A DNA stretch of 64,000 nucleotides, taken from the NCBI GenBank assembly GCA_020152595.1, contig JAIGNY010002222.1, positions 207,501-271,500 of the forward strand. The letters are read 5' to 3'. This document shows positions 1 to 64,000 of this stretch, piece by piece. The translations under genes were made by a program, and so were the position numbers. This stretch comes from Chiridota heheva. Lineage: Eukaryota; Echinodermata; Holothuroidea; Apodida; Chiridotidae. The notes below the pieces were generated by a model that searched no databases, was not told where the DNA came from, and saw only the letters and a list, made by a program, of their open reading frames with translations. Every line of letters begins with the position of its first letter. Position 1 is the first letter of the stretch.

Positions 1-1189
1 TCCATTATTGGAGACGTGAATTTCGGCCATGTGACTTTTTCTAATGAGTTTTCCGGAAATTGCCGATTCAAATCTGAAAAGGTTTATAGCAACTGTACTA
101 CACTGCCGGTTGCGTATATTTGAAAGGACATGCCATGCAGTAGCTAATTTTAGGGATCTTCACAACACCACTTATTCACAAAGATGGCACCGAAGGCGTC
201 AAAAATGGAGGTCTGGGGTCGAATCCAGCGAGAGTGTTCAATAAAAGAGAAAAAACCCTTTTGTAATGCAACCAACACTAATATAAAAGAAAACAATATG
301 TATTGACAAATGAAGTGGGTATATTTGAATGAGGTGGGGAACATAAACTAGGATGAACCAATTTATAAGTTAGATTTCCTTTTATTATTATCTTTTATTT
401 ATTTTCATACGGATAATATGATAATATTAGACAATAGAAGGCAGTTATCATCTTAAAAAAAAACATACATTGTGCTCACATGTACCAAGAAGGCGCTCTT
501 ATTAATGTTGAAGAATTTTCACTGACAATATTTTATCCATGGAGGTCACCCGCCGTACTCTCTATAATTGTTTCATTTCTTTTTAAGCCAGGTAGTATTG
601 TTTCTACTGCTATTCAGACCAGGAATGAATTGTTTTTAGTTCTTTTGAGGCAAAGTTTCAATTGTTACCATTTTCTTTCAAGTGAGATATGAATTACTAA
701 TAATTGCTCTATAGACCAAGACTCATGTTCTCAGTTCTTTGAGGCGAGAAACTTCAAAATACTTGCAACATTCTATTGGGTTAAACTTTATGTTAGCGAG
801 ACATACTGATATGAACTTGTGGACTTATTCTATTAGCTTAAACTTTTTGTAGACACCGACGATGACAGTTACGACAGACTGATTGCTAGTTTGCTACGTC
901 ACATTCTGAAGCGCAGGCAAGACAATAAATTACATCACATGCAGCTGAACTACAAGTATCCACTATAGGAAAGAGTTAGCTTCATAATGTTATTTCGTTA
1001 AAAACTTAGTTATTGATTTTATCTTGCAAGATATCCATATCTATCCATGTCTTTCCAACATGACTGTCAAATTGTCAACTTGTCGAAATTGTCAACTATT
1101 CAAAATTGTCAAATTGTCAAAAAGGTCAAAAGGAAAACTTTTTCATATTTTCACAGGCTGTTTTCTACAAAGCTTTAGAGGTAACAAAT
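1..1189. other. Intergenic AT-rich stretch
   Basis: No gene or recognisable mobile element seen; the open frames are short and unlike known proteins. A short run of imperfect AAATTGTCAA repeats lies near 1066-1130. Confidence 0.6.
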
Positions 1190-1194
1190 AATTT

Positions 1195-1352
1195 TACTAC
1201 GTACGTACGTGATGATAATACGTATGTACGTAATGATATCACGTACGTACGCAATGACGTATAATGTACGTACGTACATGATAATAATACGTACGTACGA
1301 AATAATATCACGTACGTACGTGGTAATAATATGTACGTACGTAATAATATCT
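1195..1352. repeat. ACGTACGT palindromic repeat cluster
   Basis: Seven or so blocks of alternating ACGTACGT spaced by AATAATATC or GATGATAAT, about 20-25 bases apart. Each block is self-complementary. It reads as a degenerate minisatellite and gives spurious open frames. Confidence 0.75.
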
Positions 1353-3485
1353 ACATGGATTGGGATAAACTCGTACGTCTCTCTTTTGCTTTAGGGCTTA
1401 GTCAGAAAGCAATCATGTATTACTTCGCTGCAAAACATCGGATAATTCTGAAAAAAATATTAGCATATCACCCAAATCCAGTTGAAAAAGTCATGCGGGC
1501 GCGCACTTTATTTTTTTACTTTTTCCAAGTCAGTTAATTTCGGTGATTTGCAACGTTGCGGATCAGGTCAACCTCATTAGGCATTTGAAAATACTCGCTT
1601 TGTTGTTTGTATCTTGAAACAATATAGAACTTAGGAGGTAGGGTAACCTTTGCCCAAAGACCGTGGATGAAAATCTCGGCCTTCCTTTTATTACTGCTTC
1701 ATGTTGAAAGTCTTTGATTTACAGAACGGATAATTGGTTGAGCCTGGATCTTGTTTCTCTATTAATCAATATGGTTTCCACTGGGCGTCATAAAATCATA
1801 CCCCCTCCTATCCGAACACACACAACAAAGAAATGTCAGTTATTGACCAGTTGCCTGAGCGTCAGATAATATATCTTCTTTTTTGCAGCCGATAAGCATT
1901 ATGATGTTCACGCAAGGATTCTAAATGACTTGTTAGACGCGACCGACTACAAGATCCATACTTTTCCTCACAATTGAGTAGTATAATCATCGGAATGGAC
2001 ATCATCAAGATTGTAGAAGTGGTAAGTACAATGGTGTCAGTGCATTACTATTCTGCTATCAACTCTGTGAACAGCCGCGATTTGCATGCTATTTCAAACA
2101 CAAACCCTGATATTGGGTTGGTGCGTTCGCGTAGCAGTGCATACCCTGAAAGAGTCACATTGTTACCATGGACACGTGCTTTAAGCAGGTAGAGTAATTT
2201 TTGTAATTCCGTTTACATTGTATTTGCATTTGTAATTTGTTCGGATGGTTTAATGAGCCTTTTTTCGTTTAAAAATAGTAGCTTATCATTTTGGTTGTCT
2301 GTAAGTAACAATCTAAGTTCGTCTGGTCACATGCTGACAGGCATCCAAAGACCACTAAACAGGTTTAACAAATTTACTCTTAATAATATTTTTGTTGTAT
2401 AGGATTGTGATTTCAGGAAGCGCGACCGACGACTTGGAGGCACGCGCCCGCTCACTTTTTTGAAAATTTGAAAAAGTGCGCCTTTTTAAACATTGTCCGT
2501 GCATGCGCTCCTTCTCTACTTATTATCCTAAAAATACCGGAGGCCGAATATTTTCCCCACTCATATAGATCTGCCTGCCGATTTTGTCCGCTTAAAAGTT
2601 GTGAGAATACTTAATGTTTAATCATTTAAAGGTGCCCCTTAAATTATATTTACCGATAAATTAAAACTTGTTCCACCGGCCTTGATTCCAGGGGTGTATT
2701 TAGCTTTCAAGTTAAGCCCCTAAGATACGTGGATATTCACCTCCCTATCTGGCCCAAGGCTGAAGCTCCCAAAAGTTCAAGTTCAAAGTTCAAAAATTGC
2801 CGCTGTAGTGAAAGTTAATTCAGGAGAACATATATGTGTATAGGCTATATACTACACAGTACATGCATGCCAATTTTCGTGACATAACAAAATCTATAGA
2901 TAATGAAATAAGAACATGTATATTGCATGATTTACGACGAAACTGCATCACACAAAAATTGAGGGTGGTGCTTGAATCCCTCAAAACCACATATTATTAA
3001 GATGTTCACTTCCTTAACTTTGTTTAAAGTTGAAGGCTTTTGATCCTAAATTGTAGACTTTGGTCCAGTATTGTAGGTGTTTGGTCCAAAATTGAGGATT
3101 TTTAGTGCAAAAAGGAATTGAAGAGACTCGGCCCAAAATCAACAATAATTTAGTCGGTCATGTCGATATGACTGAAAAATGCAAACATATCTGTTCCTAT
3201 GATCCTCTGATTCATTTGATATTTCACTTAATTATATTTATGGCTATGACAAACTTTGGTCTGGGCCACGATAGTTCTCACGCTCCCTACCCCATGAGAC
3301 ACGACATTGAGTAGCTTTGTAGGGCCTACACAATTCAATGCAACCAGTGGGATCGAACGTTGGAGCCTGTTGGTGCTGGAGCTAAACAAAAGAAATTTTC
3401 GAATACTGATTTCGAATAAACAGAGTTTTACGGTAGAATAATACTCCTAATTCCTTCCCAACAAACTGGGGCGAACAAGAATCTA
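1353..3485. other. Intergenic stretch, no gene seen
   Basis: No coding sequence with family similarity and no clear repeat ends were found in this stretch. Confidence 0.5.
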
Positions 3486-3492
3486 CCCGACA

Positions 3493-3618
3493 CAGTAACG
3501 GATCCAGGAAGGGGCATAACCCCCCCCCCCTTCCTTTTTTTTTTCGGCTCTTTGATATTTTGTATTTATTAAAAAAGGAAAGAAAAGGATTTAAAAAAAT
3601 CCTGGATCCGCCACTGTG
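3493..3618. mobile_element. hAT-like MITE
   Basis: A 125-bp unit with inverted ends CACAGTAACGGATCCAGGA and, inverted at the other end, CACAGTGGCGGATCCAGGA (2 mismatches), surrounding a C-tract and A/T-rich core. CAGTGGCGGATCCAGG ends are typical of hAT-derived MITEs in animals. No clear 8-bp target duplication was seen. Confidence 0.75.
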
Positions 3619-3624
3619 ACAGGT

Positions 3625-5650
3625 GATAGCCTGGATCGATCAGACGAAACTTTATTACATGCCCGAAAACTCGAAAACTGGTAGCATTTTCCCCAACAAA
3701 CGGCATGCTTTGATTTTACCAACAAACCGCAATTTTTTCCCGACGGCAAATTATTTCTGAAGGTGTTAAGTTTCGACCTACTGTTGTAATCAACACATAA
3801 AAATAAAGCAACAACCCCTCTTATGTAACCGGCTGCCGTATAAATAGTACTCATATGAGGTGCACAACCAGTGTCTGTGTAAAACTGTGATTAGGCCCTT
3901 AATCCTTTTTCGTTTATGCAAATCTGATATCATTATCAGTCAAAAAATAAGGGGACCATTGTGTGATATTCTTGTAAGTCTCTACCTGATCTGAAGACAT
4001 TTTGTAAGTGAATACAGTGTTTCTATCGACTTCTAACGTTATGGATTATTTATTCGCGGAATAGGCTTAAGCATAGGCCTAGACCTACATTAATCTTGAG
4101 CATACTGGTTTAAGTTTTAACTAAACGTTAATATTATTAACGTTAGGCCTACATTTCTACCTATAATACCATTAATTTCAATGGGCTTTACCAACTCCTT
4201 GATTTAAATACAGCTAGGCCCTAATTATATTTCATTTCATGATTATTTATTTCCACATTATGCAATACACATGATGTAGGCCCCTAGGCCTATACAAAAA
4301 TAAGTGACAAAAAATAAAAGTAAAGTAAATTTGAATTTTGAATAGGGTCTAGGCTATAACAAAAACTTAAGTTTCTTGCCTTGTTACCAGTATTACTAAT
4401 ACATTGCAATGGAGAAAGAGAAAGAAGGATTTTATTTCATAACTCTCCTTAAAACATGTAGATTAAATTACAACAAATACAACAGTAAAATAATGTCTTG
4501 TACAGTGGTTTAATTGTTACTAATTGTACCAATGATGATGGAACTAAACACATATTATAACAACAACAAAAATGTCAAGTTTTATGTCTCTATATAGGCT
4601 ACGTTTATAATTTAACATTTATAATTATTTTTGAACTCCTTTCACTACTACATTGTTTCAGCTTATCCTTCAGTGAGTTCCATAGCTAACTCCATAGAAA
4701 TACACATTGTATTTAAGGAAGTATGTGTAAAAACATTTTTGAAATTGTCATTTTGTCTAGTAAAATAATAATTATTCCCTTCACAATTAAATAAACTGCA
4801 GATTTTGGTGGCAAAGACTTTCTATTTGCTCTAAACATTAGGGAAAAATTGTAGTATAGCGGTAAATCGCTATATAGGGATCACTTTTAACATTTTAAAT
4901 ACTTATTGGTGACTGATTCTTTAAGCTTTCAGGATTTATAAAGGAAAGATTTGAAAATCTCAAAACATCTATTTTAGACAGCAATCTAGGAATTTTGGTC
5001 CAAAAAATGGGTGTTTATTTCAATCTGATAAACTTTGGAGAAAAAAATGTGAGGCTTCAAGAAATTCATGCGTATTAGTCATTTTGAAAAAATTTCTTAC
5101 CTTCTTTCAGCAACTTTACTGTTCTTTATTTTCCCATTATTTCAAAATAATTTCAAATTGATACCTTTTCGAGCAAATTTCGTTCAAAAGGATAATAAAT
5201 CATGAGCTCACAAATTTTGCGTTCTGGTTGGCCATTTTGAACAAAACTAAAGAAAAAAAGCTGAATAACAGTGAGCAGGAATTTTCACAATGTTAACAAT
5301 GTCAAAATCCTAAACCCTTATCATAAACCCTAATGCTAAAACATAATCCTAAACCTAATCCTAAAACCTAATCCTATAACCTAAGCTGAAAATGAGGATC
5401 TACATTAATTATGGGCATGTTTTTAACAAAAAATTATTTCACTTAAATGGCAAAACGGCTTGCAGACTTCACTCGTCAGTAGAGTAGTCTAGTAGCATAC
5501 ATGTACACACTGAAAAATTTGTGATCGGAAAGCCAAAATGTAAGAATTATTTTCTTTTTTAAGCATGTTTGGCTTATTTTCTATTTAAAGACTCAAATCT
5601 AAAAAGGAAAATAGTTAAAATACTTAAATACAACAGAATAAAACCAAAAT
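3625..5650. other. Intergenic stretch with AGGCCTA-rich segment
   Basis: No gene seen. 4060-4350 is rich in the palindromic motif TAGGCCTA and its halves. 5315-5385 has a short, irregular run of CCTAATCC/CCTAAACC, not a true telomere array. Confidence 0.5.
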
Positions 5651-5671
5651 TAAAAAAGAAATAGCAAAAAT

Positions 5672-5998
5672 CCTTATATAGATATTTATCGTTATACTAG
5701 GATCCTTATATAGATATTTATTGCTATACTAGGATCCTTATGTAGATAATTATTGCTATACTACAGTAGGAACCTTATGTAGATATTTATTGCTATATTA
5801 GGATCCTTAAGTAGATATTTATTGCTATACTAGGATCCTTATGTAGATATTTATTGCTATACTAGGATCCTTATGTAGATATTTATTGCTATACTAGGAT
5901 CCTTATATAGATATTTATCACTATACTAGTATCCTTATGTAGATATTTACCGCTATACTAGGATCCTTATGTAGATATTTACCGCTATACTAGGATTT
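5672..5998. repeat. Tandem array, about 32-bp unit
   Basis: About ten copies of a unit containing TAGATATTTATTGCTATACT followed by AGGATCCTTATG. Copies differ at a few positions (ATTGC, ATCGT, ACCGC). It abuts the 3' end of the antisense LINE remnant that follows. Confidence 0.9.
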
Positions 5999-5999
5999 A

Positions 6000-6720
6000 T
6001 CAACATTATTATGGCAGTCTTATAATCAACCAAATCTTTCAGTTTTAGGGCATCCAAATCAATAAAAAAAAATATTAGTATGTTCATTATACCTGGTCTT
6101 GTAAACTATTCTTATTGCTTTCTTTTGTAAAACATCAATTGGATGGACATTTGATTTAAACATATTACCCCAAACTTTGGCACAGTAATTAGTATAAGGA
6201 AATGCGAGTGCACTATATTAGTAATTTCATGGATTCCGTTTCTGATATGACTTTGATCTTATACGTTATTGCAATACTTTTGGCCATTTTAGATTTTACT
6301 CTCTTAATATGATCCTTCCAATGTAAACTACTAACAATTATTACACCCCAAAATTTGGTTGAACATACTCTTTCAATAAGTGGTTATCTATGCTTAACAT
6401 AATATTGTTGTGACATTGCCTGTTAGAAAATAATATGAAATTTGTCTGCTAATATAAAAAGATAATTTGTTCAACCATACTTTTAATTTGTTTAAGTCAT
6501 CACAAACATTCTTACACAAACTGTCAATATCACTGTCTGAACTAAATAAATTAGTGTCATCTGCAAACAGTACAAATTTAGCAAGGTTTGAGACATTACA
6601 TATCATTAATGTATAATATAAATAACTTTGGTCATAAAATGGACCCTTGGGGAACACCACATTTGATATTTAACAAATCAGAAGAGCAATTATCTATGCC
6701 ACCAATGCCACTGGCAGGCT
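6000..6720 (-). pseudogene. CR1/Jockey-type LINE reverse transcriptase remnant
   Basis: On the minus strand, CGVPQGSIL, a frameshift, LFILYINDM, then FVLFADDTNLFSSDSDID, the YADD-type polymerase motif. Further 3' comes YTNYCAKVWGNMF and IDVLQKKAIRI, the usual C-terminal LINE segment, ending with DLDALKLKDLVDYKT. Frames change several times and stops occur, so it is a dead, 5'-truncated copy. Confidence 0.8.
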
Positions 6721-6724
6721 TAGC

Positions 6725-7620
6725 ATCATCACCATAATATTAATTTTCTACACTAGCTGTTTCACTGCATACCCTGAAGTGGTCATTGCAGTTTTAGTAT
6801 GATCTCCCCCTCCTCCTCATGGACGACTGAAACTGGAATAACTTAACTGTGAGGTAACGTAGTAACGTTAGGCCTACTAGCCTACTAACAGGCCTAAAAT
6901 AATGGTACGAATCTTCATATTTCAAGTCATTCGTGTGCTGATTTAACGTTAGAGTATGAACGACTAATCTTAGAGCCTTCATACATAACAAATTTACACA
7001 CTTATGCAAAGTCAATGAGCTTCAACGTGTATTTTCGAAAAAAGTTGCCCAGAAATTTTAGCCAAATTAATTTTCGATATAACGACTTCCATATTTTAGC
7101 CTGAAAATCAGCACACGGAAACTTGAATTTGTTTTACACATTGTGAATATCTTATTAACTCAATTACTATCCTAAAAAGATATACATTTTTCATTCAAAC
7201 ATGAGGTGTACCTCCGCTTTCCATTAAGTATGCACTGCAATTGCCGATTTTGGCCAAAACCGATGGATTTTGGCCAAAATCGACGGTTGCACATCACACG
7301 CCTTGCCAGAGCAAGGGCAACCTAATATGATATCAATATTTGCTTGGCTTGGCACAGCTATGATCTAATTACATTGCCAATAGCACGAGTGTAATATGAT
7401 GCATCTATCTGATGCACATTGGGCATATTATTAATGCCACTATGATAGCATACTGAAAGGAAAGGGCTTGCACACTTTATGAGAATACAAGTTCCAACCC
7501 TTTTTCTGCGAGTGTCTTGACGGAAATGTAGCACGCAGCTACGCATATTTTCCAACTAATAAGATGATAGGGTACTTGCATAAACAAATTGTGCAGCCTT
7601 AAGCATATGAATGCACAATT
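6725..7620. other. Intergenic stretch, no gene seen
   Basis: Only short unsupported frames. A short imperfect direct repeat (GATTTTGGCCAAAA) lies near 7245-7290. Confidence 0.5.
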
Positions 7621-7639
7621 GTGCATCCTATGTGCGTGT

Positions 7640-8260
7640 TACTTATGTACGACGCATACAATTTGTATGTATTACAATTTGTATGTCAACAAATCTCAAA
7701 GCTTCAGCGCATTCAAAACACTGCTGCCAGATTAGTTACTCTCACAAGTAAGAAATCTCACATTAAACCCATCCTCCACCAACTTCATTGGCTTCCTATA
7801 TGTGAAAGAATAAACTACAAGCTTCTCACCCTCACATACAAAGCCATCCATGGTCTTGCTCCAAATTATATTTCCAACTTACTCACCTTACAATTACCAA
7901 CTCGCTCACTCAGATCTAACAGTGCTATTCTCCTAAAGCCGCCAAAAATTAACACCAAGACTTACGGTGAACGTTCTTTTCAATATGCAGCCCCCAAACT
8001 CTGGAACATTCTCCCGATTTACATCAGAAATGCCCCTACTTTAGATATTTTTAAGAGTGTATTGAAAACACACCTTTTCATGAGTTCCCCTCATTGGAAC
8101 TTGTAACTTTATCCTGCTTGTATCTTTTTAAGTATGGTTTTTTGTTCTCTTACTGTTTGTATCTTAAGGTTTTCTCATCTTATATTTGTTTATGTAAAGC
8201 GCATTGAGACCGTTTGGTATAATGCGCTATATAAAAATGTATTATTATTATTATTATTAA
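7640..8260 (+). pseudogene. L2/CR1-type LINE 3' end
   Basis: The open frame to 8106 carries LQRIQNTAARLVTLTSKKSH, LHWLPICERINYKLLTLTYK, GLAPNYI, RSLRSNS and AAPKLWNILPIYIRNA, the standard C-terminal segment of L2/CR1/Rex1 LINEs. It is followed by TGTAAAGCGCATTGAGACC, GCGCTATATAAA and a (TTA)n tail at about 8240-8265, the typical L2-type 3' end. Everything 5' of the C-terminal domain is missing. Confidence 0.88.
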
Positions 8261-8269
8261 TATTAAGAA

Positions 8270-9590
8270 AGAACAAGGGCGTTGAGGTTGTAAAATTCGA
8301 ATGAATTTTGATAGTGGGTTCACTGGGTTGGGCATCCATTTTCAGTCAATATTTGCATTTTTTGATGTTTTGCATTTGTTTGCTATTAGGCCCTACCACA
8401 CAGTCAAAGGAACGAATTTGCACTTGCAGTAATGGTTAAGTGTGCGAAGTTTGCAGCTGACATCGACCTGGGATTAGAGGCATCTTTTGTTGCAAAATAC
8501 TCACATTGGAATTTCTCTGTTCACATGAAAATCATATGAATTTCTGCCTAGAGATGTTTACTTCCTATAAATCCATAGAAACACAACTATGATAAAGGTA
8601 ATTTTCGCAAAACAAAGTGTTGCACACCAAACCATATCAAATTCTCAGAGAAGTTTTCACAAGTGATTGTACGCAGTTTGTCAAAGTGCACCAACAAGTT
8701 ATTGTGATAATAGCCAATCAGGAAGCAGGAGAGCTAATACAGTGTCTATTGTAACTTTTAATGGCATATATAAGGTTTTGAATATACACCCTTGTGAGTA
8801 ATATGAAATTAATCCATTATTATTAACAATGTGAGTCTACAGCATTTGGAGTTAATTTCTGGGTTTCTTCAAATGAAGTCTTTCTTCATAATGGCCATTT
8901 TCATCGAACAAGTTTCTAACAGATTGTCCTAGGTTTTTGCCGAAAATTCCTGTTAAAAGGTAAAACCGAGTTGAAAGTATGTATGTGTTATTTAGGAGTG
9001 TGAGGGCCATTTTCAAACATGAGTGGCACAACATTCAGAGACCCTTAAGTGCTCATATCTTTAGAAGAAACTGATGGATTATGAATAGCATATTATGATG
9101 AACGTGGGACAGATATTATTCACTATCAGTTGGATGTCAATATGCCATTGGTTGTCTTATGATTCAAATTGGGTGTGTGAGTGACACAGTAATATTTGGA
9201 CATGGCTTTCTGACTTTGATCCATTATGATAAGACTCATGCCAAACCAACTGTACAAGAAAGGTATCAAGAATAGGGCACTTACCTGGACAGTCAACCCA
9301 CCTACCTTTGGTTGATTATCAAAAAAGTTCCGCCCTTACAGAAATACTTTCACTAACTTCGTTGTGAGTGACACGACATAATAATTGTGAGTGACACGAA
9401 AAGTGCAAATCTATCACTCTTTATTCCTATTCGCAAGATTTGTGAAAATGGTATAATCAGGAATATAACATATTGCAACAAGCTTTAAACATTGAACACT
9501 TTGAGGGGAGTTCCAGAGATAAGAAGGATGTATTCTATCAACAAATAACCCTCCAAGTTTAGTATCTTAAAAAATAATATCCAGATTTCC
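8270..9590. other. Intergenic stretch, no gene seen
   Basis: No supported coding sequence or element ends seen. Confidence 0.5.
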
Positions 9591-9599
9591 ATGCATAAT

Positions 9600-10560
9600 A
9601 CTACTACTAATAATAATACATTTATATAGCACAAAAATCTGCAAGCATTCTAAGGCACTTCACAATAAAATAAAACTAAACAAAGGCAATATGAAAAAAG
9701 TACATTTTTAACTTTAGACTTAAACTAAGATTGTTAACTGAATGAATAGAGGCAGGCAGTTCATTCCAAAGGGCTGGACCTGCATAATAAAAGCCACGGT
9801 TACCTAATGTTTTACACTTAGTTTTGGGGACAAAAAGCAAGGGAGGATCATTAGAGCGTAACGAATACCTATTGCTGTAAATGGGGCAAATGTGATCAGA
9901 AAGATAACAGGGGGGGGGGAGACTTTACATGTATGTAGGGATTTAAAAACAAAAACAAGAAATTTAGATTTAATACAAAATTCAACTGGAAGCCAGTGAA
10001 GGGAATTAAGGACTTTTGAGGGGGCATCGTAGCAATTAACAACTAATTTGGCAGCATTATTCTGGATACGTTGGAGCCTTTAAATGAGATAATTTGGAAT
10101 ATCGTGAAATAGACTGTTACGGGAATCTAAATGGCTATGAATGAATGCATGAAGTAACGTATGCATGGCTGCCTGGGACATATGTTTTCTGATTTCTTTT
10201 AGATTATATAAGTAGTAATTCGCAGTCTTGCAAATTTTTTTGATATGCTCTTTCATTTTCATGTTCATGAAAAATAATTCCTAAATTGCGAACTTGCTTA
10301 GAAGAAGTAACAATAACAGAACCAATTTTGATAAAATTGATATTTATTTTAAAAAATCTTGAGGGAGTGCCGAGGATAATAAATTCAGTTTTAGAGTCAT
10401 TAAGCTTTAATTTATCTGCCACCATCCAATCATGAATATCAGCAATACATTTTTCTAGTTGAAAAATCGCAAGTAATTTATTAGTCTTGTCACCAGGGCT
10501 AAAAACCATGAATAAGTTGTGTATCATCCGCATAAGAGGAACCTGAGACAAGATGGTTTT
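9600..10560 (-). pseudogene. L2/CR1-type LINE 3' part, antisense
   Basis: Read on the minus strand, frames include LEKCIADIHDWMVADKLKL, NDSKTEFIILGTPSRF, KQVRNLGIIF, then EHIKKICKTANYYLYNLKEI and an SHLDSRNSLF segment, the palm/thumb end of an L2-type reverse transcriptase. The 3' tail at about 9600-9625 is (TTA)n-like with a TATATAG sequence. Frameshifts and truncation show it is dead. Confidence 0.85.
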
Positions 10561-10564
10561 GGAT

Positions 10565-11150
10565 AACAGATAGTTGTACTTTCTAACATCCTAATTTTAC
10601 TGTCATCAAATCCTTATTGTTCAAAATAGGAAAACACAATTTAATTGATAAGAAAAGAACAAGTATGTTCCAAGTATTCAAGCTTCAAACAATAGGGATG
10701 CTTCTTGCCATTTTTCAACTTTTCTCTTATGTTTGAAAATGACCTGAGGGGATATATACCTCACCCTAAGCCACCACCTTCCCTCCCCACCTACCTTCCA
10801 CCCTCCACCCACCTCCCCCTCCCACCTATCCCCCACCCACCTCCACTTGTTCATTTTTGTTTCTTTCTTAAAAACTCACCAACCCCAGGTTATTAAACTT
10901 TTAAATATTGTGAGCAAAATTCATTTCAAATTTATTCCCCCAAATAATTTCCAGGTTCCTTAATTTTTTTTTCTTAAAATGTGTTCCTGATGAGGAATGT
11001 TTTGAACTGACCTAATTAGATGGTATCTTTACATTTAATCAATTTCTTGGCCCTTAGATTTATGCAGAGTTTTCTGTTATTCTTGACGAATGTTAAAGTT
11101 TGCCCTAGATATGTTTATATAAAAAGATATTTACACTGGTCATCATCTCC
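10565..11150. promoter_or_regulatory. Upstream region of MCCC2-like gene; no clear promoter element
   Basis: The 600 bases before exon 1 include a C-rich tract (10755-10885) and AT-rich sequence. No convincing TATA or initiator was identified, and a 5' UTR exon may lie further upstream. Confidence 0.2.
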
Positions 11151-11196
11151 TTGCAGCTTTTCAGTCCATCTCTGAGAAGAAATCCTCTTTTTCATC

Positions 11197-11623
11197 ATGT
11201 TTTTGATCAGGAGATGTCATGCAGTCAGTTCTCTTTGTTCTGTTCATTTGTCTGCTCAACACTCTGCCAGAAATCTTTCATTGTCCGCAAGGTCTATATC
11301 CAGTGTGTCTCAAAAAACCACCACATCTTCCACTTTTAAGGAATTAGATGGAAACATAGACCCTTACAAGTCAAGCCTGATCAGAACTGCAAAGCTTAGT
11401 GATGAACAGGAAGAAAAATATTATGAAATACTCAAGCGAGCAAAACAAGGGGGAAGCCCAAGGTCCCACGAAATGCATGTTAAAAAGAACAAAAAGATTT
11501 TTGCTCGTGAAAGAATAAAGATGATGTTAGATCCAGGAACGGAGGAAGACTATTTAGAGATTGCACCATTTGCAGGTCTTGACATGGATTATGGTGATAT
11601 ACCTGCTGCAGGGATAATATCTA
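11197..11623 (+). CDS. MCCC2-like exon 1 (presequence and N-terminal region)
   Basis: Encodes residues 1-142. The start ATG gives a basic, hydroxylated N-terminus ([12 protein letters not shown]...) with no acidic residue for about 45 residues, typical of a mitochondrial presequence. The later part has [14 protein letters not shown] and [11 protein letters not shown], the usual helix and ATP-independent carboxyltransferase N-domain entry of the family. The donor is A|GTAAGT, phase 1. A pyrimidine-rich CTCCTTGCAG ends about 40 bases before the ATG and may be a 3' splice site of a 5' UTR intron; no upstream exon was identified. Confidence 0.88.
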
Positions 11624-14600
11624 GTAAGTCAAATCAATCCATTTTCCCTTTCATGAAGGAAATTATCAGGCATTTATTATTTTTCTTTTAGTGGTCCACT
11701 GTGGGTCATGATGGTGCAAAAATATGATTGTAAGATAGACATATTCTGTACTCCTTATCTTACTGTATATTATTTTCCCTGTGTAAGAGGAGTCGGGTAG
11801 CTCAAGTTGGTAGAGTACACGACTGAGATGCTGGAGGTCCCAGGTTCAAGGCTCGCCAAGCCTCACTAGATTTTCCACAGCTATACAGACAGATACACAG
11901 CTACAGTGTACAGACATACACTGAACATCAAAGTGGAAGTAAGTTGTCTGCAGCTCCTACGCCTCATCCATCCTTTAGGAGAAGTGAACAATGGTTGGAT
12001 GGCGCTCACCGTCCCTCAGATGAGGACGTTAAATGGTGGTCACGATGGCAGGAGAGTCACCCCTGCCTGGTTCTCTGAACACTATTCAAGAAGAAAAGCA
12101 TGTAAACGTAATGGTCATTCACTTCCTGTCCGGGTTTGAACAATCAAGTTCCATTTCTAGAGTTGATGTTTGAAACGTAAATTGGAAGAAGAAGAATTTC
12201 CTCCACCCACAAGTTAATATTACAATTCAAACAATATGGAGTGTTGTAAATTTGATGAAAGCTTTAAAAGAGAGTCCCAAAGTTAATATTTTGTCGCCAG
12301 TGCACCACAACTGGTTATCAAAGGCCGTGGACATTGACTTGGTTGTCGATGTTATGTCTGTCCGTACGTCGTACCTGTGTTCTCGTCCGGGTTGTATTAA
12401 GCGTTTCGTGATAGCATTTGTACTATCATAACCGAATACGCAGGTGACGACCCCGTCATTGTAATTGTGTGTTCAACTCTCTCTCTTATATTTTGTGCTG
12501 AATGAAGAAGGATTGACCATATTCAACGTAATAAGTGTCCTTGCTCTATTAAGCGCACACCCATCATTTTATGACTGATAACATATCCCAACATCAACAA
12601 GTAATGAATGCTGTTTTGTATGTATTAATGTTTAAGACTTTTCTGTACGTTATCCCAAATCCCTGTTAATATGGGGAGAACAAATTCATGCGAATTAATT
12701 ATGAATAGGGCTTTTTTTCCCCTTGTTTTGCCAAATTTGCACTGTAAGAGACTATTGAGCATGGGCGCTTCTTAGGAAGAAACTTCACGCCTAAAAAGTG
12801 GTACAATTTTATTTTCGTTACCACCCAGGGCGCTTATTACGTCGAATACATTACTCAGGATATAGACTGAAAGCTACAGTACCATACTGCAGAACTGTAA
12901 ATGAAAACAGAAACATAAAATTATAAGGTAAATTAAAAGTGGCACACCTTGCTCCCTGTATGTGCATACACTTATGGAGTTTGTACTTTATATCATCAAA
13001 AAAAGCATGTAACATTTTAAGGCATAGGTTTGTGAGTGAATTGTTAGCTTAGTGCAAGGGTCACCATACAAAGTATATGTTTGTACCAAATTTTAATGGA
13101 AATATTGTGTCATTTTATATTTGATAATGATTTAGGGTATATTTTGGTATTTAGTGTGGTAATCTGTTGGATATCATCTTGCAAATGTGATAACAGCCAA
13201 AATGAAATTGATTGAAATAATTTGTTTCTGTGAATAGTAATCGGAAGAATTCATGGTAAATGGTGTATGCTGGGCTTCAATGATGCCACAATTAAAGGAG
13301 GAACCATTTTTCCTATTGGTTTGAAGAAACAAATAAGAGGGCAAGAAATATGTATTCAGAACAAGTTACCTGGCATTTATGGAGTTGATAGTGGTGGAGC
13401 ATTCCTTCCTCTGCAGGTAAGTCATCCATGCTTTCATGCAAGACATTCAAAAACAAATTTGTTTGAAAATGAAGGTCTATGGACATATAGCAATTTATAT
13501 ATTGGTTGAAGGAGTATTAAAATCTGGGGAGAAAACTTTGTGAATTTTGAAAAAACACTTTTAGTTTTTGCTGATCAAAGTTTAATCAGTTTTTGATTCA
13601 TGCAAAATTTATGATGTATGAGTAGGCAAACAGCTTAGTCTTATTCTCAAGTGTGACACCACACTGCACACTGTAAGGTCTTTGAAATCGTGGAGCTGTA
13701 ATAACTTCAAAACAGTATAAAATATCAACATGGTTTTTACACCAATTTCTTTCTTTTATAGTCTATCATTAATTAATGAGAATATTCCTTTCAGCACAAG
13801 ATGCAATTACTTCCAGAGAACATGTACACCTTCACTCTTTGTCCAGTTGCAGCATTGAAGAATAGTTGGTTTACTTAAATCCATACTTGAGCCATGATGG
13901 CCTATTTATACCCGATTTCCTTGTGGTACATGGATGAGAGCACAAGACTCCCCTTGGCCAGTACGCCAGTCCATCTCAGGTTAACTCCCCAGCAATGCTG
14001 GAACTCATTTTACAGATGAATGGACTGGAGAAAGTACAGTAAAGTGTCTTGCTCAAGGACACAATGCAGAGCTCGTGATGGGAGTCCACCCAGTACCTTG
14101 GGCATACGAGCATGACTCCTTAATCACGCACCGAAGTTTCTTTATTTTTTTTAAATGTTACTAAGACCAATATCTTTTACACATATTCGAAATGTTGTCA
14201 TTATGATCCATGGCTTATGTCCTGCTACTGCCCATTTTCTATTTTTGGCAGGCAGAAATATTTCCAGATAAGATGCAAGGTGGAAGAGGATTCTACCACG
14301 AAGCAATTTTATCAGCACAAGGTGTGCCTCAGGTACGTAATTCCTACATGTGTATGCATGTACACATGTGTGTGCATGGCTCGTTTCAGGTTAATCAAAA
14401 GGCAAGTTTACAGTATCAACAACAATGCTCATTTTTTATGAGAGAAGGTAGTGAAGGAAGAAAATGTACAAGAAAATATCTAAGAATATATAACTCCGTT
14501 AAGGAGATACTTAATCTTATAGCTTAAAGAAGTTAGATCTATCTGAGCTGTGTGGCTCATAGGGCCAATGCTTATCCCTAGTTTTCATGGCTCAAGCGGA

Positions 14601-17600
14601 TGAGCGTATATGACTCCCCTGGATGGGACACCATTCTATTGCAGGTTAACTCTCCAGCAATGCTGGTACTCATCTTACAGTTGAGTAGACTGGAGCTAGT
14701 AAAATAAGTGTCTTGCTCAAGGACACAATGCAGCGCTCGCAGTCGGAATGCACCTGGTACCTTTTGCATATGCCATGGCATAGCCAGGTTTTTATTATTT
14801 GGGGGGGGGGGGGCAGATCTGCCGCTATATGCGCTTTGTGCATTTGGCGTGGGGTCTAGGCACCCGCCCATGGGCACCTAGTGGGGTTCCAGGGGCTTAG
14901 CTCCTGGAAACTATGTGTTTTGGTGGACTAAAGAGTGCCTAAAAATATCTAATATTGTATTCAATCACCACTGTCAACGACTTTTCATTTGAAAAGATTG
15001 GTCCTTTTTGTACATTTTTGTTTTGGAGGGATGGTGGTGGTGACCCCCTTCCCTGGCTACACGCTTGCACATACAAGCCTGATTCCTTAACCACTGAGCC
15101 ACTACACCTCTTTAGCTCAAAGGAATTTGAGTATAAATGACTGATGTTAATTAATCTAGTAGCGACACATTAGCCTCGCATGCATTGATTGGCTAAGTAA
15201 ATTTCTCTTTGTCTAGGTTTTTACCAATAACAGAAGCAATATCTGTTATCTTATTGCAGCATATATTTTGACAAATGAAGGATGAGTGTTGGTTTGTTTT
15301 AAATAGGGAACAAATGTGCTTTGAACATAACAGTAGTAGAAAATTCACCATTATTCAGCAACATCTTGTCCTCGACCAACTATTTAAATGCTTTCAAACC
15401 AAAAAATGCTTGCGATAAAGCCCGGAGTATCACCTTTCCCTCCAACAACTCCGAGAGCTACAACACCCCTCTCACCCTTTCTGAGATAAACCAAGATATC
15501 CACGACGCTGGCTGCACCTCCAAGGGCGGCCCAGATAACATCCCCTACCAGTTCCTGAAACACCTCCCCAACAAGGCCACCACTACCCTACTCACCATCA
15601 ACCACATTTGGTCCTCACACTCCTTTTCCCCTATCTGGAGGACAACTATTGTCACCCCCGTCCTTAAACCGGGGAAGGACAGTACCCACCCCTCCAGCTA
15701 CCGCCCCATCGCCCTTACCTGCTGTCTCTGTAAAATTATGCAAAAGATTATTAATCAGGGACTAAACTGGTTCCTTGAGACCAACAGAATCCTCTCCCCT
15801 CACCAAAGCGGCTTCCGGAAACATCACAATACCCTAAACCAGTTAATTACGCTCGACATCAATCAATCGCCATAAGCCTAGCGGCTCGTTGACGCACTCC
15901 TCAGGGTCATTGAATAGGTTGTGTCTGGCTGAAGTTTTTGAAGTGGAATTCGGGACCAACCTGCAGTAGCCAGATCAGATGCAGTCAATCCACTACAACT
16001 TTTCAGGCCATCCATCCACCTGGCACGAGGGCGCCCAGCATATCTTTTGGTACCAGAGGGAAGGCCTGACATCATGGGGGCAAGGCCTTTACAAACACAA
16101 TGTCCATGCCACTTAGCTTGTTGCTCCAGGATTGTGTCAGATGAAAAAAGCCATCTATCTCCAATCAGATGTTGTAGGTGGTCATTGGAAATTTTGTCAG
16201 ACCATGTTAGTCCAAGCAGGCGCCGCCAGATAGTTCTTCCAAATGCATCAAGAGCTGCCAGGTTATTTTTCTTCATAGTCCAGGTTGATGCACCATATGT
16301 AAGTCTGGCCATGACGAGGGACTTAATGAGAAGCATCTTCACCTTTAAGTCAATGTGAGTGGATTTTATGTAACTACACTGGTTAATGCTCTGCTTTGCC
16401 ATTGCAATGCGGCTTCGTATTTCTGCAGAATCATCAGTGTTGTAGGACAGGACTGAGCCAAGGTAGCGGAATGAAGTGACACGTTTGATAGCAGTACCAT
16501 TGTATGAAATTGAGCGGTTATCCAGTGTGGGCTGTATTACCATGTACTCAGTTTTATCAGGGTGTAGTTGGAGACCATATTGCGAAGCAATGACACCAAG
16601 CGACTGTAGCTGGATTTCTGCATCATTAGCACTTAGTGCCAGGAGTGCAATATCATCTGCATATCATAGTTCATTGGTAGTGAAGCCTTCAACATCTGGA
16701 GGTACAAGATGTTCAGTTGCCCGAGTCCATTCACGCATCATTGCTTCTGTGTAAAGGTTGAAAATAGTTGGCGAAAGAGAACATCCTTGCCGCACTCCAT
16801 CTGGTGTCTTGAACATTGGTGTACTTAAACCTTTCCATGTCAGGGTGCCCTTAGCTCTGGAGTAAAGGTTAGCAATAAGGTGAAGCACATCAGCAGGGGC
16901 ATTGAAGTCTTGGAGTACGTCCAACATCTTTGTGTGGATGACACTGTCAAATGCTTTTTTTAAATCAACAAATGTGACGTGGAGGGGCTTCTTCACTGCG
17001 ATATGAGCTTGAGCCATAAGTTTAAAGCGAAATATGGCATCAGTTGTAGATCTGCCAGGAATGAAACCGCATTGGTTGAGGCTGACTTCAACGTTGGCAA
17101 TAGCTTGGAGTTTATTGAGGACGAGATACAAAACTATTTTACTGGAGTGACTGATCAAAGCTAGTGTGCGGTAGTTCGAACATGTCCCTGAATCACCCTT
17201 TTTGAAGAGTGCCACGTAGGTTGATATTGTAGCTTCCTCTGGCCTGATACCAGTTTTCCAAATCTCTTTAACTGCTACATGAATAGCTGTTAAGACTTAT
17301 GTATCCTTGCAGGCTTCCTTAAGGGAATCAGCTTGAAATTCATCACATCCAGGAGCTTTATTATACTTGAGCATCTTTATAGCCTGCACTGTGTTGGATA
17401 GTGATGGGAGAGAAACTTCGCAGGCAGTGTATGTAGTTGTAGAAACTGCTGGAAGGTTGGATCTAAACCGTAGCCGAGAGTCATCATGCCAACGGGCAAC
17501 TTCTTCCTCTGTAAATTTGAGTGAGTGACCAATAGCACTTTTAATGGTGGAGGTGGGTGAAGCATTGGTGAGAGTAATACGTCTGATTATTTCAAACAAG

Positions 17601-20600
17601 GATTTGCTGTCATTGCGGTGAAAAGCTTCATTCATGCATTCAGACTGTGTTTTTAGCCAGTTGTGGAGGTCTCTTTTACAAGCTCTTCTTGTGGCATTAC
17701 GGAGCTGGTTGTAGTCTTCTGAGCCCGTTCTGAAAGCTTTGTGCTTGCGGCTGATGAGATTGAGAGTGTCTTCTGTGAGAAAAGGCTTCTTCTTTATGGT
17801 CTTTGTGTGGCCACACGTTGTTGTTGCTGACTCTTTTACTGTGGTTGTAATATCAGATAAGTCAAAATGAGCACCAATATGCATTGCAACATTCTCACGG
17901 AAACAACGAGCGACAGCAGGATTACATAAAGCACTAATATTATGTCTGGCTACATGCGTTTTCCTAGAAGGAGAGCTGAATTTTTGCTAAATATTGCACA
18001 AAAGGAGACGGTGGTCAGTGTCAAAAGAAGCAGAGAAGGTGCGGCAATCAATTATGCAGTTGCGAATGGATTGTGGGACAAGGATGAAATCAATCACATT
18101 CTTGGCGTTGCCTGCTCTACTTATCCAAGTAATTTTTTGAAGATGTCTTTTACAGAACCAAGTATTAGCAGCTGTGAGCTTGTAAGATGTGCAGAAATCC
18201 AACAGACGAGTGCCGCGCGTGTTACGCACTCCAAGTGTGTGGGGACCAATCACATCAGGATCGTCTCGACTGGATCCAAGTTTAGAATTGAAATCACCAG
18301 CAATAATCAGGATATCATCTTTTGATGATCTTGAGTGGATAAAGGACTCTAGTTGTTTATAGAAAGTATCCACCATGTCATCAGCTGCTGTGGATGTAGG
18401 GGCATAGACTGCTACAAAGAGGAGGCAACCTTCCCTCAGTTTGACACGAACTGCCATAAGTCTGTCAGAGATGCATTCCACTGAAACCACGGCTTTCAGC
18501 GCTCTGCGAGAAAGTAGAACACCAACACCAGCATAGTGGGTTTGTCCACCAGATAGAATAAGTCGACCATCAAGTCTGGTCTCTTGTCCAATGTTGTGAA
18601 TCTCAGCAAGCGCAATAAGATCGTAACTGTATGTTTTGAGAGTGGCTTTTAAATGTTCAGCAGCCAATGAGGTATTGAGTGTTGTTACATTCCAACTGCC
18701 GATAGTAAAATCAAGACGTTGTTGACCACAGGAACAATGTCGCTTTGGCTTCATACCCTCCTTTGCAGGCTTTAGATATGACGCGTCATTAGACAAAGGA
18801 TGCGCATCAACAGCTTCTTCTTCCCGAGTAGCATTACAGACGGAGTGGTTGCTCGGGGGCCTCAAACCACTACGACATAACATATTGACATTATTGTATT
18901 TCATAACATATAGGAGTGTTTATCAGCTAAAGAACAGAGGGGGGCGCTAATCCTCACCTCTGGGTACTTTTATCGAGGCATCAACTCTAGATAGCTGGCC
19001 GTTGGCTCAAAAGGAGCTCATCCGCCCTTTGCAGGTGTTGTATTTAATCCTACCGGGTTGCTAGCCACCCACCACACCCAAAAGGGGTGGGGGAGCCGGT
19101 TTAGTCGCCGACTACTCGACCATGAGACAGGTTGTACTGGATTACATGGTACCAGTAGCAGGAAAAACTGACCTGACCTGACACCGCTATCCGGGAATCC
19201 TTTACTCATTGCTATTTTTTTCGACCTCGAGAAAGCTTTCGACACTACTTTGAAATGCGACATTATGCGCAAACTTTACACCACCGGCCTCGGAGGCCAT
19301 CTCATCATCTTTATTCAAAACTTCCTCTCACCCAGGCAGTTCCAATTTCATATTCGCCACACTCTCTCAATCCCTAACCCCCAAGAAGAAGGCGTCCCCC
19401 CAAGGCAGCATCCTCTCTCCGACTCTCATCAACCTGAGAATTAATGACATCACGGACAACCTTGCTCCCAACATCAAACGTACCCCTCTACCTATATGAC
19501 TTCACCATCTTCTACTCCTCCCCTAGCTTTCCTCTTGTCGAAAATAGACTCCAATTAAGCCTCAACCAGCTGCAAGTCTGGTGCAACAATAACGGTTTTA
19601 AATTGTCCAAAGACAAGGCAGTCTGCATGCACTTCTGTCATTTCAACAACCTCCACCCCAACCCGAACCTCGTGCTCAATGGCAATCGCATCCCTACAAT
19701 TAAACTCACAAACTTCCTGGGTTTACCTCTAGACCCCAAGCTCTTCTACAAGCAACACATTACCAACATGAAACTAAAATGCATTAGCTCCCTGAACATT
19801 CTCTGCCTCCTCTCCAACACCACTTGGGGTGCGAACCGCCATGCTCTCCTCAAAATCTTTAGGCTTACCATTCGTGCCAAGCTTGACTATGGCAATATTG
19901 TCTACTGTGTCGCTCACAACTCATACCTCAACCACATCAACACCATCCAAAATGAAGCCCTCAGGTTTTGTCTAGGTACCTACAGGACCTCCCCAATCAC
20001 CAGCCTTCATGTTAAAGCCAAGGAACCCCACTTTCTACTTGGATGTAGAAAGTTACCTTCTCCTATGCTTTTAGAGTCCTTACCATCACCCAGAATCCTG
20101 TTTCAACCTCATTAGGTACCCCAATTTCTCTACCCTCTTTGATAGGACTAAAACCCTATCCCCACCCTTTAGCTTATGCATTAAATCAGACCTCCTCCAT
20201 CTTGGCATCCACCTCACCACTCTCGGCACCTTATCCTGGCCCACTTTTCCTCCTTGGGCCACCCCCCTCCCTTCTATCCACCTCGGCCTCTACAGTTATC
20301 ACAAAACCCAAACCCACCCTAACCTCTTCATCAATCTCCACAACCAAATCAAAGACCAACTCTCAAATACACCTCCATCAATACTGACGGCTCCAAGGAA
20401 GGCAACAAGACAGCTGCTGCAGCCGTCATACAAGACATCACTCTCAGCAGCAGCCTTCCCAACTACTCTTCCATCTTTTCAGCCAAAGCAAACGCCATCC
20501 TCCTCACCCTCAACTTTATTGAGTACTCTCCGCTCAGCCACTTTGCCATTTTCTCCAACTCCCGAGGCTGTTCTTACTTCTTTACTCAATCTTAAATAGA

Positions 20601-23600
20601 ATAACTTTACATTCCACCTCCTCCTCCGGAAACTCCTTTTGCCCACCCTCTGCAGGAAAAGTTTTTCTTTTTTCTGGATACCCAGCCATGTTGGCATCCC
20701 TGGCAATGACAGGGCTGATGCAGCCGCTAAGCTTGCCCTCAACCTCCCCCTACCCCTTTTCCCAAAATCCTTTCTGACATCAAACCGCTTATTGCTTCCC
20801 TTGTTTGTGACCGCTGGCAAACCTTATGGAACTCCCAAATTCATAACAAACTCCACGTCATCCAGCCCACCATTCTAATCAAACCCACCATCAACAACCT
20901 CTCTCGTATCGACAATGTTTATATTACCCGTCTTAAAATAGGTCACACCCACCTCACTCACTCCTACCTCCTTATTGGCTCCCCCCAACCCCTCTGCAAC
21001 AATTGCCATTCAACCCTCACAGTCTATCACGTTTTCCTTGCTTGCTGTACAACCTTCCCAGAGCTTCCCTCGCTCCCCACAACTCAATTGCTGAGTTCTT
21101 CCAGAAAAACCGTCGGGATAAAATTATCTCCTTCCTTCATTATGCTTCCCTCTACAACCATATTTAGTTCTCCTCTTCCACCACCTCTGTCTACTCTTTT
21201 TTTTTTTCTTCACCCATGCACCTCCTCTCTCGATCCCAGCTTTCTGACTTTTTGTTCTTGTATTTCTCTCATTTTCCGCCTGTTTCCTTTCCTTCCTACC
21301 TCCAGAATGATCTGACCTCTCAGGAACAATTTGACTCTTGTTGTCATGGTGCCGTTAAGCCCTCATCAAACAAACAACAAACATTATTTATGAAAACAGT
21401 CTTTTGGACAAGAAAAATGAAGTTGCCTGCAGTCTCTAGATAATTGTAGTGTATTTGATCTGTACAAGTATCATTAGACTCTTATTTGAGGGTTGTATGA
21501 CTCTGGAGGGTAGAATGTTTTAGAAGCATGACATTGTGTGAGAAGAGGGGCCTCACCTATCCTAAGGTGACATTGACTGGAGTCAAAACATTATTTCAGG
21601 AACTAACGCTTCCTCCAAAGCAGCCAAAATTCTTCTTGAAGTGACCAATTCATCCAATCTCACCCAAATGGTGCAGTCACCCACCAGAGATATCAACATT
21701 CTTGATCTTGTTTTTACTAACAATTCACCAGCTGTTACCTCAGCTGATGTCATTCCCGGTATAAGTGACCATGATATTGTTAAACTGACCCTAAATATCT
21801 CCCCTCCTTGTAAAAAGTTGCCTAAACGTAAAATCTATTTAAAGAAAAAAGCTAACATAAAACGAATAAAAGAAGACCTGACCAAATTTAAACTGCAATA
21901 TTATACTCAATTCCATAAATCCATTGATGTTGATGAAAAATGGAATTTCTTTGAGCAGGAAATTAAACTGATTATTGACAAAAACCCGCCTCACAAATTC
22001 ACCTCAACTAAACTAAATCTGCCCTGGTTCAACCCTATTCAACGCCGTCTCTGCAGGAAAAACATAAAGTGTTTAAAAAAGCTGAAACTAATCAACAAGC
22101 CAATGACTGGACTACCTATAAAAGCTTAAGGAAGGCTGTCCTTAATAACCACAAAGAAGCTAGAAACACCTTCATCTGTGATAAACTTAAAAACTCACTT
22201 AACAAAAACCCAAAGGCATTCTGGTCCTATATCAAAAGATTAAGAAGTAACTCTGTAGGTGTGTCTGATCTACTAAATAATGGTAAACTCTGCAGTGACA
22301 GTAAAACTAAAGCTAACATTCTAAATGACCAGGTTTTCAGTGTTTTCACAGAAGAAAACACCTCCCAAATCCCTGTAACTAAACCACTGTCCAACAGCAA
22401 AATAAACCAACTTATAATTACCCCAGAGGGTGTCAAAAAGCAACTGCATAACCTAGACCCTAACAAAGCCTCAGGTCCTGACCAAATACCACCATGGTTT
22501 CTAAAAACACACGCTGATGACCTCTCTGAAATTCTAACTGATCTCTTTCAAACCTCTGTCGATAATGGTACTATCCCTAACAAGTGGAAAGAAGCAAACA
22601 TATGTAGCGTTTTTAAAAAAGGTGATAAACAAAACCCAGCTAATTACAGACCTATTTCACTCACCTGCGTTTGTAGTAAAATCCTTGAGCATATAATCCA
22701 CTCACATGTGATGAAATTCCTTGATAAGCATAATATCTTAACTGATTTACAACATGGCTTCTGTGCTAAAAGATCCACTGAAACACAACTCCTCTTAACA
22801 ATAAATGATATCTCTAAACAAATTGACTAAAACAGTAATGTCTTTTTGGCTATTCTTGACTTCTCAAAAGCCTTTGATAAAGTCCCACACCAGCGCCTGT
22901 TATCCAAACGTTCTGCCTATGGCATTGATGGAAATCTCCTGGCCTGGTTTGCATCATTCCACAACAACTGCATCCAGCGTGTTGTCTGTGATGGTGAAAT
23001 CTCTGATTCTAAACAGGTTTTATCCGCTGTACCACAAGGTACTGTTTTAGGTCCATTACTTTTCCTTTTATATGTAATTGACATCCCTGATAATATAAAC
23101 AGCACGCTTAGACTGTTTGCTGATGACTGCCTTGTGTGCAGAACAATTAATAACCCCTCTGACCAACAAATCCTCCAAGATGATCTTAACAAACTTGAAC
23201 AATGGCAAAACGAATGGCAAATGAATTTCAATCCCTCTAAATGCTACATCTTGTCAATTTCCTTTAAGAAATGCTTTAAATCACCTGTTTATACCTTATA
23301 CAACCAGCCACTAAAACATGTCAACTCCCACCCATACCTAGGTGTTGAAATTGATAATAAACTTAGATGGGATGAACATATACATAACATAACCAAGAAA
23401 GCTAACTCTGTACTTGGCCTATTAAAACGTAACCTCTCAAACTGTCCCACCGACGTTAAATCCACTGCTTATAAAGCTCTAGTCAGGCCAGTGCTTGAGT
23501 ACGCATCAGCAGTCTGGGACCGCCATCATCAGTGCGATGTGGATAAACTTGAATCTATTCAAAGGAGAGCAGCCAGGTTCTGTATGGCAGACTACTCTTA

Positions 23601-26600
23601 TAAATCTAGTGTAAAAAACATGCTTCATAAATTAGATTGGCCCCTGCTAAAAACAAGAAGATACAACACTTGGCTACATATGCTATATAAAATCAATAAC
23701 AATCTTGTCGCCATCAATAAAGATGAATTTATCCCCACCGTCAAAACTAATACAAGAAATAATCATGACCTTAATTTCCAGGTCCCGTATGCTAAAAAGA
23801 ATGTATATAAACACTCTTTCTTCCCTCACACACTAAAGGATTGGAATGCTTTACCGCCAGACATTGTACATGCACCAATTCTCAACTGTTTCAAAGCTAA
23901 ACTTACTAACACTTGTATTGCTAACTAGTTTTTTTTTTTTTTTTTTTTTTTTACGCTCGGTTGGCGTTCATGTCCTCTCGAAGGATTTTTGCTGACTTAA
24001 TCGATTCAGATTCAGGGTCTTGTAAGATTTTGAAGTTTGATATATGAGATATTAGACAAAGGAAATGATCATTATAGAAAAACTTGCTGTATCACCCAGC
24101 AAGTTAAAGAGTGAGTGCATCTATTTCTAATGAAAAATCCTTAATTTCCAAGAGAATGATATAATATTTGCTTTATTGATCTCAGCCTGAAATTAGACCT
24201 CACTTTGTAATCACGATTGCTCCTTAGATATCCATTTATCTGTTGCTAATTTAATTGAAATACCTCAGTTTGGGGTGGGTGTTGGTAAAATGTCAGTTGC
24301 TCATTACTTAAGAATGCTGTTATCCCCTTGCTAATGAAGTTCGTGAATAGGGGATATAGCATCTGTACCGTCCGTCTGTCTGTTTGTCTACATCCATTGT
24401 CAGTCCGACCTCATGCATTCTTCGCTTGAATGGAGTGGAAACATAATAGACTTATGATAATCTCCAAATTAATCTGCAGTAAATTTGTATTCTGATTTGT
24501 TGTCATGGAATGTGGAACAGGATGTCATGGCATGTAGGACAGGGTGGGATGACATGTGGGACAGGGTGGCATGTAAGACAGGGTGTCATGGAATGTGGGA
24601 CAGGATGTCATGACATGTAGGACAGGGTGGGATGGCATGTGGGACAGGTTGGCATGGCATGTGAAACAAGGTGGTGTCATGCCATTTATGGTAGGCTTGG
24701 ATGGCATGTGGGACAAGGTCGGATGGCATGGGGAGCAGGGTGGAATGACATGTGGGACAATGTGGCATGGCATTTGGGACAGGATGGCATGTCATCTGGA
24801 TTCCAGGTGGGAAAGCATATGGGACAGGTTGGGATAGCATGTGGGATAGGATGTGATGGCCTGTGGGATAGGCTGGGATGGTACATGGAAGGATGGCATG
24901 TGGGACAGGGTGGCATTGTATATGGGACAGGGTGGCAAGGCATATGGTGGGATGTCATCTTGATTGCAGGTGTGATGGCATATGGGTCATTCGGTGAAAT
25001 GGCATTTGGATTTCATGTATAATTTCCTGTAGGATGGGGTGGCATGTGGAATATAGGATGGGATGGCAGGAGTGATAGAGGGTGAAAAGCATGTTATTAG
25101 TGGCGAGGGTTTTGTATCGTTTGTGATGTCTGGTTGTGATGAATCTGTGTCCAATTTTGGCAATTTTTAATTTTTAATACATCAAGTACTTTCTTTTATA
25201 AAATAATTTGTATCATACATACTTGCAGATTGCAATCGTGTGTGGCTCCTGCACTGCTGGAGGGGCATATGTTCCTGCCATGGCTGAAGAAGCCATCATG
25301 GTCCACAAGATTGCCACCATCTTTTTAGGAGGACCCCCTCTGGTATTTGCTGCAACTGGTGAAGTTGTCTCGTCCGAAGATTTGGGTGGCGCTACACTTC
25401 ATTGCAAGTAAGGAGATTCATATTGGTTTCATCCCCTCTTATCTAAAAAAAGTGGTATTTCCTTTCCAAGGCTATTTTTGTGGCTTTGGTTACTCAAATG
25501 CACTTAAATTGTATTTTATTGTTGCCAAGATTTTGAAACTTTCCTAATACTATCATTGTTATGTTACTTATGTTCATTGCTCTCAAGTATAGAATATTGG
25601 ATTTGTCTTTAACTGAGATTCATGGTCTGGTAATGTCTTCGTAAATTGCTTAGAAATCCAGCAAGAACTATGAAAATTGCAAATATGTCTTCGTAAATTG
25701 CTTAGAAATCCAGCAAGAACTATGAAAATTGCAAATATTCCCATAAAAATCAAATTTTTGATATAAAATTGAAAATAATTGTTTCACTTTTAGATGCTAT
25801 TATGCAAATTTGTAATGTATGAATACTCAGACCTCTGTATTTTCTTTTATTTATCTATTACTTTTGAAGTAATAGGTAACATCATGTATTCAAAAAATAT
25901 GTGAATATAGCTACTCAGGCAGGCAAGCAGGAAGTGGGTAGCATTTGAAGGAAGTTTCATACTATTTCTAATGCCCGAGCTGGTAATGCTGCAATTCAGG
26001 GAAGCTACACCTTTATTTATAGGAAGGCTCTGCATTCATAATTGCAATAGTACCCTATCCTCTCCCTCCCCAGAGTCTCAATTCCATTGCTGATTTCTTC
26101 TGCACAATTCCCCCTCACAAAAAAAAAATAAAATCCTCTTCTTCCTCCATCACTCCAACTACTATAAATATATCTAAACCTCTTCTTCTGTGCCTACTTC
26201 CTATGTACGCTCCGCACTAGCTCCTCGACCTTTTATTACATCTGACATAAATTTAATCTCTAGATCTGACACATTTTGACCATGGCTGTTGTGGTGCTAT
26301 GAAACCTCACCAAGCAAACATATTTCTTCTGAATTTACGCAAGAAGTGATTTCATCAATATATCTTTTTCAGAGTGAGTGGTGTGGCAGACCATTTTGCC
26401 CTTGATGAGGTAGAGGCATACCAGGTAGGCCGTGACATCGTTTCCACCTTAAATGTTCATCCTCCTGAGGATCCCACCACTTGGGATGAACCTAAATACG
26501 ATGCAAAGGAACTCAGGTTTCTTGCTCCAGGACCGTTTACACTAGACAATGGGTATTCAGTTAAAAAGGTATGTGAAACTTGTATCTCATTTCACTGGCA

Positions 26601-29600
26601 GATTCAGAGTGACTCTATTGTCTAAATTGGGAGTAATTGTAATTATAAAACTGCTTATCGAGAGTCAAGGAATTTTTTTAAACAATTTGGATGTTTATTA
26701 TCCCTTCACCAACAAAGTTGGGGAATAGGAATATAGATTCTTTACTGTTCATTCGTCAGTCTGTTCTTACATGCATCCAAATGTCATCCCATCGGCCTGT
26801 CCATCCGTCTGTCCACACAACCATTGTTTAGTTACTGGAAACAATGGAGTTTTGCCCTTGGAGAGGAATTTCAACTATTTCAATGTATCACTTCAAATAA
26901 AATGTATTCTGACATGAATAGCAATTCAAATATTTTTTTAAAAGAAAAATCTTAGAATAGAACCTTTCACTTCAATTGAACTTCAAAGCTAGAATCTGTG
27001 CATGAAAAGAAATGTACAAAGGTTGTTGGCTTGAATAGAGATGAAAGAAAAGATTTATGTCAACAAAGATTCTCCTGACTGTTGTAGACAGATTACCCTA
27101 TCTGATTTTTGAAGAAAAATGTCAAGTTGTCATCGGTGTTGTCATCCACAAATGTTTAACCTGAACTCATAGCTTAAGTTATGAATGGTGAGCATTCATA
27201 TAACTTGGCACAGTGGTAGAAGGCATTGCTACTGTTCAGATGAGCATGATTGGAGAAATGTGTGTGCATACTAATTAGCTTATTTGCATAACAATGAAAA
27301 TATTTGTATTTATGATCTCTTAAATTCAAGTGGTTGTGGTAATTTTGCTAACACAAATGATATTGTAAAGAGCATTGTTGAGGTGTGGTGTGCATATTAA
27401 TTTGGTTATTTGCGTAACAATAGAATTTCGGGCAAAATGTTTGACCGAGATTATAATTTAAAGTTATGAATGGTGTATATACACGTGGCACAGGGGCAGA
27501 AGAATAGATGAGTGAGATTTTTTTTTTTTTTTTTTGGGGGGGGGGGGAGGAGGGGGTGGGGCAGTGTGTGCATATCAATTAGCCTAAATATATTAATTAT
27601 TAATTGATTAGATGAGTATGTTTTTTTTTTTTTGGGGCAGGGGTTGTGTGTGCATATTGATTAGCCTAATTATATTAATCATTAATTTCTGTGATATTTC
27701 TTAAATTTGGGTGGTTGTGGTGTTGTTACTTACACAAATGATATATGTGAACACAATTAGGAGTTCTGTGTTCATTTAAATTAACATATTTGCATACTAA
27801 TGAAAAGACTTGTATATATATATCTCTTAAAGTAGTGAGGATGTGATGTGGTCAGATTATACTAAGGTAAATTAAATAAAGTGTTGTGTTCATATTAAAA
27901 AAAATTTGCATAACAATATAGTTTTGTGGAACGGGTTTAGCCAGGTTAAATATGTATGGTTGGGGGTTGTATTTGCTTTATTGATTACCTGGGTTGATAC
28001 TTACCATTGCCACCCATGGTCTTTTTTCTAATCTCTGTTACTTGTAAAAACATACATTGTTACTAATTGTAAAATGAGAAAAATATATGCCAGGCGAGAC
28101 TTACTAACTTCAAATTTGTAGTTACCTGTTACCAATCATTTGTTTAAACTGGATTAACTCCTTGTAGAAATAAGATATCAACATGATTTTCCTCCTATTT
28201 GTTGTTTAAAATGTCCTCTATTATGACAGATGAACATATTGTCCGTTTTTACATAGTGACGAATGTAGGGTTGACCGGGAAAGTGATTTTTTTTTTTTTT
28301 TTGATTGACATAGTGAAGACTGTCTTTAAATGCATATTACTAACATTTATGTGTTTTCCTCGTTTTCTACAAGTAATGAATTATTTAAACTGAAAAAAAA
28401 ACAATTAACACAAACACGAAAAAAACAGATACTTGTTAATTAGAGTAATTTGTAATTAAACTTTGTTAATTGCACATTGGTCACTATTTCAAGACGAAAA
28501 AGTACTTTTGCAGGGACGATATTTGACCATGGGAATATTCCTTAAATGATATGTTAGAATACCATAATTTTTGTTTGGTGGTTTTCCCAAGTTTTCAGAT
28601 TTTCATCAACAGCAATAAAGAAGACCAAATTGCAGGCAAAGTTTAGATGATGTTTTTTAGTCAAGTAATAGAAAAGTAGTTGATAATCCTCTTGACAAAT
28701 AACAGGTAATGCACTACTGTAGTTTTGAAGTTCAATGTAGATGAAATAGTTCCTATAGTTGGGTTAATTATTATTTAAAAATAATACAGTTTTTTAACAA
28801 TTGTACAGTTTCTTTAAATTTTGTACAGTTTCTTTAAAAAAATGCAGTTTCTTTAAAAACTAGTGTCTTTAAAAATTGCAGAGTTTCTTTAAAACCTGTA
28901 GTTTATTTCAAAATTAGTTTCTTTAAAAACTACATGTTCTTAACAGATTGTAGTTTCTTTAAAAACTGTAGTTTCTGTAAAGATATTTCTGTAAAAAGCA
29001 TAGTTTTTTTAAAAACCTGGTTTCCTTAAAAACTAGCCTCTTAAAAAATTGTCGTTCAAAAACAGTACAGTTTCCATAAAAACTACTTTCTTTTTAAATT
29101 GTAGTTTCTTTAAAAACTGTTAGTCACCTGTATTTTAAAGTTGAGATGATTCTCATTAAAACACTTTTCATTATTAGCAGAAATCTGTCAAGCATGTCAC
29201 TTTTTAGCTTGACAATTCATTATTTGCTATGATAATGACATTCCTGACATAAATAACAAGTAAAATATTTGTCTCACATGAATGAAAAGTTGAACAAAAA
29301 AGCCCCTTGCCTTCAAAGAATTTGAAATTAGGTGTTTTCCGCATGGAAAGAAATATATACATTAAGTACTTCAATAGAGAGGAAGCAGAAAATACTTTTA
29401 GAAGTAAAATATTTGTCTCGCATGAATAAAAAGTTGAACAAAAGAGCCCTTGCCTCAAAAGAACTTGAAATTAAGTGTCTTCTTCATGAATAGAAACATA
29501 TACAATGAGTGTTTCAACAGAGAGGAAGCAGAAAATACTTTTGACTTTGTAGACAGCCCTATCTGAATTGTATGGGAAAATATGAAGTTGAGTATATGTT

Positions 29601-32600
29601 TAAGGGACATGTGGGTGGTGGATGTTGTGGTGGGATGTCATCTGGAATGTTGGGTAGAAGATGACATGATGATTGATAGGAGGGTGGGATATCATGTGGG
29701 ACAGGTTGAGATTGTATGTAGGACAGTGTGGGATGGTTTGTGAGTGAGAATGTGGGATGGTTTGTGAGCGAGAAAGTGGGATGGCATGTTGGACAGTGTG
29801 GGTTGGTATGTGCCAAATGGTGGGGTGGCATGTGGGGGCAGGGTAGAGTGGTATGTGGTGGAATGGAAAATCTGGATTTCAGGTGTGATTGCATGTAGTA
29901 CAGTACATAGGGTGTGAGATGGCATGTGGAACAGAGGATGTGACGGCATGTGGGACAGAGGGTATGTGGTGTGTTATCAGCGGCAAGGGATCAATATTTT
30001 CATACATTATAGCACTATTGTTTTGCATAAATTTGCAATTTACACTTGCACACTTTTCATGCTACTTCATGTTTTCTTAAATTGCAAGCTAGATCACAAT
30101 CCAGAATGTAGGCCTGGGAATGTGTGAGGGTTGGGGCTGGTATGAGTTGGGGAGTGGTAAAAGATGAATAATCTAATGAAAACTAACAGACAATACCTTT
30201 TCCACATTCAATAATGGTTTCCAGATGAATAAAGGGTAGTTTGGTAAATTACTAAAAAAATAATTGCATCATGCCACAAGGATGCTTTGTAATATTTCAT
30301 TGACATAGGCAAATCAGGGCCTCTTCTTTTTTTTGTGTTTCACTGGATAGAATTAAAAGAGGTGTATCAGTCATAAAGAGTGCTTTTACATGTTTTGTGA
30401 ATTACCCGGTTCAGGGTTTTTTTTGTCTTAAGATATCTAGGATAACTCCCAAGATATTTTGAGGCTTGTAGTAAAATTTGCAAAAATTTAAAACAAGAGG
30501 AAAAGGTAAATGTATCTTAAAAATCTCATGTAATTTGAAATTAATTGCCTCTACTTTTCCCATTACGGCATACGTCCCCCAATAAGCCCTTTGTTTATGC
30601 TTGCTTCGAATAGTCGAGCATGCTGTCCTTCCAACAGATTTAGTTAACCTTTTTTAATCTGATTTTTGTTTACAGATTCTTGCCAGACTAGTCGATGGTA
30701 GTAGATTCCTTGAATTCAAGACCTTGTATGGTCCATCACTAGTAACAGGTTTTGCCCATATCAAAGGGTTTGTATTTTTTCTTTTCATCACCATGCTTAG
30801 AATTCTGTTGTAGTCATTGTGAGAGGTAACATAAGGAATTTAAATTACTAGCAGGTATTTTTCATTTTTCTTCAAATTTTGACTTTCATCAAATTCCATT
30901 TAGGAGGTTTGTTGTGGAGCTTTTAACTAAGTGTTAGTGTGTATGAGAGTTCAGGCCTAAGCAGTGCCCAGCTGTCAATCTATCACAGCTGTGATCATTA
31001 AGATATGGAAATTATCTGAATCAATTGGCATTTAGCAAGGCAAGGCAAGAGTAAAAGCTAAAAAGGTATTCCAGTTTTAGCTTTAAGTGGAGTTCGTAGA
31101 CAACCAATGCAGGAATTGAAAATTTAACTTTGAATTTCAAAAAAGACATTTCTGATTTCTGAGTTTAAAGGTCATCCACAGACCATTAGACTAGATCTAT
31201 ATGGTTGTAATAATAAACAGATTGCTTCAGTTATTTTGTTTCAGATTGATGAAGTAGACTGTAGATTCTAGTTTATTGATTCGAGATTCTAGTTTATAGA
31301 TTCTTTGTAGATTCTAATTTAAAATTGTTTCTGAAGTTAACAGATTATCACAGTTGCTTAAGTATTTTCTGCCAGTTATCCACAATTAATGTTTTGTGAT
31401 TTATTCTTGATCAAGTGGTTGCAGTGTTAAGTATGTCCCTAATTATCCTGCAAAATTAGATGAGTCTTAAATGTTAGTTCATAAAGAACACCTTAGTAAT
31501 GAGTAAGGAACATGGAATAGTTGAGTCATAGTGATAGATTCTAACCTTTGAAGCAGAGTTGTTGACTCGAGTCACTGACTTGGACTCGAATTTGACTTGA
31601 ATCACATTTTTTACTTGTGACTTTCAAACAAATGGCTTGCCAATTGACTTTACTTTTGAATAAGTGAACTGTGACTTAACATGATAACAAGGGACTTGTG
31701 ACTTGACCTTACTTGAACAATATGACGTGGTGACAACTCTGCTTTGAAGTTTACTGTTAACATAGTGACACATTCTATCCATTCCATCAACAGTCACCCG
31801 GTTGGCATTCTTACAAATGACGGCCATATCAGTGCAGACGCTGCTCTGAAGGGTGCCCATTTTATTGAGCTCTGTCAGCAGCGGGACATTCCTCTCATCT
31901 TCCTTCAAGATGTGACCACTGAGGAAGATTGGGTGGACCCGGAAGAGGCAGCGGAGGTCTTGAAAGCTCGAGCAAAGATGATGAGAGCCACAGCATGTGC
32001 GACAGTACCAAAGTTGACTGTTTTAATAGGGAATAGTTTTGGACCAAGTAACTATTTGATGGTGAGTGTTTTTATAACGTTAAGCTTTGAAGAAGTTCAG
32101 GTAGTTTGCATCCTTTTCTTAACCTCTGTTTCCATGGTACAAGTTGATGAGAGTCAGTTTCTTTCCCAAAACAGGAAACCAATCTGTCGCAGTCTTGAGT
32201 TCAGTCAAGTCATATCAAAGCTTTAGCACTTTCTTCACCATTTTCTTCCTTCTTATGTATTCTTTCATATGAAATGAACAAGACAGTTAGAGGCAGAGAT
32301 AAAGCATCCATAACATGATATTTGCAAATACACCAGAAAATCAATGAAGTGTCCCAGCTAGCAATTTTGCCAATTGTAATGGTGGTATTCAAGCCTGATG
32401 TGCAGTAGGTCCACTATATAATACTTCCTCTTGGAGTTCTCAGTGTGTAATGGTTGTGTGTGTTACCAATATTAATGTTTCACTTTAGATTTCCAAATTA
32501 TACATGAATTGCAAATGTCACTTCATCCTCATGTGTCTTACAGAATGAAATCTATTACAGGATGAAATCTATCTTTCTTATTGTCGTCATTTTTCAGTGT

Positions 32601-35600
32601 GGTAAAGCTATGGAACCCAACTTCCTGTTTTCATGGCCTCAAGCTCGGCTTAGTATGTTCTCACCAAAACAGACTGCTCAACTCTTAAGTCAGGTAATTT
32701 AGTTTGCTGTTGCTTGTTTAGTCTATTATGGAAACTTGGCATCATCATCCTCACTTTCTTAACAATTATTAATGTATTTAAAAGAGAGTTTATTTAATTT
32801 TTTCATTAATTAGATTATTCTTCCTCCAACTTTCTTCAGGTGGTATATTATGAATATCTTCCTAGATTCAGTTTTTTGACATATCCCATGATTTTTAAGC
32901 CACAAAATCAGAGGACAAAATATGATAGAATACATAAAGACTTTAAGGCATCTGAGGCTATGACATCACAACTAGTGTGATTTCACTTGTTATACACTAA
33001 TGATACCTAACTTTAAGCTTAGATATCTCCTTAACGGAATAAGAATTTTGAACGCTTTCTTTACCATTTTGTTTCTTTTGAAGTCCTCTTTCATATAAGA
33101 TGGACATGCTTGACCTCTGAACTAATTCTTTAATGTGATTTTTCATGGAGAACTGCTTCTTTATTGTCATTGTCTTGTATTGCCTCTACCATTCATGTCC
33201 AACATCTTCCACTTATATACAGCATTAACCATTAATAGCTGGGTAATCAATTCATTTTTTACTTCAACTTTTACTCAATTTATTCTTCGTAAATTTTCAA
33301 CTAATTCTTTTTTCAAAAGTCTTAAATTAATTCAGTCTTTACAAGCTCTGAAATAATATTTTATAACTCTCTAGCCAAATTGTTCAAAATTATTTATCAC
33401 CTTTTAAATGTACATAACTGTTTAAGGAATTTATTCTTTACAAATTTGTATTTAATTTATCTATTCTTTATCAATTTTAACCAATTCATTCGTAATTTTT
33501 TTTCTCAAAATAATTCAGTCTTTACAAGTCCCTGATTAATACTTTAATCTTTGTCTAGCCAATTTGTTGAAAATCATTACCAATTAATCTTCAATTAAGC
33601 TGTTAAGAAATGTACAAGTTCTTACTTAATTCTTTATAACCTATCAGCCAAATTGTTCTGAACAATTCACTTACTAGTTTATCCTTTAACCCTTACTCTA
33701 CCAGAGCATTTGAGATTACAAGTGTTATTTTACGGAACTTTTTGGAAAGGGGGCTTTTTCACAAATTTATCATCATTTTCTACTGTAATAAGTTTATCTT
33801 ATATGAAAGCTAAGACTTTAAACTTTACGTTGGTTTGCATAATTATCTTATGAATTATGCAAATTTATGCAAATGAGGTCATTAATTGATATTATTAGAT
33901 GTCCTAAAACTGCTATCTTTGTGATATTCTGCTTTCTTGTGGCTAATTAGAAAACAAATTATTAATAGAATTTATGAATTGTTGAAAGAAGGACCTTTCA
34001 TTTGATAGTACTCTTGATTTTTTTGGAGCAAGAAAAAATTCATACGTCAATTTCAATTTTTTTGACCTTTTTTGGCCTAAAAATTGACCTCTAATTTTGC
34101 CAATGATCTATCTGATAGGATTTGGCACTATGCTTTTCTATAAACATGCATTGTTTCTTTCTATGATGCACAAAACTAATATGATATAAAAAGGAAATGT
34201 TTACACCCAAATGTTAATTAAGATTTTATGCAAATGATATGCAAATTAGCTAATTTACCTCATTTATTATGCACAGGCTTGAAATTTTCAGTTTATGAGC
34301 CAATTTTAGCCATTGGAAGCTTTGAAAATACTTATATTTATTCAGGATATACTGAAAGTCTTGTAGAAACTTACTTTAGTTGATTCCTGTAGGAATTCTT
34401 GGTGAAAAGGTACTCAAAAATGGTTCAAAGCATCAGTAATCATGTTGACGTTGCCAAACTTGGAATCCGTCAGTGAGTTGGTACCGCATCCTTCACAGAA
34501 ATACAATTTGAACTGTTTCCAAAAAAATTTAGGGATTGGGGTGGGGTGTTAGTTCTGGCTTAATAATATTGGGAGGGGGAACCAGGGAAATGCCCCCTTC
34601 TCCCTCAAAAAAAAAAAAAAATGGCCCTCTTCCAGGATCTAGATTCCTTCAAAGAAAATAACTTTCTCCTACATGGGACAGCTCGGCCCCCACCATTGGT
34701 ATCTTGCCCCAACATGTCTCTCTTTCCAACAACATGGGACCCTTTCCCCTTAAAATTTTTAATCCTACTCCACTGCACCACAACCTCACAACATGTAATC
34801 AAGAATTCGCGCAATAGGTATATGAACACTGTTGCACTACAAATCAAAGACTGATCTGTAAAGTTTCATCTAAAATTACTATAATAAAGACAATTCATGT
34901 TAACCACATCGGATTTTAGTGACCCATTTACTTGTTTATTATCATTACAAGTAAATAATCCCAGCTAAATTACACTGCTTTTGCTTAATTTTGAACGAAT
35001 CAGAACTAACATTAGCTATGCCTAACGTTAAGCCTAACGAGTAAAGTTAGTAAGCATCAAGTTTGAAAAATGCACTCGCGATTTTAGAATTTGAAAAAAT
35101 CATTTTACCTGGTTCTGATCATCTTTAGGCCTCTTCTGGGTTGGGTCCAGGTACTAAAAGATCTCCATCACTGGCGATAGCCTTCTGACCTTTCCAAATC
35201 CTCAGTTTCACTTTTAAACAAGATTTGGAAGACACATTCTTCTGTAGCCTCAACGTAAATGTCAAAAAAAATCTAAAAATAAGTTGAGTGACGTAGCTAT
35301 AAAACTTTTTAACAACGATCGAGGGGTTATGTCTTTTATTGCAGCAATCCATGTGAAAGCACGTTGTTTATGCTACAGAATGGTTTTTGAAACTTCATAC
35401 GATATAGGGGTGGATCACACGATTTTTTAACATAGAGGGTCAAAAAATTACCAAAAATCACACAATTTTACATATTTTACAAATTACTTAGAAATAATGA
35501 CCAGGTATGAGCAAAATGTGATTAGATTTGAATAATATGACTTGTCTATATAGTATATATAAAACTAAAATATCTAAATTTATTTTCTAAGCAATTTGTT

Positions 35601-38600
35601 TTAAATTTTTCAAAAATATGCATTTTTCGGGACATTTTAAACAAAAAGGTAAATTTCTGAATATTTGGACAAAATTTGCCGAAAAAATGTGAGTACAGAC
35701 CCCCAAAACAAATACAATTTCATGAAAGATCTTTCTGAAATCTTTGCAATGAAACTATTTGCACCCCTATAAAAGTTTGGTGAGGTCCGGATTTAATTTT
35801 TGGAAAAAGGTAGTTTTAAAACGGCGATAGTATTGCTGCGTGGTAGAGTAAGGGGTAACTCTTTTAGCAACTTATTCTTCACAACTTTCTAGCCAATTTA
35901 TTCTATATAAGACTTACTTCAATTAAATCATTTCAGGTTATAACCTTTTAGCCAATTTGTTCTATATAATTCATTTACCAAGTTATTCTTTATATCTCTT
36001 AAAGCAACTTATTAATTTTTTACAAGTCATTAGGTAATTTTTTATCAATTTTTAACCAATTTGTTCTGCATAATTCAAACCAATTTCTCTTTTTAAGCAA
36101 TCTAATTTTTACAATAATTTAAGCAATTTATTCTATATGATACTTTACCCAATTTATTATTTACACTTTTCTAGATGTCAGAAAACCCCATTTTAGAAGA
36201 GGCATTAATTCCTGGGCTTGAAGAACAGAGCTCAGCATGGCACTCAACTTTTAACTGTTTGGATGATGGCATTATACTACCTCAGGACACCAGAAGAGTA
36301 AGTTTCTCTCACAAGCTTTCATATTTCATAACTCTAATTAGCATCTTTGTGGTATATTATGAGGTTATTGCACAAGCTAATTAAATTCGGTTAATTTGAT
36401 CTTGAAGTTAAAATTGAAAGGATTAGGATTAGGAAGTGAAGCAAGTCAATTGTAGGTGTAAGAAGACTAAAGATCTATGGAGAGGTAGCAATAGTTTAGG
36501 CTTAATTGAAAGAAAATAGGCTATAAACTATCGAAATAGGCATGAAAATAGGCTGTAAACCATGAAAATAGGCTATGAACCATGAAAATAGGCTATCCAT
36601 GAAAATAGGCTATAAGCCATGAAATTAGGCTATAAACCATGAAAATATGCTATAACCAATGAAAATAGGCTATAAACCATGAAATTAGGGTATAAACCAT
36701 GAAAATATGCTATAAACAATGAAAATAGGCTATAAACCATGAAAATAGGCTATGAACCATGAAAATAGGCTATGAATCATGAAAATAGGCTATGAACTAC
36801 AAAAATAGGCTATGAACCACAAAAATAGGCTATGAACCATGAAAATAGGCTATGAACCATGAAAATAGCACCCCCCAAAGAAAAATCATTGAAATTGGTT
36901 ACAAATTGACCATCGACCATTTTAAAGTATTTATGATTTTTGAGCCTCTCTATAATAATTTATGCAAATTCTATTGTAATTTTGTGACATCACAACAAGA
37001 TAACCTATGAATTTTCTGATGTTCACCTATTGTTTTTCCATTCTTCACCACCATTCTTTGAATGGGAGCAGTTGAATATGACCATCAGATTCTGAATTTC
37101 AATGTACCCTCTATCAAAATTTAGCAGGGAAAAAAAGTAATGATTTTAGTGATTTTTAATTGAGGACAAAAATTTTTTAATTGAGGACAAAATTTTATAG
37201 AATTAAATTTAAGATTTTGAGCTTTTTTCAATCTAACTTCTAACTTGGAGTGCTACTGCAGTAATTTAAATTATTTTCTGGTGAACATAAAATCTTTGTC
37301 CATATACCTTTAGAAGCAAGTGGATAATTGAGTGTGTCTTTTTTGCACATTTGTGAGAATTTCACTAAAAAATTTCACAGAAGTGATTATATCTTGCACT
37401 TATTTGTCATTATTTTCAAACAGGTACTCTGACCTAAATACTTTCAAACTTTCAGGTTTAAGTGCTAGTAGGACCTCAAAGGAAGTAGTAATATAAGCAA
37501 TGCAAGCATTAGGGTTGTCATGATATGTCAATTATCATGCTGACCGTGGTATTAAACATACCCTGACCATGGTATCAAACCTACCCTGACCATGGTATCA
37601 AACATACCCTGACCATGGTATCAAACATACCCTGACCATGGTATCAAACATACCCTGACCATGGTATCAAACATACCCTGACCATGGTATCATACATACC
37701 CTGACCATGGTATCAAACATACCCTGACCATGGTATCAAACATACCCTGACCGTGGTATCAAACATACCCTGACCATGGTATCAAACATACCCTGACCAT
37801 GGTATCATACATACCCTGACCATGGTATCATACATACCCTGACCATGGTATCATACATACCCTGACCATGGTATCAAACATACCCTGACCATGGTATCAT
37901 ACATACCCTGACCATGGTATCAAACATACCCTGACCATGGTATCAAACATACCCTGACCATGGTATCAAACATACCCTGACCGTGGTATCAAACATACCC
38001 TGACCATGGTATCAAACATACCCTGACCGTGGTATCAAACATACCCTGACCATGGTATCAAACATACCCTGACCATGGTATCAAACATACCCTGACCATT
38101 GTACCAAACATACCCTGACCATGGTACCAAACATACCCTGACCATGGTATCATACATACCCTGACCATGGTATCAAACATACCCTGACCATGGTATCAAA
38201 CATACCCTGACCATGGTATCATACATACCCTGACCATGGTATCATACATACCCTGACCATGGTATCATACATACCCTGACCATGGTATCAAACATACCCT
38301 GACCATGGTATCATACATACCCTGACCATGGTATCAAACATACCCTGACCATGGTATCAAACATACCCTGACCATGGTATCAAACATACCCTGACCGTGG
38401 TATCAAACATACCCTGACCATGGTATCAAACATACCCTGACCGTGGTATCAAACATACCCTGACCATGGTATCAAACATACCCTGACCATGGTATCAAAC
38501 ATACCCTGACCATTGTACCAAACATACCCTGACCATGGTACCAAACATACCCTGACCATGGTATCATACATACCCTGACCATGGTATCAAACATACCCTG

Positions 38601-41600
38601 ACCATGGTATCAAACATACCCTGACCATGGTATCAAACATACCCTGACCATGGTATCATACATACCCTGACCATGGTATCAAACATACCCTGACCATGGT
38701 ATCATACATACCCTGACCGTCGTATCAAACATACCCTGACCATGGTATCAAACATACCCTGACCATTGTACCAAACATACCCTGACCATGGTACCAAACA
38801 TACCCTGACCATGGTACCAAACATACCCTGACCATGGTATCATACATACCCTGACCATGGTATCATACATACCCTGACCATGGTATCATACATACCCTGA
38901 CCATGGTATCAAACATACCCTGACTGTGGTATCAAACATACCCTGACCATGGTATCAAACATACCCTGACCATGGTATCATACATACCCTGACCATGGTA
39001 TCAAACATACCCTGACCATGGTACCAAACATACCCTGACCGTGGTATCAAACATACCCTGACCGTGGTATCAAACATACCCTGACCGTGGTATCAAACAT
39101 ACCCTGACCATGGTATCAAACATACCCTGACCATGGTACCAAACATACCCTGACCATGGTATCAAACATACCCTGACCATGGTACCAAACATACCCTGAC
39201 CATGGTATCAAACATACCCTGACCGTGGTATCAAACATACCCTGACCATGGTATCAAACATACCCTGACCATGGTACCAAACATACCCTGACCATGGTAT
39301 CAAACATACCCTGACCGTGGTATCAAACATACCCTGACCGTGGTATCAAACATACCCTGACCATGGTATCAAACATACCCTGACCATGGTATCAAACATA
39401 CCCTGACCATGGTACCAAACATACCCTGACCATGGTATCAAACATACCCTGACCGTGGTATCAAACATACCCTGACCGTGGTATCAAACATACCCTGACC
39501 GTGGTATCAAACATACCCTGACCGTGGTATCAAACATACCCTGACCATGGTATCAAACATACCCTGACTATGGTATCAAACATACCCTGACTATGGTTCA
39601 TGAAAGCAAAAAATGAATGAGATTTTAACTGAATACTTGCAGCATATCTGGCTTCCTTTCCTTAGCTCTTAGGTTTTATGGGATAAATGAGATCTGCATG
39701 CTGAAAACCTAAGCAGTTTTCTAAAATAATAATCATAACATAGATAATATTGCAAAACGGTGAGTATAATATCTTTGTCCATGATAATTGATATCTTGTT
39801 TACCCATATCGTAACAGCCCTAGAAAGCAATGATATTCCAGGCTGTAGTTGATTTTGAATAATCATGTCAGACAGATCTTCAGTGCTGTTGCATGAAGTA
39901 TTCAACTATGCTAGGAACCCAGAATAATACCCTTTCAAATCTTGGTTGAATATTTCGAGGAAGCCTCTATCAGAATTCTACTTTACTTACAAGAGGTGAT
40001 ATCATGTTTACTCATGATGACATGCTTCTTTTTAACAAATAAACAAACAATTTTTGAGTATCACTAGCTCTTTAAAACTCTGTTACAAACTAGTGCAGTA
40101 GGTTTATTCCTGAACCTTTTCATTCTGCGATAGTAAATATCAGTACTTACTTATTTAGGTCGTGTTGCTCCTTGTGGAGCATAGGCCATCAAAAACTCTT
40201 CTCCACTTCACACAATTCTGGGCTGCAGTCTCTATCTTTCTCCAGTTATGTGACATCTTTTTCTATCTCTCTCCTCCAGGTGTTCCATGATCGACCTCTT
40301 TTCCTCCTATAGAAAATTTTATAAGAATTATTAGAGCTATAATAATTTTTTCCTCTTAAAGATTTTTTCTGTTTTGTTTATTTGCTTTCAAGTTTACCTT
40401 ATATTTGTCTGCCAAACAACCTATCACATAGTCTTATTTTTTTAAAGTGTTTCAGGTACCATTTCATTTCTATTTAATTGCTCTTGTTCGCAAAGGTGAC
40501 CAAATTGTTATATTTACTTCAAGTTATACCTTACCTTCCATGCTATAATTATGCAATCTGGTCACACGACCTGATTCTAACGCACTTCTAACCGACCCTA
40601 AAAAACGCAGTAACCAGCCAAGCCCTGACCTCCATAATACCTCTGTACCACCTCACTCTTTTTCAGCGCGTTGTTGTCACTAACATCGCTGAAAACTGGT
40701 CATTTTTATTTTATTAATAATTAACCTTTCTAACTCTTTTCTCTTCGGCAGCTTCTACCTGGAGGGTTTTTACGCTGCCCGTTCTCATCTGGCTTGCCTT
40801 TTCCAGTCTTCCGAGATAAGGGTGAGGTAACAATGGGTCCGAGATTTCTTCGGCCGACCTACACGACTTTACCCGTGTAGCCTACACTTAGAAAAGCGGG
40901 TTTTTGTCTCCATTCGTACAAAGCGAGTGGCTAGTTCGAGAGCGTCCTACTCTCGTGGTGGGTGTTTTAGGTCCTAGAGCACCAGTTGTGCCTGTCTAGG
41001 GGACCTCTCGCCCCGGGATTTAGTCTTTTTCTCCCTTAGCCCCACCCGCCTCAAGGTGACCCTAGCGTTATACTATGTATAGTGTTTAGTACGTTAGGAT
41101 ATTTCAGTACACCTTCTCGTATGCATTAGGCCAATTTCCTTTTTCGATTTTGGCGCATGCGCATTGGGTCGTAGTCACCGTTGGGTGTTCGAGGGGTCGC
41201 CCTGTAACAACTCCAAGGAGCTACAGTTGTTACTAGCGAGCTTATTTTCGTTTTCACGTTAACAGCATATGAATATTTTTATTTTTCTTACACAGATTTG
41301 AGAGAAAATATTTAATTTTCAGGATTGAAATTGGGGTGTTGGAGAGACCGTGGGTGGGTCTCTCCGACGTCCTATTTACAGGGAAAATGATCTTTCCTTT
41401 TTATCTTTACAGACCTCAAGTACACAGTGGTTAGTGTTTCCCACGCTACCCCGGCGCTTATAAAGTCATTACGTTGGATGCGTTTTCTCGGGTTTCTAAA
41501 GTTTTTCAGATAGGAATTTTTCGTTTAAATTTTTTTTCTGTTAAAGCAAATGCTATGCCTCGTCTCTCTTTAGCGTGTCCGTAAGATCATAGTTACGTTG

Positions 41601-44600
41601 CCGTATTTATGTTTGTACGCATGGACATACGTTCTTCTCTTAAGAAATTTTTTCAGTGAAAAGTTTTTTCTGTTTAAGAAAGTTTTGATGTTCTGTTTAG
41701 ACTGCTATGCCTCGTCTCTCTTTAGCGTGTCCATAAGATCATACTTACTTTGCCGTATTTGTGTATGTACGCATGGATATATGTTCTTCTCTTTTCAGAT
41801 ATAAAAAAGAAATTTACTGAGAGGGTTACGCTCTTAGAGGCGTTGCGCCTAGACCGTAACGGTAAGAGAGAGAGAGAGAGAGATAACCTCTTAGGCGCTA
41901 CATGCGTCGCCTAAGTTGTAGTAAGATGCTATTGACGGGTCGAAAAGGTTCCGTTGGGCGGTCCCAGACGGTTCCGCAGCTCTATTTGCGGGCATCATGC
42001 GGTTCCGGGGGCCGGTTCCATAAACACGATTCCATAAACACGGTTCCATACGGTTCCGTTGGACGGTTCCGCAGCCCTATTTGCGGGCATTGTACGGTTC
42101 CGTGGGACGGTTCCATACGGTTCCGGGATCCATACGGTTCCGGGATCCATACGGTTTCGCGGCCTGTTGTTACGGGGCGGACGGTTCCATTGGACGGTTC
42201 CGTGATCCATACGGTTCCGCGGCCCGTTGTTACAGGGCGGACGGTTCCATTGGACGGTTCCGTGATCCATACGGTTCCGCGGCCCGTTGTTACGGGGCGG
42301 ACGGTTCCATTGGACGGTTCCATACGGTTCCGCGGCCTGTTGTTACGGGGCGGACGGTTCCATTGGACGGTTCCATACGGTTCCGCGGCCCGTTGTTACG
42401 GGGTGGACGGTTCCATTGGACGGTTCCATACGGTTCCGCGGCCCGTTGTTACGGGGCGGACGGTTTCATGGGACGGTTCCATACGGTTCCGCGGCCTGTT
42501 GTTACGGGGCGGACGGTTCCATTGGACGGTTCCGCGGCCCGTGTTTACACGGGTCCGTATTTAACGGGTTAACGTACATCGCATGCGGTTTAATCGTTAT
42601 ACGCCCACTAGCTACAAGCTACGTGGTCAGGTGACAGGTGACATTTTTGACAAGAAGTATAGCATTGACAGCTATTTTTCTTCTTGGTCCCGTAGCCATT
42701 AGCTACGCAGTTCCACAGCTCGTGTGAACGCAATTAAGACTGTCTACGTTGAGCGTTACAAGTTCCATATTTATTTTCACCAGTATCATGGACATGGAGG
42801 ACAGGTCCCCAAGTGTCGATGTTTTTACACACCCAGGATGTCCCGTGATGCGTAGCGTGCAAACGCTTCTTTAAATTACGCTCCGGTGACATCCATCTCA
42901 CGTGTTACGCGTGCAGATTATGCTGCGAGTCAAATCCCTGTACTCTTTGCAGCGATTGGGATCTAGCGGCGTGGTCGGAGCACAGACTCCACCGCGACCG
43001 GTACTTTCAAAGAGCAGCGGAGAAAGTGGAGAAGCGGACGGTCTGATAGGCCCTCTTCGTCTTACCCCCACCGCCACCGCCACCCAGGTCCAAAGCCAGG
43101 GAGGCGGGGCGCCCGCCCACTCTCAGCGGGCGCCTCTTGAAAGACGTACACCGTCACGGTTAATCCGGAAGTATAGCATTGAGACAGCTATTTTTCTTCT
43201 TGGTCCCGTAGCCAACGGCTACGACAGTTATACGGTTCCACGGCCCATGTTTACGGGTCCGTGCACGGTTCCACGGTCAGTGTTTTACGGGTCCGTCACG
43301 GTTCCATTGGACGGTTCCGCGGCCCGTGTTTACGGGTCCGCACGGTTCGACACGATTCCACGGTCCGCGTTTACGGGTCCTTTCGCTTCCATTGGGCGGC
43401 TCCAGTGAGCGGAACTTATCTTTAATGGGATAACATACACTGTACGGTTCACCCGGTTATACGCCCACTAGCTACTACGCTATGTGGTCAGGTGACAGAT
43501 GACTTTCTTTACAAGAAGTATAGCATCACGACAGCTATTTTCTTCTTGGTCCCGTAGCCATTAGCTACGCAGTTCCACGACTCGTGCGAACACAATTAAG
43601 ATTGTCTGCGTTGAGCATTACCGTTCCGTAAATATTTTCACCAGTATCATGGACATGGAGGACAGGTCTTCGAGTGTCGATGCTCTACACACCCATGATG
43701 TCCCGGCGTAGCGTGCTAACGCTTCTTTGATTTACGCTCCGGTCACATCCATCTCACGCGTTACGCGTGCAGATTATGCTGCGAGTCCATTCTTGGTCTC
43801 TTTGCAGCGATTGGGTTCAAGTGGCGTGGTCGGAGCACAGACTCCACCGCGACCGGTATTTTCAAGGTGCGACCGAGAGCGTGCAGCTCCAGTGTTCGGA
43901 TGCGTACAGCTCCGTAGTTTTGTAACGGGATATCGTACACTGTACGATTTACCCGGATATGCACCCGCTAGCTACGAGCTATGTGGCCAGGTGACAAGTG
44001 ATAATCTTCACAAGAAGTATAGCGCCGTGAGAGCTATTCTATTCATGGTTCCGTAGCCATTAGCTACGCAGTTCCACGATCATGTAAACATCATTAATAC
44101 GATTATCCGCGTTGAACGTTACATTTCCGCAATTACTTTCACCAGTATCATAGGCACGAAGGACAGGCCTCCGAGCGTCGGTACGTTACGCACCTCAGAG
44201 GTCCCGCTATGAATAGCGTGCAAACGCTTCTCTAGACCGTACGGGCCTGTACGACTTCAGAGTTTTTGCAACGGGATAACGTACACTGTACGATGAACTC
44301 CGAAGTTGAGTCCGCTAGCTAGGAAGCTACTTGGTCATAGCTATGCTGTTCCACGGCCGTGTAAACTGCCTCTGTAGGATTTTCCGCGTTGAACGTTACA
44401 GTTCCGCGATGTTTTGCGCCTATATCATCGCCGACACGAAGGGCAGGTCCCTAGTGTCGGTGCGTTCGCGCCTTGACTGTCCTGCGATGCGTCGCATGTA
44501 AACGCTTCTTAGGTTGCGCTTTGCTGTTATCGACATGTTCAAACCCGTGTACACCGCTGTGGTCCTCGGTTCCGCGATGGGACGGTAGGCCCACAAGAGG

Positions 44601-47600
44601 CGGACGCTCACGGGTCTTACGTGAGTTAGTACCCTTTTTACGGCTAGTTGTAGAGCCATTGGATTACTTGCACGGGTCCATTAGGGTCCGTGCGGCTCCG
44701 GTAATCCGTTCCATACAGCCCCACGGCTTGTTTTCACGGCCCGTAAGGGTCCGTAACACAACTTGGCGGCTCCGTCCGGGGCATGGGATGACGTTCGGGT
44801 CCGTGGTGCTGCTTAGTTCTACAGCAAGGAAGCATACAACGACGTCACACCCGATAGTTTCGGAGATCTCCACGTCCGTGTGAGCTGACTTGGTGAGATT
44901 TTCGCGTTGAACGCCACGGTTCCGCATAGTTTTTCACCAGTTTCATGGACACGAGGCGAGTCCCCGTTTGTCGATGCACGTCACGCTCCCAGGATGCGAG
45001 CGTGTTAGCGCTTGCTCGGGTTTCGAGGCCTAGCACTCGGGTGATAAGATTTCCTTCTTTACGGGAGGCATACCATCACGAGCTATTCCCTCCGTGTTAC
45101 GTAGTTCCACGACCGTTCAAACTACTCTGAATGTGATTCTTGCGTCGAACGAGACCTTCGGCTCACATTCTACAGATATTAGCGCGGTTTCGCACAACGT
45201 CACGATAAACCTGGGTAACGGAACGGGATATTGCAACCGTTAGCGCGTGTTGCAGTGTTCGCGGTCGTTTTTCTTGCTGGGGCGTTTTTAGCGTTCGACG
45301 GCAGTCCCCACGCGTAGCCGCCGGCTCCGCGGCTCCGTAGTGATTTTATACAAAGCGGAGTTAACGGCCTATACCAGCAGCGGCTGTGTGGTAGAGGACC
45401 AGTAGCCATGAACTACAGAGTTCGCGGCCGTTTCTCTTACAGGGACACGTACTGAGTCGGACGGTAGTCCCCTCTTCCCCACGCAGCTACCGGTTTCGTA
45501 GCTCCGTGATGAAACAAACTCAGTTTACGACTCGTATAGCTTGCGTGGCACGTGAACTCCTCTGTATTCCTTACTGCCTCAGTATATATATTTTAACTAT
45601 TCTCAACGGGAACGCGTACATCTTCCCTACGCGTAGCCACTTACTCTGTGGCCCCGTAGTGAATAGAGGTATAATGAGATAACGACTCACGTTACAGGTG
45701 TAGTACGTTCACGCTATCATGGACCTAGACGGTCCTTTTGTACTGATAGCTACTACGTTCGGGACACGTACCAGTACCAGTTGTCCCCCTCGCGTAGCCA
45801 CGAGCTTTTTGCTCCGTGGTGCACAGAGACATAGTTGGCGGAGGACTCGTGGTTTTTACTTGTCATGCTGACGCCTTTGTAGACCCATAACGGATCTATA
45901 ATACTTAACGGGGTTGCATACTTTGTACGGCGTAAGTCCCCAGTAGCCACGCCGCTTTTCAGCTCCATGGTGCAGGGTGTTTAACGGAATTAACGGTCCG
46001 TGTAGTATACACAGGACGTCACCTCTTTCGTGATTTCTACCCCAGTGCTGGGGTTTATGACTTATACGGTTGACGAGTACGTTACCCCTACTTGTCAATA
46101 TTAACTCCATGAAGGATATTTTTCTTGACCATAGGTGGCCTTTTGATAGACAACCTTACGTTTGGGGTAGCTATTACCAACAACGCACGTATGGTTCATT
46201 CCATACTTTAACACCTTACAGCTGCTTCCTTGCGGTTTTACGGCCTGTTACTTAACTGCCCGTACAGACATACGGTTTCGTTTTCTCTACCGAGCCCGTA
46301 GGCTCCACGGTTTCAAGGTTGTTACTATCGTGTAATGCGTTAACACTTTCTCCAGTCAACTTCTTAGACAAGTTTCGCTGTTGATAGGCGTGGCCTGGAG
46401 CTACGCGGTTCAACTGCTACAGTTTTCGGACCCGGCAGGTGCCGTCGACTATGTAGTACGGCTCCGTGGTCTTACGACCCATGCCGTCTCACAGCTACAT
46501 AGCCTTACACGGTTGGCAGCCCTTCTTGTATACATTTTATATTAACGGCCTGCCTTTTATTTCGCTAGCCTTTGATTTTTGTTCAGTAGGTTTCAACAAC
46601 CTTTGCTCAGGGTCGGCAGTTTTTTCTGGACTGCGGATGGTGTCGTTCAGTCCCTCCGCTTTACACGTTCAGTCGGTGGTCACCCCCTTTGGTGGTGGTG
46701 CGGGTGCTCCCACCTGGTGTAAGGACAAAGTTTTCACCCGTCCGATATCACCGTCGGTGCCGACGGAGGCTTCTTGATCAAGGTCAGGGCACTTTTCTTG
46801 TGACCCCTTCTGTCGGAAACTTGGACGGGTACTTGACCTTTTTCGACAGGCAGAATGCCGGGGGTTTTTCGTTCACCTTTTTACCGCTAGTGCTGAGCGA
46901 GGCTTTTCAGTTTTGCGCCACGGTTGTGGTCTCCTTTTCGGACAGAGAGGTACGGACTCCACGAGTTCTGGATTCGTTCCTCTTGTCTCGGCGCAGGACG
47001 AACTTTGGCTGCTCAAGACCTTGCAGGCTTTACGTACGAGCCTCGGGTCAGGGACGATTTTTGTCTCTTTCCGGGCTCCGCAGACTGCATCTCAGTCCCG
47101 AGCGCGCGTTTGATGGTGTGGCCTTGGCCGCCTTTCCTCGGCGTAGCATGGCTTTTCTGAGGGGTTGTTCACCCCCTCTCCGTTGTGGAGGTGGGCCCTC
47201 TCTCAAGCTTGGTTCCGTCATGAGCTCTGGGATAACTTGCAGCTATCCACGGGGTTTTTCCAGTGGGGTCTACGGTCTTTGACTCACGACCACTGGTAAG
47301 TTCGGAGATCTCTTCGTAGTGTGTCATGTGACATTTTCCTCCGATAGATCGTCCAGTGGCTTTCTTTTAAAGTAGTCTGAACTGTTTATAGAACGGCGCG
47401 GTATGCACTCGGGTTCGAGGCATAACCTCTTTTCACGGGATCTCTGCGCCCGTTCGGGAAAACGCCGCGGTTTTTCTCTTGTTTTTGGTCTGACTCACTT
47501 TTCGACGTTCGTGTTCCCCTGCTAACTTTAGCTCTTACGCGGTTATGCGCTAACGAATTTTTCCCTTGTCCGGGATTTCTTCAATTCGTTTTTGTTGGTA

Positions 47601-48467
47601 CACGCTTCGTTCCCGATCCTAGTTTACTCGCCAGTTCCGTCTCGTGGAAGAATCCGGTGTGACTTGTGGCGTTTTTTGTGGACACTTTGCTGTAATTGTG
47701 TCCAAACGCTCTTCCGGTTGGCTTGTTTTTCTGGGCTTTTCGCTCAGGTTCTTTCAAGGTTTGCCTCCGTTACTGTCAACGAATGGTGCCTTGTTCGGTT
47801 TGACTGTACCTCGCCGTGGTTTACTATGTTTTAGTTCTTCCCACTCTTGAGGTCTTTCATCCTTCCGAGGAGAAGGAATTTTGTCCTTTAAACATGATTC
47901 GATTCGTGTGAATTTTCGTACCAGCCATTAAAAAAAATATATAAAAAAATGTGCGGCGACCTGAACTCCCTTCCTTCCTATCCTCGGTTGCAATCTGATT
48001 GCATAATTATAGCATGGAAGGTAAGGTATAACTTGAAGTAAATTTAACCCGCTAAGCGTAGCGGGGATATTTACGAGAGTTATACTTACCTTCCATGCAT
48101 CCCGCCCGCCTCCCCTCTCGTTCAGGCCTCGGTGGAATGTTGAGTGAGGTGGTACAGAGGTATTATGGAGGTCAGGGCTTGGCTGGTTACTGCGTTTTTT
48201 AGGGTCGGTTAGAAGTGCGTTAAAATCAGGTCGTGTGACCAGATTGCATAATTATAGCATGGAAGGTAAGTATAACTCTCGTAAATATCCCCGCTATGCT
48301 CAGCGGGGTAAATTTATCAAGTCTTACCTAGTGAAGCTTCTGATATCTTGCCATCTTCGTTTTTTCTTTAGATTCTTGCTATGTGTCTCAGCATAATATC
48401 ACAGCAAAAATATTGGCACTCAGAAGCTAATCAATCAAAGGGTGAATTTGGTGTGTTCAGAATGTAA
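11197..48467 (+). CDS. MCCC2-like mitochondrial carboxyltransferase, ten exons (full span)
   Basis: Joined exons are 11197-11623, 13238-13416, 14252-14332, 25229-25407, 26373-26568, 30676-30767, 31794-32061, 32598-32693, 36175-36297 and 48372-48467: 1737 nt, 578 residues, frame kept at every GT-AG junction. The family is the beta subunit of methylcrotonoyl-CoA carboxylase, which carries out the carboxyl-transfer step of leucine breakdown in the mitochondrial matrix. Seen here: a basic, Ser-rich presequence (residues 1 to about 45), [40 protein letters not shown] (235-247), [20 protein letters not shown], an NYLMCGKA motif, DDGII-x-x-x-DTRR and a terminal GVFRM; the family usually ends FGIFRM. 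Length is close to the usual 560 or so. Residues 426-436 lack the GF-x-x-G loop expected after the FLQ-x-(I/V)T motif, GGSYGAGNYGM has become [11 protein letters not shown], and a segment of about 20 residues after the C-domain Gly-rich region is missing. It is a divergent paralogue; enzymatic activity is uncertain. Confidence 0.9.
11793..12140 (+). mobile_element. tRNA-headed SINE in intron 1
   Basis: The head has an A-box-like GTAGCTCAAGTTGGTAGAGT and B-box-like GGTTCAAGGCTC, at tRNA-like spacing. The body follows to about 12140 and differs from the other SINE bodies in the window. It is not a functional tRNA gene: the 3' acceptor arm does not pair. Confidence 0.65.
12296..12475 (+). mobile_element. 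SINE body fragment (headless), intron 1
   Basis: Near-identical over about 175 bases to the body of the SINE at 54794-55060, starting GCCAGTGCACCACAACTGG and ending GTAATTGTGTGTTCA. The tRNA head is missing, so it is 5'-truncated. Confidence 0.8.
12480..13237. other. Remainder of intron 1
   Basis: AT-rich intron sequence with no supported feature other than the exon-2 acceptor. Confidence 0.5.
13238..13416 (+). CDS. MCCC2-like exon 2
   Basis: Residues 143-202. Acceptor TGAATAG, donor CAG|GTAAGT. With the one base carried from exon 1 it reads [12 protein letters not shown], then [17 protein letters not shown] and [10 protein letters not shown]. These are N-domain CoA and active-site elements of the MCCC2 family and are well conserved. 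Confidence 0.9.
13890..14130 (-). mobile_element. SINE copy (family C), antisense, intron 2
   Basis: Contains, inverted, the stretch TGTGTCCTTGAGCAAGACAC, then the CTCCAGTCCA and GTTAACCTG segments shared with the copies at 14545-15110 and 53324-53580. It lies antisense to the gene, between exons 2 and 3. Confidence 0.7.
14252..14332 (+). CDS. MCCC2-like exon 3
   Basis: Residues 203-229, 27 whole codons, acceptor TTTTTGGCAG and donor CAG|GTACGT. It encodes [20 protein letters not shown], matching the family segment QADVFPD...GR-FYNQA directly after the SGGAYLP motif. Confidence 0.9.
14545..15110 (-). mobile_element. SINE copy (family C), antisense, split by a MITE
   Basis: The body (14560-14770) matches the other family C copies. 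The tRNA-like head lies beyond the MITE at 15065-15110, reading GTAGTGGCTCAGTGGTTAAG on the minus strand. The two halves are separated by the element at 14772-15064. Confidence 0.7.
14772..15064. mobile_element. MITE inserted in a SINE
   Basis: About 293 bp with short inverted ends (GGCATAGCCAGG and CCTGGCTACACG) just inside direct repeats TTGCATAT (14764-14771) and TTGCACAT (15065-15072), an 8-bp target duplication with one mismatch, as for hAT elements. It has a long G-tract near its left end. Confidence 0.65.
15310..15870 (+). pseudogene. RNase H-type LINE, 5' part (reverse transcriptase N-terminal)
   Basis: Open frame 15321-15875 carries [49 protein letters not shown] and [18 protein letters not shown], the fingers/palm start of an APE-type LINE reverse transcriptase. 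The endonuclease region is absent (5' truncation). The reading stops at the antisense RTE insertion and resumes at about 19190. Confidence 0.88.
15866..19188 (-). mobile_element. RTE-like LINE, nearly full length, inserted in another LINE
   Basis: One minus-strand frame runs 18904-15878 (about 1,009 codons) with only three in-frame stops, at about 17987, 17297 and 16664. The N-terminal part is an APE endonuclease ([49 protein letters not shown]). The reverse transcriptase follows ([69 protein letters not shown]) and then a C-terminal [13 protein letters not shown] segment. GVRQGC-LSP and the C-terminus fit RTE-like LINEs. It ends just after the stop in a short ATTG-type tail shared with the target. 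Confidence 0.9.
19190..21390 (+). pseudogene. RNase H-type LINE, 3' part
   Basis: Continues the 15310 element: [28 protein letters not shown] (frameshifted), a damaged polymerase motif [10 protein letters not shown] where YADD is expected, [12 protein letters not shown] and [13 protein letters not shown]. An RNase H domain follows ([17 protein letters not shown] and [19 protein letters not shown]), then a C-terminal [14 protein letters not shown] zinc-type motif. The 3' end is GCCCTCATCAAACAAACAAC, a CAAA-rich tail. Several frameshifts; dead. The RNase H suggests the I/Nimb/Jockey group. Confidence 0.88.
21610..23995 (+). pseudogene. CR1/Jockey-type LINE ORF2, 5'-truncated
   Basis: Starts in the endonuclease tail ([21 protein letters not shown]), then the linker [13 protein letters not shown], a frameshift near 22065, and the [51 protein letters not shown], one TAA at 22828, [50 protein letters not shown] and [17 protein letters not shown]. 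The C-terminal [10 protein letters not shown] and LKDWNALP motifs precede the stop at 23928. A T-tract of about 28 and a GATTCAGATTCAG end follow. One frameshift and one stop: recently dead. Confidence 0.9.
24000..24500. other. Intron 3 sequence with a repeat end
   Basis: No gene. 24318-24420 (TATCCCCTTGCTAATGAAG, then a GTCCGTCTGTCTG run) resembles 26697-26830 (TATCCCTTCACCAACAAAG), so both are probably ends of one dispersed repeat family. Confidence 0.45.
24505..25085. repeat. Minisatellite, 22-bp unit (GGCATGTGGGACAGGGTGGG)
   Basis: About 25 imperfect copies of a unit read as GGATGGCATGTGGGACAGGG. Its strong 22-bp periodicity makes all frames look open on both strands. A related array lies at 29590-29970. 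Confidence 0.9.
25229..25407 (+). CDS. MCCC2-like exon 4 (N-domain oxyanion motif)
   Basis: Residues 230-288 plus two bases. Acceptor ACTTGCAG, donor AA|GTAAGG. It carries [37 protein letters not shown] and LHC, the best-conserved block of the family. It lies 10.9 kb from exon 3 across a transposon-filled intron. Confidence 0.92.
25633..25736. repeat. Perfect 52-bp tandem duplication, intron 4
   Basis: The block starting ATGTCTTCGTAAATTGC and ending TTGCAAAT occurs twice, at 25633 and 25685, with no mismatch seen. It lies in intron 4. Confidence 0.95.
26045..26325 (+). mobile_element. RNase H-type LINE 3' end fragment, intron 4
   Basis: Resembles 21070-21390 of the RNase H-type LINE: CTCAATTCCATTGCTGATTTC against CTCAATTGCTGAG, a GATAAAAT-like stretch, and an end CCTCACCAAGCAAAC against CCTCATCAAACAAAC. 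Diverged and 5'-truncated. It ends about 50 bases before exon 5. Confidence 0.5.
26373..26568 (+). CDS. MCCC2-like exon 5
   Basis: Residues 289-354. Acceptor TCTTTTTCAG, donor AAG|GTATGT. It begins [13 protein letters not shown], matching the family motif KSGVSDHWALDD, and continues through the inter-domain linker ([15 protein letters not shown]...YDAKEL). Confidence 0.9.
27180..28010. repeat. Diverged repeats of about 110-160 bp, intron 5
   Basis: The phrase TGTGCATATTAATT followed by TTTGCATAACAATGA recurs at about 27268, 27390, 27565, 27647, 27768 and 27885 with much divergence, mixed with T/G homopolymers at 27518-27560 and 27618-27640. Confidence 0.6.
28785..29125. repeat. Tandem repeats with TTTCTTTAAAAACTGTAG core, intron 5
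   Basis: About sixteen degenerate copies of a 17-20-bp unit with TTTCTTTAAAAA plus ACTGTAG or TACAG. Confidence 0.85.
29256..29541. repeat. Two tandem copies of a 142-bp unit, intron 5
   Basis: 29256-29398 and 29400-29541 align along their whole length (AGTAAAATATTTGTCTC to GGAAGCAGAAAATAC) with several substitutions and small indels. Confidence 0.9.
29590..29970. repeat. Minisatellite related to the 24.5-kb array, intron 5
   Basis: Diverged copies of a GTGGGATGGCATGTGGGACA unit. The right flank TTATCAGCGGCAAGGG matches TTATTAGTGGCGAGGG flanking the intron 3 array. Confidence 0.85.
29975..30675. other. End of intron 5
   Basis: No gene seen. AT-rich, ending in the TTTGTTTACAG acceptor of exon 6. 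Confidence 0.5.
30676..30767 (+). CDS. MCCC2-like exon 6
   Basis: Residues 355-384 plus two bases. Acceptor TTTGTTTACAG. It encodes [19 protein letters not shown] and [10 protein letters not shown], the start of the C-domain. The donor GG|GTTTGT is a weaker GT site, but it is the only one that keeps frame into exon 7 (G-HPVGIL). Confidence 0.88.
31554..31741. mobile_element. hAT MITE with 8-bp target duplication, intron 6
   Basis: A 188-bp element with inverted ends CAGAGTTGTT and CAGAGTTGTC, flanked by identical CTTTGAAG at 31546-31553 and 31742-31749. The inside is made of GACTCGAGTCA/GACTTGTGACTT variants. The right edge of the duplication is only 44 bases from the exon 7 start. Confidence 0.92.
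31794..32061 (+). CDS. MCCC2-like exon 7 (altered C-domain active-site loop)
   Basis: Residues 385-474. Acceptor CATCAACAG, donor [39 protein letters not shown] and [13 protein letters not shown] match the family. After FLQDVT the expected Gly-Phe-x-x-Gly stretch is replaced by acidic [11 protein letters not shown], and the Gly-rich GGSYGAGNYGM is [11 protein letters not shown]. The reading frame is intact through the altered loop. Confidence 0.9.
32598..32693 (+). CDS. MCCC2-like exon 8
   Basis: Residues 475-506, 32 whole codons. Acceptor TCATTTTTCAG, donor [29 protein letters not shown] matches the family [21 protein letters not shown]. The family MGGEQAA is FSPKQTA here. Confidence 0.9.
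32779..33133 (-). mobile_element. MITE copy (truncated), intron 8
   Basis: Aligns in inverted orientation to the left two thirds of the MITE at 49936-50493, including the TIR inner segment ATCTCCTTAACGGAATAAG and the segment CTTTCTTCAGGTGGTATA. It lacks the other TIR. Confidence 0.75.
33220..33690. repeat. Low-complexity AATTTATTCTTTACAA repeats, left part
   Basis: Degenerate repeats of CAATTTATTCTTTACAA-like sequence. The same type continues at 35865-36165, so the 33692-35855 stretch interrupts one tract. Confidence 0.6.
33692..35855. mobile_element. Putative piggyBac-like non-autonomous element, intron 8
   Basis: About 2.16 kb with exact inverted ends CCCTTACTCTACCA and, inverted, CCCTTACTCTACCA. 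The left flank is TTAA; the right is GTAA, one base off. It sits in the middle of a low-complexity tract present on both sides. No transposase frame seen inside. Confidence 0.6.
35865..36165. repeat. Low-complexity AATTTATTCTATATAA repeats, right part
   Basis: Continuation of the repeat at 33220-33690 (CAATTTGTTCTATATAATTC units), running into the exon 9 acceptor. Confidence 0.6.
36175..36297 (+). CDS. MCCC2-like exon 9
   Basis: Residues 507-547, 41 whole codons. Acceptor ACTTTTCTAG, donor AGA|GTAAGT. It encodes [20 protein letters not shown] then [12 protein letters not shown], matching the family's KKFEEEG-x-x-YYSSARVWDDGIIDPADTR. About 20 residues normally present just before it (the KDQRAREGK region) are absent. 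Confidence 0.88.
36513..36868. repeat. Tandem array, 20-bp unit (GGCTATAAACCATGAAAATA)
   Basis: About seventeen copies, starting some 215 bases after exon 9. Variation is mostly at TATAAAC/TATGAAC and AAAATA/AAATTA. Confidence 0.95.
36870..37509. other. Intron 9 sequence, no feature
   Basis: AT-rich intron sequence. One short direct repeat (TTTTTAATTGAGGACAAAA) near 37156-37190. Confidence 0.5.
37510..39822. mobile_element. hAT-like MITE ends enclosing a satellite
   Basis: The left end TAGGGTTGTCATGATATG (37510-37527) and the inverted right end TAGGGCTGTTACGATATG (39805-39822) agree at 15 of 18 positions, and each is followed inward by TCAATTATCATG. AGGGCTG-x-x-ACGATA ends are like those of hAT MITEs. 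No clear target duplication was found. The 23-bp satellite fills most of the inside. Confidence 0.55.
37538..39597. repeat. 23-bp satellite array, about 90 copies
   Basis: The unit core is CCATGGTATCAAACATAC plus CCTGA. Variants are CCGTGG, CATACATAC and TACCAAAC. Marker CCATTGTACC occurs at 38096, 38510 and 38763. The order of variants over an 18-unit block (414 bp) is repeated exactly, so higher-order copies were made recently. Confidence 0.97.
40150..40325 (-). pseudogene. LINE C-terminal fragment, antisense
   Basis: The minus strand reads [19 protein letters not shown], a stop, then [15 protein letters not shown] and PMLHKEQH. This resembles the RGRP-x-x-W-x-R-x-x-EKD...DR-x-x-W-x-LV-x-ALCSTR tail found at the C-terminus of many APE-type LINEs. 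Short and broken. Confidence 0.55.
40523..40658 (+). repeat. DIRS-like left inverted terminal repeat
   Basis: Runs from TATACCTTACCTTCCATGC to TACCACCTCACTC and is repeated inverted at 48142-48277 with very few differences (for example GATTCTAAC against GATTTTAAC). Confidence 0.9.
41341..41365 (+). other. Strong hairpin in DIRS-like element
   Basis: GGAGAGACC and GGGTCTCTCC can pair around a loop of about six bases. It lies about 680 bases inside the left ITR. Function unknown. Confidence 0.5.
41551..41805 (+). repeat. Tandem duplication, period 152 bp, in DIRS-like element
   Basis: The block TGCTATGCCTCGTCTCTC... occurs at 41551 and 41703 with several differences over roughly 100 bases, including the shared GTACGCATGGA segment. 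Confidence 0.85.
42030..42540 (+). repeat. GC-rich 53/60-bp tandem array in DIRS-like element
   Basis: Copies share GCGGCCCGTTGTTACGGGG and GGACGGTTCCATTGGACGG. GTTGTTAC recurs at 42166, 42226, 42286, 42339, 42392, 42445 and 42498: two steps of 60, then four of 53. It makes several frames open on both strands; these are not taken as genes. Confidence 0.92.
42740..45010 (+). repeat. Amplified Gag-leader repeats in DIRS-like element
   Basis: A segment with GCGTTGA(A/G)CGTTACA, TTTTCACCAGTATCATGG, a GGACAGG-x-x-x-x-x-AGTGTCG segment and GCGTGCAAACGCTTCT recurs at about 42745, 43605, 44105, 44385 and 44895, each more diverged to the right. Between copies are short stem-loops of type GTAGCCATTAGCTACG. 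Confidence 0.8.
42870..43046 (+). pseudogene. DIRS Gag-like Cys domain (copy 1)
   Basis: Frame through 42903 reads [19 protein letters not shown], a second Trp four residues later (AAW), then a charged helix EKVEKRTV and a stop at 43044. Past the stop the same frame has a proline run and a basic stretch. A C-x2-C...NPC-x2-C-x2-W-x4-W pattern is seen in Gag-like ORFs of DIRS elements. A second copy at 43740-43870 has lost two cysteines and a tryptophan. Confidence 0.55.
45010..47990 (+). other. Uncharacterised interior of DIRS-like element
   Basis: Open frames such as 46689-47282 (197 residues) have no recognisable motif. Searches by eye for YLDD/LDDW, RNase H and HDLR/HTRY recombinase motifs found nothing. 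Modules with GTAGCC...GGCTCCGTAG stem-loops recur between 45250 and 45970. Confidence 0.4.
47995..48098 (+). repeat. DIRS-like internal complementary region
   Basis: The left half (47995-48043) is the inverse of the element's left end. The right half (48044-48098) is the inverse of its right end, including the GCTAAGCGTAGC hairpin-like stretch. The two meet at AAATTT, which marks both termini. Confidence 0.85.
48142..48277 (-). repeat. DIRS-like right inverted terminal repeat
   Basis: Inverse copy of 40523-40658. It continues rightward with a terminal segment (CCCCGCTATGCTCAGCGGGG, self-complementary) present also in the internal complementary region. Confidence 0.9.
48372..48467 (+). CDS. 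MCCC2-like terminal exon 10
   Basis: Residues 548-578 and stop TAA. A TTTTTCTTTAG acceptor joins phase 0 to exon 9, giving [13 protein letters not shown], which corresponds to DTR-VLGLSFSAAL in the family; the end is KGEFGVFRM, matching the family terminus DFGIFRM. It lies about 12.1 kb beyond exon 9, just 57 bases after the DIRS-like element. Confidence 0.85.
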   Translation: MLAMCLSIISQQKYWHSEANQSKGEFGVFRM

Positions 48468-48529
48468 TGAAGATGGACCAATCAGAGACGAGGAATGTAA
48501 TCAATGCAACCAATCCAATTCAACTATGC

Positions 48530-48535
48530 AATAAA
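48530..48535 (+). terminator. Polyadenylation signal AATAAA
   Basis: A canonical AATAAA lies 62 bases after the stop codon of the MCCC2-like gene, in the sequence TATGCAATAAAAGG. The position and strand fit the mRNA 3' end. Confidence 0.6.
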
Positions 48536-48539
48536 AGGC

Positions 48540-49080
48540 TTTGATTGATGGAGGGAGAAAGTGCTAGGATTAGCTTCTCAATCTTGCAATTCAATTGTCT
48601 TTTGATTGGAACCAAGTGTAATGCTCATTGATTGTAGAATCAAATATGAAATATCTAAATTTGCTGAAAAGATAGATTAATGCATTGGCATTAATGTGAG
48701 GTATGTACAGTAGCAGGATTTGTTCAATTAAAGAAAAAGTAAGTGTCTGTTGGACATCTTTCTTTTTAAATTACTTGCTCCCGAGGTGTTTGTTGAATTT
48801 GTTTTTTGTCCTTACTTCAAATGGAAGCAACACAAAAGAGGCAATTCCAGCTTAGGCAATAACCTGTATATGATATGTGATGTGCTGATGATAGAACCTA
48901 AATCATGCTTATATACCACATGGAAGGAACTGATTGAAAGAAAAGCTTCCCTAGGGCCAGGTTCCATGTTGCGAAAAACGATTGGAGCAACTTAATTCAT
49001 ATCTGGTTCCGATGCGATAACATCAGGAACCTATGATGCGGTCATGATGGCGTATGTGTGTGTGTGTCTGTATTTGTGAC
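48540..49080. other. Downstream flank of the MCCC2-like gene
   Basis: No gene supported after the polyadenylation signal. An open frame at 48750-48995 has no recognisable similarity. Confidence 0.45.
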
Positions 49081-49084
49081 AGCC

Positions 49085-50800
49085 AGCTTGTACACTCGAT
49101 ATCTCAAGAGCGGTACACTGGATTAATGTCATATGTGGTACACAGATAGCCCATGGTCTGAGATGCTGTTGTTTTTTATGGTGATGTCATGCATATTAAT
49201 GAGTAAATGGGGCTTTATGTTAAAATCTGGAACTGCTCATATTTTAACAATCGCATGTCTGTTTTGTTTCATATTTGATACAATTATAATGTTAGTTGGT
49301 GTGTACATGTTCATTGTGTAAAAATTGTTAAATTTCATAAATATGCATAGTGGGCATGGCTAAATGATTTTGCCGAAAAGAGCTTGTAAACACTGTATCT
49401 CGTGAACGGTAAACTGGATTTATGTCATATTTAGTACACTGATAGCCCATGGTCCATAGATGTTGTTGGTGGTGATGTCATGCATATTAATGAGTGGGCG
49501 GGGCTTATTGTGAAAATCTGGAAATGCTCATATTATAATAATCACATGTATGTTTTGTTTCATATATGGTATAATAATGATGTTAGCTAGTGTGTACATG
49601 TTCATGGTATAAAAACATTGAGTTTTATTAAAAGGCACAGTAGGCAGGGCTTAATATGATTTTGTAAACAAAAAGCTTCTAAACATGATATCTCAAGAAC
49701 TATGAACTGGATTCACATCATGTGTTGTACACAGATAGCCCATGATCTATAGATGTACCCTATTGTTTTTGGTGGTAATACCAAACATATTAATAAGTGG
49801 GCGGGGTTTAAAGTGAGAATTTTGAGATTTGATAAATGAGCAACTGTACATACTGGGCATGATAATATTGTTGGTTATTGTGTACATGCTTATGTTAACA
49901 GATGTCATTAATATGCATGGTTAGCGTGGCCCAAAGGATTAGTTCAGGGGTGAAACAAGTCTATCTCATATGGAAGAGGACTTCAAAAGAAACAAAATAG
50001 TGAAAAAATCAATCAATAATCTTAGTCCGTCAAGGAGATATCAAAGTTTAAAGTTTAGTATCATTTGTGTAGAAACGACTGAAATCAGACTAGCTGTGAT
50101 GTCGTAACCTCAGATTCATCAAAGTTTTGATGTATTTAATCATGTTTTGTCCTCTAAATTTGTGGCTTAAAAACCATGAGATATGTCAAAAATATGGTAA
50201 AACTGAATCTAGAAAGAGTATTTATAATATACCACCTGAAGAAAGTTTGAGGAAAAATAATTTAGATAGTGAAAAAATTAAATAAACTGTCTGTAAAATA
50301 CATTAACAATTGTTAAGAATGTGAGGATGAAGACACATTCTGCCATAGTAGACTTACTACATCAGTCAATTCTACACAGATAAGACCAAGCTTTAAACTT
50401 GAATATCTCCTTAACGGAATAAGATTTTTGATTGCTTTCTTCACTATGTTGTTTCTGTTGATGTCTTCTTTCATTGCACCACTGAAGCAATCCTTTAATC
50501 AAATGTGAAAGTGCTAAATGATATAAACACTATATCTTAGAATGGTATATTGGATTTATGCTATATGTGGTACACGTACAAATGGATCATGGTCTGTACA
50601 TATTTTATAATGTTGTGGTAGTGATGTCATGAATATTAATAAGTAAGTGGGGCTTACTGACAAATTCTTGAAATAGGATAAATAAGCAACCACTTTTGTA
50701 TCATACTTGATATGAAAATGTTGTTAGTTATTGTGCAAATGCAAATGTTGTCAACCTTTTTATTAATCTGCATGGTGGGTGTGGCTTATGAATGAATATC
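49085..50800. repeat. Four tandem copies of an about 290-bp unit, split by a MITE
   Basis: Marker GTGATGTCATGCATATTAAT and its variants occur at 49181, 49471, about 49770 and 50621. The last gap (about 850) equals one period plus the 558-bp MITE. Each unit has ATATCTCAAGAGCGGTACAC, GCCCATGGTCT and a TAGTGGGCATGGC-like segment. Confidence 0.85.
49936..50493. mobile_element. MITE with about 100-bp inverted ends
   Basis: The outer end GGATTAGTTCAGGGGTG corresponds to inverted GGATTGCTTCAGTGGTG. The inverted match continues inward for some 90 bases through AACAAAATAGTGAA and AAGGAGATAT to TTTAAAG. It is inserted in a tandem repeat, which gives a clean size of 558 bp. A truncated copy lies in intron 8. 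Confidence 0.85.
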
Positions 50801-52018
50801 ATGGAACAAATATTTCATGATATGCAATGACATGACAGTTGATAGAAAACTTGCAAATCAATCAGCTTATGAAAAAAGCATTGGAACCACAAAACCTTTT
50901 GGTTCTAATTCTTTTCAAAATGGAGCAGGATGAAATATATTTGTCAAGCTTTTAGATTTATGATTTTAACTGCCATACCTATAAAAGAATTTGCTGCCAT
51001 TTTGATGGGCTTATAAGTAATTTTCTTGCTAGTTGAAATGAGCACTCTCTTTTTGATTTGCTTGCTGATATTACGGAAAATGCAAAAAAAGTATGTGTCC
51101 AAATCATGTAAGGAGTTTTCAAACCTTGATGTCAAGCGCTACAAGTTTAAACTGTTATCAAAGTGTCATTTATTTCATTTTTAACTCACCGCACTTGGAC
51201 TGATCATATGTATTTAAAAACTTGCTTAATGTCATTTATAAAGCCTTAAGTTGAAGAGCCATGTTTTATAAAGTATCTTACAGCCCAAAATGCAATACTT
51301 TTCACAAGGACTTTTTTCACCAGTGATTGACATTTTCTTCTTAAATTATAGCCAAAAATATCTTTTAGGTACTCTTTATTTCCAGAGATTAATGTGAAAT
51401 ACTATTATGTATGTATATATCAATTTTTGGAATGATTTAAATGGTGCAATAATTCTAAATTAAAATCTGTGTTTTTTTTTCAAAAATTGATCCGGTATAG
51501 TATCTTTTTAAAGGTGTATTTACCTTCTTTTTTTTTACACAATATTGAGAAAATGGAAAATCAAATCCTGTTTGTCTCAACTGGTATCAATCAGAGGTAG
51601 TGATTTCATTTTTACTCTTTTTTTATTTTTCTCAAAGATTAGTCATAATACATTCAATATTGATTTAGTTATTTCCACATACAGCTAATGTTTATCTTGA
51701 AATGGTCTGCCCCACAAGATTAACTTCAGTATGAAGGTCAAGGAATCCAATACCATGCTGAAGTTCTGTGGACATATACCATACGTATTTGCTAATTTAT
51801 TTTGATTAATTAAAAACCATGAGTATAGCAAAGGGTATCATCAAAATTGTTCAAGATTTAAACTGTTTTAGCTTTTTTTTATTTTTAGGCCGTGTTATGC
51901 AAATTTTTGATGCATAAATGGGTAGGTCCCTCCATTATCTTTTTCAATCCATTGTTTTCTTGCACTCACTAGCTAATTCTGACAAAGAGTCATTGAATCT
52001 TTAAATCGTGTACTGTCC
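50800..52018. other. Intergenic AT-rich stretch
   Basis: No supported gene or element ends seen. Confidence 0.5.
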
Positions 52019-52024
52019 CTTAAC

Positions 52025-52960
52025 CCTTTGTGGACTGCAGGTGGATAAATTTGCCCAGCACAATCACAGACTGCGGACTACAGACTGCTGGCGGATATAT
52101 CCGCCGATTTAACTTGTTAACAAGCTATTACTGCACTACTCCCGCACTTTCTACAAAAATGTAAACAAGCTGAATCGTTTAATGAACTGATTCTGCGAAC
52201 ATTGGTACCAAATTGCAAGGGGGTTATATTAAATTATTTTGAGAAATTTTGGATTAAAAAAAAGGAAAATATGTATTGCTGAGGAAGCATTTGCATCATT
52301 TTTTTTGGATCGATATAGTTATGATGAGGATTTTCGGGGAGAAATTTTGATCAGAATCATTAGAAAGTGATAGTGATTCAGTAAGTGAAACTAACACTAA
52401 CGTTAGGCTTAGGCCTTTACACAACGATAGATAGATAATTAGACTTAGGCCTGGACAGGAACAAGAGTAAAGTCTGGAGGAAGTATTTTCCCGAACTAAG
52501 TTATGATATACATGTACTGCACTGTTCATGCACATGTACAGTACTATGTATATGTGTGTAACTGAGCGCTAGTGGGTATCATGAAATATATAATAATGGG
52601 ATAATAACATCAACATATAAGAATTAAGGTGTGTAAATGTTATGTCATTGTAAAGATAATTTATTTCTGAATAATTTTTATACAGGAAGTTAGTAACTTA
52701 TATAAACTACTAAGTTTTTACAAATGGTTAAACAAAAATGATAAAATATTGGTCAAATTTGTACTTTAGTCAAATTATACTTACTATGGATATATAATAC
52801 TGATTTGACTTATTTCATGTATCATTTGGAAGAGCTGTTTGTTCTGAACATAATTGGTGGGCAATTTTTCAAAAAGTACAATTTGTCCAGTTTGTTCAAA
52901 TTGAACAAGTGTCCAGTTCCCAACAAGAAAATTCCGAAAGTGTATTCAGTCCCCAAAGGG
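52025..52960. mobile_element. piggyBac-like MITE
   Basis: TTAA at 52021 followed by CCCTTTGTGGACTG; at the right end CAGTCCCCAAAGGG followed by TTAA (52961). The inverted ends differ at one base. TTAA duplication plus CCC-starting ends fit piggyBac-type elements. About 0.94 kb, no transposase frame. Confidence 0.85.
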
Positions 52961-52964
52961 TTAA

Positions 52965-53320
52965 TAAACTTTTATAAATCTTTGAAACATATCCACTCTA
53001 CTCCTTTTCACTGAAATGATTTCCAGGTATAATGTATTTCATCACACACACTTCAGTCCACGACAAACAATACCACAAGCATGTATTTTGTTTTACTGGC
53101 AGCCAGCCTAAAGTGACCTTATGGCAGAAGAAGATCCGGCAATGTTTGTGTGCACCACCGAAAACAGGCAAAATCTGCGGTTGGGGCATAAAGGACCATG
53201 TACACAATATGTTAGCAGTGTGTCTTCTTAATAACTAATTAGAAAAAGACCTTCATTGTTTTCAATGAATCTAATTAAATGAAAGAGTTGAATAAAGACA
53301 TTGTGATACCTATCATTTTT
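52965..53320. other. Intergenic; small unsupported frame
   Basis: A 68-residue frame at 53032-53238 is rich in Lys and Cys but matches no family I can name. No gene claimed. Confidence 0.4.
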
Positions 53321-53323
53321 TAA

Positions 53324-53590
53324 GCCATGAGAGGTGCAGTGGTTAAGAAGTCATGCAAAAGTACCGGGTTGAACTCCCGTTGCAATAAAGCACTGCGTTG
53401 TGTCCTTGAGCAAGACACTTTACTCGACTTGCTCCAGTCCACTCAGCTGTAAAATAAGTACCAGCACTGCTGGGGAATTAACCTGCGATGGACTGGCATT
53501 CCGTCCACGGGGAGTCATGTGCTCTCATCCGCTTGCATCGTGGAAACCCGGGATAAGCACCTAATGGCTCGGATGGATTTAACTTGTCTT
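53324..53590 (+). mobile_element. SINE copy (family C)
   Basis: The head GTGCAGTGGTTAAGAAGTC and the B-box-like GGGTTGAACTCCCG precede the body with TGTGTCCTTGAGCAAGACAC, CTCCAGTCCACTCAGCTG and GGAATTAACCTGCGATGG. The most complete copy of this family in the window. Confidence 0.75.
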
Positions 53591-53624
53591 AGCCATGAAG
53601 AAAAAAGAGCTGGTAATAATCCCC

Positions 53625-53790
53625 AATCCAAGCATTTTGCAAATGATTATGAGTTCATGACTCTCCCTAAACAGGACACCAGTCAATCACAGGTTTAACT
53701 CCCCAGCAATGCTGATCTACATTTACAGCTGACCACTGAAGAATGTGCCTTTCTCAAGAGTGCAGCATAATGCTGATAATGGGAATAAAC
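53625..53790 (-). mobile_element. SINE fragment (family C), antisense
   Basis: Inverted, diverged partial copy of the family C body (CAGGTTTAACTCCCCAGC, TTTACAGCTGACCACTG, CTTTCTCAAGAGTGCAGC) directly after the forward copy. Confidence 0.6.
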
Positions 53791-53882
53791 CCCATTGTCA
53801 TTTAATAAATAAGTTTTCCTGTTCATCAAATTTTCTTTTTTTTTCTTCAAACTTTAATAACTTGTAAACTTGAAAACTACCA

Positions 53883-54020
53883 GTTGTTGACTTGAGTCAC
53901 TGACTTAGACTCGAGTCACATTTTTTGACTTGTGACTTTTAAGTATCATAATCATAAAAGAGTCTTTGCCATACCTTTAATAAAATTCTAGCAGGAATAG
54001 ACTTTCCCATCATTTTCAGG
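53883..54020. repeat. Dispersed repeat with hAT-MITE end, copy 1
   Basis: The stretch GTTGTTGACTTGAGTCACTG through CTAGCAGGAATAGAC matches 54598-54726. Its beginning is the same family as the MITE at 31554. Confidence 0.75.
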
Positions 54021-54042
54021 GTCATTTTTTTTTCTGTATAAA

Positions 54043-54560
54043 CTAGAAGTTATAGTAAATATAAAAAAGTTTTTATTAAACAAAGCAAACAAAATGTTCA
54101 TGTGTGTATATATTTTCTTGAGATTTCTAAGAATTGAAATCCCATCAGATTTTCTTCCAAGTTCCCTGGATTGGCCAAAGAATTTGTGCCAAAAAGACAT
54201 TTAGCACAGTCTCTTGACCACTTCAAAGTCTTTTCTCATCCCTGCTCCTAGGTAGGAGGAAGGGAGCGAGCTTCCTCTTCCCAAAAAATTGAAATTATCT
54301 TAGTACACGCTGGTGACAGCCCATCATCTCTTCTGTTTAGGCGACCAAGACTTGATATCACTGTCCAAAAAGCATCAAGTAACTTGCCATCTTAGAAGGG
54401 CTCAATTACAGCGAGACATAGATTTTAACTTGTGGGGCAGGAGAAAGCATTTTGAACATTTTCAAGATCTGAAATTAAAGAAAGAAATATAAAGATAATT
54501 TAAAGCATTTTGAGGTGTTTCTAGTTCATACATCAGATTGTTTTAAATATAATCAAGCAA
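54043..54560. repeat. About 0.5-kb duplicated segment, copy 1
   Basis: Aligns nearly end to end with 56215-56680: AGAAGTTATAGTAAATATAA, AAAGTCTTTTCTCATCCCTG and ACTTGTGGGGCAGG are shared in order. Copy 1 has about 80 extra bases near 54300-54380. Confidence 0.9.
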
Positions 54561-54793
54561 TCAAAACTTTGATTACTCAGAAGTAGAGAACTACCAGAGT
54601 TGTTGACTCAAGTCACTGACTTAGACTCCAGTCACATTTTTTGACTATCATAATCATAAAAGAATCTTTACCATACATACCTCCAATCAAATTCTAGCAG
54701 GAATAAACTTTCCCATCATCTTCAGGGACTGAGATTTACAAAGCAATTAAGTATTATAAAAAGAGTGGGGTGATCGCCCAGTCATATTGTCTA

Positions 54794-55062
54794 CCAACTG
54801 TGGTGTAGCGGTTATCATACATGTCTACAGACCACGAGGCCCTGGGTTCAAGCCTGGGTTGGGTAGACACGCCAGTGCACCACAACTGGTTATCAAAGGC
54901 CGTGGACATTGACTTGGTTGTCGATGTTATGTCTGTCCGTACGTCGTACCTGTGTTCTCGTCTGGGTCGTATTAAGCGTTTCGTGATAGTATTGTTACTA
55001 TCATAACCGAATACACAGGCGACGACCCCGTCATTGTAATTGTGTGTTCACTCGTCGTCGTC
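54794..55062 (+). mobile_element. tRNA-headed SINE, complete copy
   Basis: The head has GTGTAGCGGTTATCAT (A-box-like) and GGGTTCAAGCCTGGG (B box), followed by a body starting CCAGTGCACCACAACTGG and ending near GTCGTCGTCG. The body matches 12296-12475 almost base for base. Confidence 0.8.
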
Positions 55063-55419
55063 GACCCAGTCATACAGCACAAATTCAACATAAATTAAAA
55101 ATTGATCAATCTTGAGCCATAACTCAAAAATTAAAAGGGTTCTTTCCAAAATATACAAAAGCTGATCTGATCAGATTTTAACCAATATAGGAGGGACGTG
55201 TGTGTAGATATTTAGAAAGTATGTTAGGTACCTGTAAGCCTGTGGAATTCCCCTGATCTTCGATAACTATTTTAGCTGTTTGAATGAATATGTGAGATAA
55301 GGGTTTGTGATTAAATGCGAAGGAATGGAATGGCTCAGGTCCCTTAATTGATCTGGAATAAGTATAAAATATACACTTTTCAAGTGTGAGTCAGCAATTT
55401 GAGGAAAACTAATTTAAAG

Positions 55420-55610
55420 AGAGACTCTTGTCTCACGATAATTGCTTGACCCGTCCCCAATAAATCTGATATATACTAGTACCATCACTTCCACAGTAGT
55501 AATTAATTGGCTTGTAAGAAGATTGTGTAAATAATTTGATCACTCGAAAACATTGGATTGTGGTGCAATTTTTATCTCTGCACTAACAGAGACACACAAC
55601 ATCTGGTCTT
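55420..55610. repeat. Dispersed repeat, copy 1
   Basis: TTAAAGAGAGACTC, GCTTGACC, TAATAAATTGGCTTGT-like and GGATTGT segments occur in the same order at 58485-58680. Diverged. Confidence 0.6.
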
Positions 55611-55829
55611 TTACATAATGTCACATGGCCGAAATTCTTGTGACCATAATGGACTGGGGGAATCTTATCGAACAATCAAATACTGCTTGGCTGTCACGCT
55701 TCACGCACGGTATGGAATCAAGCATTTGAAAAAGAAAAACAACTTAACAATACGTCGGCGGCATTCTACTTGAAGGTAATACACATGCGCATTCTTGCTG
55801 TTGAGTTTTCTTTCAAGAACTGGAGCTGA

Positions 55830-55970
55830 TTGGTTGGATGTCCCGGGTTCGTATCCCAGTGGGCTGCAACCAGTGAGTTCACAACTGGTTATTAAAGGCC
55901 GTGGCCATCTTGATATAACGTCCAGCTCTGGATGCTTTCTGGACGTTAATCCTTGCTATGTTATGCTATG
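55830..55970 (+). mobile_element. SINE-like fragment with shared core
   Basis: The B-box-like GGGTTCGTATCCCAG is followed by CACAACTGGTTATTAAAGG, the same core as in the SINE at 54794. The 3' part differs (CCAGCTCTGGATGC...). Confidence 0.6.
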
Positions 55971-56214
55971 CTAAAAGAAAAATTCCCCTAACAGTTAATT
56001 GTTTAAAGTAATCATGGTCGGCTAAAATCGGTTTGAAAAAGCACTGTTCAATCTTTTTTGCAGTCACGGACATGTAACTTGTAACAAGCCAGATGAATAT
56101 GAACATCACATGACCTGTGATGGATATTACTTTTGTTTTTAAAAAGTATATTTTTGTAAGAACAGTACCGTAATTTTCTTATTATATGATGTCATATATT
56201 TTTTTGCTGTATGA

Positions 56215-56680
56215 CCTAGAAGTTATAGTAAATATAAAAAGTTTTATTAAACAAAGCCAAACAAAATTTTCATGTGTGTATGTAATGTATTTTCTTGACA
56301 TTTCTATGAATTAAAATCCCCTTGATCTTCCACCAAGTTCCTTGGATTGATCAAAGAATTAAAATTACAATTTGTGCCAAAAAGACATTAAGCACAGTCT
56401 CTTGACCACTTCAAAGTCTTTTCTCATCCCTGCTCCTAGTTAGAAGCAGGAGGAAGGGAGCAAGCTTCATCTTCCCAAAAAATGAAAATATCTTTCTCAA
56501 GTACAGCGAGACAGATTTTAACTTGTGGGGCAGGGAAGTAGGAGAAAGCATTTTAAACATTTTCAAGGTGTAAAATCAAGGGAAAAAACATAAAAGCATT
56601 GAGAGGTGTTTTTCTGTTCATCACATCACATTCTTATAATGTATTGAAAATGATTTAAAATTTTGATTACTCATAAGTTG
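56215..56680. repeat. About 0.5-kb duplicated segment, copy 2
   Basis: Second copy of 54043-54560, same orientation, 2.2 kb away. Confidence 0.9.
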
Positions 56681-56689
56681 AAAACTACA

Positions 56690-58480
56690 CATGCTATTTT
56701 AAAACTATTAAACTCGGATTTTAATAATCTTTCTGTCAGTGGTTGAACATTTTGTACCTGTCCATAGATCTTAAATGTTTATCTGCGATAAAACATAGGA
56801 AAGCAAAAATATATATAAAAAATTCTTTCTTTAAAAAATAAATAATACTAATATAAAAAAAACCCATTGCCCTCTTTATTCTCTTTAGTTGGTCTGAAAA
56901 GGCCTATAATAGCTTGATATTCAGCGACACGTGAAGCTTTGAGCAAGTGTACAAATGTCGTGGAGAGTAAATTTCATAATTACGTTTTCAAATGCGTTTT
57001 GTCTGTTCATCAGGCCATTTAGCCTACAAGTCACTTCATTTGGCCTACAAGTCACTTCATTTGGCCGATCACTATTTCAAAAACTGTGGTACAGGTGGCC
57101 AACCTGCATATTTTACACGAGGTTCATTAGCAATTTTAATGTCATTTGAAGGAGAAATTTTACTTTCAAGGGATCCTTTTGTCCTTATTTTCTTATCAAA
57201 ATAAAAAGTGGAGCATCTGTCTCTCCCAGACCCCTCCCCCCTGATTTTCCAACCACGTGGCGCCGCGTCTGCTTTAGGAAGTTATTGTCTACCAATTCCA
57301 TTTTTTCCATCAATTGGCTCACCAGTGAAAATTAAAACGCCCTACTGTTTAGGTATTAACAAATAAATATTGGATGTAACAGAGAATAGGAGGAAAACCG
57401 TTAAGAAAAGTTGGAGGAAAATAACACTAATGAAAATTATTGGTGGTCCCATTATGCCCAGTTGCTTTCGACATCCCCCTTCTGTGGGTACCACTGCACA
57501 GTTAAGACACTACAGATAGGAGCCCACATCAATGAATTAACAAAAACAGAGCTAGCAGCCTGTTTATGCATTCACTCACTTTTGTCAGTTTGTGGAAACA
57601 AAATATTTCATTAATTCATACAAATTTTGATTCTGCTTCAGTTTGTCTCAAAATATTGATGACTGTATCCGCCTTCCGTCCTTATCTCAACTATTTTGGA
57701 GTTGCGTTATTGGCATATGAACCTTGATTAACCGAAAATGGAAACAACGCTTTAGACAATATGTATGGGTTCATTACTCTTTATCTTCAGCCCAGAAACT
57801 CTTTGAAATCAGGTCAAAGATTCATAATTATGACGGTTAGGCTCCAAGCTGCGTGTTCGCGTACACATGAATGGACTTCTATGGCACACGCTTTTAAATC
57901 ATGAATTATTTTGAATTATTAAGTTGTTTATTAAAGAGCTTATGTTTTGTATCGTTTGCTCGATAATTGTTGATCATTTCCGTACACATGCCGAACGGAA
58001 ACAGCTGAAAAATGAAACACTTATGAGGGACTTAGTAATCAGAAGTCAACATCCTCGAATCTAAAACTGTTTTTGTTTCAGCCTTTTCTGCTAAATGAGT
58101 AACAATTACAAATAAAAGAAATGAGACATATCGGCAGTAAATCATGTTAGATGCATATCGCTCAGTTTCCATCGTTAAACTGTTAGTTAGGATTATGTAA
58201 AAGATTGTTCTGCTTTTCAATTTTTCCGAGATAATAGGGATGATTACCTATACTTTCCATGCATGCTTCTAATAAATCTAGCTGTCCACCTTTGTAATAT
58301 ATCTCCCAACGTCACCCACATTATATTCTGACATAATTGTAAGCCTCACATACTTGTATGCGACCTTGCATAAACTTCAAAAGTTTAAACCGATTTATTA
58401 TGAAAAATACTAATTGCAAAATGTCGTTTCAACATGCCTATTGACAAAAGAGAAGTTATCATTGTGAAATAAGATTCACC
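56690..58480. other. Intergenic stretch, no gene seen
   Basis: A short 20-bp duplication (GCCTACAAGTCACTTCATTT) lies at 57020-57063. No coding sequence supported. Confidence 0.5.
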
Positions 58481-58484
58481 CTGC

Positions 58485-58680
58485 CGCCTTAAAGAGAAAA
58501 TCTTATCTCAATAAACTTGCTTGACCTTCACCAGTAAATTCGATCATACATTCATACCAGTAACGTCACCTCCGCTGCGGTAATAAATTGGCTTGTTTGT
58601 GGATGGTCGGTGATTTTGTAAACATTTCGACCAAACAGAAAGGTTGGATTGTATCGTGTTTCTGACCTGCACGGTGTTCA
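58485..58680. repeat. Dispersed repeat, copy 2
   Basis: Matches 55420-55610 in order, at lower identity. Confidence 0.6.
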
Positions 58681-59084
58681 CGTTAACACGACATTTTCCC
58701 CCTCCCCCAACATACACACCTCTTGTGATTCTCCAGCATCTCGTCAACTCCCGGGCTTTCGTAAGTCCACGGCCTTTCGTAAGTCCACGGCCTTCCGTCA
58801 ACCCATGTGCATTTCTTTCTTCTTTTTTCCATTTTTTCCCTTTTTTTTTTTTTAATCTGGAGCTAGGCCTACAGTACCGTAAGCGTCTCCCGACTCCGCC
58901 CTACACCCATAAGAACAACAATTGACTGACTCAAACAAAATACACCGGAGGACTATATTCTGCAACCAAACATTTTTTTACTTTCATTAAAAATTGATTA
59001 CAAATAAAAGTTTGACGAAATAACTCTTTAAATATGTGATTTCAGTTTGGGTCTCATTGCTTGATTGTTGCTGTTCGCGTCATA

Positions 59085-59519
59085 CATCAGTTGTAGCCTA
59101 TGGGCATACATCAGTTGTAACCTATGGGCATACAACAGTTGTAACCTATGGGCATACAACAGTTGTAACCTATAAGCATACATTAGTTGTAGCCTATCAT
59201 GGGCATACATCAGTTGTAGCATATGGGCATACATCAGTTGTAGCCTATGGGCATACATCAGTTGTAGCCTATGGGCATACATTAGTTGTAGCCTATGGGC
59301 ATACATCAGTTGTAGCCTATGGGCATACAACAGTTGTAACCAATGGGCATACATCAGTTGTAGCCTATGGGCATACATCAGTTGTAGCCTATGGGCATAC
59401 ATCATTTGGAGCCTATGGGCATACATCAGTTGTAGCCTATCGGCTGATCGGCATACATCAGTTGTAGCCCATGGACATACATCAGTTGTAGCCTATGGGC
59501 ATACATCAGTTGTAGCCTA
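59085..59519. repeat. 24-bp minisatellite, left block
   Basis: About eighteen copies with CATCAGTTGTAGCCTATGG core. On the minus strand the period of eight codons gives a repeated RLQLMYAH; not a gene. Confidence 0.95.
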
Positions 59520-60480
59520 TTATTATTATTATTAAATTATGTTTATATAGCACTCATTCCAGAAGAAAGCGCTAAGTGTTTTACAAGAGCATGGAAAATG
59601 AAAAGTTGATTACTTATCAATACATAAAAGAAACAAAATAAAAATGATTCAACACCTAAAACCCCCATAATAGGTAAAAGCTAAATATCAGCAGTATACG
59701 AATAAAAGAAATAATTAAGTTTTAAACATTCAGTTCAGATACATGAATAAAATAAAACTAAAAAAAAACACAAAACACTATGAGAAATAAAAAAGGTATC
59801 AAACAATTAAATGCATTAAAAGGTGAAACCTTGGGTGAATTTGTTTTATATTTAAAACATTAAAATAAGTCACTGAAATACTGTTTAAAAAAATGCGTTT
59901 TCAAATCACGTGTAAAAGAACTAAGTCAGTAAGTGATGGAGCATTTCTTATACATAAAGGGAGGGTATTCCATTCCTTAGGGGCAAAAACTTCAAAGGAG
60001 CGATAGCCAGTTTTACTGATACTTTTGGGAACTTGGAGAAGATTTTGATTGGAGGATCTAAGAGAGCGTACTGGTTTGTATACTTGAATGAGTTCAAGTA
60101 AATACTTTGGAGCGGTGCCTTGTAAACAATAAAAATCAATCAAAAAAACTTTAAAAGGCACACGGCATTCTATGGGCAACCAGTGAAGTGTAAAAAGAAT
60201 AAGTTTAATATGGTCTCTTAAGCTAGCTCTCATATTAATCTGGCAGCAGCATTCTGAACTACCTGTAGACGATGAATTAACGACTTATTTACACCAATTA
60301 AAAGACTATTAGCGTAATCAATCCTAGAAATTACAAGAGCCTGTATAAGAGTCCTAGTTGTATCAATATCTAAGAAGTGACGGATTTGAGCAATAGAACG
60401 CAAACTATACATAGCACTTTGACATTTTGCAGTAATGAAATTATGCATGGACATTTCTGAATAAAGAAAAGTGCGATAGG
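59520..60480 (-). pseudogene. L2-type LINE 3' part inserted in minisatellite
   Basis: The minus strand reads MHNFITAKCQSAMYSLRSIA, IRHFLDIDTTRTLIQALVIS, RIDYANSLLIGVNKSLIHRL and QVVQNAAARLI; after a frameshift come LHWLPIECRVPFKV, GTAPKYL, RSLRSSNQNLL and APKEWNTLPLCIRNAPS. The (TAA)n tail at 59520-59535 and a TATATAG stretch mark the 3' end, which touches the minisatellite directly. Confidence 0.88.
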
Positions 60481-60868
60481 TATAGGCATACATCAGTTGT
60501 AGCCTATGGGCATACATCAGTTGTAGCCTATGTGCATACATCAGTTGTAGCCTATGGGCATACATCAGTTGTAGCCTATGGGCATACATCAGTTGTAGCC
60601 TATGGGCATACATCAGTTGTAGCCTATGGGCATACATCAGTTGTAGCCTATGGGCATACGTCAGTTGTAGCCTATGGGCATACATTAGTTGTAGCCTATG
60701 GGCATACATCAGTTGTAACCTATGGGCATACAACAGTTGTAACCTATAGGCATACAGCAGTTGTAACCCTTGGGCATACATCAGTTGTAGCCTATGGGCA
60801 TACATCAGTTGTAGCCTATGGGCATACATCAGTTGTAGCCTATGGGCATACATCAGTTGTAGCCTATG
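60481..60868. repeat. 24-bp minisatellite, right block
   Basis: About sixteen copies of the same unit as the left block, directly adjoining the 5' end of the LINE fragment. Confidence 0.95.
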
Positions 60869-60869
60869 G

Positions 60870-63400
60870 CTGATTTTGATAACAAATTGAAGTTGCAACC
60901 TTTTCTTTATTTTCAGAACTTTGCAGCTGATGCAATCAATGCTCGATATATGAATATACAAATGATGATTTAAAAAAAATCATACAATGCAAATTACACA
61001 ATTTTACTCTGGAAAAGAAATAAAACAATGCTGAAAGGTATTAGGTGGTGACTGGGGACAATTGTAACACGGCTCAATTGTATAACAATAGTCATTGCGG
61101 AACCATATTAAGAGTATACATCCTTGTGATGCAATGTGCGCATGCGTGGAAAGTAAATTAGATTTGACCAAAATAAGGGACCAAACTTGGAATGCAATAA
61201 ACTTGCGAGGGCCAAGATCCGTCTGTCCGTAGTATCCTCAACCTCTCCAACGCCACTATAGTAAGTTCACAAAGCGTGACGTCATTCGCCCTATACAAGG
61301 CCGAAGGCCGAGAGTCGAAACTCTTATACCTCAGTGCGTGATACTTTTTGCTTCGTTCTCCACCAATATCGGTTCCTAATAATGACAATACTTTAGCGCA
61401 GCGTTAGATTGTAGATAGGCATGTATTGCACCTACTAACTGGGGCCTAACTGATAAGTATATTTTAAGAAAAATACTACGCGAACAACTTTTCTGATAAG
61501 GGATAAATTATTAAAACTAGTAGATGTCTTGAACAATTTCGATAAACCTAAAATAATGTGCTATCTTAATTGTGCCAGTTGTTGAAAAGTCTGAAGCTAG
61601 TTGTTGTAGGCCTAGGGGACCGACGTAAACGCTGACAAATATGGGCAATAATTTTAGTTTTATTTAGGAGCAATAATAAGTTGCTTATCAAATCTTATTT
61701 TATTCAGACATGTATGTAGCGATTGATTGCTTTCAAAAAGCGTCGCCGGGTAATCATGGGTCATTGTGTTGCCTAGCCAGGCTACAGTAACGCTAGTGTA
61801 ACTTAGGCCTACATTGTGTGAAACCACTTGCAATTTGGTAGCATAACGTTATGGCTATGCACATTACCACGGTATTGACTTGTAAATGTCTTGTCATGGT
61901 AAAAAAAGGCCATGCTTGAGAGGCAGCATTACAATTGTTAGCTAGGGTGGGGTGAGCATAAGACCAATATAGGCCTAGGTCTAATTAGTTTTATAGTTGG
62001 TTATCAACAAAACAATCATCAAACAAAGTTTAAACAGACTGACCAACTGACAAGTTAAGTGCCAAGTTGTTTAGATAGGTAAAATACAGTAGATCAAATT
62101 GCTCACTTATAACTTTAATTTCTATTTTAATCTAATTTTTAGTTTATTCACATTTTCTGTTCAACATCATTTACCAACAATTGCAAGCCCTAACTTCATA
62201 AAGTTTAACTTTAAAAATAATCATAAAACTTTTTGGAATAGGCCTATATGTTGTATTGCAGCCTGCATTTTTTATTCTATGTGTAAGTTACTTAATAAAG
62301 TTGCTTTCAATTTTTTTGCAAAAATTTCTCAAGTTCTCATGTTGGGAAGATAAAAAAGCTCCACTTGAAAATTTTGCTTCATGCAATTTCTCTTCTCATT
62401 GGTAGGCAATCTTTAGTTCTGCTCTCATTTGTTTTTGCTTTAGTATCCAATGAACAAATTATTACAGTGCAGTAGTATTCCGACTTTTATGTTGTGTGAT
62501 TGTTAAAAATCATTAACTGTACTACAGAGTACGAATATGTTATGAATGTAAATTAATTTTGTACCAGATATTAGTGAGTTGAATACCTGTATATCATTTT
62601 GTAGTACACAATACCCTGCCCAATTGTTTTCTGACTCCAGGCACTTGTATAATGATTTTTCTTGGCATTGGAATGTACTACTATCATGTTATGAGGATAT
62701 GACATGGTAATTTTAGTGTACCCTTTTTATACATAAAATGTTGTCTACCTAACCACAAAAAGACACAAACTCCAAATGAAAATTCAACATGAAAACCAGC
62801 AGACCAGGCTTTTATTTGCAGTAAACAGACATGAAAAATCACACTGTCTTTTACTAGGCTTAACTCAGTGGAATATAGGCCACACTTTACAACCATGGGG
62901 TCTATAGTTGATAGACTGCATAGGAAGAACCTCAGATTTGGTTGATTTCTGTTTGCTTCTTAAACACTCATATTGTGAAATGATAACATACTGTGGTATA
63001 TCTATATCAACATCACTTCACAAAGTTTGCTGATTTCAGCTAAAGCTGTAGTGATACGTGGAGGACTTAGGCAGTACGTTCATCCACAGATGTCTCATAA
63101 GGAAACTCAGGAATGTTTGTAAAGTTGATTACCAGTTGTTAAAGTTAAATTTATACAGGTGATCATTGCAGAAAATCAAAATTGTGATGTCAAAGCTTGT
63201 AAATTTGTTACCTCCACAATGAAGTCCCAATCCTCAATCACAAATGTACATGGAAATTTATAGAAATGATTTTCATAAGTTAATGGCAGAATAATATGTG
63301 TGTGTTGATCTGTTTTTAAAAACCTGAATTTACACACCATTTCATGTAACCTGTACCAGTTATTTAAGTCAATTGATGTATATTTCCTGTATTATTTACA
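60870..63400. other. Intergenic; possible regulatory segment near 61.2-61.4 kb
   Basis: No gene supported. 61190-61410 is richer in CpG than the surrounding DNA and holds the cAMP-response-type palindrome TGACGTCA at 61277-61284. 61600-62260 has several TAGGCCTA motifs. Confidence 0.35.
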
Positions 63401-63415
63401 AATTATTCTTTCTTT

Positions 63416-63502
63416 ACCCTACCCACACACAATTGAATTGTTTAAACCCTACCTACACACAATCGAATTATAACCCTACCTACACACAATTGAATTATTT
63501 AA
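63416..63502. repeat. Short tandem repeat, three copies
   Basis: Three copies of ACCCTACCTACACACAATTG followed by AATTATTTA-like spacer, period about 24-32. Confidence 0.8.
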
Positions 63503-64000
63503 CTGTTTAATGTGTACCCTTCAACACCAGAAAGTTTATAGGTTTGAGATGGGCATGGCAAACTACCAATTCATTGGGTTAAACCACATAAACTAATAAT
63601 AAGAGTTATTAGCTTTTCCTGACAAAATGAGCTCAATTGTAACACTGATTGCATGTGTCATAGTGCTAGTGTGTGAGTTATTTGCCTTCACCTTATGTTT
63701 GGCATAAATAATGTTGCCTTCACAAATATGGGTTATTTCATTTCCAGTATCCATGAATTCTTTGCCACGTTTTGTTTAAATTCAAGCAGTAAACACAAAT
63801 CACCAGACGATTTAAGTAGGTTTGGGCAGCTAATTTAAAGCAAATTATAGCCTAAATTCTTGTTAATGTTTTTCAAGTTCTAGCTTGCATGTAGTCTTGC
63901 AAAAATGTAGCTATTACTCATATCCCACAATACACTTTTTGACATTACTGGTGGCATTCGTGAGGCCGCAGACTAGTAAACAACAGCAATTCTACAATGT

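Follow-up and report, generated by a model that had tools for sequence, protein, structure and literature searches.

The carboxyltransferase (CT) active site is composed of the N domain of one beta subunit and the C domain of another, and animal 3-methylcrotonyl-CoA carboxylase (MCC) is usually viewed as a fixed one-alpha, one-beta housekeeping enzyme. According to the accessible part of PMC5991677, Phe380, Gly421, Ala148 and Gly191 are candidates for the two oxyanions of the bacterial MCC beta subunit, and its substrate pocket could consist of Ala148, Phe163 and Gly191. In the accessible part of PMC4673880, MCC beta Phe191 blocks geranyl-CoA, the equivalent residue in geranyl-CoA carboxylase (GCC) is Gly162, and MCC carrying F191G acquires activity on geranyl-CoA and has essentially none on 3-methylcrotonyl-CoA; GCC is marked there by Gly at the specificity site and by the lack of a three-residue insertion, whereas MCC has Phe and the insertion. 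The MdcD-MdcE pair of malonate decarboxylase is CT-like in structure and works without biotin, and the MdcD oxyanion hole consists of two backbone amides (PMC5534430, accessible part). We found no description in the open-licence literature of an MCCC2 copy of the kind reported here; in the accessible part of PMC2790464, the single mention of MCCC2 is in a table that lists duplicated families in human.

Gene structure and family membership

The window analysed in this study is a stretch of 64,000 nucleotides from contig C2205 of the 1.1-Gb genome (3744 contigs) of the holothuroid Chiridota heheva. It contains a real and intact gene, other than the normal MCCC2, whose ten exons lie on the + strand between 11197 and 48467, have GT..AG at 9/9 introns and join in frame to encode an intact protein of 578 residues. 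A first-pass annotation of the window had likewise recognized a gene intact over ten exons, but gave its start as 31794, where exon 7 begins, so that its stated span takes in exons 7-10; the start of the gene is 11197. The exons and their main features are as follows.

Exon 1, 11197..11623, + strand: start of the CT N domain, preceded by the first ATG of the open frame and the MCC-type N-terminal helix region
Exon 2, 13238..13416, + strand: N domain; DSGGA at 13387-13401 (A197 kept) and KGGT (K162 and T165 kept)
Exon 3, 14252..14332, + strand: 18-residue stretch with Gly212 (14279-14281) at the position of the MCC specificity Phe
Exon 4, 25229..25407, + strand: GSCTAGGAY at 25244-25270 (G240 kept); 5' boundary in phase 0, 3' boundary in phase 2
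Exon 5, 26373..26568, + strand: end of the N domain, and linker
Exon 6, 30676..30767, + strand: start of the C domain (ILARLVDGS)
Exon 7, 31794..32061, + strand: 12-residue stretch at 31915-31950 replacing TGFMVG..EAGG
Exon 7, second change, 32029-32061, + strand: 11-residue stretch replacing GGSFGAGNYGM
Exon 8, 32598..32693, + strand: 11-residue stretch, then SPKQTA (32661-32678) replacing GGEQAA
Exon 9, 36175..36297, + strand: follows a 14-column gap relative to MCCC2; LDDGI..DTRR; end placed at 36301 by the guide runs
Exon 10, 48372..48467, + strand: C terminus GEFGVFRM and stop

The exon structure was compared with four runs of spliced alignment, guided by either the ordinary MCCC2 of the same genome (hereafter, own MCCC2) or human MCCC2, with a stricter or a looser intron penalty. 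The stricter penalty (2/4 runs) reproduced exons 2-8 exactly and exon 9 nearly so, and the looser penalty (2/4 runs) fragmented exon 5. Guide support within exon 1 starts only at 11422 or 11446, and in exon 10 it covers the last 24-41 bases only, the remainder being our reading of one open, spliceable frame. The first 50 residues of the protein include 6 K/R and 1 D/E, a composition that suggests a possible mitochondrial leader.

The first-pass annotation had claimed that the C-domain loop after FLQ-x-(I/V)T is replaced and that about 20 residues are gone before exon 9. Both changed stretches of exon 7 read as it had claimed, and the gap is real, although its size is 14 alignment columns rather than about 20; the replacement of GGEQAA in exon 8 is a further change, which had been missed. 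It is highly improbable that these changes reflect an artefact of the gene model or of splicing, in which another exon restores the canonical loop. An exon choice at this place is conceivable, since an intron interrupts own MCCC2 at the GF site. However, the changed loop is located inside a single exon with conserved flanks, and neither guide alignment nor a tblastn search of the window revealed a canonical copy or an exon that restores the usual loop, an eventuality that the first-pass annotation itself had raised, or that fills the 14-column gap. Furthermore, a search of the genome with Carboxyl_trans touched C2205 only at exons 2, 4 and 7. Micro-exons were proposed for the loop and the gap; they were without family likeness and were read as noise.

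Several repeats occur in the introns and surroundings of the gene. In intron 3, LINE-like reverse transcriptase frames were recognized by eye at 15878-18919 and 21566-23928, one set per strand. Intron 9 includes a 23-bp minisatellite at 37540-39597 (around 90 copies, 96% matches) with repeated minus-strand open frames, and a pair of inverted repeats (40530-40658 and 48142-48270; 129 nt, 99% complementary) that lie 7.5 kb apart and resemble the two ends of a recent mobile element, or else a pair of small copies; the right-hand repeat ends about 100 bp upstream of exon 10. The region 41000-48000 has a G+C content near 0.5, compared with about 0.3-0.4 across most of the window, and harbors tandem arrays (53 and 106 bp) rich in GGTTCC. 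Two further arrays (59081-59520 and 60481-60869), about 1 kb apart, have a common 24-bp unit.

By its sequence, the encoded protein is related to MCCC2, the carboxyltransferase beta subunit of mitochondrial MCC, from which it has diverged while remaining intact. The Pfam domain Carboxyl_trans (PF01039) matches residues 98-560, across both domains, with 333.3 bits against a cut-off of 22.3, whereas the NCBIfam matches mmdA and AccA_sub are both far under their cut-offs. Among solved structures the highest score belongs to the MCCC2 chain 8j4z_J (478 bits, over residues 75-578), from a PDB entry that we take to be human MCCC2, and the bacterial chains 9yx0 and 4q0g (AccD1) nearly equal it, with 476 and 474 bits. 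The protein is 48-50% identical to own MCCC2, human MCCC2, the MCC beta chain 3u9r and AccD1, compared with 71% (363/508) between own and human MCCC2. The latter value, the introns and the LINE-like elements point to an animal genome. The N domain (0.50-0.53) is only modestly more similar than the C domain (0.45-0.48). An extended N-terminal helix of about 30 residues distinguishes MCC and GCC from PCC beta; the corresponding region of the MCCC2-like protein aligns partially.

Departures in the N and C domains

The comparison set consisted of 80 rows, namely 78 prokaryote proteins, own MCCC2 and human MCCC2. The prokaryote proteins derive from 80 loci, selected as the top 80 among at least 595 matches to two conserved patterns including NY-MCG; L050 and L075 had no frame with the exact motif and were left out of the column counts. 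When near-invariant columns are defined as those with one residue in at least 95% of the rows, 229 columns are obtained. The MCCC2-like protein departs at 71 of these 229, compared with 14/221 for own MCCC2, 7/220 for human MCCC2, 0/216 for L022 and 5/216 for L081. The departures are more frequent in the C domain (43/110) than in the N domain (28/119; p 0.015), and invariant glycines have been lost at 9/19 positions in the former and 2/20 in the latter (Fisher p 0.014); as both tests assume independent columns and address a claim that was derived from this very sequence, they are supporting evidence and not proof.

Active-site residues were transferred through chain 3u9r, with which 7/7 N-domain residues fit one offset and 4/4 C-domain residues fit an offset one lower. 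Both proposed N-domain oxyanion residues, Ala of DSGGA and Gly of TAGG, are kept as A197 and G240. The earlier statement that the N-domain motifs are preserved thus holds for DSGGA and GSCTAGGAY, but the domain is not untouched, as the changes at near-invariant columns above demonstrate; one of them is Lys to Phe at residue 269. Six residues are proposed to touch CoA, of which K162, T165 and L504 are kept and those at the E92, K96 and M507 sites are not; own MCCC2 also differs at the E92 and K96 sites.

A change absent from the first-pass annotation is that of the substrate-pocket Phe to Gly212. The three-residue insertion before the specificity site is nevertheless kept, and the protein therefore combines the Gly of GCC with the insertion of MCC. 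We infer that Phe191 of PMC4673880 follows human numbering and corresponds to the Gly212 position, because the accessible part of that paper states human numbering for the alpha subunit, the pocket Phe is residue 191 of the human protein, and the Pseudomonas-type locus L106 shows both GCC marks at this site. L106 was the locus used for this comparison, the frames obtained for L104, L105 and L107 being wrong. Gly212 adds support for an altered choice of substrate. The N half may still be able to bind an acyl-CoA, possibly of larger size.

In the C domain, the proposed oxyanion residues, Phe of TGF and Gly of GAGN, are replaced by E428 and S470. The placing of C-domain residues in the biotin/oxyanion site by the first-pass annotation agrees with the oxyanion residues in the accessible part of PMC5991677; that the C-domain pair serves biotin is our own deduction, as neither pair is assigned to biotin in that part of the paper. 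Both columns are fully conserved (1.0) among the 80 comparison rows, and Pro469 adjoins Ser470 in the MCCC2-like protein. The oxyanion contacts in MCC are backbone amides, so the Glu and Ser at these positions could still donate. A model of the exon-7 piece, folded with the 65 of 80 locus fragments that fit one text pattern, has a mean pLDDT of 80.8 and a strand-helix-strand-helix-strand order, with an unsure loop at the new acidic stretch, then a helix from Pro434, and pLDDT < 50 in the last nine residues, SFGPSNYLM. It is very likely that the C half can no longer accommodate carboxybiotin.

Carboxylase complement, age and origin

The genome search with Carboxyl_trans gave 17 exon matches on four contigs. 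One of these, C1072, carries the canonical second MCCC2 for which the first-pass annotation had advised looking, an ordinary gene (L015) with ITGFMVG and GGSFGAGNYGM in place. Own MCCC2 (G000:C1072, near 2395630) has a one-base frame break near an exon end, which is probably a sequencing or assembly slip, because the rest reads through; if the break is real, the MCCC2-like gene is the only intact MCCC2-type gene in the genome. By eye, C1642 looks like PCCB (GFLPG, GGAYDVM), and C3459 was taken as ACC, because an ACC-like biotin carboxylase exon, also recognized by eye, is present there. A biotin-carboxylase search produced five matches, distributed over four loci that were identified by eye as PC, PCCA, MCCC1 and ACC, and no spare alpha subunit was seen in this search, which proceeds exon by exon and can miss genes. 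With only these four loci, the CT beta genes appear to outnumber their available partners by one, as far as an exon-by-exon search tells. Searches for COX1 and for molluscan haemocyanin gave no hit, the latter with no signal from a control either.

The MCCC2-like gene and own MCCC2 have diverged at 81 of their 115 fourfold sites, close to the saturation level of 0.73, whereas second codon positions differ at 28% and about half of the residues agree. Fourfold sites near saturation together with a conserved protein argue for long constraint, and the earlier suggestion of selection rather than decay is borne out in this sense; the evidence speaks for past constraint, not for constraint today. Around 4.5% of the possible single-base changes to the coding sequence would create stops, roughly 79 per one substitution per site, and a neutral copy of the same age would be wrecked. 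A gene under relaxed constraint and heading to decay could account for the very long branch in every tree and for the many near-invariant sites changed in both domains. However, that expected number of stops and the persistence of ten exons with their splice sites make decay decidedly unlikely, although they speak less to a recent loss.

The MCCC2-like gene is most likely an old MCCC2 duplicate. The 5' boundary of exon 4 (after VPQ, phase 0) coincides with an own MCCC2 intron in both place and phase, the chance of at least one such match being 0.07. A second match (LHC|K, phase 2) appears if own MCCC2 is read across the frame break, and the chance of two is 0.003; in own MCCC2 as modelled, this boundary is four columns off. 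The shared introns lean towards duplication of an intron-bearing MCCC2. Acquisition of a bacterial AccD1-like gene, in place of duplication of the animal one, would fit the equal identities to AccD1 (233/467) and human MCCC2 (239/485), and the single intron match as modelled.

Trees were constructed with 39 of the 78 prokaryote rows. The MCCC2-like gene, which has an odd letter make-up, is unstable in its placement, and we have not relied on it. LG trees group the gene with both MCCC2 rows in a set of eight rows (98 for the N domain, 95 for the whole protein), and LG tests did not reject a clade with animals (p-AU 0.283, 0.501) or a clade with actinobacteria (0.233, 0.422). One mixture-model test favored the clade with actinobacteria by 24 log units (p-AU 0.976), whereas the free mixture-model tree united the three animal-type rows, with the MCCC2-like gene beside MCCC2 (98). 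Set against the second intron match and the grouping with MCCC2 rows in the free and LG trees, acquisition is an unlikely origin. No relatives were found in viral contigs with exons 7-8 as the query.

Possible working and comparison with known systems

The MCCC2-like protein is probably a partner or a repurposed protein rather than another carboxylase of the normal kind. The first-pass annotation had proposed a new-substrate enzyme, a regulatory partner of the alpha subunit or a pseudoenzyme, and the present results do not discriminate among these three. Since each CT active site joins the N and C domains of different beta subunits, mixed rings are the most likely arrangement, and our leading interpretation, tentatively held, is that this old MCCC2 duplicate is a pseudo- or half-active carboxyltransferase that works with MCCC2 in such rings and lowers or retunes MCC. 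To judge from the lost residues, a ring of the MCCC2-like protein alone would be unable to take the carboxyl from carboxybiotin. Mixed rings would contain the MCCC2-like protein, ordinary MCCC2 and the single MCCC1; the MCCC2-like N domain would there meet a working MCCC2 C domain, the reverse pairing would be dead, and MCC activity would be lowered or retuned. The uneven loss between domains and the lack of a spare alpha subunit would both be explained by a mixed ring. The changes at 28/119 near-invariant N-domain columns and at three of six CoA-contact residues, the small difference in identity between the two domains and the possible donation by Glu and Ser speak against this interpretation, and pseudoenzyme status itself is suggested by residue loss. 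A more specific form of the mixed ring, which we consider doubtful, is that the open-pocket, geranyl-type N domain provides the single MCC with a second active site for a larger substrate, with the reverse pairing silenced by the acidic loop; if so, one complex would perform two carboxylations, and the new subunit would be unable to act alone.

Two other functions were weighed against mixed rings. One is a functional carboxylase that acts on a different, larger acyl-CoA, has a biotin site that is rebuilt but active, and shares MCCC1. Gly212 may open the pocket as in GCC, and the exon-7 piece still models with regular strands and helices. However, the residues replaced in the loops show 99-100% conservation among the 80 comparison rows, although these are the best 80 of at least 595 matches, picked by pattern, and may under-sample odd relatives; in addition, a changed substrate needs no loss of the loops, because L106, with the same Gly, keeps TGFMVG and GGSYGAGNY. 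We regard this function as rather unlikely. Similarly improbable, and the boldest rival with a precedent, is a biotin-independent acyl-CoA enzyme, for example a decarboxylase, in which the C domain is rebuilt and the N domain does the chemistry. The biotin-free MdcD-MdcE (PMC5534430, accessible part) offers the analogy, both proposed N-domain oxyanion residues are kept, and the exon-by-exon search saw no extra biotin-carrying subunit, but MdcD is the counterpart of the N domain only by deduction, and no substrate is indicated. A constrained second beta-type subunit without half of the composite site would reveal either a ring retuned by a partner, as in our preferred interpretation, or an animal CT fold freed from biotin.

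The known systems resemble the MCCC2-like protein in different respects. MCCC2 (8j4z and the own copy on C1072) shares with it the N-domain oxyanion residues, an FGVFRM-like C terminus and, for the own copy, one intron exactly and a second by reading, and differs in that the MCCC2-like protein is without the C-domain loops, has Gly for the pocket Phe and shows the 14-column gap. The AccD1-type bacterial CT beta subunits (4q0g, 9yx0) have about equal identity and score, but keep the canonical C-domain loops. The geranyl-CoA carboxylase beta subunit (5ikl; GCC-like L106) has the same Gly at the MCC specificity Phe site, but L106 is without the three residues before this Gly that are present in the MCCC2-like protein, and its C-domain loops are kept whereas those of the latter are lost. 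MdcD-MdcE has a CT-like fold and performs acyl chemistry without biotin, a likeness of working only and not by sequence, and differs in consisting of separate subunits and in having an acyl-carrier-protein substrate.
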